DNA of 52,698 bases, taken from NCBI GenBank assembly GCA_902774055.1, contig CACYGX010000025.1, forward strand, positions 1-52,698, given 5' to 3'. The stretch comes from an uncultured Bacteroidales bacterium (GTDB taxonomy: Bacteria; Bacteroidota; Bacteroidia; Bacteroidales; Muribaculaceae). Positions 1 through 52,698 of this stretch are shown here, piece after piece. Under the pieces are notes generated by a model, which did not search any database, had not been told where the DNA came from, and worked only from the letters and a program-made list of their open reading frames with translations. Every line of letters begins with the position of its first letter. Positions within the stretch are counted from its first letter, which is position 1. The translations under genes and the position numbers were made by a program.

Positions 1-49
1 ATTTCGCTTACAATACTTAGCTTTTCTTCAAAACTGTACTTCATAAACA

Positions 50-93
50 AACTGCACTCCAAAAGTTTTGTGTCTAACTTTTGGGGTGCAGTT
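50..93. repeat. Inverted repeat resembling an IS150-type insertion-sequence end
   Basis: A 16-base arm (50-65, AACTGCACTCCAAAAG) is mirrored at 78-93 with one G-T mismatch and a 12-base loop. The right arm with its flank (about 70-95) reads as a sequence that begins TGTCTAAC and ends in GCAGTTCA, which resembles the terminal inverted repeats of IS3-family, IS150-group elements. No transposase reading frame is present next to it, so it is at most a solo end or a small non-autonomous relic. It could also be a plain transcription hairpin. Confidence 0.4.
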
Positions 94-107
94 CACTCCA
101 ACAGGGA

Positions 108-373
108 CGCGGATGCCATAATAGTATTTATTGTACTTCTTGTTGTTTTTTATCTGAACGCGGATACCCTCAGAAAATTCAGACAATTCAGTTGTTGTTA
201 TATCGAATGCGGATGCCATAATAGTATTTATTGTACTTCTTGTTGTTGTTTTATCCCGGACGCGGATGCCCTCAGAAGATTCAGACAATTCAGTTGTTTT
301 AATAAAAAAGATGATTTGTCAGAATTTGTTTGAGATTTGTTTCAATTTTTCCGAGCGTAGCGAGGACCCATCC
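108..373 (+). repeat. Interspersed A/T-rich repeat cluster, left copy
   Basis: Two alternating units occur here. One begins GCGGATGCCATAATAG and runs into TTTATTGTACTT (about 109-157 and 209-255). The other begins GCGGATrCCCTCAGAA and runs into ATTCAGTTGTT (about 161-203 and 261-299). A 71-base tail (303-373, ending GAGGACCCATCC) closes the cluster and recurs at 2651-2721 with one mismatch by eye. Short reading frames inside are low-complexity repeat translations and not credible genes. Confidence 0.8.
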
Positions 374-439
374 ACGACAAGCCTAGCGACCGTAGGCCTC
401 CACGCTCTTCGAGAAAGAAGACATAAATACAATAACGAC

Positions 440-476
440 AAAAGCATCCGCGCCTCCAGACAATGGAGGCGCGGAT
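440..476 (-). terminator. Rho-independent terminator of the leucine-rich-repeat gene
   Basis: A perfect 12-bp stem (446-457 with 465-476, arm ATCCGCGCCTCC) with a 7-base loop is followed, reading leftward on the minus strand, by GCTTTTGTC. It lies 38 bases beyond the stop codon of the minus-strand gene that ends at 514. Confidence 0.8.
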
Positions 477-480
477 ATCT

Positions 481-508
481 CTCTAATCTCTAATCTCTAA
501 TCTCTAAT
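481..508. repeat. Four tandem 7-bp repeats (CTCTAAT)
   Basis: Four perfect copies of CTCTAAT stand head to tail between the stop codon of the leucine-rich-repeat gene (514) and its terminator hairpin. This is a simple microsatellite that could vary in copy number between strains. Confidence 0.85.
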
Positions 509-513
509 CAAAA

Positions 514-2313
514 TCACCAGCTGCCGGAGAGCAGATAGTCGATGAGGGCACTGACGTCAGCAATGTTGACATCGCTATCGCCATTGCAATTAGCGCCAGC
601 CAGGTTGACGCCCGTGGCATCGCCGGTCAACAAGTAGTCAATCAATGCCGATACATCAGCAATAGTCACATCGCCGTTGCCGTCCACGTCACCGCGCTGG
701 GACGAGCTGCCGGTATACGAGTCCCAACTAGAATTACTCCAATTATAATGGTAGAGATCCCAATGCTTTGCGCTGGCTTGGTTGATATGGGCGTCAGTGA
801 TGACATTCCCATCGGTGGCACCAGTATTGGGATTGGGGTCAACGAAAACATATGCCTTCCCCGTATCACCGCTGCGTGTGGGCAGCCCGGCAATCAGATT
901 TCCCATCGCGTTACTCTTGAGCTGGTTGTAATAAATACTCATGTTTTTAAGATTCGGGCAATTGCTTACATTCATGCTCGCAATCTGGTTGGAGTGAGCA
1001 CTTATTAATTCAAGGCTGGTGCAACTACTCACGTCGAGGCTTGTCAAATTGTTGTATTGACACCACAGTTCCTCAAGATTCGTGTGGTGAGCGATATCAA
1101 GGCTGGAAATCTGGCAGCGCATGCAGTCGAGAAAGGTCAGGGCGGTACAGTCACTCAGGCCAGTGATTTCAGTAAGGCTGGGGTTTGACTCGCACGTGAG
1201 CGTCGACAATTGGCTGCAACCGGTCACATTAAGACTGACCAGTTCGTCATTGTAGGCACATTTGAGGCTCGTGAGCTGTGAATTGTCATCCACCCACAGT
1301 TGCACCAGACTGGGCATATTGTTAAGCACTAACGAGGCCAGGTTGTTGGCAGAGCAAACAACGACCCTCAAATACTGCAGGTCTTGTAAATCATCGAGGC
1401 TGGTCAAGGCGCAGCAATAGCAGCTCAGATTCTCCAGCGCCGGGCATGCATCCAAACCGTTAATCGTCTGAAGATTGTAATTGTTGTTACAGGACAGCTG
1501 TGTCAATGCGCTACAGTCCGCCAAGTAAAGGTTCTGCAGGTTGCAATTATCGCATTTTAGCTCGGTCAAGCTCTGGTTTCCAGCCACCCTGAGGGATTTC
1601 AGTTTTCTTAATCCCGAAACGTTGAGTGACGTCAGTTTGTTGTTGGCGGCATACAGGGATTCCAAATCAGGCATGCTCATGACCGCGCTCAAGTCGCCAA
1701 TCTTGCAGTCCTCACAGTTCAGATAGGTGATAGCCGTACAGGACCCCAAATTGCCAATATATGATAGATTAGGGTTACTGTTACAGTTGAGATTGGTCAT
1801 CGCTGTACAATTATAGACATCCAGATTGGTCAACGCGTTGCTATAACACGTTAATGACTTCAAGTTCGGGTTGTTATTCACCCACAGGGTTTTCAAGGCG
1901 CTGTGATTGACGACATAGACCGAGGTGAGGTAGTTACTCTGCAGATACAGTCCCTGCAAAAGCGTGTTATTATTCACATTAATAGAGTACAACTGGTTCT
2001 TACCCACATTCAGGTAAGTCAACTTGGTGTTGGCGCTCACGTCGATCGAAGTGAGTTTATTATCGTAGAAATCCAACTTTGTCAATTGGGTAAAGTACTC
2101 GACACCCTTGGCGTCATAGATGTGCTTGCTCTCCACCACGAGCTCGGTGCGGGCATTGAGTTGCGCCGTGGTGATAGTGCCGCTCGGATACTCGTTCATC
2201 AAGTAGGAGCGGAAGTTCGCGTCAGGGAAGTTGGTGCTGTTGATGATCACATCGGCGTGGACTGCCATTGCAGCCATCAGTGCAGCAATTGAAAAAAGTA
2301 ATAATCTTTTCAT
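514..2313 (-). CDS. Secreted leucine-rich-repeat protein with C-terminal dockerin-like repeats
   Basis: About 599 residues from the chosen ATG at 2313. A start 12 codons upstream is open, but the 2313 start gives a clean signal peptide (MKRLLLFSIAALMAAMAVHA). The body, from about residue 50 to 500, is an array of irregular leucine-rich repeats of the Bacteroidetes type (L.xLxxLxCxxN patterns, many Cys and Asn), followed by a spacer. The C-terminus holds two dockerin-like, calcium-loop modules (GDVDGNGDVTIADVSALIDY and a second at the very end). The protein should be exported. Such repeats usually mediate binding to host or polysaccharide surfaces, but no ligand can be named. It is a single gene with its own promoter and terminator, embedded in repeated DNA. 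Confidence 0.85.
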   Translation of the reverse strand: MKRLLLFSIAALMAAMAVHADVIINSTNFPDANFRSYLMNEYPSGTITTAQLNARTELVVESKHIYDAKGVEYFTQLTKLDFYDNKLTSIDVSANTKLTYLNVGKNQLYSINVNNNTLLQGLYLQSNYLTSVYVVNHSALKTLWVNNNPNLKSLTCYSNALTNLDVYNCTAMTNLNCNSNPNLSYIGNLGSCTAITYLNCEDCKIGDLSAVMSMPDLESLYAANNKLTSLNVSGLRKLKSLRVAGNQSLTELKCDNCNLQNLYLADCSALTQLSCNNNYNLQTINGLDACPALENLSCYCCALTSLDDLQDLQYLRVVVCSANNLASLVLNNMPSLVQLWVDDNSQLTSLKCAYNDELVSLNVTGCSQLSTLTCESNPSLTEITGLSDCTALTFLDCMRCQISSLDIAHHTNLEELWCQYNNLTSLDVSSCTSLELISAHSNQIASMNVSNCPNLKNMSIYYNQLKSNAMGNLIAGLPTRSGDTGKAYVFVDPNPNTGATDGNVITDAHINQASAKHWDLYHYNWSNSSWDSYTGSSSQRGDVDGNGDVTIADVSALIDYLLTGDATGVNLAGANCNGDSDVNIADVSALIDYLLSGSW

Positions 2314-2365
2314 AATCGTAATCGTTTTATCAGTTAGTAAATGTTTCAATATTCATGTCTTGCCG

Positions 2366-2396
2366 CAAATTTAGCGATAATTCCCCGCATATCCAA
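2366..2396 (-). promoter_or_regulatory. Bacteroidetes-type promoter of the leucine-rich-repeat gene
   Basis: On the minus strand TTGG (2396-2393) is followed after 19 bases by TAAATTTG (2373-2366), matching the TTTG/TAnnTTTG consensus. It lies about 52 bases upstream of the start at 2313, which supports that start choice. Confidence 0.65.
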
Positions 2397-2509
2397 TAAA
2401 AATAACGAAAAATGCACATATCTACTCGCTTCCCCGCCAACCCCTCATTAAGGGAAAACAAGTAATACAATAAACACATTTTTAATTAATTGTTAATGAA
2501 TAAATTGTG

Positions 2510-2988
2510 CTTATTGTATTTATTGTTGTTGTTTTATCAGTATGCGGATGCCATCAGAAAGTTCAGATTATTCAGTTGTTGTTTTGTGTCGGATGTCGCG
2601 GTTAAGTGTGGCCGCAAGCGGCCAAAAATCAAAACAAATCTTCAACAAATTAAAAAAGATGATTTGTCAGAATTTGTTTGAGATTTGTTTCAATTTTTCC
2701 GAGCGTAACGAGGACCCATCCCCGCCATTTTTAAAAGGAAGACAATAAGTACAATAAATACAAATATAAGCAATTGTTAATCAGTAGATTGTGTTTCTTG
2801 TATTTTTTGTTGTTTATTAATAGAATGCGGATGCCATAATAGTATTTATTGTACTTATTGTTGTTGTTTTATCCCGGGTGCGGAAGCCCTCAGAAAGTTC
2901 AGATTATTCAGTTGTTGTTTTATCTGAATGCGGAAGCCCTCAGAAAATTCAGACTATTCAGTTGTTTTATTAGAGTGCGGATGCCCAG
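2510..2988 (+). repeat. Interspersed A/T-rich repeat cluster, right copies
   Basis: The same units seen at 108-373 recur: the CAGAAAGTTCAGATTATT unit at about 2541-2586, 2877-2927 and 2928-2970, the CCATAATAGTATTTATTG unit at about 2826-2873, and the 71-base tail at 2651-2721. A last partial unit (from about 2975) runs to the stop codon of sbcC at 2989. The whole 2314-2988 gap has no credible gene besides the promoter at 2366-2396. All copies keep the same orientation as the left cluster. Confidence 0.8.
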
Positions 2989-5900
2989 TCAAGGCTTGAC
3001 GGTGACGCGGCTGACCGTCGTGTTCTTCTTGTCTCGCGCGACTTCGATCTTGGCCGTGACGCTTTCCTTGAGTTGCTCGACATGGCTGATGATGCCCACT
3101 CGCTTGCCTCCCATGTCATAGAGGCGGTTCAGCGTCTCCATCACCTTGTGGATATAGTTGTGGCTCAGCGAGCCGAAGCCCTCGTCGATAAACAGCGTAT
3201 CGACACTGAACATCTTGCCTGTCGTACTCGACAACGCCAGTGCCAAGGCCAGCGACACCATAAAGCCCTCGCCACCCGAGAGCGTGTTCACCGTGGTGAG
3301 GTCGCTCTGCAGCTGATCGCGCACCAGGATGGTCAGCGTGCCGGGCTTCGCCTCGAGGGTGTAGCGGTCGTTGAAGTGGCGCAGGTAGCCGTTGGCACAG
3401 GCCAGCAACTCGCCCAGGATATAGCTCTGGGCAATCTTGCGAAATCGCGCACCCGTGCTGTCGCCCAGCATCTCGTTGAAGGTGCGCCATTGCTGGTATT
3501 CGGCGTCAGCGGCCTCAAATGCCTCTTGCTTCTGGCCAGCCAGCTTGCGGTTCTCATCATCGGCCTTCAGCGCTGCCATGCGTTCAGCAATCAAGTGTGT
3601 TAATTGCTCGATGCGCTCTTGGCAGTTCTGGAATATCTTGGCCAGCTCACCGCGGTCTTGTTCGGTGAAATCGGGCTTTTTGCCGCTAATCTCGGCCTGT
3701 TGGCTCTTGAGCGAAGCGATTTCGCCGCGGGTATGGGTAATGAGCTCGGCCAACTGTTGTTGGCTCAGTTTGATGTCGGCAATCTCGGCCTGCGCGTGCT
3801 GGTCGATGTCGGCGAGCCGCTCCACGCTCATGCCCTCGTGTTGCTGCAGGTAGTCGTCGAGCGCCTGCTGCGCGCTGCGGGCATTCTCACGCTCATTGTC
3901 AAGTTGGCTGTTCCATTGCAGGTGCTTGTTCTCGAGCTGTCGCCACCGCTCGTCCAGTTTCTCGGGCACCTGGTCACACGCCTTGCCGTTGTCGATGAGC
4001 CCCGTGATGTTGGCCTTGTTCTCCTGCATGGCGGGAATGACGGCCTCGGCGACGTGGATGGCGCTCTCGAGTTGCTGTTGCGATTTGACTTGGTGCTGAT
4101 AGGCCACAGCATGCTGCTCCAGCCCACTGATGAAGCTGTCGTCCATGGCGGCCAGTTCCTGCCAGTTGCTCATGGCAAACAATCCGTCGAGTTCGTTGGT
4201 GATTTGGTCCAGTTTCTCCTTGCTGCGGGCGAGGGCTTCCTTCTGGTACTTGATGCTGTCGTTGGCCTTACTCAGGTGAATCATCGCCTGGTTGTGGGCA
4301 TCCTTGCACAGCGAGAGCTTGTTGCGCTCGGTGGTAATCTGGCCATTCAGCGTTGTGGCCTGCTGCAGGATGACTTTCATGTCGTTGAGGTCCTTGTCGA
4401 GCACTTCGATAAGGGCATCGGCCTGCGCGTTGTCACCGATTTCATCGACGTTTTTGCCGCAGTTGGCGAGCAACCGTTGTGTTGTCGCCCAGTATTGGTC
4501 ACGGTTCTTGATTTTGAGTTCCAATTCTTTCTCCAGGTCTCCGATGTCCCGCTTCAGGCGCTTGATGTTGTTGTCGGCGGTAGCCATGGCCGTCTTGCTC
4601 TGGCTCAGCTGCTCCTCGGCTTGGTTGAGTTGCTGGCGCAGTTGGTCAAGCACATTCTTGCCTTTTGGGGCTTGCAGGTGGCCGATGGTGTTGCCGCACA
4701 CGGGACACGTCTGGCCCTCGTGCAGCGACTTGTGGGCCTGCTCGATGAGGGCGTTCCAGTCCTTCTCGCGCTCGAGGGCTTCGTGGGCCTGATCTCTCAA
4801 AGCGCGTTTGCCCTCCATCACGGCCTTTTCCTTGTCGAGCGTCTGCTGCTCCTTGCCGAGTTCGTCCTTCCTCTTCTCGATGAGGCCGGTGGTTTGGGAA
4901 ATGGCATCGTGTTTGACCTTGAGTTCGGTGAGTGCCTGCTTGGCCTCGGCCACGGCATCCTTCCTGGCGTTGATGTCGGCCACTTTGAGTTCGTCATATC
5001 GCGCCTGCAGCCCCTTGACCAGTTGCTCTTGTTGCTCCAGGGCGGTATGTGCCTCCTGGAGTCGTTTTTCGACCTCAGGTAGCAGTTTTATCTCGGTGTC
5101 GAGCGCCTCGCTGAAGGTCGTGATGTTGTCCTGCTCGCCTTTGCGTTGCCCCATCAGCGTCTTGATGGTCTTGATGGCGTCATACATCGCGCGGTTGCCT
5201 TCTTCCTGCTGGAGGAATCTGCCGATTTCATCGACTTTCTCGCGTTTTTTCTCCACATCGTTGACCGTAGCGCGCAAGGCGGCGCACAGCAGGTCAAACT
5301 CGGCCTGCATTGCGGGTTGCTGCTCGAGCAGTGACTGGATGTGGCGCGAGGCTTGGTTTTTGTCCCTTAATTCACGTCGTGCCTCTACGGTGGCTTCCCA
5401 GTCGCTCACCAGTTGCTGGCGGGCAAGGAATTCAGCGTCGCGGGTCTTTTCCAGGTGGCCTTCCAGGTCTTGCAGTTTCCGGGCCAGATTTTGCTGGTTG
5501 TTCTCCATTTCATCGAGCCAATCACTCATTTTCTTGGCTCCGTCGCTACGTTGCTGCAGGGCGGCTTGTTCCGTGCTGTATTGGCCGATTTCGCCCTTGA
5601 TTTGCTCCTGTTGTTCCTTGTCCATGAGGGCAATGCTCTGCAGCAGGGTCAGCAGGTTGTTACGCTCATTCTCTTTCTCGCGAAATACCTCAAAGATTTT
5701 CTGTCCCAACTGGGTGAACAACTCTGTCCCGGTCATCTTCTCGAGCAGGGTGGCCTTTTGGGTCTCGTTGCTGTTGAGAAACTCAGCAAACTTGCCCTGG
5801 GCGAGCACGACGGTGCGGAAGAACTCGTTCATGTCAAGCCCGATGAGCTCAACGATGTGGTCGTTGATTTCTTTGATCTTGTGCAAGTCAACCGGGGGAT

Positions 5901-6315
5901 TGACGCCCTCGTCGGTCTGCAACGAGCGCTCGGGAGTCATGATGTTGTTCTCGAGCTTCTTGTGGGCGCGCCTCACGCTCCATGTCGCCGTGTAGGGGAT
6001 GCCGTTGTTGTCGTCGAAGGTGAGGACCACGCTGGCGCTGACGGTGCCGCGCCTGAGCAGCTGCTTGGGGTCATAGGCCTTGATGGTCTCCCCGTTGTTG
6101 TCCTCATAGCCGCCCTCGCGCCTGTTGGCCGACTCGAGTCTGGGCGTACTGCCATACAGCGCCAGGCACAGGCAGTCGATGATGGTCGATTTGCCCGAGC
6201 CGGTCTCGCCCGTGATGAGGAACAGGTGCTCGTCCTTGAGCGGCGCGGCGCTGAAGTCTATCTCGGCATGTTCGATAGACGCGATATTGTCGATAGTGAG
6301 TTTCTTGAGTTTCAT
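2989..6315 (-). CDS. sbcC: Exonuclease subunit SbcC (Rad50-like ATPase)
   Basis: 1108 residues, normal for SbcC. With SbcD it forms the Mre11-Rad50-type complex that binds and degrades hairpins and blocked DNA double-strand ends. The P-loop GETGSGKST is at residues 36-44. Long coiled coils flank a zinc hook CPVC at about residues 537-540, near the exact middle as expected. The ABC signature LSGGEGFMVSLALALALS and the Walker B stretch (TLFIDEGFGSLS) lie near the C-terminus. The start overlaps the last four bases of sbcD (ATGA at 6315-6312), so the two are translationally coupled. The very long open frames on the opposite strand reflect codon bias. Confidence 0.97.
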   Translation of the reverse strand: MKLKKLTIDNIASIEHAEIDFSAAPLKDEHLFLITGETGSGKSTIIDCLCLALYGSTPRLESANRREGGYEDNNGETIKAYDPKQLLRRGTVSASVVLTFDDNNGIPYTATWSVRRAHKKLENNIMTPERSLQTDEGVNPPVDLHKIKEINDHIVELIGLDMNEFFRTVVLAQGKFAEFLNSNETQKATLLEKMTGTELFTQLGQKIFEVFREKENERNNLLTLLQSIALMDKEQQEQIKGEIGQYSTEQAALQQRSDGAKKMSDWLDEMENNQQNLARKLQDLEGHLEKTRDAEFLARQQLVSDWEATVEARRELRDKNQASRHIQSLLEQQPAMQAEFDLLCAALRATVNDVEKKREKVDEIGRFLQQEEGNRAMYDAIKTIKTLMGQRKGEQDNITTFSEALDTEIKLLPEVEKRLQEAHTALEQQEQLVKGLQARYDELKVADINARKDAVAEAKQALTELKVKHDAISQTTGLIEKRKDELGKEQQTLDKEKAVMEGKRALRDQAHEALEREKDWNALIEQAHKSLHEGQTCPVCGNTIGHLQAPKGKNVLDQLRQQLNQAEEQLSQSKTAMATADNNIKRLKRDIGDLEKELELKIKNRDQYWATTQRLLANCGKNVDEIGDNAQADALIEVLDKDLNDMKVILQQATTLNGQITTERNKLSLCKDAHNQAMIHLSKANDSIKYQKEALARSKEKLDQITNELDGLFAMSNWQELAAMDDSFISGLEQHAVAYQHQVKSQQQLESAIHVAEAVIPAMQENKANITGLIDNGKACDQVPEKLDERWRQLENKHLQWNSQLDNERENARSAQQALDDYLQQHEGMSVERLADIDQHAQAEIADIKLSQQQLAELITHTRGEIASLKSQQAEISGKKPDFTEQDRGELAKIFQNCQERIEQLTHLIAERMAALKADDENRKLAGQKQEAFEAADAEYQQWRTFNEMLGDSTGARFRKIAQSYILGELLACANGYLRHFNDRYTLEAKPGTLTILVRDQLQSDLTTVNTLSGGEGFMVSLALALALSSTTGKMFSVDTLFIDEGFGSLSHNYIHKVMETLNRLYDMGGKRVGIISHVEQLKESVTAKIEVARDKKNTTVSRVTVKP

Positions 6316-7511
6316 TGTCTGCCTCCTTCCTTGACCAATCGATAAACGTGGTTGAACATCTCCTGTTGCTGTTCATTCATCTCAATGCCGAGCATATCCT
6401 TGAAATACTGGTTCGCAATGTCAAACGGCTCTTTATGGTGAAATTCCTCTAGGGTCATCTGGGTCGTTTGCTGGAGTGGGGTAGTGGTGAGCGTCTTTTT
6501 GATGTCGCAAAAGCGGCAGGCCTTGTCGGCCAGCGCCATGGCGGTGCGCTCCTGGGCCGCTGTGGGCAGGTATTGCTCGACAAGCACGTTCAGGCGGATG
6601 TAGGCGGGCTCAGTGGCATCCAGCGACGCCAACTGCTTCAAGGCCTCCTCAAATTCTTTGGGCTCATCAGCGGGAACGGTGTGCAGGGGCTTGATGTTCT
6701 TGATGCGTTTGGTCTGAACGACGGGCTCCGCTCCGTGGTGGTCGATTTCGACAATGCTCACCGAGTGCTCGCACTGCTCGTCAAAGCTTACGGCAAGCGG
6801 TGTGCCGCAATAGCGCACCCGTGATGTCAAATTCTGCGGACGGTGGATGTGGCCTAGCGCGGCATAATCATATCCCTCGCCCAGAGCGCCCACGCCGACG
6901 GCCTCCATCATGGCGATGGTGTCATGTCCCGTGATGTCACAACCCTTGACGCCAAGGTGGGCCATCAGCACCACGGGCAGACCCTCATCATTGGCGCTGT
7001 TGGCGTGGTCGAGCAGGGCCTGAAAGTAGGCCTGTTGGCGTTGGTCGGTGGGCAAAGGCTCTTCTCCGGTCTGGGGGAAACTTGACGGATAGGCAAAGGG
7101 CACGGCGGCAACAATGGCCTTGTCGCCCACATTGATCGTGTGGCGCTCCAGGTCGGCCATGCCGTTTTCCTTGCGGGCTATGCCGCCCAGCACGGATACC
7201 CCGGCCAGTCGCCACAGGGGGCTGTCGCTGTCCAGGCGTGACGCACTGTCGTGGTTTCCCGCGATGACGATGATGCTCATGGTGGGGCAGGCTTTGTGGA
7301 TTTCAAGCATCGCTTTTACATAAAGAGATACGGTGGCGTTAGAGGGGGCTGGTGTGTGGAAGATGTCGCCACTGACAAGCAGCGCGTCGGGCTGGTGCTT
7401 GCGCACAATGCCGACCAACTGGTGCAGGAAGTCCTCCTGCTCCTCGCTGCGGTCATAGCCGTAAAAAATCTGGCCTAAATGCCAGTCACTGGTATGAATA
7501 AATTTAAACAT
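6312..7511 (-). CDS. sbcD: Exonuclease subunit SbcD (Mre11-like nuclease)
   Basis: 399 residues from the ATG at 7511, which puts the metallophosphatase motif FIHTSDWHLGQ at the N-terminus as in the family. The open frame extends 19 codons further upstream, but that extension crosses the promoter box at 7546. Metal-binding motifs of calcineurin-like phosphoesterases follow in order: SGDIFH, AGNHDS, MAHLGV and GHIH. It supplies the nuclease active site to the SbcCD complex. It is first in a two-gene operon and overlaps sbcC by four bases. Confidence 0.97.
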   Translation of the reverse strand: MFKFIHTSDWHLGQIFYGYDRSEEQEDFLHQLVGIVRKHQPDALLVSGDIFHTPAPSNATVSLYVKAMLEIHKACPTMSIIVIAGNHDSASRLDSDSPLWRLAGVSVLGGIARKENGMADLERHTINVGDKAIVAAVPFAYPSSFPQTGEEPLPTDQRQQAYFQALLDHANSANDEGLPVVLMAHLGVKGCDITGHDTIAMMEAVGVGALGEGYDYAALGHIHRPQNLTSRVRYCGTPLAVSFDEQCEHSVSIVEIDHHGAEPVVQTKRIKNIKPLHTVPADEPKEFEEALKQLASLDATEPAYIRLNVLVEQYLPTAAQERTAMALADKACRFCDIKKTLTTTPLQQTTQMTLEEFHHKEPFDIANQYFKDMLGIEMNEQQQEMFNHVYRLVKEGGRQ

Positions 7512-7545
7512 GTGTGAAAAGTTGGTTTTTAAAATGATGTGTCTG

Positions 7546-7553
7546 CAAATATA
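7546..7553 (-). promoter_or_regulatory. Promoter -7 box of sbcDC
   Basis: TATATTTG on the minus strand matches TAnnTTTG, 35 bases upstream of the sbcD start at 7511. No good -33 TTG element is visible; the upstream bases are occupied by the neighbouring terminator hairpin. Confidence 0.5.
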
Positions 7554-7578
7554 CAAAAAAATGCTCATTTTTGAGCAT
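7554..7578 (-). terminator. Rho-independent terminator of the acetyltransferase pair
   Basis: A perfect 7-bp stem (7561-7567 with 7572-7578, ATGCTCA) with a 4-base loop is followed on the minus strand by seven T residues. It is 12 bases past the stop codon of the gene ending at 7590 and insulates sbcDC from the upstream operon. Confidence 0.8.
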
Positions 7579-7589
7579 AGTAGAGCCTA

Positions 7590-8612
7590 CTATTTTTCCG
7601 TAAAAATTCTTCGGGATAATTCGTCGGCGATGACCTTGGCCGCTTTGTATGACCAGTGGCTGTCATTATACAGGTACACGTCCTTCTCGCCCTGCTCAAT
7701 CATCGGCTGGAGATAATCCTTGCTCACCAGCAGGTGGGGGTCATTTTTCAGGATGCGGGCAATGTCCTCGTTCACGGTCTTCATGCCGTTGGGATTGTTG
7801 ATGATGTGGCCCTGGTACATGTCATACTTGTCGGCAGCCACCATGAAGATGAGTTTTATGTGCTTTTCTTGTGCCAAATCCAGCAGCCGCTGGTAATTCG
7901 CCAGGATAGCGCCTTCTTTCTCCTTGCTGATGCTGAGGCCGTCCAGGTCCTCGTTGTAATAGTAGAGTGCTTGGGGCTTGTCACTCGAGAAGTAGTCAGC
8001 GTCCAACTGCTCCAGGATGACAGGGTTCTCGACATAGCCAGTGCGCAGGAAGAGGAAACTTCTCGCCCGCTCCAGCGACCATCGGGTGGGGCGCTTGTCC
8101 TTCAGTTTTTTCCTCTTGGTCATGAGGGTTGACTTCTGAGGGTTGGGCTCGAAGTGGGTCATGAAATTCTCAACATATCGCTCGACGATTTCGACAACAA
8201 GGACCTTCACACGCGTGGAGTCGATAATGTCCAGATTCATCACCTCGTAGGCAAATGTCATGGGATTATAGAACATGTGGCGCTCACAGTTCACAACCGA
8301 GAGCCCCTTGTAGCACATGTAGTTCTGGTAAGCGTCTTCGTCGCGCTGCGAGAAGGAGTCGCCGATGGTCAGCACGTCGGCATGGACCTGCTGCAACTCC
8401 TCGATATCCTCGACGGTGGCAAATTTCATTTCTTTGGGCCATTCCTTCCCAATCAGGTTCTCATAGTCGTGGCCAAAGGGCAACAATCCCACATGGCTGA
8501 TGTCGCCGCATATTTCAGGATAGATGAAAAGGGCGACATAGGCTGTTCCCAGAACAAGGATTAGCCATATCGGCAGCAGGGTGTAGGATATTTTCTTCAG
8601 GAATTGCTTCAT
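7590..8612 (-). CDS. AlgJ/AlgX-like SGNH acetyltransferase or acetylesterase partner of MBOAT
   Basis: 340 residues with one N-terminal membrane anchor (about 9-31) and a periplasmic domain. The catalytic serine motif GDSFSQ is at residues 84-89, and a C-terminal D-x-H-W pair (Asp317, His319 in NDSHW) completes the SGNH-type triad used by the AlgX/AlgJ family. These proteins transfer acetyl groups to an exported polysaccharide, receiving them from a membrane MBOAT protein. The MBOAT gene lies just upstream (9-base gap), so the two form one operon. The substrate polysaccharide is unknown because no glycan synthesis genes are adjacent. Confidence 0.75.
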   Translation of the reverse strand: MKQFLKKISYTLLPIWLILVLGTAYVALFIYPEICGDISHVGLLPFGHDYENLIGKEWPKEMKFATVEDIEELQQVHADVLTIGDSFSQRDEDAYQNYMCYKGLSVVNCERHMFYNPMTFAYEVMNLDIIDSTRVKVLVVEIVERYVENFMTHFEPNPQKSTLMTKRKKLKDKRPTRWSLERARSFLFLRTGYVENPVILEQLDADYFSSDKPQALYYYNEDLDGLSISKEKEGAILANYQRLLDLAQEKHIKLIFMVAADKYDMYQGHIINNPNGMKTVNEDIARILKNDPHLLVSKDYLQPMIEQGEKDVYLYNDSHWSYKAAKVIADELSRRIFTEK

Positions 8613-8621
8613 GGCCTTAGA

Positions 8622-10061
8622 TTAGAATTGGAAATAGATGAATGTCTGGACTCTGCCTGCACCGAAGAAAATGAGGGCAAGCAGGGCCAGATACAGCGCA
8701 TATCGCATGTAACTGTGCCTGAACAGGGCCACGCCGTCGAGCTGCAAGGCGTGTTGCTTGTCGCGCTGCAGCCACTCGAACAGCATCACCATGCCGCACA
8801 GGGTCAAATTGTATTTGCCGAAGTCCATGGGCGTGTAACTGAAGAAGTTGGTCACCATGTGCGACAAGAAATCCCATGCCTGCGCCATGCTCTCGGCGCG
8901 GAAGAAAATCCAGCCCACCACCACGAGCAGGAACGTGAACAGGGTCTGCGCGATGGCGATGACGGTGGCGACGAGTCGGCTATGCTCTCGGGGCGTTTTG
9001 TCTCTCTTGCTCAACAGCCGGTACGAGATCAGCAGCACGGCATGGAACAATCCCCAGCAGACAAACGTCCACTTGGCGCCGTGCCACAAGCCGCTGATGG
9101 CCCATACCACCAGCACATTCAGCGCCACACGCGGCCACTTGCACCGGTTGCCGCCCAGTGGGATATAGATGTAATCGCGGAACCATGTGGTCAACGATAT
9201 GTGCCATCGTTGCCAAAACTCCCGAATGTTTCTTGCAAAGTAAGGATAGTTGAAATTGCGCATCAAATTGATGCCGAACAGCCTGGCGCAGCCGATGGCG
9301 ATGTCGCTGTAACCCGAGAAATCGCAGTAAATCTGGAAGGCGAACAAGACCCCGACAAGGAGCAGCGACAGGCCTGACATTTCCTCATAATGCCCCCACA
9401 GGGCATTGACGTCTGAGGCGCATCGGTCGGCCACAACGATTTTCTTGACAAAGCCCCACAGCATCTGCCGCAGGCCATCTACCGCCTGGGTGTAGTCAAA
9501 GCGGCGGTCGCGTTGGAATTGTGGCAACAGGTGGGTCGCGCGCTCAATGGGACCAGCCACCAGTTGGGGAAAGAAACTGATGAAGGCAAAAAACTCGACG
9601 ATGTCGTGCGTGGCGCGGATGTTGCCCCGATAAACGTCGATGGTGTAACTCAGCGCCTGGAAAGTATAGAAACTGATGCCCACGGGCAGAATAATCTCGC
9701 TGGCCACCCAATCCAGCCGATATCCGAACAAGGACTGCAACAGCAGGTCCAGGTTCTCGACAAAGAAGTTGGCATACTTGAAGTAACACAGGATGCCCAG
9801 GTTGAGGATGATGTTGGCAGCGCTCACGAGCCGTTGCTGGCGGCGACGGCCGTCAAAACGCTCGATGAGGATGCCGCTCGCGTAACTGCACAATGACGTC
9901 AAGGCGATTAACCCCAGGAAACGCCAGTCCCACCATCCATAGAAAACATAACTCATCACGACCACCAGCACATTTTGCCAGCGGCGATTCTTGAAGACGA
10001 ACCAATAGAGTGCAAACACTATCGGCAAGAACACCAAAAATTGAAATGAGTTAAAAAGCAT
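8622..10061 (-). CDS. MBOAT-family O-acyltransferase (AlgI/DltB-like)
   Basis: 479 residues, about ten or more membrane helices. The N-terminus (MLFNSFQFLVFLPIVF) is characteristic of AlgI-type bacterial MBOAT proteins. The conserved core is visible: REFWQRWHISLTTWFRDYIY, followed by GLWHGAKWTF, in which the histidine of WHG is the invariant active-site residue. The role is to move acyl, normally acetyl, groups across the inner membrane for polymer O-acetylation together with the SGNH partner encoded next. It is first in the operon, with a good promoter 23-52 bases upstream. Confidence 0.92.
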   Translation of the reverse strand: MLFNSFQFLVFLPIVFALYWFVFKNRRWQNVLVVVMSYVFYGWWDWRFLGLIALTSLCSYASGILIERFDGRRRQQRLVSAANIILNLGILCYFKYANFFVENLDLLLQSLFGYRLDWVASEIILPVGISFYTFQALSYTIDVYRGNIRATHDIVEFFAFISFFPQLVAGPIERATHLLPQFQRDRRFDYTQAVDGLRQMLWGFVKKIVVADRCASDVNALWGHYEEMSGLSLLLVGVLFAFQIYCDFSGYSDIAIGCARLFGINLMRNFNYPYFARNIREFWQRWHISLTTWFRDYIYIPLGGNRCKWPRVALNVLVVWAISGLWHGAKWTFVCWGLFHAVLLISYRLLSKRDKTPREHSRLVATVIAIAQTLFTFLLVVVGWIFFRAESMAQAWDFLSHMVTNFFSYTPMDFGKYNLTLCGMVMLFEWLQRDKQHALQLDGVALFRHSYMRYALYLALLALIFFGAGRVQTFIYFQF

Positions 10062-10084
10062 TGTTTGTCGCGATATACATCATG

Positions 10085-10114
10085 CAAAATTACAAACTTT
10101 TTTATTCTCGGCAA
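10085..10114 (-). promoter_or_regulatory. Promoter of the MBOAT operon
   Basis: On the minus strand TTG (10114-10112) is followed after 19 bases by TAATTTTG (10092-10085), a good match to the Bacteroidetes consensus, 24 bases before the start at 10061. Confidence 0.65.
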
Positions 10115-10155
10115 TAAGGTGAATGGGAGTTATTGATAGCACGGGTGCTATCGGC

Positions 10156-10211
10156 TGGGACGGTTCTGCTTGATGCCAAAGCGAAGCGACGCTATCAAGA
10201 GACCCGTCCCA
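10156..10211. repeat. Extended imperfect inverted repeat between divergent operons
   Basis: TGGGACGG (10156-10163) pairs with CCGTCCCA (10204-10211), and CTTGAT (10169-10174) pairs with ATCAAG (10194-10199), around a GCGaaGCGacGC core. The 10062-10452 gap holds this element, two divergent promoters and no credible gene. It is not followed by a T-run on either strand, so it is not a classical terminator. Confidence 0.55.
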
Positions 10212-10394
10212 ACGATGCACCATTCTTGAAGCAGCCACCATATTTAAATATTCTCACAAGTGTAATTTTCATAACTTCTATGCCTTAATGGCGGACCTTG
10301 CTTAACGGCTTAGTGCCTTAGCGTGGGATATATTCGGCTGACAGTTGCGAATGGGTGTGTGCCAGTTTTTGGCAAAATTGTTCCCTAAGAATGA

Positions 10395-10424
10395 TTGCCT
10401 TTTCAATCAATTGCACTATTTTTG
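10395..10424 (+). promoter_or_regulatory. Promoter of the namZ operon
   Basis: TTG (10395-10397), 19 bases, then TATTTTTG (10417-10424) match the Bacteroidetes consensus. The box lies 28 bases before the ATG at 10453 and supports that start over the more distant one at 10345. Confidence 0.65.
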
Positions 10425-10452
10425 CGAGGTGATATCAAATATTAGTAAAATA

Positions 10453-11721
10453 ATGAAATTGACAAGAGTCTTTTTGTTGTTGACGGTGGTGTGGACGTCT
10501 CTCGCCTCGATGACCACCCTGAATACGTGCAGTAACCGTGTGAACAAGAGCGCCGCGGGCAATGTGGCTAACAATGCCCAGCAGGAGGCCTCTACAGCGC
10601 AGGCCAGTGGCGACGTGGTGATGGGCGCGGCACGCACCAGTGAATATGTGCCCTTGCTCAAGGGCAAGCGTGTGGCGCTGTTGAGCAACCAGACGGGCAT
10701 GGTGGGCGACAAGCACACCCTGGACCTGATGCTGGAGAATGGCGTGAATGTGGTGACTATCTTCTCGCCCGAACATGGTTTCCGTGGCAATGCCGACGCT
10801 GGCGAGCATGTGTCGAGCAGTGTGGACGAGAAAACGGGTGTTCCCATCGCGTCGCTCTATGACGGCAAGTCGCCGATGCCCAGCAAGCAGGTGATGGACG
10901 GCATCGACGTCATCGTGACGGACATCCAGGATGTGGGACTCCGTTTCTACACCTACTATGTGACGATGATCAACCTCATGGACGCCGCGGTGACCTACGA
11001 CAAGCAGTTCATGGTGCTGGACCGTCCCAACCCCAACGGCATGTATGTTGACGGCCCTATCCTGGACATGACGCTCAAGTCGGGCGTGGGACGACTGCCC
11101 ATCCCCACGGTGCATGGTATGACCCTGGGCGAACTGGCGCAGATGGCCAACGGCGAGGGGTGGCTCAAGGACGGCAAGAAGTGTGACCTCACGGTCATCC
11201 CTTGCCAGAATTATACCCACCAGACGCGTTACGCCTTGCCCATCGCCCCGAGTCCCAATCTGCCCAACATGCTGTCGATTTATCTCTATCCCTCGATGTG
11301 CTACTTCGAGGGAACGACGGTGAGTCTGGGACGTGGCACCGATTGGCCCTTCCAGGTCTATGGCCATCCCGACATGACGGGCTACGACTTTGAGTTCACC
11401 CCCAAGAGCCGCCCGGGCGCCAAGACTCCGCCCCAGATGGACAAATTGTGCCATGGTGTGGACTTGCACAACCTGGATCCCGAGAAAGTCATCTCCAAGG
11501 GCATCAATCTCGAGTATGTCATCGATGCCTACCGCAACTTGACCAAGAACGGCCACGAGTTCTACTTGAAGAGCAACTTCTTTGACCTGCTGATGGGCAC
11601 TAAGACCGTGCGCGAAATGATTGCCCAGGGCAAGAGCGCTGCCGAGATCAAAGCCTCCTGGCAAGCCGACGTGGACCTCTTCAAGGTACAGCGCCGCCCC
11701 TACCTCCTCTATCCCGAATAA
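10453..11721 (+). CDS. namZ: Exo-beta-N-acetylmuramidase NamZ (DUF1343, GH171)
   Basis: 422 residues from the ATG at 10453; an upstream in-frame ATG at 10345 would place the promoter inside the gene. The N-terminus has a signal peptide (KLTRVFLLLTVVWTSLA). The rest is a full DUF1343 domain, with recognisable blocks such as GKRVALLSNQTGM, SPEHGFRG, DIQDVGLRFYTY, LDRPNPNG and LSIYLYPSMCYFEGTTVS. Members release N-acetylmuramic acid from the non-reducing ends of peptidoglycan fragments in the periplasm. The downstream symporter, regulator and two serine hydrolases fit a cell-wall salvage operon. The family assignment is firm; activity is inferred. Confidence 0.9.
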   Translation: MKLTRVFLLLTVVWTSLASMTTLNTCSNRVNKSAAGNVANNAQQEASTAQASGDVVMGAARTSEYVPLLKGKRVALLSNQTGMVGDKHTLDLMLENGVNVVTIFSPEHGFRGNADAGEHVSSSVDEKTGVPIASLYDGKSPMPSKQVMDGIDVIVTDIQDVGLRFYTYYVTMINLMDAAVTYDKQFMVLDRPNPNGMYVDGPILDMTLKSGVGRLPIPTVHGMTLGELAQMANGEGWLKDGKKCDLTVIPCQNYTHQTRYALPIAPSPNLPNMLSIYLYPSMCYFEGTTVSLGRGTDWPFQVYGHPDMTGYDFEFTPKSRPGAKTPPQMDKLCHGVDLHNLDPEKVISKGINLEYVIDAYRNLTKNGHEFYLKSNFFDLLMGTKTVREMIAQGKSAAEIKASWQADVDLFKVQRRPYLLYPE

Positions 11722-11787
11722 AAAAGGAAGAGAAAAGAAGAGTCAAAATAACTATTAACTATTAACTCATAACTATTAACTAAATAA
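11722..11787. repeat. Short spacer repeat (AACTATTAAC copies)
   Basis: The 66-base spacer between namZ and the symporter gene contains three near-copies of AACTATTAAC. A similar motif in the opposite orientation fills the spacer at 34371-34413 between two nuclease genes. It looks like a low-complexity spacer repeat of this genome. No terminator hairpin is visible, so read-through into the symporter is likely. Confidence 0.6.
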
Positions 11788-13233
11788 ATGACTCCCTGGA
11801 TTGTACTTGCCACGATTGTTGGCTATTTCATTCTCCTGTTTATCATCTCGTGGGCCGCGTCGCGCAAGAGCGACACCTCTACCGCCCTGAGTGGCGGTCG
11901 TCAGGCCCCGTGGTTCATTGTTGCCATCGCCATGCTGGGCGCGCCCATCTCGGGCGTGACATTTATCTCGGTTCCTGGCATGGTGGTTACCAAGGGTTTC
12001 AGTTACCTGCAGATGGCCTTAGGCTTCATTGTGGGTTACTTTGTGATTGCCTATGTGCTCATCCCCTTGTTCTACAAGCGCAATCTGGTATCCATCTACG
12101 GCTATCTGGAGCAACGTTTCGGTGGCAGCACCCACAAGAGCGGCGCGTGGTTCTTCTTCATCAGCAAGATGCTGGGTGCCGCGGTGCGTTTCTATGTGGT
12201 GTGTGTGACCTTGCAGTTGCTGGTGTTCTCACCCTTGCACATCCCCTTTGTCATCAACGTCATCGTTACCATTGCCCTCATCTTCCTCTATACCTTGCAG
12301 GGAGGAGTGAAGACGGTGATTTGGACCGACACGCTCAAGAGCTTCTGCCTCATCTTGTCGGTGGTGTTGAGCATCTATTTTGTCGCTAAGGGTCTGGGCT
12401 ACGACTTGGCAGGCTTGTGCAGCGCGGTGGCTGGTGACGAGACGTCGCGTGTCTTTTTCTTTGACAATCCCAAGGAGGGCACCTACTTCTGGAAACAGTT
12501 CATTGCCGGCATCTTTATGGTGATTGCCACCACGGGTCTTGACCAGGACTTGATGCAGCGCAGCCTGGCGTGCAAGAATGCCAGCGAATCGGCCAAGAAC
12601 CTGATTGTGAGCGTTTTCCTTCAGGTTATTGTCATTGCGTTGTTCCTGGTGCTGGGTACGTTGCTCGCCATGCATGTCAAGGCCAACGGCATCGCCATGC
12701 CCGAGAAGACCGACGAACTCTTTGGTACGGTGGCCTTCAGCGAAGGTATGCCTGTGCTGCTGGGTGTCGTCTTCATCATTGGCTTGATTGCTGCCGCCTA
12801 TTCGGCTGCTGGCTCGGCCTTGACCTCGTTGACGACGTCATTCACTGTCGATATCCTTGAGGCCGACAAAAAGCAGGACGAGAATGCGCTGGGACGCACG
12901 CGTCGCATGGTGCACGTCGCTATGGCTGCCGGCATGGGTCTGGTAATCCTCATTTTCTACGCCATCAGCAACAGTGATGCCATCAGCGCGGTTTACACCC
13001 TCGCCAGTTACACCTATGGTCCCATTTTGGGCTTGTTTGCCTTCGGCATGATGTGCAAGAGCCCCGTGCGCGACCGTTTGGTGCCTGTGGTGTGCATTGC
13101 AGCCCCTGTTATCAGTTTCTTTATCCAGATGTGGTTGAAGAACCAGTATGACTACACCCTGGGCTTTGAACTCTTGTTGCTGAATGCCGCCTTGACGATG
13201 ATTGGCCTCGCCCTGCTCATCAAGAAGTCTTAA
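11788..13233 (+). CDS. Sodium:solute symporter (SSS family)
   Basis: 481 residues, about 13 membrane helices, with SSS-family features: a long first helix, SAASRKSDT loop, GGRQAPWFIVAIAMLGAPISG (Na-site region in helix 1-2), LYTLQGGVKTVIWTD, and TTGLDQDLMQRSLACKN. It imports a solute with sodium. Its place after namZ suggests the substrate is N-acetylmuramic acid or another peptidoglycan sugar, as in similar Bacteroidetes salvage clusters; this is inference from context. The next gene starts six bases downstream, so the genes are co-transcribed. Confidence 0.88.
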   Translation: MTPWIVLATIVGYFILLFIISWAASRKSDTSTALSGGRQAPWFIVAIAMLGAPISGVTFISVPGMVVTKGFSYLQMALGFIVGYFVIAYVLIPLFYKRNLVSIYGYLEQRFGGSTHKSGAWFFFISKMLGAAVRFYVVCVTLQLLVFSPLHIPFVINVIVTIALIFLYTLQGGVKTVIWTDTLKSFCLILSVVLSIYFVAKGLGYDLAGLCSAVAGDETSRVFFFDNPKEGTYFWKQFIAGIFMVIATTGLDQDLMQRSLACKNASESAKNLIVSVFLQVIVIALFLVLGTLLAMHVKANGIAMPEKTDELFGTVAFSEGMPVLLGVVFIIGLIAAAYSAAGSALTSLTTSFTVDILEADKKQDENALGRTRRMVHVAMAAGMGLVILIFYAISNSDAISAVYTLASYTYGPILGLFAFGMMCKSPVRDRLVPVVCIAAPVISFFIQMWLKNQYDYTLGFELLLLNAALTMIGLALLIKKS

Positions 13234-13238
13234 AAACA

Positions 13239-14135
13239 ATGGCTCGCAATCTGATAACGCGATATGCGTGGCTGGTGGACACCATCAGCCGCTATGGCCG
13301 CATCACGCTCAAGGACTTGAGCGAGGCGTGGCTGCGCAGTGAAATCAGCGAGGGAAAACCTTTGGCCCGACGCACTTTCTTCCATTACCGTGACGGGGTG
13401 GAAGATATGTTCGACATCAACATCCAGTGTGATAAGTCAACCTTTGAATACTACATTGATGACTCGGGCGACGAGGATCACCTCCGCTTGATGTCGTGGC
13501 TGGTCGACTCGGTGTCGATGAGCGGCATGTTGAGCAATGCCCACGACATCAGCGGGCGCATCGTGCTCGAGAATGTGCCCTCGGCGCGTCAGCACCTGCC
13601 GGTGATTATTGATGCGTTGAAGCAGAACCATCGCATCAGTTTCTCTTACAAGAGCTATACCCGCTCGCGCCCCACCCACGGTGTCATGCTTGAGCCTTAC
13701 TTTGTCAAGATTTTCAAGCAGCTGTGGTATGTCATTGGCTATAATGTCAAGGACAGGCAGATTAAGACCTATTCGCTCGACCGCATGAGTTCCCTGAACA
13801 TGTTGCCTGACGTCTTTGAGATGCCCGATGGCATCAACCCGTCGGAGTTCTTCAAGGACTGTTTCGGTATCATCACCAACAGGAACAGTGCTAAACGCAT
13901 CGTCCTGCGTGTAGAACCCACCCAGGCCAAGTATTTTCGCGCCCTGCCGCTCCATAGTTCGCAGCGCGAGGAAATACACGACCAGTATTCCTTGTTCTAC
14001 TACAAGATGCGCATCACCTACGACCTCAAGGAGGAACTCATGTCCCATGGCGCCAGCATCGAGGTGCTCGAGCCCCAGGAACTGAAAACCCTCATCCTCA
14101 CCGAACTCCAACAAGCCCTTAACAACTATCAATAA
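13239..14135 (+). CDS. WYL-domain transcriptional regulator
   Basis: 298 residues. The N-terminal third (about 1-75) is helical and DNA-binding-like (RITLKDLSEAWLRS, then ARRTFFHYRDGVEDMF). A WYL domain spans about residues 125-215, with ALKQNHRISFSYKSYT and the core LWYVIGYNVKDRQIKTYSLDRM, followed by the C-terminal extension. WYL proteins are usually ligand-responsive regulators. Encoded within the salvage operon, it probably controls it in response to a cell-wall fragment or nucleotide ligand, which cannot be told from sequence. Confidence 0.88.
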   Translation: MARNLITRYAWLVDTISRYGRITLKDLSEAWLRSEISEGKPLARRTFFHYRDGVEDMFDINIQCDKSTFEYYIDDSGDEDHLRLMSWLVDSVSMSGMLSNAHDISGRIVLENVPSARQHLPVIIDALKQNHRISFSYKSYTRSRPTHGVMLEPYFVKIFKQLWYVIGYNVKDRQIKTYSLDRMSSLNMLPDVFEMPDGINPSEFFKDCFGIITNRNSAKRIVLRVEPTQAKYFRALPLHSSQREEIHDQYSLFYYKMRITYDLKEELMSHGASIEVLEPQELKTLILTELQQALNNYQ

Positions 14136-14152
14136 AAGAAACAACGACAACC

Positions 14153-15661
14153 ATGAGACGTCAACTTCTTGTTATACTGGCAGTGTTGCCGCTGTTGCTG
14201 GCGGCACAAGTGGGCGACCTGCAGCGCAGCACGCCCGCGGCCGAGGGCATTAGCACCCAGGCGGTCATCAATATGATGGACTCGCTCATGGCGCTGCCCG
14301 AGTGTGACATTCACCACGTGATGGTCCTGCGCCATGGCAAGGTGGTGGCCGAGTTGCACCCTTCGCCCTTCCGCGCCGAGGATGCCCACACGCTCTATTC
14401 GGCGAGCAAGACCTTTACCGCGCTGGCGGTGGGCTGCGCCATCGATGACAATCTGCTGCGCCTCACCGACAGGGTGATGACCTTCTTCCCCGACAAGCGC
14501 ACTAACCGTGTCAGCGACAACATGGCGGATTTGACCGTGCGCGACCTGCTGATGATGGCGTCGGGAATGAAGCCTGATTGGACGATGCGCAACAACAGCA
14601 CTGACTGGGTCAAGGACTGGCTTGCAAAGTCGGTCGATGACAAGCCCGGCACGGTGTTCCAGTATGACTCGATGTGCACGTTCATGCTCAGTGCCATCGT
14701 GCAGCGGGTGACGGGCCAAACCATGCTGGAGTATCTGCAGAAAAAACTGTTCGCTCCCATGCACATCACTGTGGCCGACTGGGAAACCAGCCCCGACGGC
14801 ATCAACACAGGCGGCTGGGGACTGCGCGTCCAGGCCGAGACGATGGCCAAGTTGGGACTGTTGCTATTGAACAAGGGTAACTGGAACGGCCAGCAACTCG
14901 TCAGCGCCGACTATGTGACCGAGGCCTGCTCACGCCTCATCGATGGCGGTGCCAAGGAAACCGTGCCTCCCACCGATGGCAACCAGGGCTATGGCTACCA
15001 GGTATGGCAGAGCAAGTGGTCGGGCTCCTATCGTGCTGACGGCGCAATGGGGCAATACACCGTTGTGGTGCCTCAGGAAGCCCTCGTGGTGGTCATTCTG
15101 GGCATGAAACTCTATGGTCACGAGGAATTGGCCTGCATCTGGAATCAGTTGATGCCTGGAATAACAAGCGCCCCGCTCCAGCCCGAGAAGAAATTGCAGA
15201 ATCGACTGGACAAACTTTGTGCTACGGCAAAATTGTCCCTCCCAAAAGGCAAAAGCACCTCCAAGAAGGCCAAGGCCTACTTGGGGAAACAATTGCAGTT
15301 GCCCAACAACCGCTTTGGCCTGAAATGGCTGGCAGTGGATGGCTCTGCGCTTCAACTTGCCCTCGAAGACGGCACTCAGGAGCAATGGATCATGGGCTGC
15401 GGCCGCTGGCAATATAACACCATGACTGGTTTCCCCTACTATTCCATCAATGCGATTCATCGCATGCAGGGTTTCAGCCATGGCTTCACGGCTGCGGCCG
15501 CCTATGCCTGGACTTCGCCCATGGTACTCGAAATACGTGTCCACTACGTTGACTGGATCAGCGGCATGAAGTTCGTCATTGATTTTGAAAAGAACGAAGT
15601 GACCCTTTGTGACACATATCCCAATTCCAAACCCGAAACTATCCATTTTACCGTAAAATGA
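14153..15661 (+). CDS. Secreted class C beta-lactamase-like serine hydrolase (first of two)
   Basis: 502 residues with a signal peptide (RRQLLVILAVLPLLLAA). The catalytic S-x-x-K motif is SASK at residues 83-86. The second motif, normally Y-x-N, is Y-D-S (Tyr171-Ser173), and the third region is ADGAMGQY rather than K-T-G or H-T-G. A C-terminal domain of about 150 residues follows. These proteins act on D-Ala peptides or esters; here cleavage of stem peptides from muropeptides is suggested by the NamZ context. The stop overlaps the start of the paralogue (ATGA at 15658-15661). A true beta-lactamase is less likely given the variant motifs. Confidence 0.85.
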   Translation: MRRQLLVILAVLPLLLAAQVGDLQRSTPAAEGISTQAVINMMDSLMALPECDIHHVMVLRHGKVVAELHPSPFRAEDAHTLYSASKTFTALAVGCAIDDNLLRLTDRVMTFFPDKRTNRVSDNMADLTVRDLLMMASGMKPDWTMRNNSTDWVKDWLAKSVDDKPGTVFQYDSMCTFMLSAIVQRVTGQTMLEYLQKKLFAPMHITVADWETSPDGINTGGWGLRVQAETMAKLGLLLLNKGNWNGQQLVSADYVTEACSRLIDGGAKETVPPTDGNQGYGYQVWQSKWSGSYRADGAMGQYTVVVPQEALVVVILGMKLYGHEELACIWNQLMPGITSAPLQPEKKLQNRLDKLCATAKLSLPKGKSTSKKAKAYLGKQLQLPNNRFGLKWLAVDGSALQLALEDGTQEQWIMGCGRWQYNTMTGFPYYSINAIHRMQGFSHGFTAAAAYAWTSPMVLEIRVHYVDWISGMKFVIDFEKNEVTLCDTYPNSKPETIHFTVK

Positions 15662-17259
15662 AACGATACTGCATCTTATTTTTCCTGTTACTGGCCGCAT
15701 GTGTGGCGTCTGTAGCTCAAGTGGGCGACCTGCCGCGTAGCACCCCCGAGGCCGAGGGTGTGAACCCCGTGTGTATTTCTAACCTCTACCATGTGCTGGA
15801 CAGCAACCCTGACGTGGATGTGCATCACTTGATGATACTGCGCCACGGCAAGGTCATCGGCGAAATCCACGCCTCGCCCTATAAGGCGACCGACAAGCAC
15901 ATGCTCTACAGCGCCAGCAAGACGGTAACGGGCCTTGCTGTGGGTCTTGCTGTACAAGACGGCTTGCTCTCGATCGACGACAAGGTATCGAAGTTCTTGC
16001 GGGATAAAATGCCGGCAACTTTGTCCCCTGCTCTGGATAGCCTGACGGTGCGCAACATGCTCATGATGGCGTCAGGACGCAAGGAGGACACCGACCTCTA
16101 CCTGAGCAAGGAAGACTGGCTTACCTCGTGGTTCCAGGGCGATTTCCAGGGCGTGGGAACTGAGTTCCACTACGACTCGATGGCTACCCATGCGCTGGCG
16201 ATGATTATTTGCCGATTGACGGGCAAACCGTTGTTGCAGTATGTGAAAGAGCGCATTTTTGACCCCTTACACATCACCGATTTTGACTGGGAACTGGCTC
16301 CTGACAGTGTCGAGATTGGTGGCTGGGGATTGCGCTTGCATGCCGAGAGCGAGGCCAAGTTGGGCCAACTCATGCTGCAAGGCGGCCAGTGGAATGGACA
16401 GCAACTCGTGAACGAACAGTGGATTCAAGAGATGACCAAGTGCCAACTCGTCACCGATGCCAAAGATAAGCCCAATCTGTCGTTTTTTGCCAAGGTCAGG
16501 AGGTGGTTGAGCAGGACATGGCACAAGATCCTCTCCTGGTTTACGGGTTACAATAAGTCCTCTTACAAGGCAGGCTATGGCTATCAGACCAAGACGGTCA
16601 CCAAGCCGCGGGCCGATGCGTTTTTTGCTGCTGGCTATGGCGGACAGTTGATCTATGTGGTCCCCAAGTGCGACCTGGTGGTCGTTATCAATGGCAGGGC
16701 AAAAACCTACGGGGACGAGCACAACGCTTTCTATGACTATCTGGTTGTACCCTTGGTATCTGGCGATGATCCCGTGGAGCTTCCCAAGTGTGATACCATG
16801 ACCGTTGATATGCCACAGGGCGAGGCCACAAATCCGCTGGAGCAGAAGATCCTCGGCCGCCGCATCGTGATGGGCGACAACCCGATGCTCATCGACGACA
16901 TCGTGGTGAACCGCAAGGGCGATGACCTCATTTTCACGATGAACGACTACAAGGGGGCCTTTCGTGCCGTTGCCGCCTGTGGCGAGTGGCGTTACACCAC
17001 GGGCGATGAGCGTCCCTTCTACATCATGGAGAGTATTGCGCAGTTCGTGGGCACGGCACGCCCGTTTACCAGCGTTGCCGCCTATGGTTGGCAGGGCGAT
17101 ACGCTCGCCATGCGTGTCGATTGGCTCGATGGTGGCGACAACCGTCGCATGAAGATGGCCTTTGACGGAGAGGATGTTTCCATCGCCATCAGTGACGGCT
17201 ATGACCATTTGTTGACCGATACCATCTACGGAGCTTTATCAAATAACCTTGACTTGTAA
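15658..17259 (+). CDS. Serine hydrolase, probable lipoprotein (second of two)
   Basis: 533 residues, clearly paralogous to the preceding gene (shared AQVGDL.RSTP and LYSASKT blocks). The N-terminus carries a lipobox LAAC with Cys15, so it is likely lipid-anchored, unlike its neighbour. S-x-x-K is SASK at 85-88; the second motif is again Y-D-S, and the third region is AGYGGQ. An insertion of about 40 residues rich in Trp, Arg and Lys (ARVRRWLSRTWHKILSWF-like, around 277-300) is absent in the first copy. It is translationally coupled to it and last in the salvage operon. The function is inferred as peptide or ester hydrolysis at the envelope. Confidence 0.85.
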   Translation: MKRYCILFFLLLAACVASVAQVGDLPRSTPEAEGVNPVCISNLYHVLDSNPDVDVHHLMILRHGKVIGEIHASPYKATDKHMLYSASKTVTGLAVGLAVQDGLLSIDDKVSKFLRDKMPATLSPALDSLTVRNMLMMASGRKEDTDLYLSKEDWLTSWFQGDFQGVGTEFHYDSMATHALAMIICRLTGKPLLQYVKERIFDPLHITDFDWELAPDSVEIGGWGLRLHAESEAKLGQLMLQGGQWNGQQLVNEQWIQEMTKCQLVTDAKDKPNLSFFAKVRRWLSRTWHKILSWFTGYNKSSYKAGYGYQTKTVTKPRADAFFAAGYGGQLIYVVPKCDLVVVINGRAKTYGDEHNAFYDYLVVPLVSGDDPVELPKCDTMTVDMPQGEATNPLEQKILGRRIVMGDNPMLIDDIVVNRKGDDLIFTMNDYKGAFRAVAACGEWRYTTGDERPFYIMESIAQFVGTARPFTSVAAYGWQGDTLAMRVDWLDGGDNRRMKMAFDGEDVSIAISDGYDHLLTDTIYGALSNNLDL

Positions 17260-17465
17260 ACCCATAGGCGATAAGGTAAGACCGTTAGTTGGGATGGAGT
17301 GAGTCACTAACAAAAAAAATTTTGGAAATGCTTGTGTATTCCAATATATATGGCGATATTTGCAAATAAGTTGTGAAACGGTGATTTGACATTGATGATT
17401 GAATCACTTGTGAGTTTTTATTAATCATTGAGACATATCTTTATCACATAGTCCATATTAACACT

Positions 17466-17480
17466 CCGTTACGGTAACGG
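17466..17480. promoter_or_regulatory. Perfect palindrome, possible operator
   Basis: CCGTTACGGTAACGG is a 7+1+7 perfect inverted repeat, 20 bases before the ATG at 17500. Its position between the presumed promoter and the start fits a repressor or activator site for the phosphoethanolamine-transferase-like gene. Confidence 0.45.
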
Positions 17481-17499
17481 GAAATTAAATCCATATTCC

Positions 17500-19113
17500 A
17501 TGTTAAAGAGAATCTTTCATAAATTGGGAAATTTATTGATGATGCCTTTTAGAGAGCACTTTCTCTTTTTCATAGCTTTCTTTTTTTTGGCAACGAGTCC
17601 ATATTTTTTATGGTATCAGATTTCCATGCAAATGATAGATCTATATGCTATCTTCTTGATTGCTCATAGCCTCGTTTTTTCCTACTTAATTACTTTGCTC
17701 GTCTGTCTTGTAAAGCCCGTTTTTCTACAAAAGACGATTCAGGTAATACTGCTGGCTCTCGCAGCTATATGTTTTGCCATTAATTTTTATTGCAACTTTG
17801 CCCTCAACTCCCGGTTTGATGCTGATATTGTCATGCTTATAATGGGCACTGACATTAAAGAGTCTAAAGAATTTGCATCTACTCTGCTACCCAAATGGAT
17901 TGTTCTATCAATAATTGGGGTCTTCTTGGTTTTCATCGCTTTATGGCAGATATCAAAACGCCATCAGCTCAACTTAGGAAAGAAAGCCTCATATCTGGCC
18001 TTGGGTGGGTTGTGTATCTGCGTCCTGCTTGCAGCCCGCAATTGGAAGGCGTGGGAAGACGGTCCCCTCAAACTATTTGTAGATATGACTTCAATGGAAA
18101 GCATCGATGACTTAAAATCTCACTACACACATCCAAATATTACTTTTATAGGCGAGAATCCTATATCCACCAATGTTGTTCTCATCATTGGCGAGTCTTT
18201 CACCCGGAGTCATAGTTCTCTGTATGAATATGACAAACCTACAAATCCCGAATTGAGCGCCTATAGAGATAGCTCACTTCTATTCACGTTTGACAACGTT
18301 GATGCTCCAGCTTCAAAAACATCCAACTCCATCTTATTCATGCTGAGCACATATGATAAGACTGACAAATCTTCGGATGACTCAAAAAAATGGTATGATT
18401 ACACTAGTATTGTTGAGTTGATGCAGGAATGTGGCTATGTTTGTTATTGGTTTAGCAATCAGGAAAGAGTAAATAATAGCAACTGTATTGCTCGTATTTA
18501 TGCTGATGCTTGCGACAAACAGTGGTTTTTATCAAAATCAGGTAAGGATGACTATATTTTGGTAGACTCTACATTTGAGTTGGCCAGCAATCTGATTCAT
18601 CGGGATAATAATTTCATTATCTATCACTTGATGGGTTCACATTTTGATTATAGCCAGCGCTATCCTAAGGAATTTGCTAAATTTACCGAAAAAGATTATC
18701 TCAAACAACCTCAGGGCCACCGTGCAATTCTGGCATCCTATGACAATTCTATTTTATATAATGACTACGTCGTAAGCCAGATTATCAACTTGTACAAGGA
18801 TAAAGACGCTATTATCCTGTACGTTCCCGATCACGGGCAAGTTATGTACCGCGACCCGAAATCTCCTCACTACTATGCTCACGGGAATAAAGATGACAAA
18901 GTTAGCTATGCTTTAGGAGTTGAAATTCCTTTTATGATCTTTACCACTAGGCATTACCAGAAGAATCATCCCGAAATAATGCAGCGCATCAAGGCAGGCT
19001 ATTCGCAAACCAAGTTCTGGAACAGCGATGATTTGCCCTATTTGATCATGGACTTGATTGGTGTGAAAGATGTCGATGGAGAAAACGTCAGGATCAAATC
19101 AATTCTTAATTAG
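17500..19113 (+). CDS. Phosphoethanolamine transferase-like membrane enzyme (EptA/CptA type)
   Basis: 537 residues. Four to five membrane helices fill the first 180 residues, then a sulfatase/alkaline-phosphatase-fold domain. Motifs: VVLIIGESFTRSHSSLYEYD (metal-binding Glu), APASKTSNSI (the Thr is a candidate nucleophile), and VPDHGQ near residue 445 (metal-binding Asp-His). Such enzymes add phosphoethanolamine to lipid A, core sugars or other glycans at the periplasmic face. The gene is visibly richer in A+T than its neighbours and has A+T-rich upstream DNA, suggesting transfer from another genome. It stands alone, with an operator-like palindrome before it. Confidence 0.82.
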   Translation: MLKRIFHKLGNLLMMPFREHFLFFIAFFFLATSPYFLWYQISMQMIDLYAIFLIAHSLVFSYLITLLVCLVKPVFLQKTIQVILLALAAICFAINFYCNFALNSRFDADIVMLIMGTDIKESKEFASTLLPKWIVLSIIGVFLVFIALWQISKRHQLNLGKKASYLALGGLCICVLLAARNWKAWEDGPLKLFVDMTSMESIDDLKSHYTHPNITFIGENPISTNVVLIIGESFTRSHSSLYEYDKPTNPELSAYRDSSLLFTFDNVDAPASKTSNSILFMLSTYDKTDKSSDDSKKWYDYTSIVELMQECGYVCYWFSNQERVNNSNCIARIYADACDKQWFLSKSGKDDYILVDSTFELASNLIHRDNNFIIYHLMGSHFDYSQRYPKEFAKFTEKDYLKQPQGHRAILASYDNSILYNDYVVSQIINLYKDKDAIILYVPDHGQVMYRDPKSPHYYAHGNKDDKVSYALGVEIPFMIFTTRHYQKNHPEIMQRIKAGYSQTKFWNSDDLPYLIMDLIGVKDVDGENVRIKSILN

Positions 19114-19130
19114 ATAGATTCAGATAAGGT

Positions 19131-20048
19131 TTGCGGGAGATTACTGATATAGCTGACGTGAAGCGTCGTTTCCTGGCGCACTTGACGCTGGAAAAGGGCA
19201 TGAGTGCCAACACGGCCCAGGCCTACAGCGACGACGTGGACAAACTCATTCACTTCCTCACCGATAGTGGGGTGGGGGTGGAGCGAGCCACGCCCGATGA
19301 CCTCGAGCGTTTTGTCTGCACCCTGCAGGACGTGGGCATACAGCCGCGTTCCCAGGCCCGCATCATTAGTGGTGTGAAGAGTTTCTATAAATTCTTGGGG
19401 CTGGAGGGCTATCTGGATAAAGACCCCACCGACTTGTTGCTCACGCCCAAGATAGGGCGGCATCTGCCCGAGGTACTCACTGTCGCCGAGATTGACGCGA
19501 TGATTGACTGTATCGACATGTCCAAGCCCGAAGGGCAGCGCAACCGCGCCATCATCGAGACCTTGTATGGCTGTGGCTTGCGCGTGACTGAACTGGTGAC
19601 GTTGAGGCTTTCGCAACTTTTTCTGGAAGAGCAATATGTCATCATTCAGGGCAAGGGCAACAAGCAGCGCATGGTGCCCATTTCGCCCGTTGCCATCGAG
19701 CAAATCAACCTCTACTTGGAGCAGACACGCTCCCATCAGGTCGTGAAGCGTGGCAATGAGGATATCTTGTACCTTAACCGTCGCGGTGCCATGCTCACCC
19801 GCCAGATGATTTTCCACATCGTCAAGCAGTTGTGCGAATTGGCGGGCATCCGCAAGGTCATTAGTCCCCACACCCTGCGCCACAGTTTTGCCACCCATCT
19901 ACTTGAGGGTGGCGCGAACCTGCGTGCCATCCAACAGATGCTAGGCCACGAGAGTATCACCACCACTGAGATCTACGTCCACATCGACCGCTCACGCCTG
20001 CGCGACGAGATCCTCAACCATCATCCCCGCAATCACCCCGCCCAGTGA
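19131..20048 (+). CDS. xerD: Tyrosine recombinase XerD
   Basis: 305 residues from the TTG at 19131, the first possible start after an in-frame stop; a GTG at 19158 is an alternative. XerD resolves chromosome dimers at dif with XerC. The N-terminal SAM-like core-binding domain (FLAHLTLEKGMSANTAQAY) is followed by the catalytic domain with GCGLRVTEL (Arg), QGKGNKQR (Lys), HTLRHSFATH (His-x-x-Arg), MLGHESITTT (His) and the EIYVH tyrosine. Length and motif spacing are standard. The short N-terminus before FLAHL matches XerD better than mobile-element integrases. Confidence 0.92.
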   Translation: MREITDIADVKRRFLAHLTLEKGMSANTAQAYSDDVDKLIHFLTDSGVGVERATPDDLERFVCTLQDVGIQPRSQARIISGVKSFYKFLGLEGYLDKDPTDLLLTPKIGRHLPEVLTVAEIDAMIDCIDMSKPEGQRNRAIIETLYGCGLRVTELVTLRLSQLFLEEQYVIIQGKGNKQRMVPISPVAIEQINLYLEQTRSHQVVKRGNEDILYLNRRGAMLTRQMIFHIVKQLCELAGIRKVISPHTLRHSFATHLLEGGANLRAIQQMLGHESITTTEIYVHIDRSRLRDEILNHHPRNHPAQ

Positions 20049-20118
20049 CGCTTCACCCCTACCATTTTCACTTTCTCTTAAAAACGGCTCTTTTTACTGA
20101 TAAATCAAGACTTTTTCT

Positions 20119-20126
20119 TACTTTTG
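20119..20126 (+). promoter_or_regulatory. Promoter -7 box of the CotH-dockerin gene
   Basis: TACTTTTG matches TAnnTTTG, with only a T-rich -33 region. It lies 64 bases before the ATG at 20191. Confidence 0.5.
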
Positions 20127-20190
20127 CACCGAAAAGAAAAACCAGTAAATACTTAGCATCTACTAACTGAAAACATAGAAAGGAAATCAA

Positions 20191-21804
20191 ATGAGAAAAG
20201 TGTTATTACTCTTATTGGCATTCCTCTCGGTGACTGGAATCGCCCAAGCCGATACTAATTATCCGCCCGACAACAAGAACGTGCGACTCACTTCTACCAA
20301 CCTGCCCATTGTGTGGATGACAGTGAATGGGGCAACGATTGACCGCTATGATCGCATCACGGCCCGCATGAAGATTATCCACAACGGCAACGGACAACTC
20401 AACTATGCCGATACCATTGCCCATCCGGGCCAGAAGGTAAATTACGAGGGCTATGTGGCATTGCGCTACCGCGGCAACTCCACCTTTAGCGGCAGCGACA
20501 AGAAGCCCTATTCTTTCCGTCCCTTGGACAAGCCGCTAGAGGATGGTGGCTCCAAGAAGAAAGTCGATATCTTGGGCATGGGCAAGGACAACAACTGGGC
20601 CCTGCTTGCGCCGTATTCCGACAAGAGCATGATGCGCGACATGTTGGCCTTTGAAATCTCACGTCCGTGGATGGAATACACGCCCCAGGGTCGCTATTGC
20701 GAATTGTTCCTCGATGGCACCTACTATGGCGTATATATCCTCTCTGAGGTCGTTTCTAAGGGCAAAAAACGCCTCAACCTTGATGACCCGACCGAGGAAG
20801 GTGATGGCCTCACGGGTGGCTACATCGTGGAAGTGGACCGCGATGAGTGGGGATGCTATATCTCGAAGTATCATCCGGTCAATAATGTGGGTAGCCCATA
20901 TTCCTATCAGTATATCCATTTTCAGTTCAAGTCGCCCGACGTAGATGAAATCACCTCGACACAAATGGATTATATCACAGCCCGTATCGACCAGATGGAA
21001 GACTCCTTGTGGAAATACTCGCTGGGCCGTGAACCGACTTATCGGGAACTCCTTGACGAACAGAATTTCATCGATTACCAGCTCGCCATGGAACTGGGCC
21101 ACAACGTGGACGGCTACCGCCTGAGCGGAAAGTTTTTCAAACGCCGCGACAGCGTTGATCCGCGGTTCAAGATGGTACTGTGGGACATGAACCTGGCCTA
21201 TGGCAATTCCGACTACTACAATGGTTGGAAAACCAACACGTGGATGTACAAGAACAATCCCACCCTCGATCAATATGGAGACCCGCAGTTGATTCCTTTC
21301 TGGTGGTACAAGTTGAACAAGAATCCGGAATATACCGCAGCGCTCAAGAGCCGTTGGGCTCAATATCGCCGCAGCAACCTGCGAGAAGATCGTCTGATGG
21401 CCGTCATCGATTCGTTGGCCAATGTGCTCACGATTAACGGAGCCGAAAGCCGCAACAGCCAGGCGTGGCCGCGATGGGGATGGTATGTTTGGCCCAACTA
21501 CTATGTTGCCGACAACTATGCTGATGAGGTGGCGTGGCTCAAGGATTGGCTCCTTGAACGCATCGCTTGGATGGACACCCAGCTGGGCTATGACCCGAAT
21601 GAGTTCATGCGCGGTGACGTGAACGGTGACGGCGAGGTCAATATTAGCGATGTGGCGGTCCTTATCGACTATCTGTTGACTGAAGTGGAACCAGATGGTG
21701 GACGGGAAGCCGCTGACTGTGACCAGAATGGCCAAGTGTCAATTGCTGACCTTTCGCTGTTGATTGATTACTTGTTGGCAGGCCAATGGAGATCACTGCC
21801 GTGA
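20191..21804 (+). CDS. Secreted CotH-family protein with C-terminal dockerin-like repeats
   Basis: 537 residues: signal peptide (RKVLLLLLAFLSVTGIAQA), then a CotH domain (about 60-410) with GYVALRYRGNSTF, KKPYSFRPLDK, LLAPYSDKSMMRDMLAFEIS, CELFLDGTYYGVYILSE and FKMVLWDMNLAYGN, then two dockerin-like calcium loops (RGDVNGDGEVNISDVAVLID and a degenerate second, CDQNGQVSIADLSLLIDY). CotH proteins have a protein-kinase-like fold and were first known as spore-coat kinases. In gut Bacteroidales, secreted CotH proteins are common and of unclear role. It is a single-gene unit with its own promoter and a strong terminator. Confidence 0.88.
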   Translation: MRKVLLLLLAFLSVTGIAQADTNYPPDNKNVRLTSTNLPIVWMTVNGATIDRYDRITARMKIIHNGNGQLNYADTIAHPGQKVNYEGYVALRYRGNSTFSGSDKKPYSFRPLDKPLEDGGSKKKVDILGMGKDNNWALLAPYSDKSMMRDMLAFEISRPWMEYTPQGRYCELFLDGTYYGVYILSEVVSKGKKRLNLDDPTEEGDGLTGGYIVEVDRDEWGCYISKYHPVNNVGSPYSYQYIHFQFKSPDVDEITSTQMDYITARIDQMEDSLWKYSLGREPTYRELLDEQNFIDYQLAMELGHNVDGYRLSGKFFKRRDSVDPRFKMVLWDMNLAYGNSDYYNGWKTNTWMYKNNPTLDQYGDPQLIPFWWYKLNKNPEYTAALKSRWAQYRRSNLREDRLMAVIDSLANVLTINGAESRNSQAWPRWGWYVWPNYYVADNYADEVAWLKDWLLERIAWMDTQLGYDPNEFMRGDVNGDGEVNISDVAVLIDYLLTEVEPDGGREAADCDQNGQVSIADLSLLIDYLLAGQWRSLP

Positions 21805-21840
21805 GAGGGCCCCAGCCTGGGTCTAATCTTCTGTAATCAT

Positions 21841-21878
21841 AACGCCTGTGAGGAAAAATCCCTCACAGGTGTTGTTTT
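21841..21878 (+). terminator. Rho-independent terminator after the CotH gene
   Basis: A 13-bp stem (21841-21853 with 21861-21873, AACGCCTGTGAGG; one G-T pair) with a 7-base loop is followed by GTTTT. It lies 37 bases after the stop codon. Confidence 0.85.
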
Positions 21879-21894
21879 ATGGTGATTATTGTAT

Positions 21895-21902
21895 TAATTT
21901 TG
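21895..21902 (+). promoter_or_regulatory. Promoter -7 box very close to the next start codon
   Basis: TAATTTTG matches TAnnTTTG but ends only five bases before the ATG at 21908. If used, transcription would begin at or near the start codon, giving a leaderless or nearly leaderless message. The TTG-like -33 region falls in the right arm of the preceding terminator. Confidence 0.45.
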
Positions 21903-21907
21903 CCGTA

Positions 21908-22207
21908 ATGGAACATCCCAAGTTTATCATAACCAGTGGTGGGCATTTGCGTTTAGGTATGGTGACGTTGCACCGCGACCTGCTGATGCCGCACGAGACA
22001 TGCCTGGGTGGTGGATTTTACGAGTTCGACTATGCAGGAAATATTTTGATACTCTCGGGCAAGTCTTTTGATTATGGTCCGCCTCGCTGGAGCAAGATAG
22101 AGGTTCTTCTTGTCCCTGAGGCCTACCAGGGCGTCCCCATTGTCTATCGTGATGCCTGGGGCGATGAAATCAATCTCACCAACCACTTTACTATCAGGTA
22201 TTATTGA
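21908..22207 (+). CDS. Conserved small hypothetical protein
   Basis: 99 residues from the ATG at 21908; an upstream in-frame ATG at 21848 lies inside the terminator hairpin and is rejected. No signal peptide or membrane segment. Compact, mostly beta-looking sequence (HPKFIITSGGHLRLGMVTLH, GGGFYEFDYAGNILILSGKS, FDYGPPRW). I believe similar small proteins occur across Bacteroidales, but I cannot name a function. The next gene starts 12 bases downstream, so it may share a transcript with the dehydrogenase. Confidence 0.65.
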   Translation: MEHPKFIITSGGHLRLGMVTLHRDLLMPHETCLGGGFYEFDYAGNILILSGKSFDYGPPRWSKIEVLLVPEAYQGVPIVYRDAWGDEINLTNHFTIRYY

Positions 22208-22219
22208 TTTGAGACTGCA

Positions 22220-25126
22220 ATGAAACGGTTTTTGGATGAAATAAAGTCTTTTCTGCCTAGCGACAGCGTTTACACCGATGAATTGCGTACGCTGGCATGG
22301 GGCACTGATGCGAGTTTTTACCGCTTGACGCCCCAGGTCGTTATCCGCGCCAGGGATGAGGCGGAGGTGTCAACCGTCGTCAAGATAGCCTGCAAATATG
22401 GCCTGCCGTTCACGTTCCGTGCTGCGGGCACGTCATTGTCGGGGCAGAGTGTGAGCGACAGCATCCTCATTGTGGCAGGCAAGAACTGGGAGGAATATAG
22501 TATTGCTGAAGATGCTTCAAGCATCACCTTGCAGCCGGGCATTGTGGGCGCTAGGGTCAACCAAATCCTGAAACCCCTTGGGCGCGTCTTTCCGCCCGAT
22601 CCCGCCAGTATCGGCTCGGCCATGGTGGGTGGCATTGTCGCCAACAATGCCTCGGGCATGAATTGCGGCACTCATGCCAATAGTGACCGCATGCTCTTGT
22701 CAGCCCGCCTAGTGCTCCCTGACGGCACTGTGCTCGACACGGGTGACAAGGCGAGTCGTGAGGCGTTCAAGCAGTCCCATCCTGACTTTATTGCCAAGAT
22801 TGAGTCCCTGCGTGACCGCATCCGGGCCAACCAGCCGCTGGCTGACCGCATCCGCAAGAAATACAGCATCAAGAACGTGACGGGACTGAATCTGCGGCCT
22901 TTCATCGCCTATGATGACCCGTTTGACATCATCGCCCACTGCGTGGTGGGTAGCGAGGGCACCTTGGCATTCATCAGCCAGGTGACGATGCGCACCCTGC
23001 ATGACTATCCCTGCAGGGCGTCAGCCATGCTTTACTTTTTCTCGATGAGGGAGAGTTGCGAGGCCGTAGTGGCGCTCAAGCAGTTGAAATCCAGCGATGC
23101 CGACATCACCATGAGTGAGGAAAACCTGATGGTAAAGAGTGCCGAGATGCTCGACTACTTGTCGCTGGCATCGGTCGATGACCCTGTCTTCCTGCAATAC
23201 AAGCGGGACGTGGATGCCGGTCTCATTCAGGGTGTGGAGCCAGGTGATTACCACAACCTCACCGCCATCCTCACCGAGACCAAAGCCGTCACCCCCGAGG
23301 ACTTGCAGCATCGCATCAACACCATCACCGACTGTCTGTCGCGCTTCAAGACCTATATTCCGGTCGAGTTCACTACCGACCCAGCCGTCTATGGCAAGTA
23401 TTGGGCGATTCGTTCGGGTATCTTTCCCAGTGTGGGTGGTGCACGCCCCGTGGGCACGTCGTGCCTGATCGAGGATGTCGCCTTTGCGGTCGAGGACCTG
23501 CCCGAAGCGACCGTCAAGTTGCAACGTCTTATCGCCAACCATGGTTACAAGGATGCCTGCATCTATGGTCATGCCTTTGAGGGAAATTACCATTTCATCA
23601 TCAACCAGCTCTTCAGCGACGAGAGCGAGGTGCAGCGCTATGCTGCGATGATGCGCGACGTGGCGCGCCTCGTGGTCGAGGAGTATGATGGTTCGCTCAA
23701 GGCTGAGCACGGCACGGGCCGTAATATGGCTCCGTTCGTCAAGTATGAGTGGGGCGAGGAGGCTTTTGCCGCCATGCGCGAGTTGAAAGAGATTTTTGAC
23801 CCGCACGATCTGCTCAATCCTGGCGTGATTTTCAACGATGACCCCGAGTGCTTCATCAAGCACTTCAAGCCCCTGCCCGAGATTAAGATGCAAGGACTTG
23901 ACGAGTCTATACCCATCAACAAGTGCATCGAGTGCGGTTTCTGTGAGGTGAACTGCGTGACCTGCGGCTTTACACTCTCTTCACGACAGCGCATCGTCAT
24001 CCAGCGCGAGATCTCCCATCTGCGCGAGACGGGCCGTGATCCCGAACGGCTGGCGATGCTCCTCAAGCAATACCGCTATCAGGGCGATCAGACCTGTGCT
24101 GGTGACGGCCTGTGCGCCACCTCGTGTCCCATGGGCATCAATGTCGCCGACTTGACCCACCTTGTGCGGCAACAGGCGTTGCCGCAGGGGAGTATAGGGT
24201 ACAAGACGGGCGATTTTGCCGCACGTCATTTTGCGGGCATCAAGAGCGGACTGCGCTTTGTGCTCGACACAGCGCGTTTGGGACACAATGTCCTCGGCTC
24301 CCAGGCGATGAATGGTATCGCAGGGGCCATGCACAAGGCGGGATTGCCTTTGTGGACACCCGCCATGCCTGGTAGTGCCCGTCAACCCAGGGCTGGCAGG
24401 GTAGGAGAGGGCGATCTCAAGGTCGTCTATTTCCCCTCCTGCATCAATCAGACGATGGGCCTGTCCAAGGGCGCTCCAGTAAAGAATACACTCGTCGATG
24501 AGATGGTGCAGTTGTGCAATAAGGCGGGCTACGAGGTCATCTTCCCCGAGGGCTTGGAAAAGATGTGCTGCGGCACCATTTGGGAGTCCAAGGGAATGCT
24601 CGACATTGCTGACCGTAAAACCGCCGAACTCGATGAGGCCCTCTGGCAGGCCAGCGAGCACGGCAAGTATCCAGTCGTTTGCGACCAGAGCCCATGCCTG
24701 CATCGCATGCGCAAGTGCATCAAGCGCCTCCACCTTTATGAACCCGTGGAGTTCATTTGGGATTACCTGCGTGACCGCTTGGAATTTACGCCCATCGACC
24801 GCCATGTCGCTCTGCACTTCACGTGCTCGACCCGCGAGATGGGCCTAGTGGACAAAATGACCAGCCTGGCACGCCTGTGCAGCAATAACGTTTTCTTGCC
24901 CGAGGGCGTGGGGTGCTGCGGCTTTGCGGGCGACCGGGGATGGACGTATCCCGAGGTCAACCGTTGGGCGCTTAGGAAACTGCGTCGCCAACTCGAGGCA
25001 AACCGCATTGAGATGGGCTACAGCAACAGCCGCACCTGCGAGGTCGGCCTCCAGACCAATGGCGGTATTCCTTACCAGAGCATCGTCTATCTCGTGAATG
25101 AAACGACAAAACCCAAAACTAATTAA
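22220..25126 (+). CDS. FAD/Fe-S D-2-hydroxyacid dehydrogenase (GlcD-GlcF fusion, YdiJ-like)
   Basis: 968 residues. An N-terminal PCMH-type FAD domain (about 35-230; TFRAAGTSLSGQS, GIVANNASGMNCG) is followed by the FAD-oxidase C-terminal domain (to about 530; HGTGRNMAPF). Then come two ferredoxin-type clusters (CIECGFCEVNC near 568; CAGDGLCATSCP near 625) and two CCG heterodisulfide-type domains (KMCCGTIWES near 781; GVGCCGFAGD near 898). The layout is that of D-lactate or D-2-hydroxyglutarate dehydrogenases that oxidise a D-2-hydroxyacid and pass electrons towards the quinone or an electron carrier. The exact substrate cannot be read from sequence. Confidence 0.9.
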   Translation: MKRFLDEIKSFLPSDSVYTDELRTLAWGTDASFYRLTPQVVIRARDEAEVSTVVKIACKYGLPFTFRAAGTSLSGQSVSDSILIVAGKNWEEYSIAEDASSITLQPGIVGARVNQILKPLGRVFPPDPASIGSAMVGGIVANNASGMNCGTHANSDRMLLSARLVLPDGTVLDTGDKASREAFKQSHPDFIAKIESLRDRIRANQPLADRIRKKYSIKNVTGLNLRPFIAYDDPFDIIAHCVVGSEGTLAFISQVTMRTLHDYPCRASAMLYFFSMRESCEAVVALKQLKSSDADITMSEENLMVKSAEMLDYLSLASVDDPVFLQYKRDVDAGLIQGVEPGDYHNLTAILTETKAVTPEDLQHRINTITDCLSRFKTYIPVEFTTDPAVYGKYWAIRSGIFPSVGGARPVGTSCLIEDVAFAVEDLPEATVKLQRLIANHGYKDACIYGHAFEGNYHFIINQLFSDESEVQRYAAMMRDVARLVVEEYDGSLKAEHGTGRNMAPFVKYEWGEEAFAAMRELKEIFDPHDLLNPGVIFNDDPECFIKHFKPLPEIKMQGLDESIPINKCIECGFCEVNCVTCGFTLSSRQRIVIQREISHLRETGRDPERLAMLLKQYRYQGDQTCAGDGLCATSCPMGINVADLTHLVRQQALPQGSIGYKTGDFAARHFAGIKSGLRFVLDTARLGHNVLGSQAMNGIAGAMHKAGLPLWTPAMPGSARQPRAGRVGEGDLKVVYFPSCINQTMGLSKGAPVKNTLVDEMVQLCNKAGYEVIFPEGLEKMCCGTIWESKGMLDIADRKTAELDEALWQASEHGKYPVVCDQSPCLHRMRKCIKRLHLYEPVEFIWDYLRDRLEFTPIDRHVALHFTCSTREMGLVDKMTSLARLCSNNVFLPEGVGCCGFAGDRGWTYPEVNRWALRKLRRQLEANRIEMGYSNSRTCEVGLQTNGGIPYQSIVYLVNETTKPKTN

Positions 25127-25136
25127 TGATACAATA

Positions 25137-25508
25137 ATGATTGAAGTAGGATTAACACATACCAGCCAGTTGACGGTCAACGAGGCCGTCACGGCGATTG
25201 CGATGGGCTCGGGCGACATGCCTGTTTTGGCTACGCCGGCAATGATGGCCCTCTTGGAGAATGCCGCCATGCTTGCCGTGGCCAGTCATTTGCCCGAGGG
25301 CAGCACAACCGTGGGTGGGCACATCGCCTCGTCTCACTTCAAGCCCAGCAAACTGGGCGATACCGTCACGGCGACCGCTACGGTCACCCGCGTTGACGGC
25401 AAGAAAATCGAGTTCAAGGTCGAGGCCCATTGTGGCGAAACGCTGCTGGGCGAGGGCACTCACCTGCGTTTTATCGTGGACCGAGAGAAATTCATGTCAA
25501 GACTATAA
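25137..25508 (+). CDS. Hotdog-fold thioesterase (FlK-like)
   Basis: 123 residues from the ATG at 25137, ten bases after the dehydrogenase stop; an upstream in-frame ATG overlaps that gene. Single hotdog domain with ATPAMMALLENAAMLAV (Thr and Glu of the FlK-type active site) and VGGHIASSHFKPSKLGDTV (His). Family members cleave small acyl-CoA esters. Being co-transcribed with a hydroxyacid dehydrogenase hints at clearance of an acyl-CoA related to its substrate, but that is inference. Confidence 0.8.
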   Translation: MIEVGLTHTSQLTVNEAVTAIAMGSGDMPVLATPAMMALLENAAMLAVASHLPEGSTTVGGHIASSHFKPSKLGDTVTATATVTRVDGKKIEFKVEAHCGETLLGEGTHLRFIVDREKFMSRL

Positions 25509-25521
25509 ATCACAGTTTTTT

Positions 25522-26019
25522 ATGAAAAAGATATTATCTATTATCATTCTTGCACTGGCATTGTTCACCACAGTGGCCAATGCACAGGAACAGGCACCTC
25601 TCAAGAAGGTGTATAACGAACAGATTAACCCCTTGGAGCAGATTGACCAGGCTCTGGCCCAGGCTAAGACCGAGGGCAAGTTTGTCATCTGTCAAGTGGG
25701 CGGAAACTGGTGCCCCTGGTGTCTGCGTTTTGCCGACTTTATCACCAATGACAGCACCATCAACAGCGTCATTGAGCAGAACTTTGTCTATATCCACGTG
25801 AACTATCATCCCCGCAAGGCGACCGAGTGGTCTGCGGCCATGATGAAGCGACTGAACAATCCCGAGCGCTTCGGTTTCCCCGTTTTCGTCGTGCTCGACG
25901 AGCAGGGCCATGTGCTTCACATCCAGGATTCGAGTTTCCTCGAGGAAGGCAAGGGATATAACAAGGAAAAAGTCCTGCGTTTCTTCCAGAATTGGACGCC
26001 CAAAGCCGTAAGAGAATAA
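25522..26019 (+). CDS. Exported thioredoxin-fold protein with WCPWC motif
   Basis: 165 residues with a signal peptide (KKILSIIILALALFTTVANA). The thioredoxin-like domain carries the redox motif W-C-P-W-C at about residues 63-67 (GGNWCPWCLRFADF) and the cis-proline region FGFPVFVVLDEQG. It belongs to the thioredoxin_7/DUF255-like group and probably reduces or shuffles disulfides in the periplasm. Gap of 13 bases from the thioesterase; the next gene starts one base after its stop. Confidence 0.82.
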   Translation: MKKILSIIILALALFTTVANAQEQAPLKKVYNEQINPLEQIDQALAQAKTEGKFVICQVGGNWCPWCLRFADFITNDSTINSVIEQNFVYIHVNYHPRKATEWSAAMMKRLNNPERFGFPVFVVLDEQGHVLHIQDSSFLEEGKGYNKEKVLRFFQNWTPKAVRE

Positions 26020-26020
26020 C

Positions 26021-26344
26021 ATGGCAAGCAATTCAGACTTTGTACAGTACATCGCCGACCAGTGTGCTCAAGCAGGCGAAATCAATGTCAAGAAGATGTT
26101 CGGTGATTATGGCGTCTATTGTGATGGCAAGATCATTGGACTCATCTGTGATGACTGTTTTTACCTCAAGCCCACCGAGGCCGTGCGTCCCTTGCTGCGC
26201 GTTGTGGAACTGCGTCCCCCTTACGATGGCGCCAAGGATTATTTCTTGATTGCCGATGTGGATGACCGTGACTACCTCGCCACAATCGTGCGTGAGACTT
26301 GCAAAGCGTTACCTGAACCTAAACCGAAAAAGAAGAAATCATGA
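26021..26344 (+). CDS. TfoX/Sxy N-terminal-domain protein
   Basis: 107 residues matching a lone TfoX N-terminal domain (VKKMFGDYGVYCDGKIIGLICDD, FYLKP, YDGAKDYFLI). The C-terminal TfoX domain is absent and replaced by a lysine-rich tail. Such short proteins are widespread and not shown to control competence. The stop overlaps the carbonic anhydrase start (ATGA at 26341-26344). Confidence 0.82.
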   Translation: MASNSDFVQYIADQCAQAGEINVKKMFGDYGVYCDGKIIGLICDDCFYLKPTEAVRPLLRVVELRPPYDGAKDYFLIADVDDRDYLATIVRETCKALPEPKPKKKKS

Positions 26345-26883
26345 TTAACGAGATTATTGAATTTAACAAAGCATTTGTTGCCCGTAAGGGCTACGAGCAG
26401 TATGTGACCGATAAATATCCCGACAAGCGACTGGCGGTGCTTTCCTGCATGGACACGCGATTGACCGAGTTGCTACCAGCAGCCTTGGGCTTGAAGAACG
26501 GTGATGCCAAAATCATCAAGAATGCCGGCGGCTTGGTCATCTCGTCATTCGACTCGGCGATGCGCAGCCTCGTGGTTGCCGTCTATGAGTTAGGTGTGAA
26601 TGAAATCATGGTGGTCGCACACTCCAATTGCGGAGCCTGTCACATGAGTTACAAGCATTTTCACGAGGAAATGATCAAGCGCGGCGTGACCGATGAAACG
26701 CTCGACACCATCCGCAATTGTGGCATTGACCTCGACCAGTGGCTGGAGGGTTTCAAGGACACTCCAGAATCGGTCCGCAAGACCGTAGCGACCATCAAGG
26801 CCCATCCGTTGATGCCCCGTGACATCACCGTGCGCGGTTTCATCATCGATTCGGTAACTGGCGCCCTCGAGGAAATCGCCTAA
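26341..26883 (+). CDS. Beta-class carbonic anhydrase
   Basis: 180 residues. Zinc ligands and the catalytic dyad are visible: SCMDTRL (Cys, with Asp-Arg dyad) and VVAHSNCGACHM (His and Cys). The short length and Asn in HSNCGAC are typical of the small Gram-positive/Bacteroidetes subclass. It interconverts CO2 and bicarbonate in the cytoplasm. Translationally coupled to the TfoX-like gene. Confidence 0.9.
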   Translation: MINEIIEFNKAFVARKGYEQYVTDKYPDKRLAVLSCMDTRLTELLPAALGLKNGDAKIIKNAGGLVISSFDSAMRSLVVAVYELGVNEIMVVAHSNCGACHMSYKHFHEEMIKRGVTDETLDTIRNCGIDLDQWLEGFKDTPESVRKTVATIKAHPLMPRDITVRGFIIDSVTGALEEIA

Positions 26884-26894
26884 CAGTTCTTTTC

Positions 26895-27377
26895 ATGGAA
26901 GATCGTAAAATCGTCATATATCAGAGCGAAGACGGACAAACACAGATTGATGTCCGCCTGGAAAACGAAACCGTCTGGCTCACCCAAGCCCAGATGGCCG
27001 AACTGTTCCAAACAGATCGAACTTCTATTGTTCGTCATGTTCATAATATCTATAAAGTTGGCGAATTAGATAAGGAATCAACCTGTGCAAAAATTGCACA
27101 AGTTCAAACTGAAGGAAATAGGCTGGTACGAAGAACAATACCTTACTTCAGCCTTGATATGATCATATCTGTTGGCTATCGAGTCAATTCAAAGCGAGGT
27201 GTAAGATTCCGTCAGTGGGCAAATAAGATTTTGAAGGACTACCTCATCAAGGGCTTTGCAGTTAATGAGCGCATTCGTCGCGAACAAATCGGCGAATTGC
27301 GGCAACTTGTCGGCATTTTGGGACGTACAATCCAAAGTCAACCCTTGATGCCGTCAGAAGAAAACCAGGCATTATAA
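26895..27377 (+). CDS. RhuM-family protein, C-terminally truncated
   Basis: 160 residues covering only the N-terminal half of the RhuM family: IVIYQSEDGQTQIDVRLENE, TVWLTQAQMAELFQTDRTSI (helix-turn-helix-like), VRHVHNIYKVGEL, TIPYFSLDMIISVGYRVNS and VRFRQWANKIL. Family members are usually about 330-350 residues, so the second half is missing; no remnant is seen before the VOC gene 14 bases downstream. The middle of the gene is richer in A+T than its neighbours. The function of RhuM is unknown, although it is often found on mobile DNA or near Fic and restriction genes. It may be decayed. Confidence 0.7.
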   Translation: MEDRKIVIYQSEDGQTQIDVRLENETVWLTQAQMAELFQTDRTSIVRHVHNIYKVGELDKESTCAKIAQVQTEGNRLVRRTIPYFSLDMIISVGYRVNSKRGVRFRQWANKILKDYLIKGFAVNERIRREQIGELRQLVGILGRTIQSQPLMPSEENQAL

Positions 27378-27390
27378 AACCAATTGAATT

Positions 27391-27780
27391 ATGTTACAAC
27401 TCAATAAAGTACATCACATAGCTCTGATTTGCTCCGATTACCAGCGGAGCCTCGACTTCTATACCCGCGTCGTTGGCTGTCAGGTCCTTGCTGAACATTG
27501 GCGCGAGGAGCAGGAGTCCTATCTGACCAGGCTGTCATTGAACGGCGAGTATGTCATCGAACTGTTTTCGTACCCCTCACCGCCGCAGCGCCCGTCCTAC
27601 CCCGAGGCGGCCGGATTGCGGCATCTGGCCTTCGAGGTCGATGACATTGTGGAACAGGTTGCTGAACTTGACCGCTTGGGCGTTGCTCACGAAGCCATCC
27701 GGACCGATGCGACTACAGGCAAACGCTTCGTATTCTTTAATGATCCCGACGACCAACCTCTAGAAATGTACGAGAAATAA
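27391..27780 (+). CDS. VOC-family metalloenzyme (YaeR/GloA2-like)
   Basis: 129 residues, one glyoxalase/bleomycin-resistance domain pair. NKVHHIALICSDYQRSLDFY supplies the first metal His, GEYVIELFSYP a Glu, GLRHLAFEVDDI a His, and DDQPLEMYEK the terminal Glu: the full metal-ligand set of the YaeR subgroup. The substrate is not known; a glyoxalase I-like role is often assumed. Confidence 0.85.
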   Translation: MLQLNKVHHIALICSDYQRSLDFYTRVVGCQVLAEHWREEQESYLTRLSLNGEYVIELFSYPSPPQRPSYPEAAGLRHLAFEVDDIVEQVAELDRLGVAHEAIRTDATTGKRFVFFNDPDDQPLEMYEK

Positions 27781-27810
27781 CCACATAATTCATTTAGGTT
27801 GTGAATGGGA

Positions 27811-27818
27811 TAATTTTG
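27811..27818 (+). promoter_or_regulatory. Promoter -7 box of the DMT transporter gene
   Basis: TAATTTTG fits TAnnTTTG and lies 25 bases before the ATG at 27844. No well-placed TTG -33 element is evident. Confidence 0.45.
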
Positions 27819-27843
27819 TGGTCTAATTGATAAAAATGACGAT

Positions 27844-28779
27844 ATGTTTTTCTTGATTATAGCATTGGCAATGGGCTTGTTGGTGCCCTTGCAGACGGCG
27901 GCCAACTCAAGGCTGCGCGGGGTCGTTGGCCCTGCTTACGTCTCTACACTTGTGTCATTCACTGTTTCGACCCTGGCGTTGCTGTTGGTGTCACTGATAG
28001 CGGGCATACCCATCATGCCCACCAGCCAGATGCTCGATGCGGCACCCAGCTGGAGTTGGTTTGTCGGCATCATTGCCGTCATCACCATCACCATTGCCAT
28101 CCACTTGTTTAAGGAAATCGGGCAGTTGCAGGCCATTGTGATACCGATGTTCAGTCAACTGATTTTTAGCCTGTTGATTGACCACTTTGGCTGGTTTGGC
28201 GCCCATGTCATTCCTTTGGGCATTAATCGCATCGTTGGGGCGTTGTTGCTCATCGTCGGTGTGATTCTCGTGGTCATTCTGCCTAGATTGGGAGCGCAAC
28301 AAAAGGCGGCCACCACCCCTACTACAGGCGGCTCCAGACAGGCCTTTTGGCAACTCATGGCCATCCTGTCGGGCTGCATGTCGGCCAGCATCACGGGCGC
28401 CTATGCCCAGTTGTCTGCCGCTGTCGGTAATCCCGTTCAGGCAACGACTGTTGCCTTCTTTGTCGCCACAGTGGTGTTGCTGATTTTCTGCACTTGCATG
28501 GGCAAGACCCAACTGATTGGCAAGGCGTTTAGCCGCGAGTATCCCTGGTGGATGTGGATGGGCGGCCTGTGTGGCGCGACTATCGTTTTTGGAAACGCTT
28601 GGCTTGTGGCTCATGTCGGTGTCGGCGTTTTCACGATGTCGCTTCTCGTTGGCCAACTGGCCCTCAGCATGCTCATGGAACGCAATGGCTGGCTCGGTGC
28701 TCCGCGCAAGTCCATCTCTTGGCAGCAGATCGTCGGTATCCTGCTCATGCTTGCGGGCGTGGCGCTCATCCGCTTATAG
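27844..28779 (+). CDS. DMT-superfamily transporter, duplicated DUF606 (YdcZ) type
   Basis: 311 residues, ten predicted membrane helices in two homologous halves separated near residue 150-170 (QQKAATTPTTGGSRQ). Each half resembles a single YdcZ/DUF606 protein of about 150 residues: MGLLVPLQTAANSRLRGVVG in the first, GAYAQLSAAVGNPVQATTVA in the second. Members are small-molecule permeases of the drug/metabolite superfamily with mostly unknown substrates. It is a fused form of a family often encoded as two short genes. Confidence 0.8.
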   Translation: MFFLIIALAMGLLVPLQTAANSRLRGVVGPAYVSTLVSFTVSTLALLLVSLIAGIPIMPTSQMLDAAPSWSWFVGIIAVITITIAIHLFKEIGQLQAIVIPMFSQLIFSLLIDHFGWFGAHVIPLGINRIVGALLLIVGVILVVILPRLGAQQKAATTPTTGGSRQAFWQLMAILSGCMSASITGAYAQLSAAVGNPVQATTVAFFVATVVLLIFCTCMGKTQLIGKAFSREYPWWMWMGGLCGATIVFGNAWLVAHVGVGVFTMSLLVGQLALSMLMERNGWLGAPRKSISWQQIVGILLMLAGVALIRL

Positions 28780-28832
28780 GTTGGTGATTTCCTCCAAAAA
28801 GAGCGTAAGATCGATTGTTAAGTAAATACTCT

Positions 28833-28840
28833 TACTTTTG
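28833..28840 (+). promoter_or_regulatory. Promoter -7 box of the nucleotide hydrolase gene
   Basis: TACTTTTG matches TAnnTTTG, 24 bases before the ATG at 28865. A TTG at 28815 is a few bases closer than usual. Confidence 0.5.
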
Positions 28841-28864
28841 TAAGACGATAATTGAATTTTGACG

Positions 28865-29281
28865 ATGGCAAAGAAAATCTATTTTGCGGGATCAATACGT
28901 GGTGGGCGAGTGGATGCTGACCTATATCACCGCATCATCTCTTATATCCAGCGCACCGATGTCGTGCTCACCGAGCATGTGGGCAAGAGCAACCTGTGCC
29001 TGACGGAGCAGGGCCGTAGCCGTGACTCGGCCATCTATGACCAGGACACGGCGTGGCTGCGCGAGAGCGACCTGCTCATTGCCGAGTGTACCTGCCCCTC
29101 GCTGGGCGTGGGCTACGAATTGGCCTATGCCGAGCATCGCGGCATCCCCTGCCACATTTTTTATGACAGGGGCAAAACACAACTGTCGGCGATGCTCACG
29201 GGTAATCCCTACTTCCACATCCATCCCTACGACAGCGAGCAGGACATCTACCCCCAACTGGACAAGATTTTACAGGAATAA
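28865..29281 (+). CDS. Nucleoside 2-deoxyribosyltransferase-like, DNPH1/Rcl-type hydrolase
   Basis: 138 residues from the ATG at 28865; a TTG two codons upstream is possible. The N-terminal IYFAGSIRGGR closely follows the phosphate-binding loop of DNPH1 (Rcl), and VGYELAYAEHRG carries the catalytic Glu of the deoxyribosyltransferase fold. ESDLLIAECTCPS holds the conserved Asp. DNPH1-type enzymes split deoxynucleoside 5'-monophosphates into base and deoxyribose 5-phosphate, cleaning modified nucleotides. The next gene is AlkZ-related and starts five bases downstream, which fits a shared link to damaged bases. Confidence 0.82.
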   Translation: MAKKIYFAGSIRGGRVDADLYHRIISYIQRTDVVLTEHVGKSNLCLTEQGRSRDSAIYDQDTAWLRESDLLIAECTCPSLGVGYELAYAEHRGIPCHIFYDRGKTQLSAMLTGNPYFHIHPYDSEQDIYPQLDKILQE

Positions 29282-29286
29282 TTAAA

Positions 29287-29955
29287 ATGATTAGGGCGAT
29301 GATACAAAATGCGACGGACTTAATGGGCTATATCCAGCAGGTGGGATTTCTTCCACTGTTGGACAGCGGCATCGCGGGCTTCTCGGCCGACGAGGCGGTG
29401 GACCCCGACTGTCGCTATGTGCTGCTCGATGATGGCGGTTGGGAATGGCCCTTGTGGCAATGGAAAGGCCCCATTGTTACCGAGAGTGATTGCGTCTATG
29501 GCAAGTTCTTCAACAAGAAGGCGGGCTTCGTGAGCCAAGCGTGGTGGCCCGACTTGTACAATTGGCGCCGACATGCCTATCCGGCCCCTTCGGCAGGCTC
29601 CATCGAGGAAATCATCCTGCTGACCCTACGTGAGCACGGCAGCCTCATCACGCGGGATTTGCGCCGCGCCTGCGGTTTTACTGAGCCCAAGATGCGCAGT
29701 CGTTTTGATGGCTATATCACGCGCCTGCAGATGGCTTGCCGCGTCGTGACCGAGGATTTTGTCTATCCCCGTGACAAGCATGGCCATGAATACGGTTGGG
29801 GCTGGGCGTTGCTCACCACCCCCGAGCAACTGCTGGGCAAAGAGTCCTGCAAGTGTGGCCGTTCGCCACAGGAGTCGCTCGACCGCATGCTCGACCACTT
29901 GCGTCATCTACTGCCATCTGCCTCCGAAAAGCAACTTATCAGACTTATCAAATAA
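29287..29955 (+). CDS. AlkZ-related winged-helix protein
   Basis: 222 residues; ATG at 29299 is an alternative start. No signal peptide. The first half is rich in Trp (DDGGWEWPLWQWKGPIV), the second half holds a winged-helix-like segment (EIILLTLREHGSLITRDLRR, ITRLQMACRVVTEDF). This pattern resembles the AlkZ/YcaQ DNA-glycosylase group, shorter than true AlkZ (about 370-410 residues) and without a clear Q-x-Q catalytic motif. Recognition is from memory of the family pattern, so moderate certainty. It could be a DNA-binding protein without glycosylase activity. Confidence 0.6.
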   Translation: MIRAMIQNATDLMGYIQQVGFLPLLDSGIAGFSADEAVDPDCRYVLLDDGGWEWPLWQWKGPIVTESDCVYGKFFNKKAGFVSQAWWPDLYNWRRHAYPAPSAGSIEEIILLTLREHGSLITRDLRRACGFTEPKMRSRFDGYITRLQMACRVVTEDFVYPRDKHGHEYGWGWALLTTPEQLLGKESCKCGRSPQESLDRMLDHLRHLLPSASEKQLIRLIK

Positions 29956-29969
29956 AAAACCATATCATC

Positions 29970-30341
29970 ATGAAACGAATACTCCTTTCTCTCATCATCA
30001 TGCTCTTGGCCGTCGCGGCCATGCAAGCCCAGAAGATCAGTTACATCGAGACGACGCGTTCGTGGCATTACGTCTATGACGAGAACGGCAAGAAGATTTA
30101 CACCTTCAGCACTACTCAGGGCGAAGTGGTCGCCTACAGCGAGTCGTTCTACATTGTCAAGCATGGGAGTTGGTACTACACCTATACGCCTAAGGGCAAG
30201 AAACTGTACACTTTCTCGGTGAGCAATGTGGGCGAGGTCCTCTCGGCCACTGGCGATACCTTCACGAGCCGGCATGGCAGTTGGATTTACACATGGAACA
30301 AGAACGGCAAGAAAATCAACACTCGAGCGGCCAAACAATGA
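29970..30341 (+). CDS. Small exported protein with three tandem HGSW/GKK repeats
   Basis: 123 residues: signal peptide (KRILLSLIIMLLAVAAMQA), then three imperfect repeats of roughly 38 residues, each with SWxYxYxxxGKKIYTFS followed by GEVxxxxxxxF and HGSW (SWHYVYDENGKKIYTFS, SWYYTYTPKGKKLYTFS, SWIYTWNKNGKKI). Pure repeat protein with aromatic and basic surface, probably periplasmic or outer-surface beta structure. No function can be assigned. It follows the AlkZ-related gene by 14 bases but has a different destination in the cell. Confidence 0.7.
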   Translation: MKRILLSLIIMLLAVAAMQAQKISYIETTRSWHYVYDENGKKIYTFSTTQGEVVAYSESFYIVKHGSWYYTYTPKGKKLYTFSVSNVGEVLSATGDTFTSRHGSWIYTWNKNGKKINTRAAKQ

Positions 30342-30360
30342 GCCCGAGCTCCCAATAAAC

Positions 30361-30397
30361 AACAAAGCGCGGCAGCATTGTGCTCCGCGCTTTTGTT
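30361..30397. terminator. Bidirectional terminator between convergent genes
   Basis: Stem AACAAAGCGCGG (30361-30372) pairs with 30385-30397, and an inner AGCA/TGCT pair closes a short loop. A-rich and T-rich flanks serve both strands. It sits between the repeat protein (+, stop 30341) and pepT (-, stop 30415). Confidence 0.8.
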
Positions 30398-30414
30398 AAT
30401 ATAGAATAATGTGA

Positions 30415-31632
30415 TTATTGGGCTACAATCTTGCAAATTTCCACAATAGTCATCATCGCTTTTTCCATCGAGGGGATGGGCACGTACTCAAAGCGGCCGT
30501 GCATGTTCATGCCGCCAGCAAAGATGTTGGGGCAGGGCAGGTTCTTGAACGAGAGTTGGGCACCGTCCGTACCGCCGCGGATGGGTTGCACCTTGGGCGT
30601 CACGCCGGCATTCTCCATGGCCTGCTTGGCGATGTCGATGATATTCATCACGGGCTCGATCTTCTCGCGCATGTTGTAGTACTGGTCCTTGATTTCGCAG
30701 GTCGCGCAGTCGGGGAACTCGCTGTTGATTTTGTTGCACAGGTGTTCGATTTCGCGCTTGCGGCTCTCAAAGCGTGCGCGGTCGTGGTCGCGGATGATGT
30801 AGTTCAATGTGGTCTGCTCCACGCCACCCTCCATGCGGATGAGGTGATAGAAGCCCTCGTAGCCCTCGGTGTGTTCGGGCGTCTCCCAGCGGGGCAACAT
30901 AGCGGCGAACTGCATCGCAACACGCATTGAGTTGATCATCTTGTGCTTGGCGGCTCCGGGGTGCACGTTCAGGCCCTTGAAGGTGATCTTGGCACTGGCG
31001 GCGTTGAAGTTCTCAAACTCCAATTCGCCCACGGCACCACCATCCATGGTATAGGCCCAGTCACAACCGAATTTCTCCACATCAAAGTGATGGGCGCCCA
31101 GGCCGATCTCTTCGTCGGGATTGAAGCCCACGCGGATGTTGCCGTGCTTCACCTCAGGGTGCTCCTGCAGCCACTCGACGGCGCTCAGGATCTCAGCGAT
31201 ACCGGCCTTGTCGTCAGCGCCGAGCAGGGTGTCACCGCTAGTGACGATAAATTCCTGACCCGTGTAGTCGTTCATCTCGGGGAACTGAACGGGATCCAGC
31301 ACGATGTTGTTCTTCTCGCACAGCACGATGGGGTTGCCTTCATATTTGACGATGCGGGGTTTCACGTCGTGGCCGCTCATGTCGGGGGCAGTGTCCATGT
31401 GGGCAATGAAGCCGATGGTGGGAACTGCCTTGTCGGTGTTGGCGGGCAGGGTGGCAAACAGGTAGCCGTTGTCATCGAGCGAGATGTCGCTCAGACCCAT
31501 GGCGTGCAGTTCCTTCTCCAATTCCTTGGCAAATATCATCTGTCCAGGGGTGGAGGGTGTCAGGTTAGTGAGTTCGTCACTCTGGGTGTCAAACTTCACA
31601 TACTTCAAAAATCTGTCAACTAATTTTGTCAT
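30415..31632 (-). CDS. pepT: Peptidase T (tripeptide aminopeptidase)
   Basis: 405 residues, the normal length. M20 metallopeptidase: [14 protein letters not shown] (zinc His and Asp), [12 protein letters not shown] (bridging Asp), [15 protein letters not shown] (catalytic Glu and zinc Glu), [14 protein letters not shown] and the C-terminal [10 protein letters not shown]. It removes the N-terminal residue of tripeptides in the cytoplasm. Single-gene unit with its own promoter box. Confidence 0.96.
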
Positions 31633-31675
31633 AGTGATATACTTCTGTTAATGGTTATTATCTTCTTTCAATCTG

Positions 31676-31683
31676 CAAAGATA
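31676..31683 (-). promoter_or_regulatory. Promoter -7 box of pepT
   Basis: TATCTTTG on the minus strand matches TAnnTTTG, 43 bases upstream of the start at 31632. The 288-base divergent spacer (31633-31920) also holds the SPFH promoter and three CAGTTTTTTG-like runs. Confidence 0.55.
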
Positions 31684-31829
31684 CAAAAAAGCGATAAGTT
31701 TTTTGTTTCCAGTCCCCAGTTTTTTGTTTTTACTCCTCAGTACTCAGTTTTTTGAGGGGGTGGGTGGTGGCAAGTATGGCTTGATGGGTATAAAATAGTT
31801 AAAATGTGTTAAATTATTAGCCATAGCCA

Positions 31830-31859
31830 TTGCTGGTTCAAAAATTGCATATATCTTTG
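31830..31859 (+). promoter_or_regulatory. Promoter of the SPFH gene cluster
   Basis: TTG (31830-31832), 19 bases, then TATCTTTG (31852-31859): a strong match to the Bacteroidetes consensus, 61 bases before the ATG at 31921. Confidence 0.65.
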
Positions 31860-31920
31860 TGATATCAAAACGATATCATTTTAATAAAAACTAAATATTA
31901 ACTTTTCAACTTTTACGATT

Positions 31921-32889
31921 ATGGAAACGAAGGAATTTAATTTCAAGGGTATGACAATGAACGGTTTTTTGATGTTGTTCATCGTCATTTTGTTGCCGAT
32001 TCTCGCTGTGTGGGGTATCTATCAGAGCGTTATCCTGTTTGATATGCCTGGTCACAACTGGCAACCCACAGTGCTGCTCATCGTGAGCGTCCTGTTCATC
32101 ATCTGCACCTTATTTATACTCGGTGGATTCATTATGCTCGAACCCAACACCGCAAGGGTGACCACTTGGTTCGGTAAGTACAGCGGCACCTTCACCCGCA
32201 CGGGCTTCTACTGGATCAACCCCTTCTATGGCACCAAGAAAGTATCGCTGCGTGCCCGCAACCTCGATGCCGAGCCCATCAAGGTCAACGACAAGGTGGG
32301 TAACCCGGTGATGATCGGTCTGGTGATGGTTTGGAGACTGAAGGACACCTACAAGGCTTTGTTTGAGGTGGACTCTCAGACGATGGCTTCGACCGATGGC
32401 ACAATCAGCGGCAATGCCAAGGGACTGATGCGCGCCCTGGAGGACTTTGTGAGCGTCCAGAGCTATGCTGCCCTGCGTCAAGTTGCCGGCCAATATGCCT
32501 ACGACGACAACGACGAAGACACCAAGGAACTGACCCTGCGCTCGGGTGGTGACGAAATCAACGAGCAGCTTGAGGACAAGCTCAACGAGCGCCTCTCGCT
32601 GGCTGGCATCGAGGTGGTTGAGGCTCGTATCAACTATCTGGCCTACGCTCCCGAAATCGCTGCCGTGATGCTGCGCCGCCAGCAGGCTAGCGCCATCATT
32701 ACCGCCCGTGAGAAGATTGTCGAGGGCGCTGTGAGCATGGTGAAGATGGCCTTGGACAAACTCTCGAGCGAAGAGATCGTGGAACTTGACGACGACAAGA
32801 AGGCCTCGATGGTGAGCAACCTGCTGGTTGTCCTCTGTGCCGACGAACAGGCCCAGCCCGTTGTCAATACCGGCACCCTGAATATGTAA
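31921..32889 (+). CDS. SPFH/Band 7 (flotillin-like) membrane protein
   Basis: 322 residues. Two membrane helices near the N-terminus (about 14-38 and 48-70) are followed by an SPFH domain (about 75-250: [60 protein letters not shown]), and a helical C-terminus. Such proteins form large membrane-bound assemblies and microdomains. In Bacteroidetes this SPFH type is often followed by a ribbon-helix-helix protein, as here. Its partner function is unknown. Confidence 0.88.
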
Positions 32890-32906
32890 CTATATTGAAT
32901 TGTTTA

Positions 32907-33017
32907 GGAACAAGGATCGTGCTATCGCACGAGAAATCAAACATAATTTTTAAAGGGAATGAATTCGTTTTATTGATTTTTATTGGATTTCTCGCCCAAA
33001 GGGCGATCCTTGGTTCC
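32907..33017. repeat. Large four-stem palindromic element
   Basis: Outer arms GGAACAAGGATCG (32907-32919) and CGATCCTTGGTTCC (33004-33017) pair with one bulge. Inside lie hairpin CGTGC-tatc-GCACG (32918-32931), stem GAGAAATC/GATTTCTC (32931-32938 with 32986-32993) and hairpin CGCCC-aaa-GGGCG (32993-33005). It fills most of the 155-base spacer between the SPFH and ribbon-helix-helix genes. It may be a processed RNA structure or a small palindromic mobile repeat. Confidence 0.7.
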
Positions 33018-33044
33018 AGCAATCCAATTAAACATTAGCAGACT

Positions 33045-33251
33045 ATGGCAAAGAAAGCCACAAAGAGTTTTATCCTGCGTGTCGATAGTGACACGATGGA
33101 TGCCATCGAGAAGTGGGCAGCCGACGAGTTCCGTTCCACCAACGGCCAGTTGCAGTGGATCATTACCGAGGCGCTGCGCAAGGCCCGCCGTCTGCCCAAA
33201 AAGAAGAAAACCGAATCCGATGTCCAGGAGGAGGTCAATGATCCTGAGTAA
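33045..33251 (+). CDS. Arc-like ribbon-helix-helix DNA-binding protein
   Basis: 68 residues: KSFILRVDSDTMDAIEKWAA is the strand and first helix of a ribbon-helix-helix fold, RSTNGQLQWIITEALRKARR the second helix, followed by a basic and acidic tail. It probably binds DNA as a dimer. Its regular pairing with SPFH genes in Bacteroidetes suggests it regulates this cluster; target unknown. Confidence 0.8.
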   Translation: MAKKATKSFILRVDSDTMDAIEKWAADEFRSTNGQLQWIITEALRKARRLPKKKKTESDVQEEVNDPE

Positions 33252-33349
33252 AAACAATAGCCTGTCTAGTGACCAACGGCATCTTATTGCCATAGATGGG
33301 TATCTCGGGCTTCAATGTCAATCGTACTAACCCGATAATTTTTACAGCC

Positions 33350-33526
33350 ATGAGTAGAAAAAAAGCAATGTGCGCGCTTTCCATCATCGAGACGCTGGTG
33401 TTCTTGCTCAATGACGTGCTCTATACGATGGATAAGTTAAGCACGACAGGATTCATTATCGTTTTAGCTGTCGCCATCCTGGTGTGGATAGGCGTAGCAG
33501 TCATCATCGTCCGCAAGACAGAGTGA
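33350..33526 (+). CDS. Small single- or double-pass membrane protein
   Basis: 58 residues from the ATG at 33350: a short basic N-terminus (MSRKKAMC), a moderately hydrophobic segment (ALSIIETLVFLLNDVLY) and a strong membrane helix (FIIVLAVAILVWIGVAVIIV). No family recognised. It sits between the ribbon-helix-helix gene and the first nuclease (7-base gap), so it is probably part of the same transcript. The longer frame from 33296 has a weak start inside the spacer. Confidence 0.6.
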   Translation: MSRKKAMCALSIIETLVFLLNDVLYTMDKLSTTGFIIVLAVAILVWIGVAVIIVRKTE

Positions 33527-33533
33527 TAATCTT

Positions 33534-34370
33534 ATGAACAAGCACTTGGAGCGGTTGTGGCAACGATGGGGTGATGCCGTCAGGTTCCTCTTGTGGGGCC
33601 TGACGGTAGCGTTGGTATGCTTTTTGCTGTATAACGTGGCGATGAGAAGTCAGCATCCACATCTGGTGCCCCTGAGCAAGGGCGTGCGTGACAGCCTGAT
33701 GGCCGTCGGCGTGCCTCGAGACGTGAGTGACACGCTGGTGAGGTATGGCGCCTTCGACGTGCACTTCAACAGCGAGCAGGGCATTGCCAACTGTGCCGCC
33801 TATGAGCTCATTGATAGCGAACTGAACGGGACGGTAGAGCGCATGGGCGAGTTCATGCCTGATAGTGGCGTCAAGGGCTGCCCGTCTCCGCAGGACTATG
33901 CCGGCAGCGGCATGGACCGCGGTCATCTGGTGCCAGCAGCCGACCTCAAATGGAGCGATGACGCTATGCGTCAGTCGTTCCTGCTGACCAACGTGTGCCC
34001 TATGCACAAGGCGCTCAACGAGGGCGGTTGGGCAAAACTGGAGGAGAAAGTGCGCGAGTGGACGCTTCGAGACAGCGTTTTGCTGGTGTTTACGGGACCC
34101 GTCGTCAGCGCTGGCGACACGACGCTCTCAAGTGGACGGGTGATGGTGCCAAGTGCCTACTACAAGGTCATCATGGCGCCATGTGTGCGCCCGATGCGTG
34201 CTATTGCCTTCATCTACCCGAACGGGCATAGTGGCGGCCGCCTGCAGCAATATGCCGTGAGCATTGACGAGGTCGAGCACAGGACAGGACTAGACTTTTT
34301 CCCCTTCCTGCCTGACCGCGATCAACAACAGTTAGAAAGCCCCGTCAACCTCGACGCATGGGTCAATTAG
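33534..34370 (+). CDS. DNA/RNA non-specific endonuclease, copy 1 (DRGH)
   Basis: 278 residues with one N-terminal membrane anchor (about 20-38), then a beta-beta-alpha-metal nuclease domain of the NucA/EndoG type. The canonical DRGHLVPAAD motif carries the catalytic His, and LTNVCPMHKALNEGGW the metal Asn. It should face the periplasm and cut DNA and RNA without sequence preference. First of three tandem paralogues that sit behind the SPFH genes. Confidence 0.88.
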   Translation: MNKHLERLWQRWGDAVRFLLWGLTVALVCFLLYNVAMRSQHPHLVPLSKGVRDSLMAVGVPRDVSDTLVRYGAFDVHFNSEQGIANCAAYELIDSELNGTVERMGEFMPDSGVKGCPSPQDYAGSGMDRGHLVPAADLKWSDDAMRQSFLLTNVCPMHKALNEGGWAKLEEKVREWTLRDSVLLVFTGPVVSAGDTTLSSGRVMVPSAYYKVIMAPCVRPMRAIAFIYPNGHSGGRLQQYAVSIDEVEHRTGLDFFPFLPDRDQQQLESPVNLDAWVN

Positions 34371-34413
34371 TGAATAGTGAATAGTTAATAGAGAATAGTT
34401 AATAGTTGATAAG
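34371..34413. repeat. Spacer repeat (GAATAGTTAATAG copies)
   Basis: The 43-base spacer consists almost wholly of AATAGTtAATAG-like copies, the reverse complement of the motif in the namZ-symporter spacer at 11722-11787. Confidence 0.6.
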
Positions 34414-35373
34414 ATGAGGCAAATAGTCAAGATTTGGTTTCTGGTAGCAGCGATGGTTATGGGCGGTGCCCTGCCACCTCAAGTGATGGGCGATAATGGC
34501 ATTACCACCCAATGGTCAGCCCAAGCCAAGAGCAAAAAGAAGAATAAGAAATCAAAAAAGAAGTCCTCCACCAAATCCAGCAAGTCCAGCAAGTCCAGTC
34601 CGTCCAGCAAGTCCAGTCCGTCCAGCGCGTCCCGTCTGGTAACCATCCCCACCATCGGCAAGACCGCCTCGACGACAGCCATCCCCCAACAGAGCACCAA
34701 CGCCCTGTTGTCGGTCGGTATCCCCAAGGGCGTCTCCAACCAGGTGCTGAATTACCAAGCCATTAGAGTCAACTTTAACCCCTCGCTACGCATCCCCAAC
34801 TGCGTCGCCTATGAGTTGACGGCGACGATGGTCTCGATGGCCGACGCCCCCGACCACGAGTCGCGCAAGAACTACAACTATGCCAAGGACAGCAGCGTCA
34901 AGTCCTGCCCCGAGAATTGGGAATACCGCGGCAGTGGCTACAGCCGTGGCCACATGGCACCCGCGATGGATATGCGTTGGGATAGAACCGCAATGAAGGA
35001 GTGCTTCTACATGACCAACATGTGCCCTCAGGACACCAAACTCAACAACGACCATTGGCGAGTACTCGAGGAGAAAGTGCACCGATGGGCCAAGCGCGAC
35101 AAGCGGCTCATGGTCTTTACAGGCCCCATTATGGGCAAGAACCCCAAGATGATTGGCAAGGACAAGCAGAACATCGCCGTCCCCGATGCCTTCTTCAAGG
35201 TCGTCTATGCCCCCGAGCAGGGACGGGCCATCGCTTTCATCTATGAGAACAAGCCCTGCCCTGGCAATTTCAGTAAATATGCCGTCACCGTTGCCGAAGT
35301 AGAGCGCCGCACGGGCCTTACCTTCTCCACCGCCATCCCCAAGCACCAATGCACCCCCACCGACTGGCAATAA
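34414..35373 (+). CDS. DNA/RNA non-specific endonuclease, copy 2 (SRGH) with Lys/Ser linker
   Basis: 319 residues: signal peptide (RQIVKIWFLVAAMVMGGALP), then a low-complexity linker of Lys-Lys-Asn-Lys and repeated Ser-Lys-Ser-Ser-Pro units (about 38-75), then the nuclease domain. The active-site motif reads YSRGHMAPAMDM: the RGH catalytic core is kept but the leading Asp is Ser. MTNMCPQDTKLNNDHW keeps the metal Asn. The basic linker could bind DNA or the cell wall. Likely exported. Confidence 0.87.
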   Translation: MRQIVKIWFLVAAMVMGGALPPQVMGDNGITTQWSAQAKSKKKNKKSKKKSSTKSSKSSKSSPSSKSSPSSASRLVTIPTIGKTASTTAIPQQSTNALLSVGIPKGVSNQVLNYQAIRVNFNPSLRIPNCVAYELTATMVSMADAPDHESRKNYNYAKDSSVKSCPENWEYRGSGYSRGHMAPAMDMRWDRTAMKECFYMTNMCPQDTKLNNDHWRVLEEKVHRWAKRDKRLMVFTGPIMGKNPKMIGKDKQNIAVPDAFFKVVYAPEQGRAIAFIYENKPCPGNFSKYAVTVAEVERRTGLTFSTAIPKHQCTPTDWQ

Positions 35374-35388
35374 TTTAACACCCCATAA

Positions 35389-35419
35389 TTGGTTTCTGTA
35401 TTCTTTTTTAGTAACTTTG
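35389..35419 (+). promoter_or_regulatory. Internal promoter before the third nuclease gene
   Basis: TTG (35389-35391), 20 bases, then TAACTTTG (35412-35419), a strong consensus match 22 bases before the ATG at 35442. The third nuclease and mnmE can therefore be transcribed apart from the SPFH cluster. Confidence 0.65.
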
Positions 35420-35441
35420 TCGGCAAGAAACAACAAGGATT

Positions 35442-36332
35442 ATGAAAAAGAAACAGAAAAGGAGTCTGTATTATGTGCTGGCGGCGGTGCTGATTGCGCT
35501 AGCTGGCTATCAGGGCTATCAAAAGAATGGCTTTTACAAGAGTGCCTATAATGATGAATTGCCCACCGAGCAGAGCCAACAAGACACACCTGAGGGCAAG
35601 GAGTACAAGTCAACTGGTGACCTGTCCTTGCTTGATGTGAAACTGCCTGATCGCCTTGAAAATCAGACGGTGCACTACAAGTCCATTGTGGTGTATTTCA
35701 ACAAGAATTATCGTGTGCCCAACTGCGTAGCCTACGAGTTGACCAACACCATGACGTCGATGGCCGACTCGCGTGATGCCGAGAACCGCGCCGACTATAA
35801 GTTTGAGCGCGACCACAACGTGAAGGGCTGCCCCGACTGGTGGGATTACAAGGATAGCGGCTACACCCGCGGCCACATGGCCCCGGCGATGGACATGCGC
35901 TGGGACAAGACGGCGATGGAACAATGCTTCTTGATGACGAATATCTGCCCCCAGCTCGACGAGATGAACGACGGCGAGTGGCGCCATGTCGAGGAAGCCG
36001 TGCATCGGTGGTCAAGAACCGCCAAGAGGCTGATTGTGCTCACTGGCCCCATCTTCTCCAACGACATGGAGTTCATCGGCAAGCATAATGACATCGCAGT
36101 GCCCAAGAGCTTCTTCAAGGTGGTGTATGCCCCCGAACTGAATCGGGCCATCGCCTTTGTGATGGAAAACAAGAAGATGCCTAACAGCTGGACAAACTAT
36201 GCCACCACCATCGACAAGGTGGAGGCCCTCACTGGATATGACTTCCTCACCTCGTTGGAGGACAACGTGGAGAACGTCACCGAGAGTAAACAGAACATTA
36301 AAGACTGGCCCGCTTATTATCCCCGCCGATGA
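35442..36332 (+). CDS. DNA/RNA non-specific endonuclease, copy 3 (TRGH)
   Basis: 296 residues with an N-terminal membrane anchor (KRSLYYVLAAVLIALAGYQG), then the same nuclease domain. The motif is YTRGHMAPAMDM, with Thr in place of the usual Asp; LMTNICPQLDEMNDGEW carries the metal Asn. Closest to copy 2 within the domain. Its stop overlaps the mnmE start (ATGA at 36329-36332), an unusual coupling of an exported nuclease to a tRNA-modification gene. Confidence 0.88.
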   Translation: MKKKQKRSLYYVLAAVLIALAGYQGYQKNGFYKSAYNDELPTEQSQQDTPEGKEYKSTGDLSLLDVKLPDRLENQTVHYKSIVVYFNKNYRVPNCVAYELTNTMTSMADSRDAENRADYKFERDHNVKGCPDWWDYKDSGYTRGHMAPAMDMRWDKTAMEQCFLMTNICPQLDEMNDGEWRHVEEAVHRWSRTAKRLIVLTGPIFSNDMEFIGKHNDIAVPKSFFKVVYAPELNRAIAFVMENKKMPNSWTNYATTIDKVEALTGYDFLTSLEDNVENVTESKQNIKDWPAYYPRR

Positions 36333-37726
36333 ATACGATTGATTTGACAGACTTTGGCAGTGGCACCATCTGTGCCGTTTCCACCCCGCAGGGTAGGGGC
36401 GGAATCGCCGTTATTCGCGTGAGTGGTCCACAGGCGCTGGACATCGTTGGACGCTGCTGGCAAGGCAAGTCTCTTGCCGACATGCCATCACACACAGTCC
36501 ACCTGGGGCACCTGATTGACGCCACGGGCGATGTGCTTGACCAAGTGGTGTTGACCATCTACCGTGCACCCAACTCGTTCACTGGTGAAGACGTGGTGGA
36601 ACTGGCTTGCCACGGCTCGACATGGATTCAGCAACAGGCAATCCAGACGTTGATTGACGCGGGTTGCCGCCATGCCACAGCCGGTGAGTTCACACGTCGT
36701 GCTTTTGCAAATGGTCGTATGGACCTCTCCCAGGCCGAGGCCGTTGCCGACGTCATCGAGGCACAGTCCCGTGCGGCTCATCATGTCGCGATGAGTCAGA
36801 TGCGCGGCCGCTACAGTGAGGAGTTGAAGGGATTGCGTGACAAGTTATTGCACTTTGTGTCGCTGATTGAATTGGAACTGGACTTCAGCGAAGAGGATGT
36901 CAACTTTGCCGATCGTGGCGAGGTGACCTCGCTGGCCCAGGAGATCCACAGCCTCATCAGCCGCCTTGCCGACAGTTATCGTGACGGTAACGCCATCCGC
37001 AACGGTATGCCCGTCGCCATCGTCGGACAGACCAACGCCGGCAAATCCACACTGCTCAATGCCCTTCTGCGCGACGACCGCGCTCTGGTGAGCAATATTC
37101 ATGGCACAACGCGTGATACCATCGAGGATACCATTGTCATGGGTGGCATCCTGTTCCGTTTCATCGACACGGCAGGCATTCGCCAGTCTAGCGATGCTGT
37201 CGAGCGGATGGGCATCGAGCGCACCTGGCAAGCGATAGACAAGGCCAATGTCGTGCTCTGGATTGTTGACGTCACCAGTGCCGACACCAGCATGTCCAGT
37301 GACATCCTGAACCGCTGCGACGGTAAGGCCCTCATCACCGTGCTCAACAAGACCGACCTTGACGACGATTATGCCGCTAGAAGTGAACTGAACGACATCC
37401 TGCCTGAGGGCACACCTGTCGTGGCCATCAGCGCCAAGAGCGAGCAGGACATTGAGGCCCTGAGCGAACTCATCGTCAAAACGGCAACCCTGCCCAATGT
37501 GGACAGCGATGCCGTCATCGTCACCAATGCCCGTCACTACCAAGCCCTGACACGCGCTCGCGATGCCATCTCTCGCGCTATCGACGGCATCAACAACGGC
37601 CTCAGCGGCGACCTCCTCGACCAGGACATCCGCGAATGCCTCCACTGGCTCGGCGAAATCACCGGCGAAATCACCACCGACAACATCCTCGCCGAAATCT
37701 TCTCCCACTTCTGCATCGGCAAGTAG
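36329..37726 (+). CDS. mnmE: tRNA modification GTPase MnmE
   Basis: 465 residues, full length. N-terminal tetrahydrofolate-binding domain (TICAVSTPQGRGGIAVIRVS), helical domain, and an inserted GTPase domain with GQTNAGKSTLLNAL (G1), DTAG (G3) and NKTD (G4), ending in the conserved FSHFCIGK in which the Cys is the family hallmark. With MnmG it modifies the wobble uridine of certain tRNAs. It is the last backbone gene before the mobile element and is intact. Confidence 0.97.
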   Translation: MNTIDLTDFGSGTICAVSTPQGRGGIAVIRVSGPQALDIVGRCWQGKSLADMPSHTVHLGHLIDATGDVLDQVVLTIYRAPNSFTGEDVVELACHGSTWIQQQAIQTLIDAGCRHATAGEFTRRAFANGRMDLSQAEAVADVIEAQSRAAHHVAMSQMRGRYSEELKGLRDKLLHFVSLIELELDFSEEDVNFADRGEVTSLAQEIHSLISRLADSYRDGNAIRNGMPVAIVGQTNAGKSTLLNALLRDDRALVSNIHGTTRDTIEDTIVMGGILFRFIDTAGIRQSSDAVERMGIERTWQAIDKANVVLWIVDVTSADTSMSSDILNRCDGKALITVLNKTDLDDDYAARSELNDILPEGTPVVAISAKSEQDIEALSELIVKTATLPNVDSDAVIVTNARHYQALTRARDAISRAIDGINNGLSGDLLDQDIRECLHWLGEITGEITTDNILAEIFSHFCIGK

Positions 37727-37735
37727 CCCCTTATA

Positions 37736-37765
37736 AACAACTCTGAACAACTTTGAACAACTTGA
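37736..37765. repeat. Three tandem 10-bp repeats at the mobile-element boundary
   Basis: AACAACTCTG, AACAACTTTG and AACAACTTGA stand in register ten bases apart, starting ten bases after the mnmE stop codon. One-helical-turn spacing suits cooperative protein binding. It is a candidate left attachment region or a host sequence beside it; the right end is outside the window, so the core cannot be confirmed. Confidence 0.6.
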
Positions 37766-37800
37766 AGTAAACCGCTATAAATTAGCGGTTTACTCGTTTT
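37766..37800 (+). terminator. Rho-independent terminator after mnmE
   Basis: A perfect 11-bp stem (37766-37776 with 37784-37794, AGTAAACCGCT), 7-base loop, followed by CGTTTTTAA. It abuts the 10-bp repeats, so it could belong either to the host mnmE unit or to the element end. Confidence 0.75.
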
Positions 37801-37843
37801 TAACACTTCGGGTTGCATATTTTTTTCTTCAACTTTCTCGTAC

Positions 37844-37851
37844 TATTTTTG
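37844..37851 (+). promoter_or_regulatory. Possible promoter -7 box of the multi-HTH gene
   Basis: TATTTTTG matches TAnnTTTG, about 180 bases before the ATG at 38029, without a good -33. If used, the message has a long leader that includes the TGGAACA motifs. Confidence 0.35.
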
Positions 37852-37897
37852 TATCATATTTCTACCGCGAGTGTAAACTGTGTTCAAAGGACAAACT

Positions 37898-37979
37898 TGG
37901 AACAGCATGAAACTTATCCAAAACGCTATTGATGGGACAAAGTGGAACACAGTGGGAAATTGCGGAACTGAATGGAACA
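37898..37979. repeat. Three direct TGGAACA motifs, possible recombinase or HTH-protein sites
   Basis: TGGAACA occurs at 37898-37904, 37943-37949 and 37973-37979 in the same orientation, with a related CGGAACT at 37963 and an inverted TGTTCA at 37881. Spacings of 45 and 30 bases are near multiples of helical turns. Placement between the element end and the multi-HTH and integrase genes suits arm-type sites or an autoregulatory region. Confidence 0.5.
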
Positions 37980-38028
37980 AAAATGGCGGTTTTTCCGCAG
38001 AGTTAAACCTTTATAATGACGCACATTT

Positions 38029-39576
38029 ATGGAAATAGAGAAACGATGTCAGTGGTGCGGGAAACAATTCATAGCGCACAAAATGACGACTCTTTACTGC
38101 TCTTCAAGCTGTGTTAACAAGGCTTACAAGACAAAAAAGAGACAGATGATGAAAGAAGAAGTCGAGCATGAACAACACTCCAAGTTGCCCATCGTTGAAA
38201 GTATTGGAGACAAACCATACCTAAGCCCAATGGAAGCTGCAAAGCTTCTGGGTGTGGGAAAAACAACCATATATAGGTATATGGCTCAGGGGCAATTCAA
38301 GGTTCTTAGACTACCGGCTAAGACCCTCGTAAGAAGAATTGATTTGGAGGCCATGTTTGACAATGCCCCCGCATATGTCAAGCGGAACAACCGCAGGCAT
38401 AAGATCGAGCACGATAGCTATACAATGAAGGAGATTTGTGAGAAATATCAAGTGACCCGAAAAGTGGCCATGCGACGGATTGAGCAGTTCGACATCCCAA
38501 AGATATACGAGGGACGCAATGTGTCCTTCTCAAAAACTGCCGTTGACAGGTACTTTTCCGAACTCATCGAGGACTTTGATAAGGAGAATTACTACACCAT
38601 CCAACAGGTTATGGAGAAGTTCAACATGTCCTACTCTGCCGTCATTTCTTTTGCCAAACGGCATAAGTTACCAAGGGTTACCAGGCGGAGGGAAGTGTTC
38701 TATTCCAAACCCCATATCGACAGCCTGAAAGGTAATGGTGAAGCTATTGATCCTCTCTACAACACTTTCAAAGAGGTGATGGAGAAGTACGGATTCACAA
38801 AAGATCAAGTGAGCCATTATCTCCATACCTATCATATAGACCGCTTCAAACGAGGCACCTTTACAATGATTAACCGGAAGGAGTTTGACAAGACAATCAA
38901 GGAACGCATGAATGGATTCACAAGCATCTCTGAACTCAACGCAAAGATTGAAAAAGCAAAGGATGACCGAACAAGAACAGAGCAAATCACACCTCATTCT
39001 GGCAGCATTGACATCATACCAAGTGTGGAATCAGAGAATGATGCAGATGGGTACGAAGGCTATATTAGTGCCGAGGAGATAGCAGCACGATACAAACAAA
39101 GTAAAAAGTGGGTTGGCTTCCTGCTGCGTCAGAAAAAAATACCGAGGGTGCAGGTAGCAGGAATCCTGCTCTACGATGAGACAGCGGTTGAAGATGTCTT
39201 CAGCAGATATTCGTCACCAGATTCTATCACAGAATGGTACACCACAGATGATATAGAAAAGATGTACAACATGACACCTGTGGCCAGACGCAGCTTTACT
39301 CATCGTCACAATGTCCCTACAAAAAAGGAGTATGGCATCACGTATTACTCCAAGCTCCATGTTGACTTTGCACGTAATCCAGGGCTCCAATATGCCGAAG
39401 ACTACTACATGGTCGAGCAGATTATGGCCAAGTATCATGTTGACAGGGAAACTGTGTATGGTATTGTCAGATACAAAAAAATCCAGAGCGTCAAAGATGG
39501 GCAGTTCAGAGTCTATCTTAAATCCGCCATCGATAAGTGCTTTTCCGATAGACAAGAGAAGGACAATAAGAAATAA
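38029..39576 (+). CDS. Zinc-finger protein with seven tandem excisionase-like HTH modules
   Basis: 515 residues. A treble-clef-like zinc finger (Cys7, Cys10, Cys24, Cys28) is followed by seven modules of about 46 residues, each with a MerR/Xis-type helix-turn-helix and a short wing: beginning near residues 64 (YLSPMEAAKLLGVGKTTIYR), 131 (YTMKEICEKYQVTRK), 190 (YTIQQVMEKFNMSYS), 245 (YNTFKEVMEKYGFTKD), 345 (YISAEEIAARYKQSKKW), 402 (WYTTDDIEKMYNMTPV) and 457 (YYMVEQIMAKYHVDRE). A polar linker separates modules 4 and 5. It precedes the integrase and probably binds the element end as an integration/excision cofactor or master regulator. Family seen in Bacteroides elements; function not established to my knowledge. 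Confidence 0.8.
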   Translation: MEIEKRCQWCGKQFIAHKMTTLYCSSSCVNKAYKTKKRQMMKEEVEHEQHSKLPIVESIGDKPYLSPMEAAKLLGVGKTTIYRYMAQGQFKVLRLPAKTLVRRIDLEAMFDNAPAYVKRNNRRHKIEHDSYTMKEICEKYQVTRKVAMRRIEQFDIPKIYEGRNVSFSKTAVDRYFSELIEDFDKENYYTIQQVMEKFNMSYSAVISFAKRHKLPRVTRRREVFYSKPHIDSLKGNGEAIDPLYNTFKEVMEKYGFTKDQVSHYLHTYHIDRFKRGTFTMINRKEFDKTIKERMNGFTSISELNAKIEKAKDDRTRTEQITPHSGSIDIIPSVESENDADGYEGYISAEEIAARYKQSKKWVGFLLRQKKIPRVQVAGILLYDETAVEDVFSRYSSPDSITEWYTTDDIEKMYNMTPVARRSFTHRHNVPTKKEYGITYYSKLHVDFARNPGLQYAEDYYMVEQIMAKYHVDRETVYGIVRYKKIQSVKDGQFRVYLKSAIDKCFSDRQEKDNKK

Positions 39577-39678
39577 TAAGCTCAGACTTATCCCAGCATT
39601 ATTTTCAATTATAATCCGCTGATTGCCATCAGCATAAAATAAGTAAAGACATTTGCAAACTAATAAAACAATAAAGAC

Positions 39679-40848
39679 ATGCAGTGCTGCAAGACAATCA
39701 CACTTCGGAAACGCATCCTCAAATGCGGGATGATTTCCCTCTATCTGGACTATTATCCAGGCTATCGTGACATCATTTCCATGAAGACCATCCGTCGTGA
39801 ATCGCTTGGTATTTACATTTATCCCAAGCCCCAAAACAAGCGTGAGAAGGACTTCAATAAGGTAATGATTGAAAAAGCTGAAGCCATCCGTTGCAGGCGT
39901 TTTGAGTCCATCGTGAACGAACGTTATGACTTTTTTGATAAAAAGAGATTCAACGGCGACTTCCTTGCCTACTTCTATCAGATGCTTCAAAACAAAGACC
40001 CCAAGTGGAGGTTTGTCTATGAACACTTCTCATACTTTGTTGGCGGCAAGTGCCGCTGCGAAGAAATCGACGTTGATCTGTGCAACAAGTTCCGCGAATA
40101 CCTTCTGACAGCAAAGAACATGCGCAACGGCAGACCGATGGCCATCAACTCAGTCGCTGGCTATTGGTCAACATTCCGTGGCTTCCTGAATATTGCTTAC
40201 CGTGACAAGATGATCCGAACTAACCCCAATGATTTCTTGGACAAGATCAAGACCATTCCTGTTGACAAGCAGAGTCTGTCAATGGAAGAGCTTCGCAGGC
40301 TTTACCGTACTCCATGTGACATCGACGTACTGAAAAAGGCATCAATTTTCGCTTGCTTAACAGGTATGCGCCGAAGTGACATCATCAATCTCAGATGGGA
40401 AAACATCAAGGAATACGCCGACGGCAACAAGTATGTCGAGTTCTATGCACAAAAGACTAAAACACGTAACCTTATCCCCATCACCATGGGAGCATACGAA
40501 CTCATCTCTGAGGGACGAAAATCCTTATATGGGCCCGTATTTGACGGGTTTGAGATAGACATGGCACGGAAACCGCTGAAAACCTGGCTTGCTAAGGCTG
40601 GTATCAGAAAGCGGATAACATTCCATTCATTCCGGCATACTTTCGCATCGCTTCAAGTGGAACTTGGCACTGATCTCTACACTGTCCAGCAGCTCCTGGC
40701 ACACAAGAGTGTCACAACCACACAAATCTATGCTTGTCATGCCGACCCAAAGAGACGGGAAGCTGCCGAAAGAATATCATCCATGCTTCTCGGTGATGAT
40801 GGTAAAAAAGCAACGGCTCAAACCAAGAAAACGAAGAATTGTGGCTAA
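39679..40848 (+). CDS. Tyrosine site-specific integrase of the mobile element
   Basis: 389 residues with the three-part layout of Bacteroidetes element integrases: arm-binding N-terminus, SAM-like core-binding domain (about 95-200), catalytic domain. Catalytic residues: Arg in CLTGMRRSDIINL, Lys in QKTKTRNLIPI, HSFRHTFA (His-x-x-Arg), LLAHKSVTTTQIYA (His and the nucleophile Tyr). It carries out integration and excision of the element by strand exchange. No in-frame damage. A basic tail rich in Lys and Thr follows the catalytic domain. Confidence 0.93.
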   Translation: MQCCKTITLRKRILKCGMISLYLDYYPGYRDIISMKTIRRESLGIYIYPKPQNKREKDFNKVMIEKAEAIRCRRFESIVNERYDFFDKKRFNGDFLAYFYQMLQNKDPKWRFVYEHFSYFVGGKCRCEEIDVDLCNKFREYLLTAKNMRNGRPMAINSVAGYWSTFRGFLNIAYRDKMIRTNPNDFLDKIKTIPVDKQSLSMEELRRLYRTPCDIDVLKKASIFACLTGMRRSDIINLRWENIKEYADGNKYVEFYAQKTKTRNLIPITMGAYELISEGRKSLYGPVFDGFEIDMARKPLKTWLAKAGIRKRITFHSFRHTFASLQVELGTDLYTVQQLLAHKSVTTTQIYACHADPKRREAAERISSMLLGDDGKKATAQTKKTKNCG

Positions 40849-40929
40849 AGATTGCGAAACCCCTCAATATATTGAGGCAATGAAGAAACAAGCCAATTAA
40901 CCACAAAACCAATAATTATGATGGAATAA

Positions 40930-40962
40930 TTGCTGTTATTAGTGGATAATTCCGTAACTTTG
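40930..40962 (+). promoter_or_regulatory. Promoter before the membrane-protein gene
   Basis: TTG (40930-40932), 22 bases, then TAACTTTG (40955-40962); the spacing is slightly long. It lies 27 bases before the ATG at 40990. Confidence 0.55.
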
Positions 40963-40989
40963 CGCTCAAATTATTGATATTTTATTGAT

Positions 40990-41745
40990 ATGAAGAGCAA
41001 AAAGGTTACGGAACTTTTCTTTTTGGTTGTAGGCTGTATTGCAATGGGTTTATATACAGCAATGCTTTTCGAGTGGATTGATTGTGCCGACTGGTTCATA
41101 CTTCCCTCAAAGTTCATCAGCGGACAGTATGAGCAAGCAAAAGCCTTCACACCCATCTTATATATTACCCTGGCGCTGCTGGTTCTTATCAGGATGACAT
41201 TCATCAGTTATGCAATGGGCAAGACGGTAGTTGTTATCCCTCATAGTAAGCAGCAGTTGCGTCTTGTCACTGGATCAAAAAACGATTCAATGACAGAAGA
41301 GCCGGAGAAAGATAAGACTGAGGTCATCAGAGAACGCCATCAGCAGCAGCTCATCCAACGTAAGCGTCAAATTATGACATGTGTTTTGGAGTACGTGAAG
41401 CTCACACTGGCCCCCTACATGAAGACCTCTGACCTCAATGTCTTTTGTGAAAACATCAAAAATTGGGAGACCTCAAAGGACATTGCACCGTCGCCGTCCA
41501 TAACCAACGGTCAACTTTCAACATTGGACCTCAGACATTTAGCCTGGAACATCGGAGAACGTTTCAAGTGGAATGGTGAGCAACGGGCCATATTTATTAA
41601 GCGGTCGTTCCCCAATGAGTTCCGAGATCTTGAAATCAAATCAATCCGGCAAAACCTGCGACAGCATGGTACTTGCATCATCCCGATAGACATCCCGGAC
41701 AAAGGCTGTTTCAAGTTTCATACCCCATCCGCCAGCTTGCCATAA
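40990..41745 (+). CDS. Element-encoded membrane protein of unknown function
   Basis: 251 residues. Two membrane helices (about 6-27 and 54-75) flank a short loop, then a cytoplasmic, mostly helical, basic region (ERHQQQLIQRKRQIMTCVLE) and a folded C-terminal part (LDLRHLAWNIGERFKWNGEQ, SIRQNLRQHG) that could be a small DNA- or protein-binding domain. No family recognised. Its location between integrase and excisionase-like genes points to a regulatory or maintenance role in the element. Confidence 0.65.
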   Translation: MKSKKVTELFFLVVGCIAMGLYTAMLFEWIDCADWFILPSKFISGQYEQAKAFTPILYITLALLVLIRMTFISYAMGKTVVVIPHSKQQLRLVTGSKNDSMTEEPEKDKTEVIRERHQQQLIQRKRQIMTCVLEYVKLTLAPYMKTSDLNVFCENIKNWETSKDIAPSPSITNGQLSTLDLRHLAWNIGERFKWNGEQRAIFIKRSFPNEFRDLEIKSIRQNLRQHGTCIIPIDIPDKGCFKFHTPSASLP

Positions 41746-41864
41746 AACATTTACCTGCTTGTTACAACTTATTCTGACTTATTCCAGACTTAACTTTTGA
41801 TGACATCATCCAGCATTGAATCAGTCTGTTACTTTGCCATCGGAATCATAATAATTTCGACAAT

Positions 41865-42251
41865 ATGCAAGAACAGATTACATTCAACGACCTTCCCATG
41901 ATGGTCTCACAGGTGCTCAGCAAAATGGAGCGGCTTGAACGTGTAATTGAAACCATCAGAGAACGGATAGACGGCAATTCCACATCTTCAGCCGAACATA
42001 TTCCAATGACTATTGACGAGGCATGTGACTTCCTGAAGATGAAGAAATCAACAATGTACTATCACGTAGAACGTGGCAACATCACAGTCACCAAACGAGG
42101 GAAAAACTTCATTTTTTTCAAAGATGAACTTGTACATTGGCTTGAAGGTGGCAGGAAGAACCAGGAAAGCAGCATGAATCCAGACGAAGAGAATGACATG
42201 CGCCTGGCTTCATTCAGACGAAAACCCAAAGGATTCTATCCAAGAAGATGA
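41865..42251 (+). CDS. Excisionase-like HTH protein
   Basis: 128 residues: an N-terminal coiled helix (MVSQVLSKMERLERVIETIR), then a single MerR/Xis-type HTH_17 domain (about 47-95: MTIDEACDFLKMKKSTMYYH, VERGNITVTKRGKNFIFFKD), then a polar basic tail (FRRKPKGFYPRR). This build is common for excisionase or directionality factors of Bacteroides elements. It probably steers the integrase towards excision. Confidence 0.82.
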   Translation: MQEQITFNDLPMMVSQVLSKMERLERVIETIRERIDGNSTSSAEHIPMTIDEACDFLKMKKSTMYYHVERGNITVTKRGKNFIFFKDELVHWLEGGRKNQESSMNPDEENDMRLASFRRKPKGFYPRR

Positions 42252-42654
42252 CTCATCCCCACCCAAGATGCGCCCATGCCAAATTTCTGTGTCTTTCTAC
42301 TTTCCAGCCATTGGCATCGCTTTTGTCCATCACGTCTCGGCCTTTCGTGCAAGCATGAAAGCCTTCGCAGTATTGGACAATGACCAGTGAGAGTCGCCGA
42401 GAAACTCTGTGATGTATGTACTGGAGAATGCAAGTCAGACAACAGACATGCCTTCTCTTTTCCGTACATATAACACGGAGTTTCTTTTTCGACGACACTC
42501 AAAGGTCACCACCATGCAATGGCCTGGCAGGCAGATTCATTGTTGGCATGGACTGCATCACCACCCTCATTCATCTAAAGCAAAATATCCTCACACCAGA
42601 TTGCCTATCTTTCATATATCCAAATAACCAAATTCAACAAATACTTATATTGTG
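42252..42654. other. Gene-poor spacer at the left edge of the defence cargo
   Basis: A 403-base gap. An 81-codon minus-strand frame (42253-42498, GTG start, Cys- and His-rich: CEGFHACTKGRDVMDKSDAN) could be a small gene or a relic, but nothing supports it beyond being open. The left copy of the 49-bp repeat (42528-42576) lies in the right half. No terminator hairpin was recognised. Confidence 0.5.
42528..42576 (+). repeat. 49-bp direct repeat, left copy, flanking the defence cargo
   Basis: Bases 42528-42576 (from CAGGCAGATTCATTGTTG to CTCATTCATCT) are identical to 47675-47723. Beyond the perfect core the similarity continues, weaker, for about 20 bases to the left (shared GTCACCAC) and 40 to the right (shared AGATTGC). 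On the minus strand each copy opens a tiny frame with the same first 17 residues. Confidence 0.95.
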
Positions 42655-43128
42655 TTAATTATGCTGAAGCCTTGCGCCCGTTTGATTGTTATTTGTTTCC
42701 GTCTTTTCGACATCCCAGTTTCCGTGGCCACCACCCATCCACTTACCTGTTGAAACCCATATTTCATAATAGTACATCCACTCTACCGCCCAATGCACTA
42801 TCGTATTTGCGATAACCATTGATGACCTCCATTCCCCTGACCATGGCAAATACAGGCACAATTGTTGTTTGCCATCTTTAAAATTATATGTATGTGGCAG
42901 ACGTTTCGCGCCCTCAGCTAATGGTAGTGGTTTTGGTGACACAATAAATACCTTCGGGGCAGCACCGAGGGTATAAGAAATCTTCAGCCTATAGGTGTTT
43001 GATAAAGCCGAAGGTGTGAACTCCCCAAACCAAGTCATCGTGCCACAATAAACTGAGCCTGACGATCCGGGGAATTCATGCTTCAGTAAGTTAAATTGAC
43101 GTATTGGTGTTATCGCCTTACTCTCCAT
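42655..43128 (-). CDS. CBASS stand-alone E2-like protein (short type II / II-C)
   Basis: 157 residues. The pattern is that of prokaryotic ubiquitin-conjugating-like folds tied to CBASS: a beta-rich N-terminus (TYRLKISYTLGAAPKVFIVS), the HTYNFKDGKQQLCLYLPWSG block with catalytic-type Cys91 and upstream His79, then GEWRSSMVIANTIVHWAVEW and STGKWMGGGHG. No E1 (adenylation) or JAB protease domain is present here or next door. Such E2-only proteins are thought to act on the CD-NTase C-terminus and so tune its activity. The start overlaps the CD-NTase end by 11 bases. It is last in the operon. Confidence 0.75.
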   Translation of the reverse strand: MESKAITPIRQFNLLKHEFPGSSGSVYCGTMTWFGEFTPSALSNTYRLKISYTLGAAPKVFIVSPKPLPLAEGAKRLPHTYNFKDGKQQLCLYLPWSGEWRSSMVIANTIVHWAVEWMYYYEIWVSTGKWMGGGHGNWDVEKTETNNNQTGARLQHN

Positions 43129-44350
43129 AAAAGGTGTGCGCAGTGTTTATTATTTTCCCATTGGGACTTGCTGCAACTTTCCCTGTTCTTGTCAAAAGAA
43201 CAGCACCAGTAGCAAGCTTTGATTTCCTTCGTTCGACCAAAAGAGATGCAGCTTTTGTTGTAACTTCCTTTCCAAACACGCGCCCCATGGTGGCCTGAAT
43301 CTGCATTCTCGTAGAACCTTTCAGGATCTCGTTCACATCATTCTTGACAGTAGCAAGCCAATTGTAGAAATTATTACGTCTTGTAGGATGGCTTGGCCAT
43401 TTATCCGCAAAATTCTCCTCAGGGTTAACTGGATTTGACACCACATCCTCACCTTTCTCATTCTTGGTGATAAACCTCTCCATATTATCGACCACATTTA
43501 TCAAACCGTCAAGCAGGTTTTTCTCACCACTGTAGGCGCGAGCTGCCAATGTTGTAATGATAATGGATATCGGCTTGTCATCCTTATTATTGCAGAACAT
43601 CATGTCCCTATGACGTTTTAGTATCTGAACAATGCGTTGTAGAACGGTTTTGTTCTTCGTGTACTTCCCAATCGGCACAACGGCCTCAGCCATAAGCTTT
43701 ACGGACTCATCCGCTTTACACCGGCTAGCGAACCACAATGCATAACCGTCTGGATTGCTCTTCAACCAGTTTTCTTTACGGGTAGAAATGGCATAATCCC
43801 AAGCCTTTTTATCTGTGATGCGGATAGAAATCTGATCAACAGTTTCTTCCGAAAAACTATCAGAATACAAACGAGCCATTTTTTCATTATATTTTCCGTC
43901 AGCCACTGCAGGTAAAATATCCATGTGATATTTCTCTTTAGGATTATCCGAGTTATCTCTATATAGCAATGTCCAGCAACGGCGACCTTCTGTCTGTGAC
44001 AACATCGAAGCATAGCGATCACTGCGCTTGAGTCGCGCACCTACCTTGTCTTTCAAATCCTTCTGTGTCCACAGTGGACTCTTCTCCGTCAATCGGAACA
44101 CCAAATCCACATCTATGTCTTCGTCTGAATTAATAGGCTGAATGATGGTTCCCAGTCTAAGAGAGCCTTGTGGTGTCACAACTGGTGTATAAGGTTCAAA
44201 CGTTGGGTCATTCTGCAAGAAATCTCCAACGGCTTTATAGCTCCTTGCAAGATTGTCAAATTGAGTCTCGTTAATGTCCAATGACTCACCCAGAGTTTCA
44301 AGAATATCCTTAAACTCTTCTTTCTGTTCCTCACTTAAATTACGTTGCAT
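43118..44350 (-). CDS. CD-NTase (cGAS/DncV-like nucleotidyltransferase) of CBASS
   Basis: 410 residues. The nucleotidyltransferase core shows TPQGSLRLGT (Gly62-Ser63), the metal pair in DIDVDLVF (Asp80, Asp82) and the third Asp in YHMDILPAV (Asp144), so all catalytic acids are kept. A helical C-terminal half follows (KTVLQRIVQILKRHRDMMF). On phage sensing such enzymes make a cyclic oligonucleotide that activates the effector. The C-terminus ends ...TFYGE, relevant to the E2-like partner. Twelve bases downstream of the effector gene. Confidence 0.9.
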   Translation of the reverse strand: MQRNLSEEQKEEFKDILETLGESLDINETQFDNLARSYKAVGDFLQNDPTFEPYTPVVTPQGSLRLGTIIQPINSDEDIDVDLVFRLTEKSPLWTQKDLKDKVGARLKRSDRYASMLSQTEGRRCWTLLYRDNSDNPKEKYHMDILPAVADGKYNEKMARLYSDSFSEETVDQISIRITDKKAWDYAISTRKENWLKSNPDGYALWFASRCKADESVKLMAEAVVPIGKYTKNKTVLQRIVQILKRHRDMMFCNNKDDKPISIIITTLAARAYSGEKNLLDGLINVVDNMERFITKNEKGEDVVSNPVNPEENFADKWPSHPTRRNNFYNWLATVKNDVNEILKGSTRMQIQATMGRVFGKEVTTKAASLLVERRKSKLATGAVLLTRTGKVAASPNGKIINTAHTFYGE

Positions 44351-44361
44351 TCTACTCTATT

Positions 44362-45483
44362 TTATTTTATTGTTAGTATTTCTATATCTTCATCCGTTTC
44401 GGCTCTATAATCAAACAACACCCAAGGCAAGTCCGCCTTAGGCATCCTGATGCGCCCTAGTTCTACAGCGCAAGAAGCTGGAGCCGCCATAAAGATTTTC
44501 AAATTGTCAGCCTGAGGATGGGCGGTCTTGATAGCATCCATTGTTGCTCGTGCCACTCGGTTGAACTGATGGAATTGTTCTTCGCTGCGCATCATATCAT
44601 TCCCTGGTTCATCACATGTGATAACCCAGATACTTGCTTTTTCACCCAAACGCCTTATAATCCTTTCTTTGATGGCCTTGGCACTCAATGCTATCACTAA
44701 CACAGGATTCTTACCCTCGACAATGGGCTTTTCTAACCGAATGTCGTTTTTAACATCCTCATCAAGCCAACGCCAAGTGCGTGGTATACGATGCATTTGA
44801 TACACGCGTACATGGTATTTGTCATTTAGCACGGTGCCGAGTTTCACCAAAAGCGGTTGGGGACCTAGTGGAAATAAAGAGACGTGAGCCGTAATACCAT
44901 TCTCAATGGCCTTGAGAACCTTATCTGCACACAATTTGTCTATTTGAAGTTTCTCGATAAGCCAGTAGTCTGGATCTCCCTCATCGAGCACCGAGTTCTT
45001 CATTTGGATTTCCACAGGATCTAAAGTTGCTGGGTATCGATCAGGGAAAATAGCATTGTGAAGCTCTTCTTTTTGAAAGTACGGAACATCTTTTCCGATC
45101 TTAGGACCATATGCCACCACCAAGCTCTTATTCTCTGGCTGTATGGCTGTAGCCATCCATATGCGGTCTTCGTGTTCTTTTTTCATTGCCCTCAGTAATT
45201 CCTCTGAGTATTTTTCCACTCCTTCGTGATCAATCAGTTTGTGGCACTCTGGGCAAAGCAACATAAGATTACTTGGATCTTTGGCAAGTTCTTTTGATCT
45301 GCTATCGCCCCTTGGACCATCCTCAGAATCTCCAATAATATGAGCATAGTTTGAGATATTACATTTATCCATCGTAATACCGTTCACATCCAGTCGTTTA
45401 TTACAGCCCCTAAACTCACACCTTCCATGAGCTGCGAACCACAGTTCTCGTCTAACGTTAATATTAATATGTGTTTTACTCAT
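44362..45483 (-). CDS. cap5: HNH-SAVED effector nuclease of CBASS (Cap5-like)
   Basis: 373 residues. N-terminal HNH endonuclease: CEFRGCNKRL, NYAHIIG, then NLMLLCPECHKLIDHEG (about 20-95). After a linker, the SAVED domain (about 170-373: ITAHVSLFPLGPQPLLVKLG, HRIPRTWRW, PVLVIALSAKAI, FMAAPASCAVELGRIRMPKA). The SAVED part binds the cyclic nucleotide made by the CD-NTase; binding drives assembly and destructive DNA cutting by HNH. First gene of the minus-strand CBASS operon, divergent from rloA. Confidence 0.9.
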   Translation of the reverse strand: MSKTHININVRRELWFAAHGRCEFRGCNKRLDVNGITMDKCNISNYAHIIGDSEDGPRGDSRSKELAKDPSNLMLLCPECHKLIDHEGVEKYSEELLRAMKKEHEDRIWMATAIQPENKSLVVAYGPKIGKDVPYFQKEELHNAIFPDRYPATLDPVEIQMKNSVLDEGDPDYWLIEKLQIDKLCADKVLKAIENGITAHVSLFPLGPQPLLVKLGTVLNDKYHVRVYQMHRIPRTWRWLDEDVKNDIRLEKPIVEGKNPVLVIALSAKAIKERIIRRLGEKASIWVITCDEPGNDMMRSEEQFHQFNRVARATMDAIKTAHPQADNLKIFMAAPASCAVELGRIRMPKADLPWVLFDYRAETDEDIEILTIK

Positions 45484-45634
45484 GCATTATAATATTTTAA
45501 ACTATTTACTATAATTCACTTCAATTATCGTGCCAACAAATAAAACCATGCCAGTTTGTCACTTTATAGTCCATTTCGGCAAAAATGTCAGTTAATTATC
45601 CGATTAAAATCGCATTATTTGAGCATTTTATTTT

Positions 45635-45662
45635 TTTGTCTCAAAAAATATTTGCATCTTTG
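45635..45662 (+). promoter_or_regulatory. Possible promoter of rloAB
   Basis: TTTG (45635-45638), 16 bases, then CATCTTTG (45655-45662), 24 bases before the ATG. The first base differs from the TAnnTTTG consensus and the spacer is short. The 203-base divergent spacer (45484-45686) is very A+T-rich; no clear promoter box was found for the CBASS side. Confidence 0.35.
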
Positions 45663-45686
45663 CAGCCAAAAATCAACTGACCAATT

Positions 45687-46973
45687 ATGATACAAGAAAT
45701 TAAATTCCAGAACTTCCTCTCCTTTCGCGACGAGACCATTTTCAGCTTTGAGCCGTTAAAGGATGACCCGATTAACCGTGTAGTCACAATGCCTGACGGA
45801 ACCAAATTGCTTCGGTTCGCCGCCATTTTTGGGGCCAATGCCTCTGGCAAATCAAATTTTCTTGAAGTTTTCGACTTTCTGCTTAATTTCTGGACACAAT
45901 TACCTTCGCGTAACGATCTTTCTACTAGAGTGTCACCGTTCTTGCTTGACAAAGACACACCCTTGCAGGACTCTCTATTTGAAATAAAGTTCTATGTTAA
46001 GGGTGTCCGCTATTGGTACAAACTGGAACTTAACAATGAACGTGTTTCAGGCGAGTCTCTTTATTTCTACGAATCCAACCAGCCAACTCGTATTTTTTGG
46101 CGCGAATACATTGATGGGCAATCCGTGGTTAAGTTTAACTACGCAGTTGTAAAACTGAAAGTTGCAGAACTTGACGCCATCAACCTTAATTGCTGGAAAA
46201 ACATGTCTTTCTTCGCATCCATGACAAAGGTCAATCTACATATTGATCGTATTGATACTGTCCTCCGATGGATTAATGAAAAACTCATGCCTGGAATCAA
46301 TCGAAGTACAGAACTGTCTGGATACGCCAAAAGCCGTATGCTTAAAGATGAATCCTTCCGCAATTATCTCATGTCATTTACTCAGAAGGCCGACTTGCGC
46401 ATATCAAGGATAGATGTCAAAGAAACGCCCTTTAGTCTCAACGAGAGTCAACTCAAAGCCATCTCTGAGGCAAAATTCATTAACGAGAAACAACGGGAAG
46501 ATATTCTTGCTAAAGGCTTTATAAATGACATTCAGACAGATTTCGTTGTTCACGTTAAGAACACTCGCGGTGAAGAAGAATACATCTTACCCGAGACCAG
46601 TCAGTCAGCAGGGACTACACGTGTAATCGAAATTGAGTCTGCCATCCATACCATTTTGGAGAATCAAGCCTTTCTGGCTATCGATGAGGTTGAGGCATCA
46701 CTTCACCCCTTCCTCTTGGATTTCATCTTAGATAGATTCCTCAAAAAAGAAGACAATGAGTCACAATTATTGGTTACAACGCATTATGATCCACTCCTTG
46801 ATACCATAGATGACCTATTTGGAAAGGATTCAGTGTGGTTTACTGATAAAAGAGAAGATGGAAATACGGAACTCTACCCCCTAACTGACTTCAAGGGCTT
46901 GAACAAATTAAAATCTATACGAAAATCATACAAAAACGGTCAATTCGGAGCTGTTCCAGAAATTTATGTTTAA
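45687..46973 (+). CDS. rloA: RloA/AbiLi-type AAA ATPase
   Basis: 428 residues, AAA_15/SMC-like ATPase. Walker A is FGANASGKSN (Gly49-Ser56), a signature-like stretch is ETSQSAGTTRVIEIE, and Walker B is AFLAIDEVEASLHP near residue 335, followed by the THYDPLLD His switch. RloA-type ATPases are encoded with RloB (TOPRIM-like) and together act in abortive infection, as in the lactococcal AbiL pair and the related PARIS systems. The partner starts five bases downstream. Defence function is inferred from family and location. Confidence 0.87.
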   Translation: MIQEIKFQNFLSFRDETIFSFEPLKDDPINRVVTMPDGTKLLRFAAIFGANASGKSNFLEVFDFLLNFWTQLPSRNDLSTRVSPFLLDKDTPLQDSLFEIKFYVKGVRYWYKLELNNERVSGESLYFYESNQPTRIFWREYIDGQSVVKFNYAVVKLKVAELDAINLNCWKNMSFFASMTKVNLHIDRIDTVLRWINEKLMPGINRSTELSGYAKSRMLKDESFRNYLMSFTQKADLRISRIDVKETPFSLNESQLKAISEAKFINEKQREDILAKGFINDIQTDFVVHVKNTRGEEEYILPETSQSAGTTRVIEIESAIHTILENQAFLAIDEVEASLHPFLLDFILDRFLKKEDNESQLLVTTHYDPLLDTIDDLFGKDSVWFTDKREDGNTELYPLTDFKGLNKLKSIRKSYKNGQFGAVPEIYV

Positions 46974-46978
46974 ATAAT

Positions 46979-47584
46979 ATGGCAAGAAAAAGAAAGGAAC
47001 GAGAATTGCGCCGCTCGCGAATAACAGTAATTGGTGAGGGGTTGACAGAACGCTGGTACTTTGACCATTTGCGCACTGTTATGGGTTTCCGTTATGACTG
47101 CAAACCCCGTTTTTTTACACATCAATCCTATGACGAGATGCGTAAACTAATCGAGCTGGTCCTTCAAGACGACGGCATTGCCGTGTGCGTCTGTGATGCT
47201 GACATTACCCGCATCAACCCGGTTGAAAGCGTGCGACTTAAAGAAATGAAAGATAAATATGCCTCGAACGACAAGGTATTTATCTGTGATAGCATGCCTT
47301 CTATCGAATTTTGGTTTTTACTCCACTTTTTGGAAACCAGTCGATTTTTTAATGATTCTAATGAAGTTTCCAACATCCTCCGTCGGTATATACCTGCATT
47401 CCAGAAACACAGCTTTTTCTTGGAGAAAGTTCACTGGGTATCAGACCTTTGTGCCGACGACAAGTTAGCAACCGCTTGCTCGCGCGCCAATTTTTTAAGC
47501 CAGAACCAACAAGCCAAATCGTATTCCAATATATTCAAAGCAATAGAACTGTTTTTAGCTAACCAAAAAACGAAACAATTGTAG
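46979..47584 (+). CDS. rloB: RloB/AbiLii-type TOPRIM-like protein
   Basis: 201 residues. The TOPRIM-like pattern is present: VIGEGLTERWYF (Glu), VCVCDADITRINP (Asp-x-Asp) and DSMPSIEFWFLLHF. A basic N-terminus (ARKRKERELRRSR) precedes it. RloB is the presumed toxin/nuclease of the pair, held or triggered by the ATPase encoded upstream. It is intact and at usual length. The right 49-bp repeat begins 90 bases after its stop. Confidence 0.87.
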   Translation: MARKRKERELRRSRITVIGEGLTERWYFDHLRTVMGFRYDCKPRFFTHQSYDEMRKLIELVLQDDGIAVCVCDADITRINPVESVRLKEMKDKYASNDKVFICDSMPSIEFWFLLHFLETSRFFNDSNEVSNILRRYIPAFQKHSFFLEKVHWVSDLCADDKLATACSRANFLSQNQQAKSYSNIFKAIELFLANQKTKQL

Positions 47585-47674
47585 ACGATGAAAAAATGAT
47601 CATAATTTGCACACCTTTGCTTGTGTTACGGTTTATATAAGATTCACAAGTCGTCACCACGCACTTGGCGTTGA

Positions 47675-47723
47675 CAGGCAGATTCATTGTTGGCATGGAC
47701 TGCATCACCACCCTCATTCATCT
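47675..47723 (+). repeat. 49-bp direct repeat, right copy, flanking the defence cargo
   Basis: Identical over 49 bases to 42528-42576, in the same orientation. The two copies enclose CBASS and rloAB and nothing else, about 5.1 kb. Confidence 0.95.
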
Positions 47724-47761
47724 GAAATATAATAGCTTCATATGAGATTGCTTTATTTTCT

Positions 47762-47861
47762 TGTAGCGATGTAGCGAAGCAGGAACGGCCCCATTTTTCT
47801 TTTTAAATATCAGTGACTTACGTTTCGCTACATGGTTTATTTCAGGTTTTGTTTCGCTACA
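47762..47861. repeat. Four-copy TGTAGCGAA motif cluster
   Basis: TGTAGCGA occurs at 47762-47769, TGTAGCGAAGC at 47770-47780, and the reverse complement GTTTCGCTACA at 47822-47832 and 47851-47861. Two copies on each strand, in pairs, look like protein-binding sites or iterons, such as an origin of transfer or a regulatory site. They lie 100 bases past the 3-prime end of topB. Confidence 0.6.
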
Positions 47862-47960
47862 AAAAACAGGGGCGGCCTGCCAAAGGTGACCCCTGCATTG
47901 TTTTATTAAAAACTAGTCGTATGAAATGAAAAAAGTTAGTTGGTGTTTGTATTGCTGCGA

Positions 47961-50078
47961 TTATTTGAACTCATTACACTTTGGACAGAACCAGTATGAT
48001 TGCTTCTTCTTTTTACTGTACACGCTTATCAGCGGCAGACCGCATGTCGGGCAAAGCTTGATGACAGGCTTCATCCGCAGGTCCGCATAGAAGATTGGTT
48101 TCAGAGTGGTCGGATGTACACAAGAATTCTCCTGACAGATCCAGAAGTGCTTCTTGGTCTTCGGGGAATACTTGCGTACAAGCGTTTTACGATGGCATAC
48201 AGGACATTCCCTATTGGGAACCACCTGACCTTCAGCTGCCTTGATCGTCAATGACATACAAGGGGAGCTCTCTTCTGCGAACTTAATGTTTTCCTGAACC
48301 ATCCTCTCGGTCTGCTCCATAAAGTCATCCAACCCCATCTTGCCATCGGCAATGGCCGAGAGATTATACTCCATTTCTGCCGTAAGGTCGGGCTTGGTCA
48401 ATGATTCGTGAATGCTCTCGATCATTGCCACGCCTAAGTCAGTCGGAACGAGTTCCTTGCCCTTTTTCTGAATACAGGGAAACGAATGAGACTTTCCTGA
48501 CGATATGGCGAGCAAGTCAGCAATGATGCTATCACGAGTTGCCGGCGTTCCAATGCCTTTGCACTCCTTCAGTTTCTCTCTGTTAGGATTGTCCGGGTTG
48601 ACAAAACGCCAGATATTGGTCATCGCTGCCAGCAGCGAGCCTTCCGTAAAACGCTTAGGGGGAGCCGTCTTCTTATCCTCTATAATATATACAGGTATAG
48701 GGAACTCATCGCCAACCACAAGGTTTGGAATGTCTTTGACTTCATCCTCCTTGTCATCCGACTTAGCAACACTACGCCATCCTGGACTGACAACCGCCTT
48801 GCCAGTTCCTGCGAACATACATCCTTGTGCCTCTATTTCGTATTTGATGGCGTTGTATTTACAAGGGGGAAAGAACTGGATGATGTACCGCATGGCTATC
48901 ATTTCATAGATCTTGCGCTCCCATTCGTCCAAGTTTTTTGGGACAACGCCAGTAGGTATCAGCGCATGATGTGCGCTGACCTTGTTGTCATTGAAGCAGC
49001 GACTCTTTATTGTGGAGTCGGCATGGAGTGCAGCCTCCATGCCATAATCGCCAAGGGATTTCAAAATTCGGACACCATCCTGGTGTTGACTTGATGGGAT
49101 GTAATTACAGTCAGAACGTGGATAGCTCACGAACTTCTTTTCATACAAGGACTGTACCCTTGCAAGCACACTCGACGGAGACATGCCATAACGCTTATTG
49201 GCTTCCACCTGCAAAGTATCGATGGAGTAAGGCAATGGCGAACTTTCAGTCTGGCTATGCCTCTCGCAGTGTGTGACCCTTGCGGTTTTATTTTTGATTT
49301 CTTCCTTGATCCGCTCCAGATATTTCCGGTCAATGATACGCCCTTCGCAGTCAGTCGGAGCATCCGCTGTCGATGTCAATGTTGCCGTGAAGGGGATGCC
49401 GCCCTTTGAGAGGTTAGCCTTCAATTCATAGTAGTTGATGGAATGGAAATCTTTTATCTCCTTTTCCCGATTGACCACCAAAGCAAGCGTGGGTGTCTTC
49501 ACACGCCCTACACGCCAGACACAACCATTACCGCCTGTCCGGGCACTGATCGTATATGCCCTCGACAGATTGATGCCTACTAACCAGTCTGCCCGTTCAC
49601 GCGCCATGCCTGCATGGTACAATGAACGAAACCGTTCATTCGGCACGATATTGTCAAACGCCCGTTTCATACTGTCGCTGTCTTTGGCATTGATGAGAAT
49701 GCGCCGTACATCCCCCTTATAGCCTACATATTCCAATATTTCGTCAATCAGCAACTGCCCCTCACGGTCAGGGTCACCGCCATTGACTACGACATCGGCC
49801 TTCTTCAAAACAGTGCGGATATACTCAAATTGTCCCTTGGCTGTTGGCGAGGGGAGTTTCTTCCATTCTGTCGGGAATATGGGATATTTCTTAAAATCAG
49901 CATATTCCTTACCGTAGGCCTCAGGCATAGCCGTCATCAAGATGTGGCCAAACGCCCATGTCACGATGACATCATCTTTCTGATAGCAGTGCTTGCTCCT
50001 ACAGGCGACAAAATCAGTCCACAAGTAAGACGCTATGGCTGTGGCGATGTCCGGCTTTTCTGCAATATAAACTGTCAT
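47961..50078 (-). CDS. topB: DNA topoisomerase III, mobile-element type
   Basis: 705 residues, type IA topoisomerase. TOPRIM domain at the start (VYIAEKPDIATAIASYLW; GDPDREGQLL), the active site SYPRSDCNYIP with Tyr319, and two C-terminal zinc ribbons (CPVCHRKTLV and CPTCGLPLIS...CPKC). TopB-like genes are a usual part of Bacteroides conjugative elements, where they help process strands in transfer or excision. Located 11 bases after the resolvase-like gene, so both form one operon. Confidence 0.93.
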   Translation of the reverse strand: MTVYIAEKPDIATAIASYLWTDFVACRSKHCYQKDDVIVTWAFGHILMTAMPEAYGKEYADFKKYPIFPTEWKKLPSPTAKGQFEYIRTVLKKADVVVNGGDPDREGQLLIDEILEYVGYKGDVRRILINAKDSDSMKRAFDNIVPNERFRSLYHAGMARERADWLVGINLSRAYTISARTGGNGCVWRVGRVKTPTLALVVNREKEIKDFHSINYYELKANLSKGGIPFTATLTSTADAPTDCEGRIIDRKYLERIKEEIKNKTARVTHCERHSQTESSPLPYSIDTLQVEANKRYGMSPSSVLARVQSLYEKKFVSYPRSDCNYIPSSQHQDGVRILKSLGDYGMEAALHADSTIKSRCFNDNKVSAHHALIPTGVVPKNLDEWERKIYEMIAMRYIIQFFPPCKYNAIKYEIEAQGCMFAGTGKAVVSPGWRSVAKSDDKEDEVKDIPNLVVGDEFPIPVYIIEDKKTAPPKRFTEGSLLAAMTNIWRFVNPDNPNREKLKECKGIGTPATRDSIIADLLAISSGKSHSFPCIQKKGKELVPTDLGVAMIESIHESLTKPDLTAEMEYNLSAIADGKMGLDDFMEQTERMVQENIKFAEESSPCMSLTIKAAEGQVVPNRECPVCHRKTLVRKYSPKTKKHFWICQENSCVHPTTLKPIFYADLRMKPVIKLCPTCGLPLISVYSKKKKQSYWFCPKCNEFK

Positions 50079-50089
50079 AACGATTATGT

Positions 50090-50701
50090 TTACAGGTTCC
50101 TTTGAATGATATTTGGTGACTGGTGTCTTGTGCGGACCATCGTTGGGTATTCCAGCTCCACATTGTACATGTGGAGAATCCTGTAGATGTTGCTCTTCCC
50201 GTGATAGCCCGTCCTTGACATGATTTCCTTGATGCTGTAACCCGCATTGTACATATTGATGACCATGCGGTATTTCTTCAGTTTCTTCTCCTGGTGCTTG
50301 TCTGCAATGAGTTCCGCCTCAAAGTCATCAAAACCTTCATCACGCTTGTCTGTACGCACATTGACAATGGCAGAGAGCACATTCCTGGTGCTGCCATTTG
50401 GGAACAACTCATCGGAGGTGTCCAAACCATCGAACAAAGAAATAATCCGAATGTGCCGACTTAGGCAGTATTTCAGGAAAAACACCAGATCCGTGTGATT
50501 CTTGAAGGCATTGTCAAATGACAGAAGCACCGCTGCGTCGCCTTCATTGAGTTTGCCGAGAAAGCACTTCCATTCAAGGCGATCATTGTCGTCCCTTTCC
50601 TCAATATGGATAGGGGAACATTGAAGCTGTTTCATCTTTGAAAGCCCCACTTCAATATTATCAACATATTGAGCATTGTTTATATATCCGACACAACTCA
50701 T
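50090..50701 (-). CDS. Resolvase-like protein lacking catalytic residues, with C-terminal HTH
   Basis: 203 residues. Residues 1-100 follow the serine-recombinase N-terminal fold (GYINNAQ, HIEERDDNDRLEWKCFLGKL, EGDAAVLLSFDNAFKN, IRIISLFDGLDT), but the catalytic Ser near position 8-10 is Asn-Asn and the active-site Arg of the D-R-L-x-R block is replaced (SFDNAFKN). A C-terminal helix-turn-helix (MYNAGYSIKEIMSRTGYHGK) remains. It should bind DNA without cutting it, probably as a regulator or accessory factor for topB, with which it is co-transcribed. Confidence 0.7.
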   Translation of the reverse strand: MSCVGYINNAQYVDNIEVGLSKMKQLQCSPIHIEERDDNDRLEWKCFLGKLNEGDAAVLLSFDNAFKNHTDLVFFLKYCLSRHIRIISLFDGLDTSDELFPNGSTRNVLSAIVNVRTDKRDEGFDDFEAELIADKHQEKKLKKYRMVINMYNAGYSIKEIMSRTGYHGKSNIYRILHMYNVELEYPTMVRTRHQSPNIIQRNL

Positions 50702-50730
50702 ATTGTACTTCTTGCTGCAAATATTGAGCG

Positions 50731-50738
50731 CAAAGTTA
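50731..50738 (-). promoter_or_regulatory. Promoter -7 box of the resolvase-like/topB operon
   Basis: TAACTTTG on the minus strand matches TAnnTTTG, 29 bases upstream of the start at 50701. Confidence 0.55.
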
Positions 50739-50895
50739 TATTACAATTATTTAATAGGCACTTTATTTGTCAACTTTAACACTTTGTCTTGCAATCAAAT
50801 AAGCAATTTGGTTCTGTTTGGTTCTATTTCTCAATAAAATGATACCAATAATTAAAATATTAGGAAATATTATCAATATTTTGAGCAAAACACAG

Positions 50896-50903
50896 TAGTT
50901 TTG
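50896..50903 (+). promoter_or_regulatory. Promoter -7 box of the lipoprotein operon
   Basis: TAGTTTTG matches TAnnTTTG, 37 bases before the ATG at 50941. The -33 region is unclear. The divergent spacer 50702-50940 is A+T-rich and holds this box and the one for the topB operon. Confidence 0.5.
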
Positions 50904-50940
50904 CATCCTGTAAATCAACCCAAACATTTTTTATAAGGAT

Positions 50941-51987
50941 ATGATCACATTTAACACGTTCAAAAACTCAAAACATTTGACATTAAAACTATGTTCATTA
51001 TGCCTGTCGGTTTTCCTGTTTTCATCATGCTCCAGTGATGACAAACTTGATTTCAGATCTTCAAATGATGCGTTAAGAGCATATCAGGATTATCTGAGTT
51101 CCGTCAAAGAAACAAAGACCTGCAACACTTCATCATTCTGTAAAGAAATCAAGGTATGGAAGGAGATCTCAGATACCGTTTACCACTTTCTGATGAAGGA
51201 TTCCACATTCATTAAAGACTTACATTGTGCAAATGACTATGCATCAATCCACGACTCCATTCGTTTTGAGTTTCTCAGACTGACTGAGACATGGCGGTAC
51301 TCATACGAGGATGTTCTGCAAATCAAGGAGCAGACATCCATATTCCATGAGGACAATGAGCTGCACGAGGCCGTCATTGAAGCGAAGCCTTTCTTTGTCG
51401 CATTAGATAGCCTTCCTGTCATAGAATCCGACAAGAAAGATATTCTTTCTCAATATCGCAGCCTACTGAAGCACGCCATTCAATCCGGCATCCATGATAA
51501 GGCTGCCATGCTTGACTTCATCGGCAGGGAGGATATTTTGTTCCGCTCATTCCTGGTTCACATCTATGAGATGGATAACGAGCCGTTATCTGACATCACA
51601 CAAGAAACGGAACGGATTTGCCGGAACATCTTTATTGCTGCGAGAAACGGAGAGATTGCTGCACGTGACGCCATGGTCTATATGTCTATGCGGACAGTCA
51701 GACGGCTTTTGCAAAACTCCACCGCCTGCATATCGGACATCAACAATCAGAAGACAATGAGCAAATCACAGGGAAATGCCTATCTCTGGATGATTATTCA
51801 GCCGTTCATCAGCATTGACCAGTTTTCGATCGCCACACTCACGCCACAGGAACATAGTCATTTCAACTACATCATCGCACAACTGCCGAAGTCGGTCAAG
51901 TTTGCCGAGACATTCGGCATTGACCAACGTGCCTTAAACTATCTCCTTCCTCAACAACTCTTGAAAATGTATGTATTAACACTCTAA
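50941..51987 (+). CDS. Element-encoded lipoprotein of unknown function
   Basis: 348 residues with a lipoprotein signal (LCSLCLSVFLFSSC; lipobox Cys30). The mature part is mostly helical and polar without recognisable motifs (SNDALRAYQDYLSSVKET, DRIRFEFLRLTETWRYS-like helices, AARDAMVYMSMRTVRRLLQN). No family recognised. Exported lipoproteins near topB are usual in Bacteroides elements. It is followed after 12 bases by the next gene, likely in one operon. Confidence 0.7.
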   Translation: MITFNTFKNSKHLTLKLCSLCLSVFLFSSCSSDDKLDFRSSNDALRAYQDYLSSVKETKTCNTSSFCKEIKVWKEISDTVYHFLMKDSTFIKDLHCANDYASIHDSIRFEFLRLTETWRYSYEDVLQIKEQTSIFHEDNELHEAVIEAKPFFVALDSLPVIESDKKDILSQYRSLLKHAIQSGIHDKAAMLDFIGREDILFRSFLVHIYEMDNEPLSDITQETERICRNIFIAARNGEIAARDAMVYMSMRTVRRLLQNSTACISDINNQKTMSKSQGNAYLWMIIQPFISIDQFSIATLTPQEHSHFNYIIAQLPKSVKFAETFGIDQRALNYLLPQQLLKMYVLTL

Positions 51988-51999
51988 ATATTCAAAGAT

Positions 52000-52455
52000 A
52001 TGATTAAAGACGAAGTAACCAGATTTATGGCCTTAGCGCCGCTCATGCTGCCAAAGTTGATAAAAAACACGACAGCCGAAGAAACGGACATCACTGACGA
52101 TTCCGCCATATTGTATTTCACATTGGAGGAGGCATTGCCAATCGGCCTCGTGATGGATATGCTTGAAGATGACATGGAACTGTCATTGCTTTATCATGGC
52201 ACAAGTAAGGACAACGCAAAGCTGCATCATTGCTGTTTCTTTACAAGCCCTGCCAATGGAAAGAACATGTTTAAGTTCAACATGGTCTCAGATAACCGTG
52301 AATATGTCAGTGACCTGACCATTTCCATTTTCGACTCACTTGACACGATGGAGAGTGAGCTGGAATCAGATCTGACGTCACATGCCAAAAGTTTCGACTT
52401 CATTCAGGCCATGGAGGTTTCTGAAGTGCTTGGCTTATTCTGCCTGTTGGAATGA
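52000..52455 (+). CDS. Hypothetical element protein
   Basis: 151 residues, acidic, no signal peptide or membrane segment, mixed alpha/beta (DEVTRFMALAPLMLPKLIKN, ALPIGLVMDMLEDDMELSLL, SDLTISIFDSLDTMESELES). No family recognised. Its stop overlaps the next start (ATGA at 52452-52455), so the two are translationally coupled. Confidence 0.65.
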   Translation: MIKDEVTRFMALAPLMLPKLIKNTTAEETDITDDSAILYFTLEEALPIGLVMDMLEDDMELSLLYHGTSKDNAKLHHCCFFTSPANGKNMFKFNMVSDNREYVSDLTISIFDSLDTMESELESDLTSHAKSFDFIQAMEVSEVLGLFCLLE

Positions 52456-52698
52456 GAACAGAACTCCTATATAAGATAGCCGACATGATCAACGCCAACA
52501 GCACGAAATACCGTGCTGTCATCCCTCGCGCTAAAAGGCAGTATATGACACAACAGGGCAAAATCCTTGTCAAGTCCACTTGTCTTGTCCTTAATGTTAT
52601 GGTGACGACCCGACCGAAGAACCATGTGAATCGGAGCATCTGGAACATTTATGAAAATGACATCGACAGAATTATCACAAAAATCAGTCGCAGGGATA
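52452..52698 (+). CDS. Hypothetical element protein, cut by window edge
   Basis: An open frame from the ATG at 52452 runs without stop to the end of the window (82 codons seen): TELLYKIADMINANSTKYRA, then basic sequence (VIPRAKRQYMTQQGKILVKS). The coupled start and open frame support a real gene; its end and function are unknown. Confidence 0.6.
   Translation, partial: MRTELLYKIADMINANSTKYRAVIPRAKRQYMTQQGKILVKSTCLVLNVMVTTRPKNHVNRSIWNIYENDIDRIITKISRRD

Follow-up and report, generated by a model that had tools for sequence, protein, structure and literature searches.

Two predicted anti-phage systems between copies of a 49-bp direct repeat at a precise insertion site in a Bacteroidales mobile element

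Two defence systems enclosed by an exact direct repeat raise the question of how they came to lie there, and whether the repeat is a site at which cargo is exchanged, as a preliminary description of the locus had proposed. The window, that is the whole stretch of 52,698 nt analysed here, from an uncultured Bacteroidales bacterium, contains the left arm of an integrative mobile element and ends inside this element (Table 1). The left element end was placed beside mnmE because the elements G029 and L098, which have another left neighbour, align to the window from position 37702. That the cargo lies inside an integrative element, between an excisionase-like gene (xis) and topB, is borne out by the integrase, the chromosomal junction and a relaxase gene in the G047 sister element (Mob_Pre match, 63.4 bits, cut-off 25.5), before which the window stops. 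A Pfam scan of eight proteins from the G047 arm detected no T4SS parts. An integrase, excisionase-like genes and topoisomerase III near each other are typical of the CTnDOT-type excision region. The present arm shares this gene grouping and is likened in layout to CTnDOT-type elements (on which see PMC10865816); unlike them, most elements of the present family sit at mnmE. No paper on this element was found in the open-licence PMC literature.

Between the repeat copies, five genes gave family matches in Pfam and PADLOC. Three of them constitute a CBASS operon with a CD-NTase, an effector with a nucleotide-sensing domain (HNH-SAVED) and an E2-like protein without E1, for which no match was obtained among the five insert genes scanned; we take this operon to be of type II-short, CdnG-Cap5-like. 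In the other two, an RloB domain adjoins an AAA ATPase. Judged from homology, the HNH-SAVED nuclease would be switched on by a cyclic nucleotide made by the CD-NTase, and an AbiL-type mode of action is probable for the RloA/RloB genes; the operon and the pair should both act as anti-phage defence. As in the CdnG-Cap5 CBASS (PMC8568899; PDB 7rwk and 8hsb, by sequence), a CD-NTase is combined with an HNH-SAVED effector, and the E2-like gene has its counterpart in the E2 chain of 8hsb, whereas the predicted operon described here has the gene order effector, CD-NTase, E2 and lacks an E1 among the five genes. The second pair shares with AbiL (PADLOC AbiLi/AbiLii) the order AAA ATPase then RloB, but its AbiLii match covers only profile positions 22-91 of 170.

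Table 1. Positions and supporting matches of the features in the window.
Feature	Position	Strand	Support or remark
mnmE	36329-37726	+	
Left arm of integrative mobile element, adjoining mnmE 3' end; window ends inside element	37727-52698	+	mnmE end; alignments of G029, L098
Tyrosine recombinase (integrase, int)	39679-40848	+	PF00589, 74.8 bits, cut-off 27.1
Block nearly difference-free between window and G067	40246-48848	.	left breakpoint 40245-40626, right breakpoint 48666-48849
Excisionase-like HTH_17 gene (xis)	41865-42251	+	PF12728; TIGR01764 30.7 bits, cut-off 28.8
Left copy of 49-bp core	42528-42576	+	read directly, pattern search, alignment
Cargo insert, 5098 bp	42577-47674	+	missing from 11 sister elements
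CBASS E2-like protein	42655-43128	-	PADLOC E2 162 bits; PDB 8hsb chain B, E 5e-20
CBASS CD-NTase (CdnG-like)	43118-44350	-	PADLOC cyclase 417 bits; PF18144 (SMODS) 46.9 bits, cut-off 26.5; PDB 9woo, 8hsb
ORF, 92 aa	43762-44040	-	overlaps cargo genes; outside the family scan
CBASS HNH-SAVED effector (Cap5-like)	44362-45483	-	PADLOC 450 bits; PF18145 + HNH; PDB 7rwk, E 1.3e-67
ORF, 105 aa	45641-45958	-	overlaps cargo genes; outside the family scan
AAA ATPase, RloA / AbiLi-like	45687-46973	+	PF13304 101.7 bits; PADLOC AbiLi 241.7 bits
RloB / AbiLii-like	46979-47584	+	PF13707 59.2 bits, cut-off 31.5; PADLOC AbiLii 64.9 bits
Right copy of 49-bp core	47675-47723	+	read directly, pattern search, alignment
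topB, DNA topoisomerase III	47961-50078	-	NF005829 618.9 bits, cut-off 597; TIGR01056 551.2 bits, cut-off 515.75

The 49-bp direct repeat around the CBASS operon and the RloA/RloB pair was confirmed by direct reading, both copies being exact. With 47 of the 49 core bases as query and up to 3 mismatches allowed, the window yielded exactly two matches, both perfect, and 100 shuffles yielded none. Searching the own genome (54 contigs, 3.17 Mb) with a 95-base query at E <= 0.001 turned up no place other than these two. Homology between the copies spans 107 nt at 79% (42525-42631 versus 47672-47778, spacing 5147) and includes the core of 49 identical columns, while the flanks are, as already described, only partly similar. 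An RNA element was rejected, as Rfam gave no match up to E 1 within 42300-48000 and shuffled sequences folded at least as well as the left and right copies (z-scores +0.7 to +2.2).

A close element was present in 12 of the 101 genus genomes, the own genome included. Two elements are filled, namely those of the window and G067, which carry the same cargo with 6 differences, and ten are empty with one core; the further contig L098 is also empty and brings the empty total to 11 and the sample to 13 elements. Cargo-free elements with one core, which the preliminary description had anticipated, thus exist, while the different cargo between two cores that it had also envisaged was found in neither filled element. 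Joining the outer flanks of the window through one core produced a sequence that matches the empty site without gaps over 540-562 bp in 10 of the 11 cases; in the eleventh (L025) 52 bases are missing. The insertion is precise. Furthermore, each inner flank of the insert is similar to the outer flank at the other end (26/45 and 28/45 columns identical in the alignment of the copies), as predicted for a crossover between two related sites. Entry of cargo into the xis-topB gap appears to have happened once among the elements seen.

Comparison of the two filled elements revealed a mosaic backbone. Within the almost difference-free block shared with G067 (about 40.25-48.8 kb), 2199 bases (40300-42498) are without any difference, and the arms outside the block differ by 0.6-2.4%. 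With the cargo interior excluded, the longest difference-free backbone run covers 2879 positions, compared to at most 1206 in 2000 shuffles. Across 38600-40300, G067 is 2.35% from the window, yet 0.18-0.41% from 6 of the 11 empty elements. The left breakpoint falls into int, 1.9-2.3 kb left of the left core, and the right one into topB, 0.9-1.1 kb right of the right core. This indicates that the cargo was separated or moved by recombination within the neighbouring genes rather than at the repeat, and the mosaic breakpoints point to shuffling of cargo among element copies through backbone genes on both sides. The mnmE genes of the two hosts are well diverged (16.9% difference), which indicates that the element has passed between species.

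With slightly better than even confidence we favour one precise, probably homology-driven insertion followed by spread through ordinary recombination. On this view, one lineage of the element received a 5.1-kb defence module between the convergent genes xis and topB. The module would have brought along a version of the site related to the resident one, with an identical 49-bp core and about 60% likeness beyond it, and a single crossover within the core would have left one copy at each end. The donor and the enzyme are our inference: the incoming DNA was probably circular or part of another element, and it most likely crossed over with the resident site by ordinary homologous recombination. The sequence further records two later movements, the passage of the element between species and recombination of the cargo, together with about 2 kb of backbone on the left and 1 kb on the right, against other element copies. 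In line with a homology-driven insertion, Pfam and PADLOC recognised neither a recombinase nor a transposase in the five insert genes, an inverted repeat as good as that of the core occurred in 217 of 500 shuffles, and in G052, an element of the same family, a 4.5-kb module in the second slot is enclosed by directly repeated copies of about 520 bp (91%). Against it, uniform divergence does not account for 49 perfectly identical bases amid flanks of about 60% likeness, so that either constraint on the core or a repair tract where the crossover took place has to be assumed. At 49 bp, the core is also close to the minimum length at which homologous recombination is efficient, and no donor was found. 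The inverted repeat of the 118-base empty site was equalled by only 33 of 500 shuffles, leaving some room for a specific recombinase. An integron-type cassette would have a recombination site with imperfect inverted repeats; on this point the core is at chance level, the empty site stands out more, and the two copies show no folding beyond that of shuffles.

Such an enzyme, for instance the element's own integrase, would act in trans if the cores were attL and attR of a non-autonomous satellite. One core in empty and two in filled elements correspond to the classical att picture, tyrosine recombinase and excisionase-like genes are encoded nearby, and the inverted repeat of the empty site speaks for this explanation. 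We regard it as unlikely, however, since the five insert genes include no recombinase, the inverted repeat of the core itself is at chance level, the core has no 8-mer in common with the 76-base stretch at the mnmE junction, and likeness of the flanks on both core sides is unexpected for att arms. A satellite integrated by its own recombinase and a transposon with target-site duplication found no support, as neither a recombinase nor a transposase gene was recognised among the five.

If the cargo were ancestral, the empty elements would have arisen via deletion between the direct repeats, and recombination of the two cores would indeed yield exactly the empty sequence. All 11 empty elements, however, have diverged from the filled haplotype: left-flank differences amount to 2.05-2.51%, and those within 47752-48400 to 3.5-4.3% in the ten with enough sequence (4 of 187 bases in L098). 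Therefore none of them is a recent deletion product, and one old loss or several would be required, which makes this course rather unlikely. The direction, gain versus loss, is read from counts rather than from an outgroup element whose site is intact.

The proposal that recombination at the repeat swaps defence modules, which would make it an exchange site, has in its favour the exact filled/empty pair with a conserved core, and identical ends make excision or replacement at the core possible in principle. We consider it quite improbable, given that there is a single cargo type (both filled elements alike, 11 empty), that the known reshuffling broke at kb-scale distances in int and topB, and that no repeat family was found elsewhere in the searches made. 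Only 13 elements were sampled, and rare exchange at the repeat could escape notice. Among 393 genomes of the order, a DNA search returned the core from the own genome only. A 19-mer scan of the species contig collection (contigs of at least 3 kb; records near the window's genome may be left out) gave 15 stretches, corresponding to 11 genus-genome contigs, the empty element L098 and three that extend barely beyond the 19-mer (L099, L101, L103); among viral contigs the same scan gave one match (L111), confined to the 19-mer. Besides the known sites, a profile search (R1) of the 101 genus genomes gave four matches at E 0.003-0.0095, which, like a 33-base match in G036 (E 4.1e-4), were read as chance. 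The supposed repeat family thus has no convincing copy outside this element family within the sensitivity of these searches. Weak site matches (E 4 and 0.26) in two near-identical distant elements, L088 and L089, lie inside an ATPase-like gene, so labelled by eye, right after xis; tblastn with this protein gave nothing at the site that would suggest a gene-remnant origin.

What stands of the hotspot idea are the empty one-core sites, the precise insertion and the mobile element; the exchange of cargo at the repeat is not supported, and the variable slot lies elsewhere. This second slot, beyond the relaxase, differs in its contents among family elements. Telling the one-time xis-topB insertion apart from it is relevant to the mapping of defence hotspots from single genomes. 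A topB search of the 393 genomes at E 1e-100 returned the own genome only, a limit too strict to inform.

Finally, the core may be a dedicated entry site through which recombinase-less defence circles with a related site drop into mobile elements, a possibility to which we give little credence. A second example would be an unrelated locus in G135, where a 56-bp repeat pair, present only there in that genome, flanks another HNH-SAVED module; if true, the window would represent one captured state and G135 a second case of the same strategy. At E 1e-40, four other genomes of 386 encode relatives of the HNH-SAVED protein (36-44%), with a direct repeat around the module in one neighbourhood (L166) and none in three.

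The present case belongs to the cargo of ICE variable regions, a kind already known. In SXT/R391 ICEs (PMC2791158), hotspot insertions occupy intergenic gaps with fixed boundaries and contents that differ among elements, some of the cargo is of defence type (restriction-modification), and backbones are mosaic from inter-element recombination. Insertion into an intergenic gap, fixed borders, defence cargo and a mosaic backbone are common to both; unlike those hotspots, the xis-topB site is either empty or filled with one and the same cargo, and a 49-bp direct repeat forms its borders. For two defence systems carried by a mobile element of uncultured Bacteroidales, the filled and the empty state of the site can thereby be compared to the exact base. 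Full-length cargo DNA was detected in 2 of the 101 genus genomes, and two short cargo matches in G047 and G040 (48 and 43 bases) were disregarded. Beyond these, the cargo gave one match of 107 bases (73.8%) in the plasmid collection and one of 899 bases (65.3%) in the phage collection.

The preliminary description had placed a perfect 49-bp direct repeat around the insert, and direct reading confirmed two copies with zero mismatches. A query of 47 core bases matched these two sites only in the window and nothing in 100 shuffles, and two core sites are likewise all that the own genome holds (E <= 0.001). Both copies sit within a longer homologous stretch (107 nt at 79%), in which identical columns form a run of 49 with flanks of 26/45 and 28/45. 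The five genes between the cores all have family matches; sequence comparison points to a cyclic GMP-AMP synthase (9woo), to CdnG with its E2 partner (8hsb) and to SAVED-domain proteins (7rwk) as the nearest relatives of solved structure. CBASS of the CdnG-Cap5 type is already known (PMC8568899).

Features of the element in the window, and contents of a second slot in sister elements (G, genomes of the genus; L, their contig stretches)
Feature	Coordinates	Strand	Context
mnmE	3' end at 37726		adjoins the element
Large HTH protein	38029-39576		after mnmE
Tyrosine recombinase (int)	39679-40848		after HTH protein
251-aa gene			between tyrosine recombinase and excisionase-like gene
Excisionase-like gene (xis)	41865-42251		before insert
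Left core copy	42528-42576
HNH-SAVED effector, CD-NTase, E2-like protein		minus	between cores; family matches
AAA ATPase with RloB		plus	between cores; family matches
Right core copy	47675-47723
topB	47961-50078	minus	after insert
Second slot, G089 (L150) and G093 (L149)			TIR-domain genes; same set by gene list
Second slot, G100 (L151)			AAA/DUF3226 pair
Second slot, G052 (L155)			HATPase gene, AAA gene and a second module
Second slot, G054 (L153)			C39-peptidase ABC exporter

Three adjacent DNA/RNA non-specific endonuclease genes (33534-36332) lie immediately upstream of mnmE, and several families of imperfect direct repeats (43-108 nt) surround an LRR/dockerin gene at 109-2971.

When the left core copy was used as DNA query against 101 genus genomes, the own included, 13 were matched. 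One, G036, was rejected as a carrier, its match being 33 bases only and the element absent; the remaining 12 are those with the excisionase-like protein at 96-100%. Two of these elements are filled (the own and that of genome G067) and ten carry one core without cargo, and a further empty contig, L098, came from scanning the species collection with a 19-mer; the single-copy, cargo-free relatives proposed as a check in the preliminary description thus exist. Among the 11 empty cores, nine match the 49 bp exactly, and those of loci L025 and L026 have a single substitution each. Joining the left outer flank, core and right outer flank of the window gave a gapless alignment with 10 of the 11 empty sites; in L025, 52 bases are missing beside the core. 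This implies that a filled site is exactly an empty one plus the cargo and one further core copy. In the genus, nine of ten empty sister elements likewise adjoin mnmE, as shown by alignments that run through this gene. L098 and G029 have another left neighbour in common, so the two could be one locus that was binned in different assemblies, giving 10 or 11 independent empty elements. The 19-mer matches were labelled uncultured Bacteroidales, Prevotellaceae, Porphyromonadaceae, Muribaculaceae or Prevotella; two of these records state water-buffalo reticulum or omasum as source, and the 'RUG' isolates are presumably rumen genomes.

The suggestion that the core belongs to a wider repeat family found no convincing copy outside the element. 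A DNA search of 393 genomes of the order returned the own genome only, and the species collection gave only three chance matches besides the element, an absence that holds at the sensitivity of an exact 19-mer scan, which misses diverged copies. One match in viral contigs and four marginal matches of a sequence model outside the known sites of the 101 genus genomes were judged chance. Around distant excisionase-like relatives (28-41% identity), 18 loci of 9-18 kb, some stopping soon after the excisionase-like gene, showed core matches never above 16 bases and no topB match; L088/L089 matched the core site weakly. A 56-bp direct repeat (95%) with no noticed similarity to the core occurs at L166:6926-6981 and 11054-11109, the only two copies in genome G135, and encloses an HNH-SAVED gene together with others, of which one looks ATPase-like on visual inspection.

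Each inner flank of the insert is similar to the outer flank at the other end, suggesting that the incoming unit brought its own related site. One crossover inside the identical core would then yield the exact present layout, and homologous recombination would account both for core surroundings that are only imperfectly similar and for the five genes including no recombinase. The main rival is a recombinase supplied in trans and acting at the site. An inverted repeat in the 118-base empty site, equalled by only 33/500 shuffles, speaks for this; however, the inverted repeat of the core itself is not beyond chance (217/500 shuffles), and core and mnmE junction stretch have no 8-mer in common. 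The identity of 49 bases against flanks about 60% alike could reflect a tract of repair that the crossover left behind, or else constraint on the core. Gain of the cargo is provisionally favoured over loss, because the filled haplotype is absent from all empty elements. The empty site is flanked by the convergent genes xis and topB; were the insert to form a circle, the neighbours of the site would likewise be convergent (RloB and E2). Insertion there thus disrupts no operon.

The two filled elements have a mosaic relation. Their hosts differ by 16.9% in mnmE (36700-37700), whereas the elements differ by 0-2.4% across compared segments. Over 38600-40300 the G067 element differs by 0.18-0.41% from six of the 11 empty elements and by 2.35% from the window; over 40300-42498 it shows zero differences from the window and 2.05-2.51% from every empty element. 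Site-by-site differences between the two cease at 40245; sites that only the two carriers have then span 40626 to 48666, a window-only one (48223) among them, and G067-only sites begin again at 48849. With the cargo interior excluded, the longest difference-free run covers 2879 positions (40246 to 48222); the maximum in 2000 shuffles was 1206. The abrupt change of relation and this run imply that the cargo either moved to a second backbone or stayed on its original one while the arms around it were replaced by exchange. In either case the recombination lay in int and topB, and not at the core repeat. Further carrier-only sites and a lower divergence (0.56%) at 50579-52144 indicate that the mosaic extends rightward. 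The element's initial 0.9 kb (37727-38600) occurs among sister elements as two haplotypes about 13% apart, another sign of mosaic exchange.

SXT/R391 elements are described (PMC2791158) as having intergenic insertions with fixed boundaries, some with restriction-modification cargo, and inter-element recombination. In open-licence PMC papers we found no description of this element family, of its filled/empty pair or of its cargo-shuffling mosaic. In our view the finding is no new kind but a good, ordinary example; the mosaic of the filled elements shows a route of cargo shuffling.

The cargo hotspot of the preliminary description is not supported at the xis-topB repeat among the elements compared, the breakpoints lying in int and topB; a nearer match is a second slot of varying contents beyond the relaxase (Mob_Pre, located further along the sister element of G047), which resembles the expected hotspot more closely at another address. 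Nine sister arms were compared past the relaxase against that of G052. Eight match it up to 8738-8761, a nearly constant left border just past a gene that we take to be DUF2493-like, whereas the match of the ninth (G047) stops at 8400; beyond the boundary none of the nine matches it for several kb (E 1e-8). Seven of the ten second-slot ORFs scanned with PADLOC, of 47 listed, matched a defence model at E 1e-8, a guide only because AAA ATPases match many such models. In the G052 arm (contig C31, joined from L145, L146 and L155), direct repeat copies about 520 bp long (91%; 13606-14127 and 18631-19169) flank the 4.5-kb second module, which includes an AAA ATPase and a PIN-domain protein. Like the window repeat they bracket a module, but they are longer and more evenly similar, and no other bracketing repeat of this type occurs among the ten arms. 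In one of the ten, G047 (L144), variable DNA truncates the DUF2493-like gene at 8360, so that the usual boundary is lost in this element.
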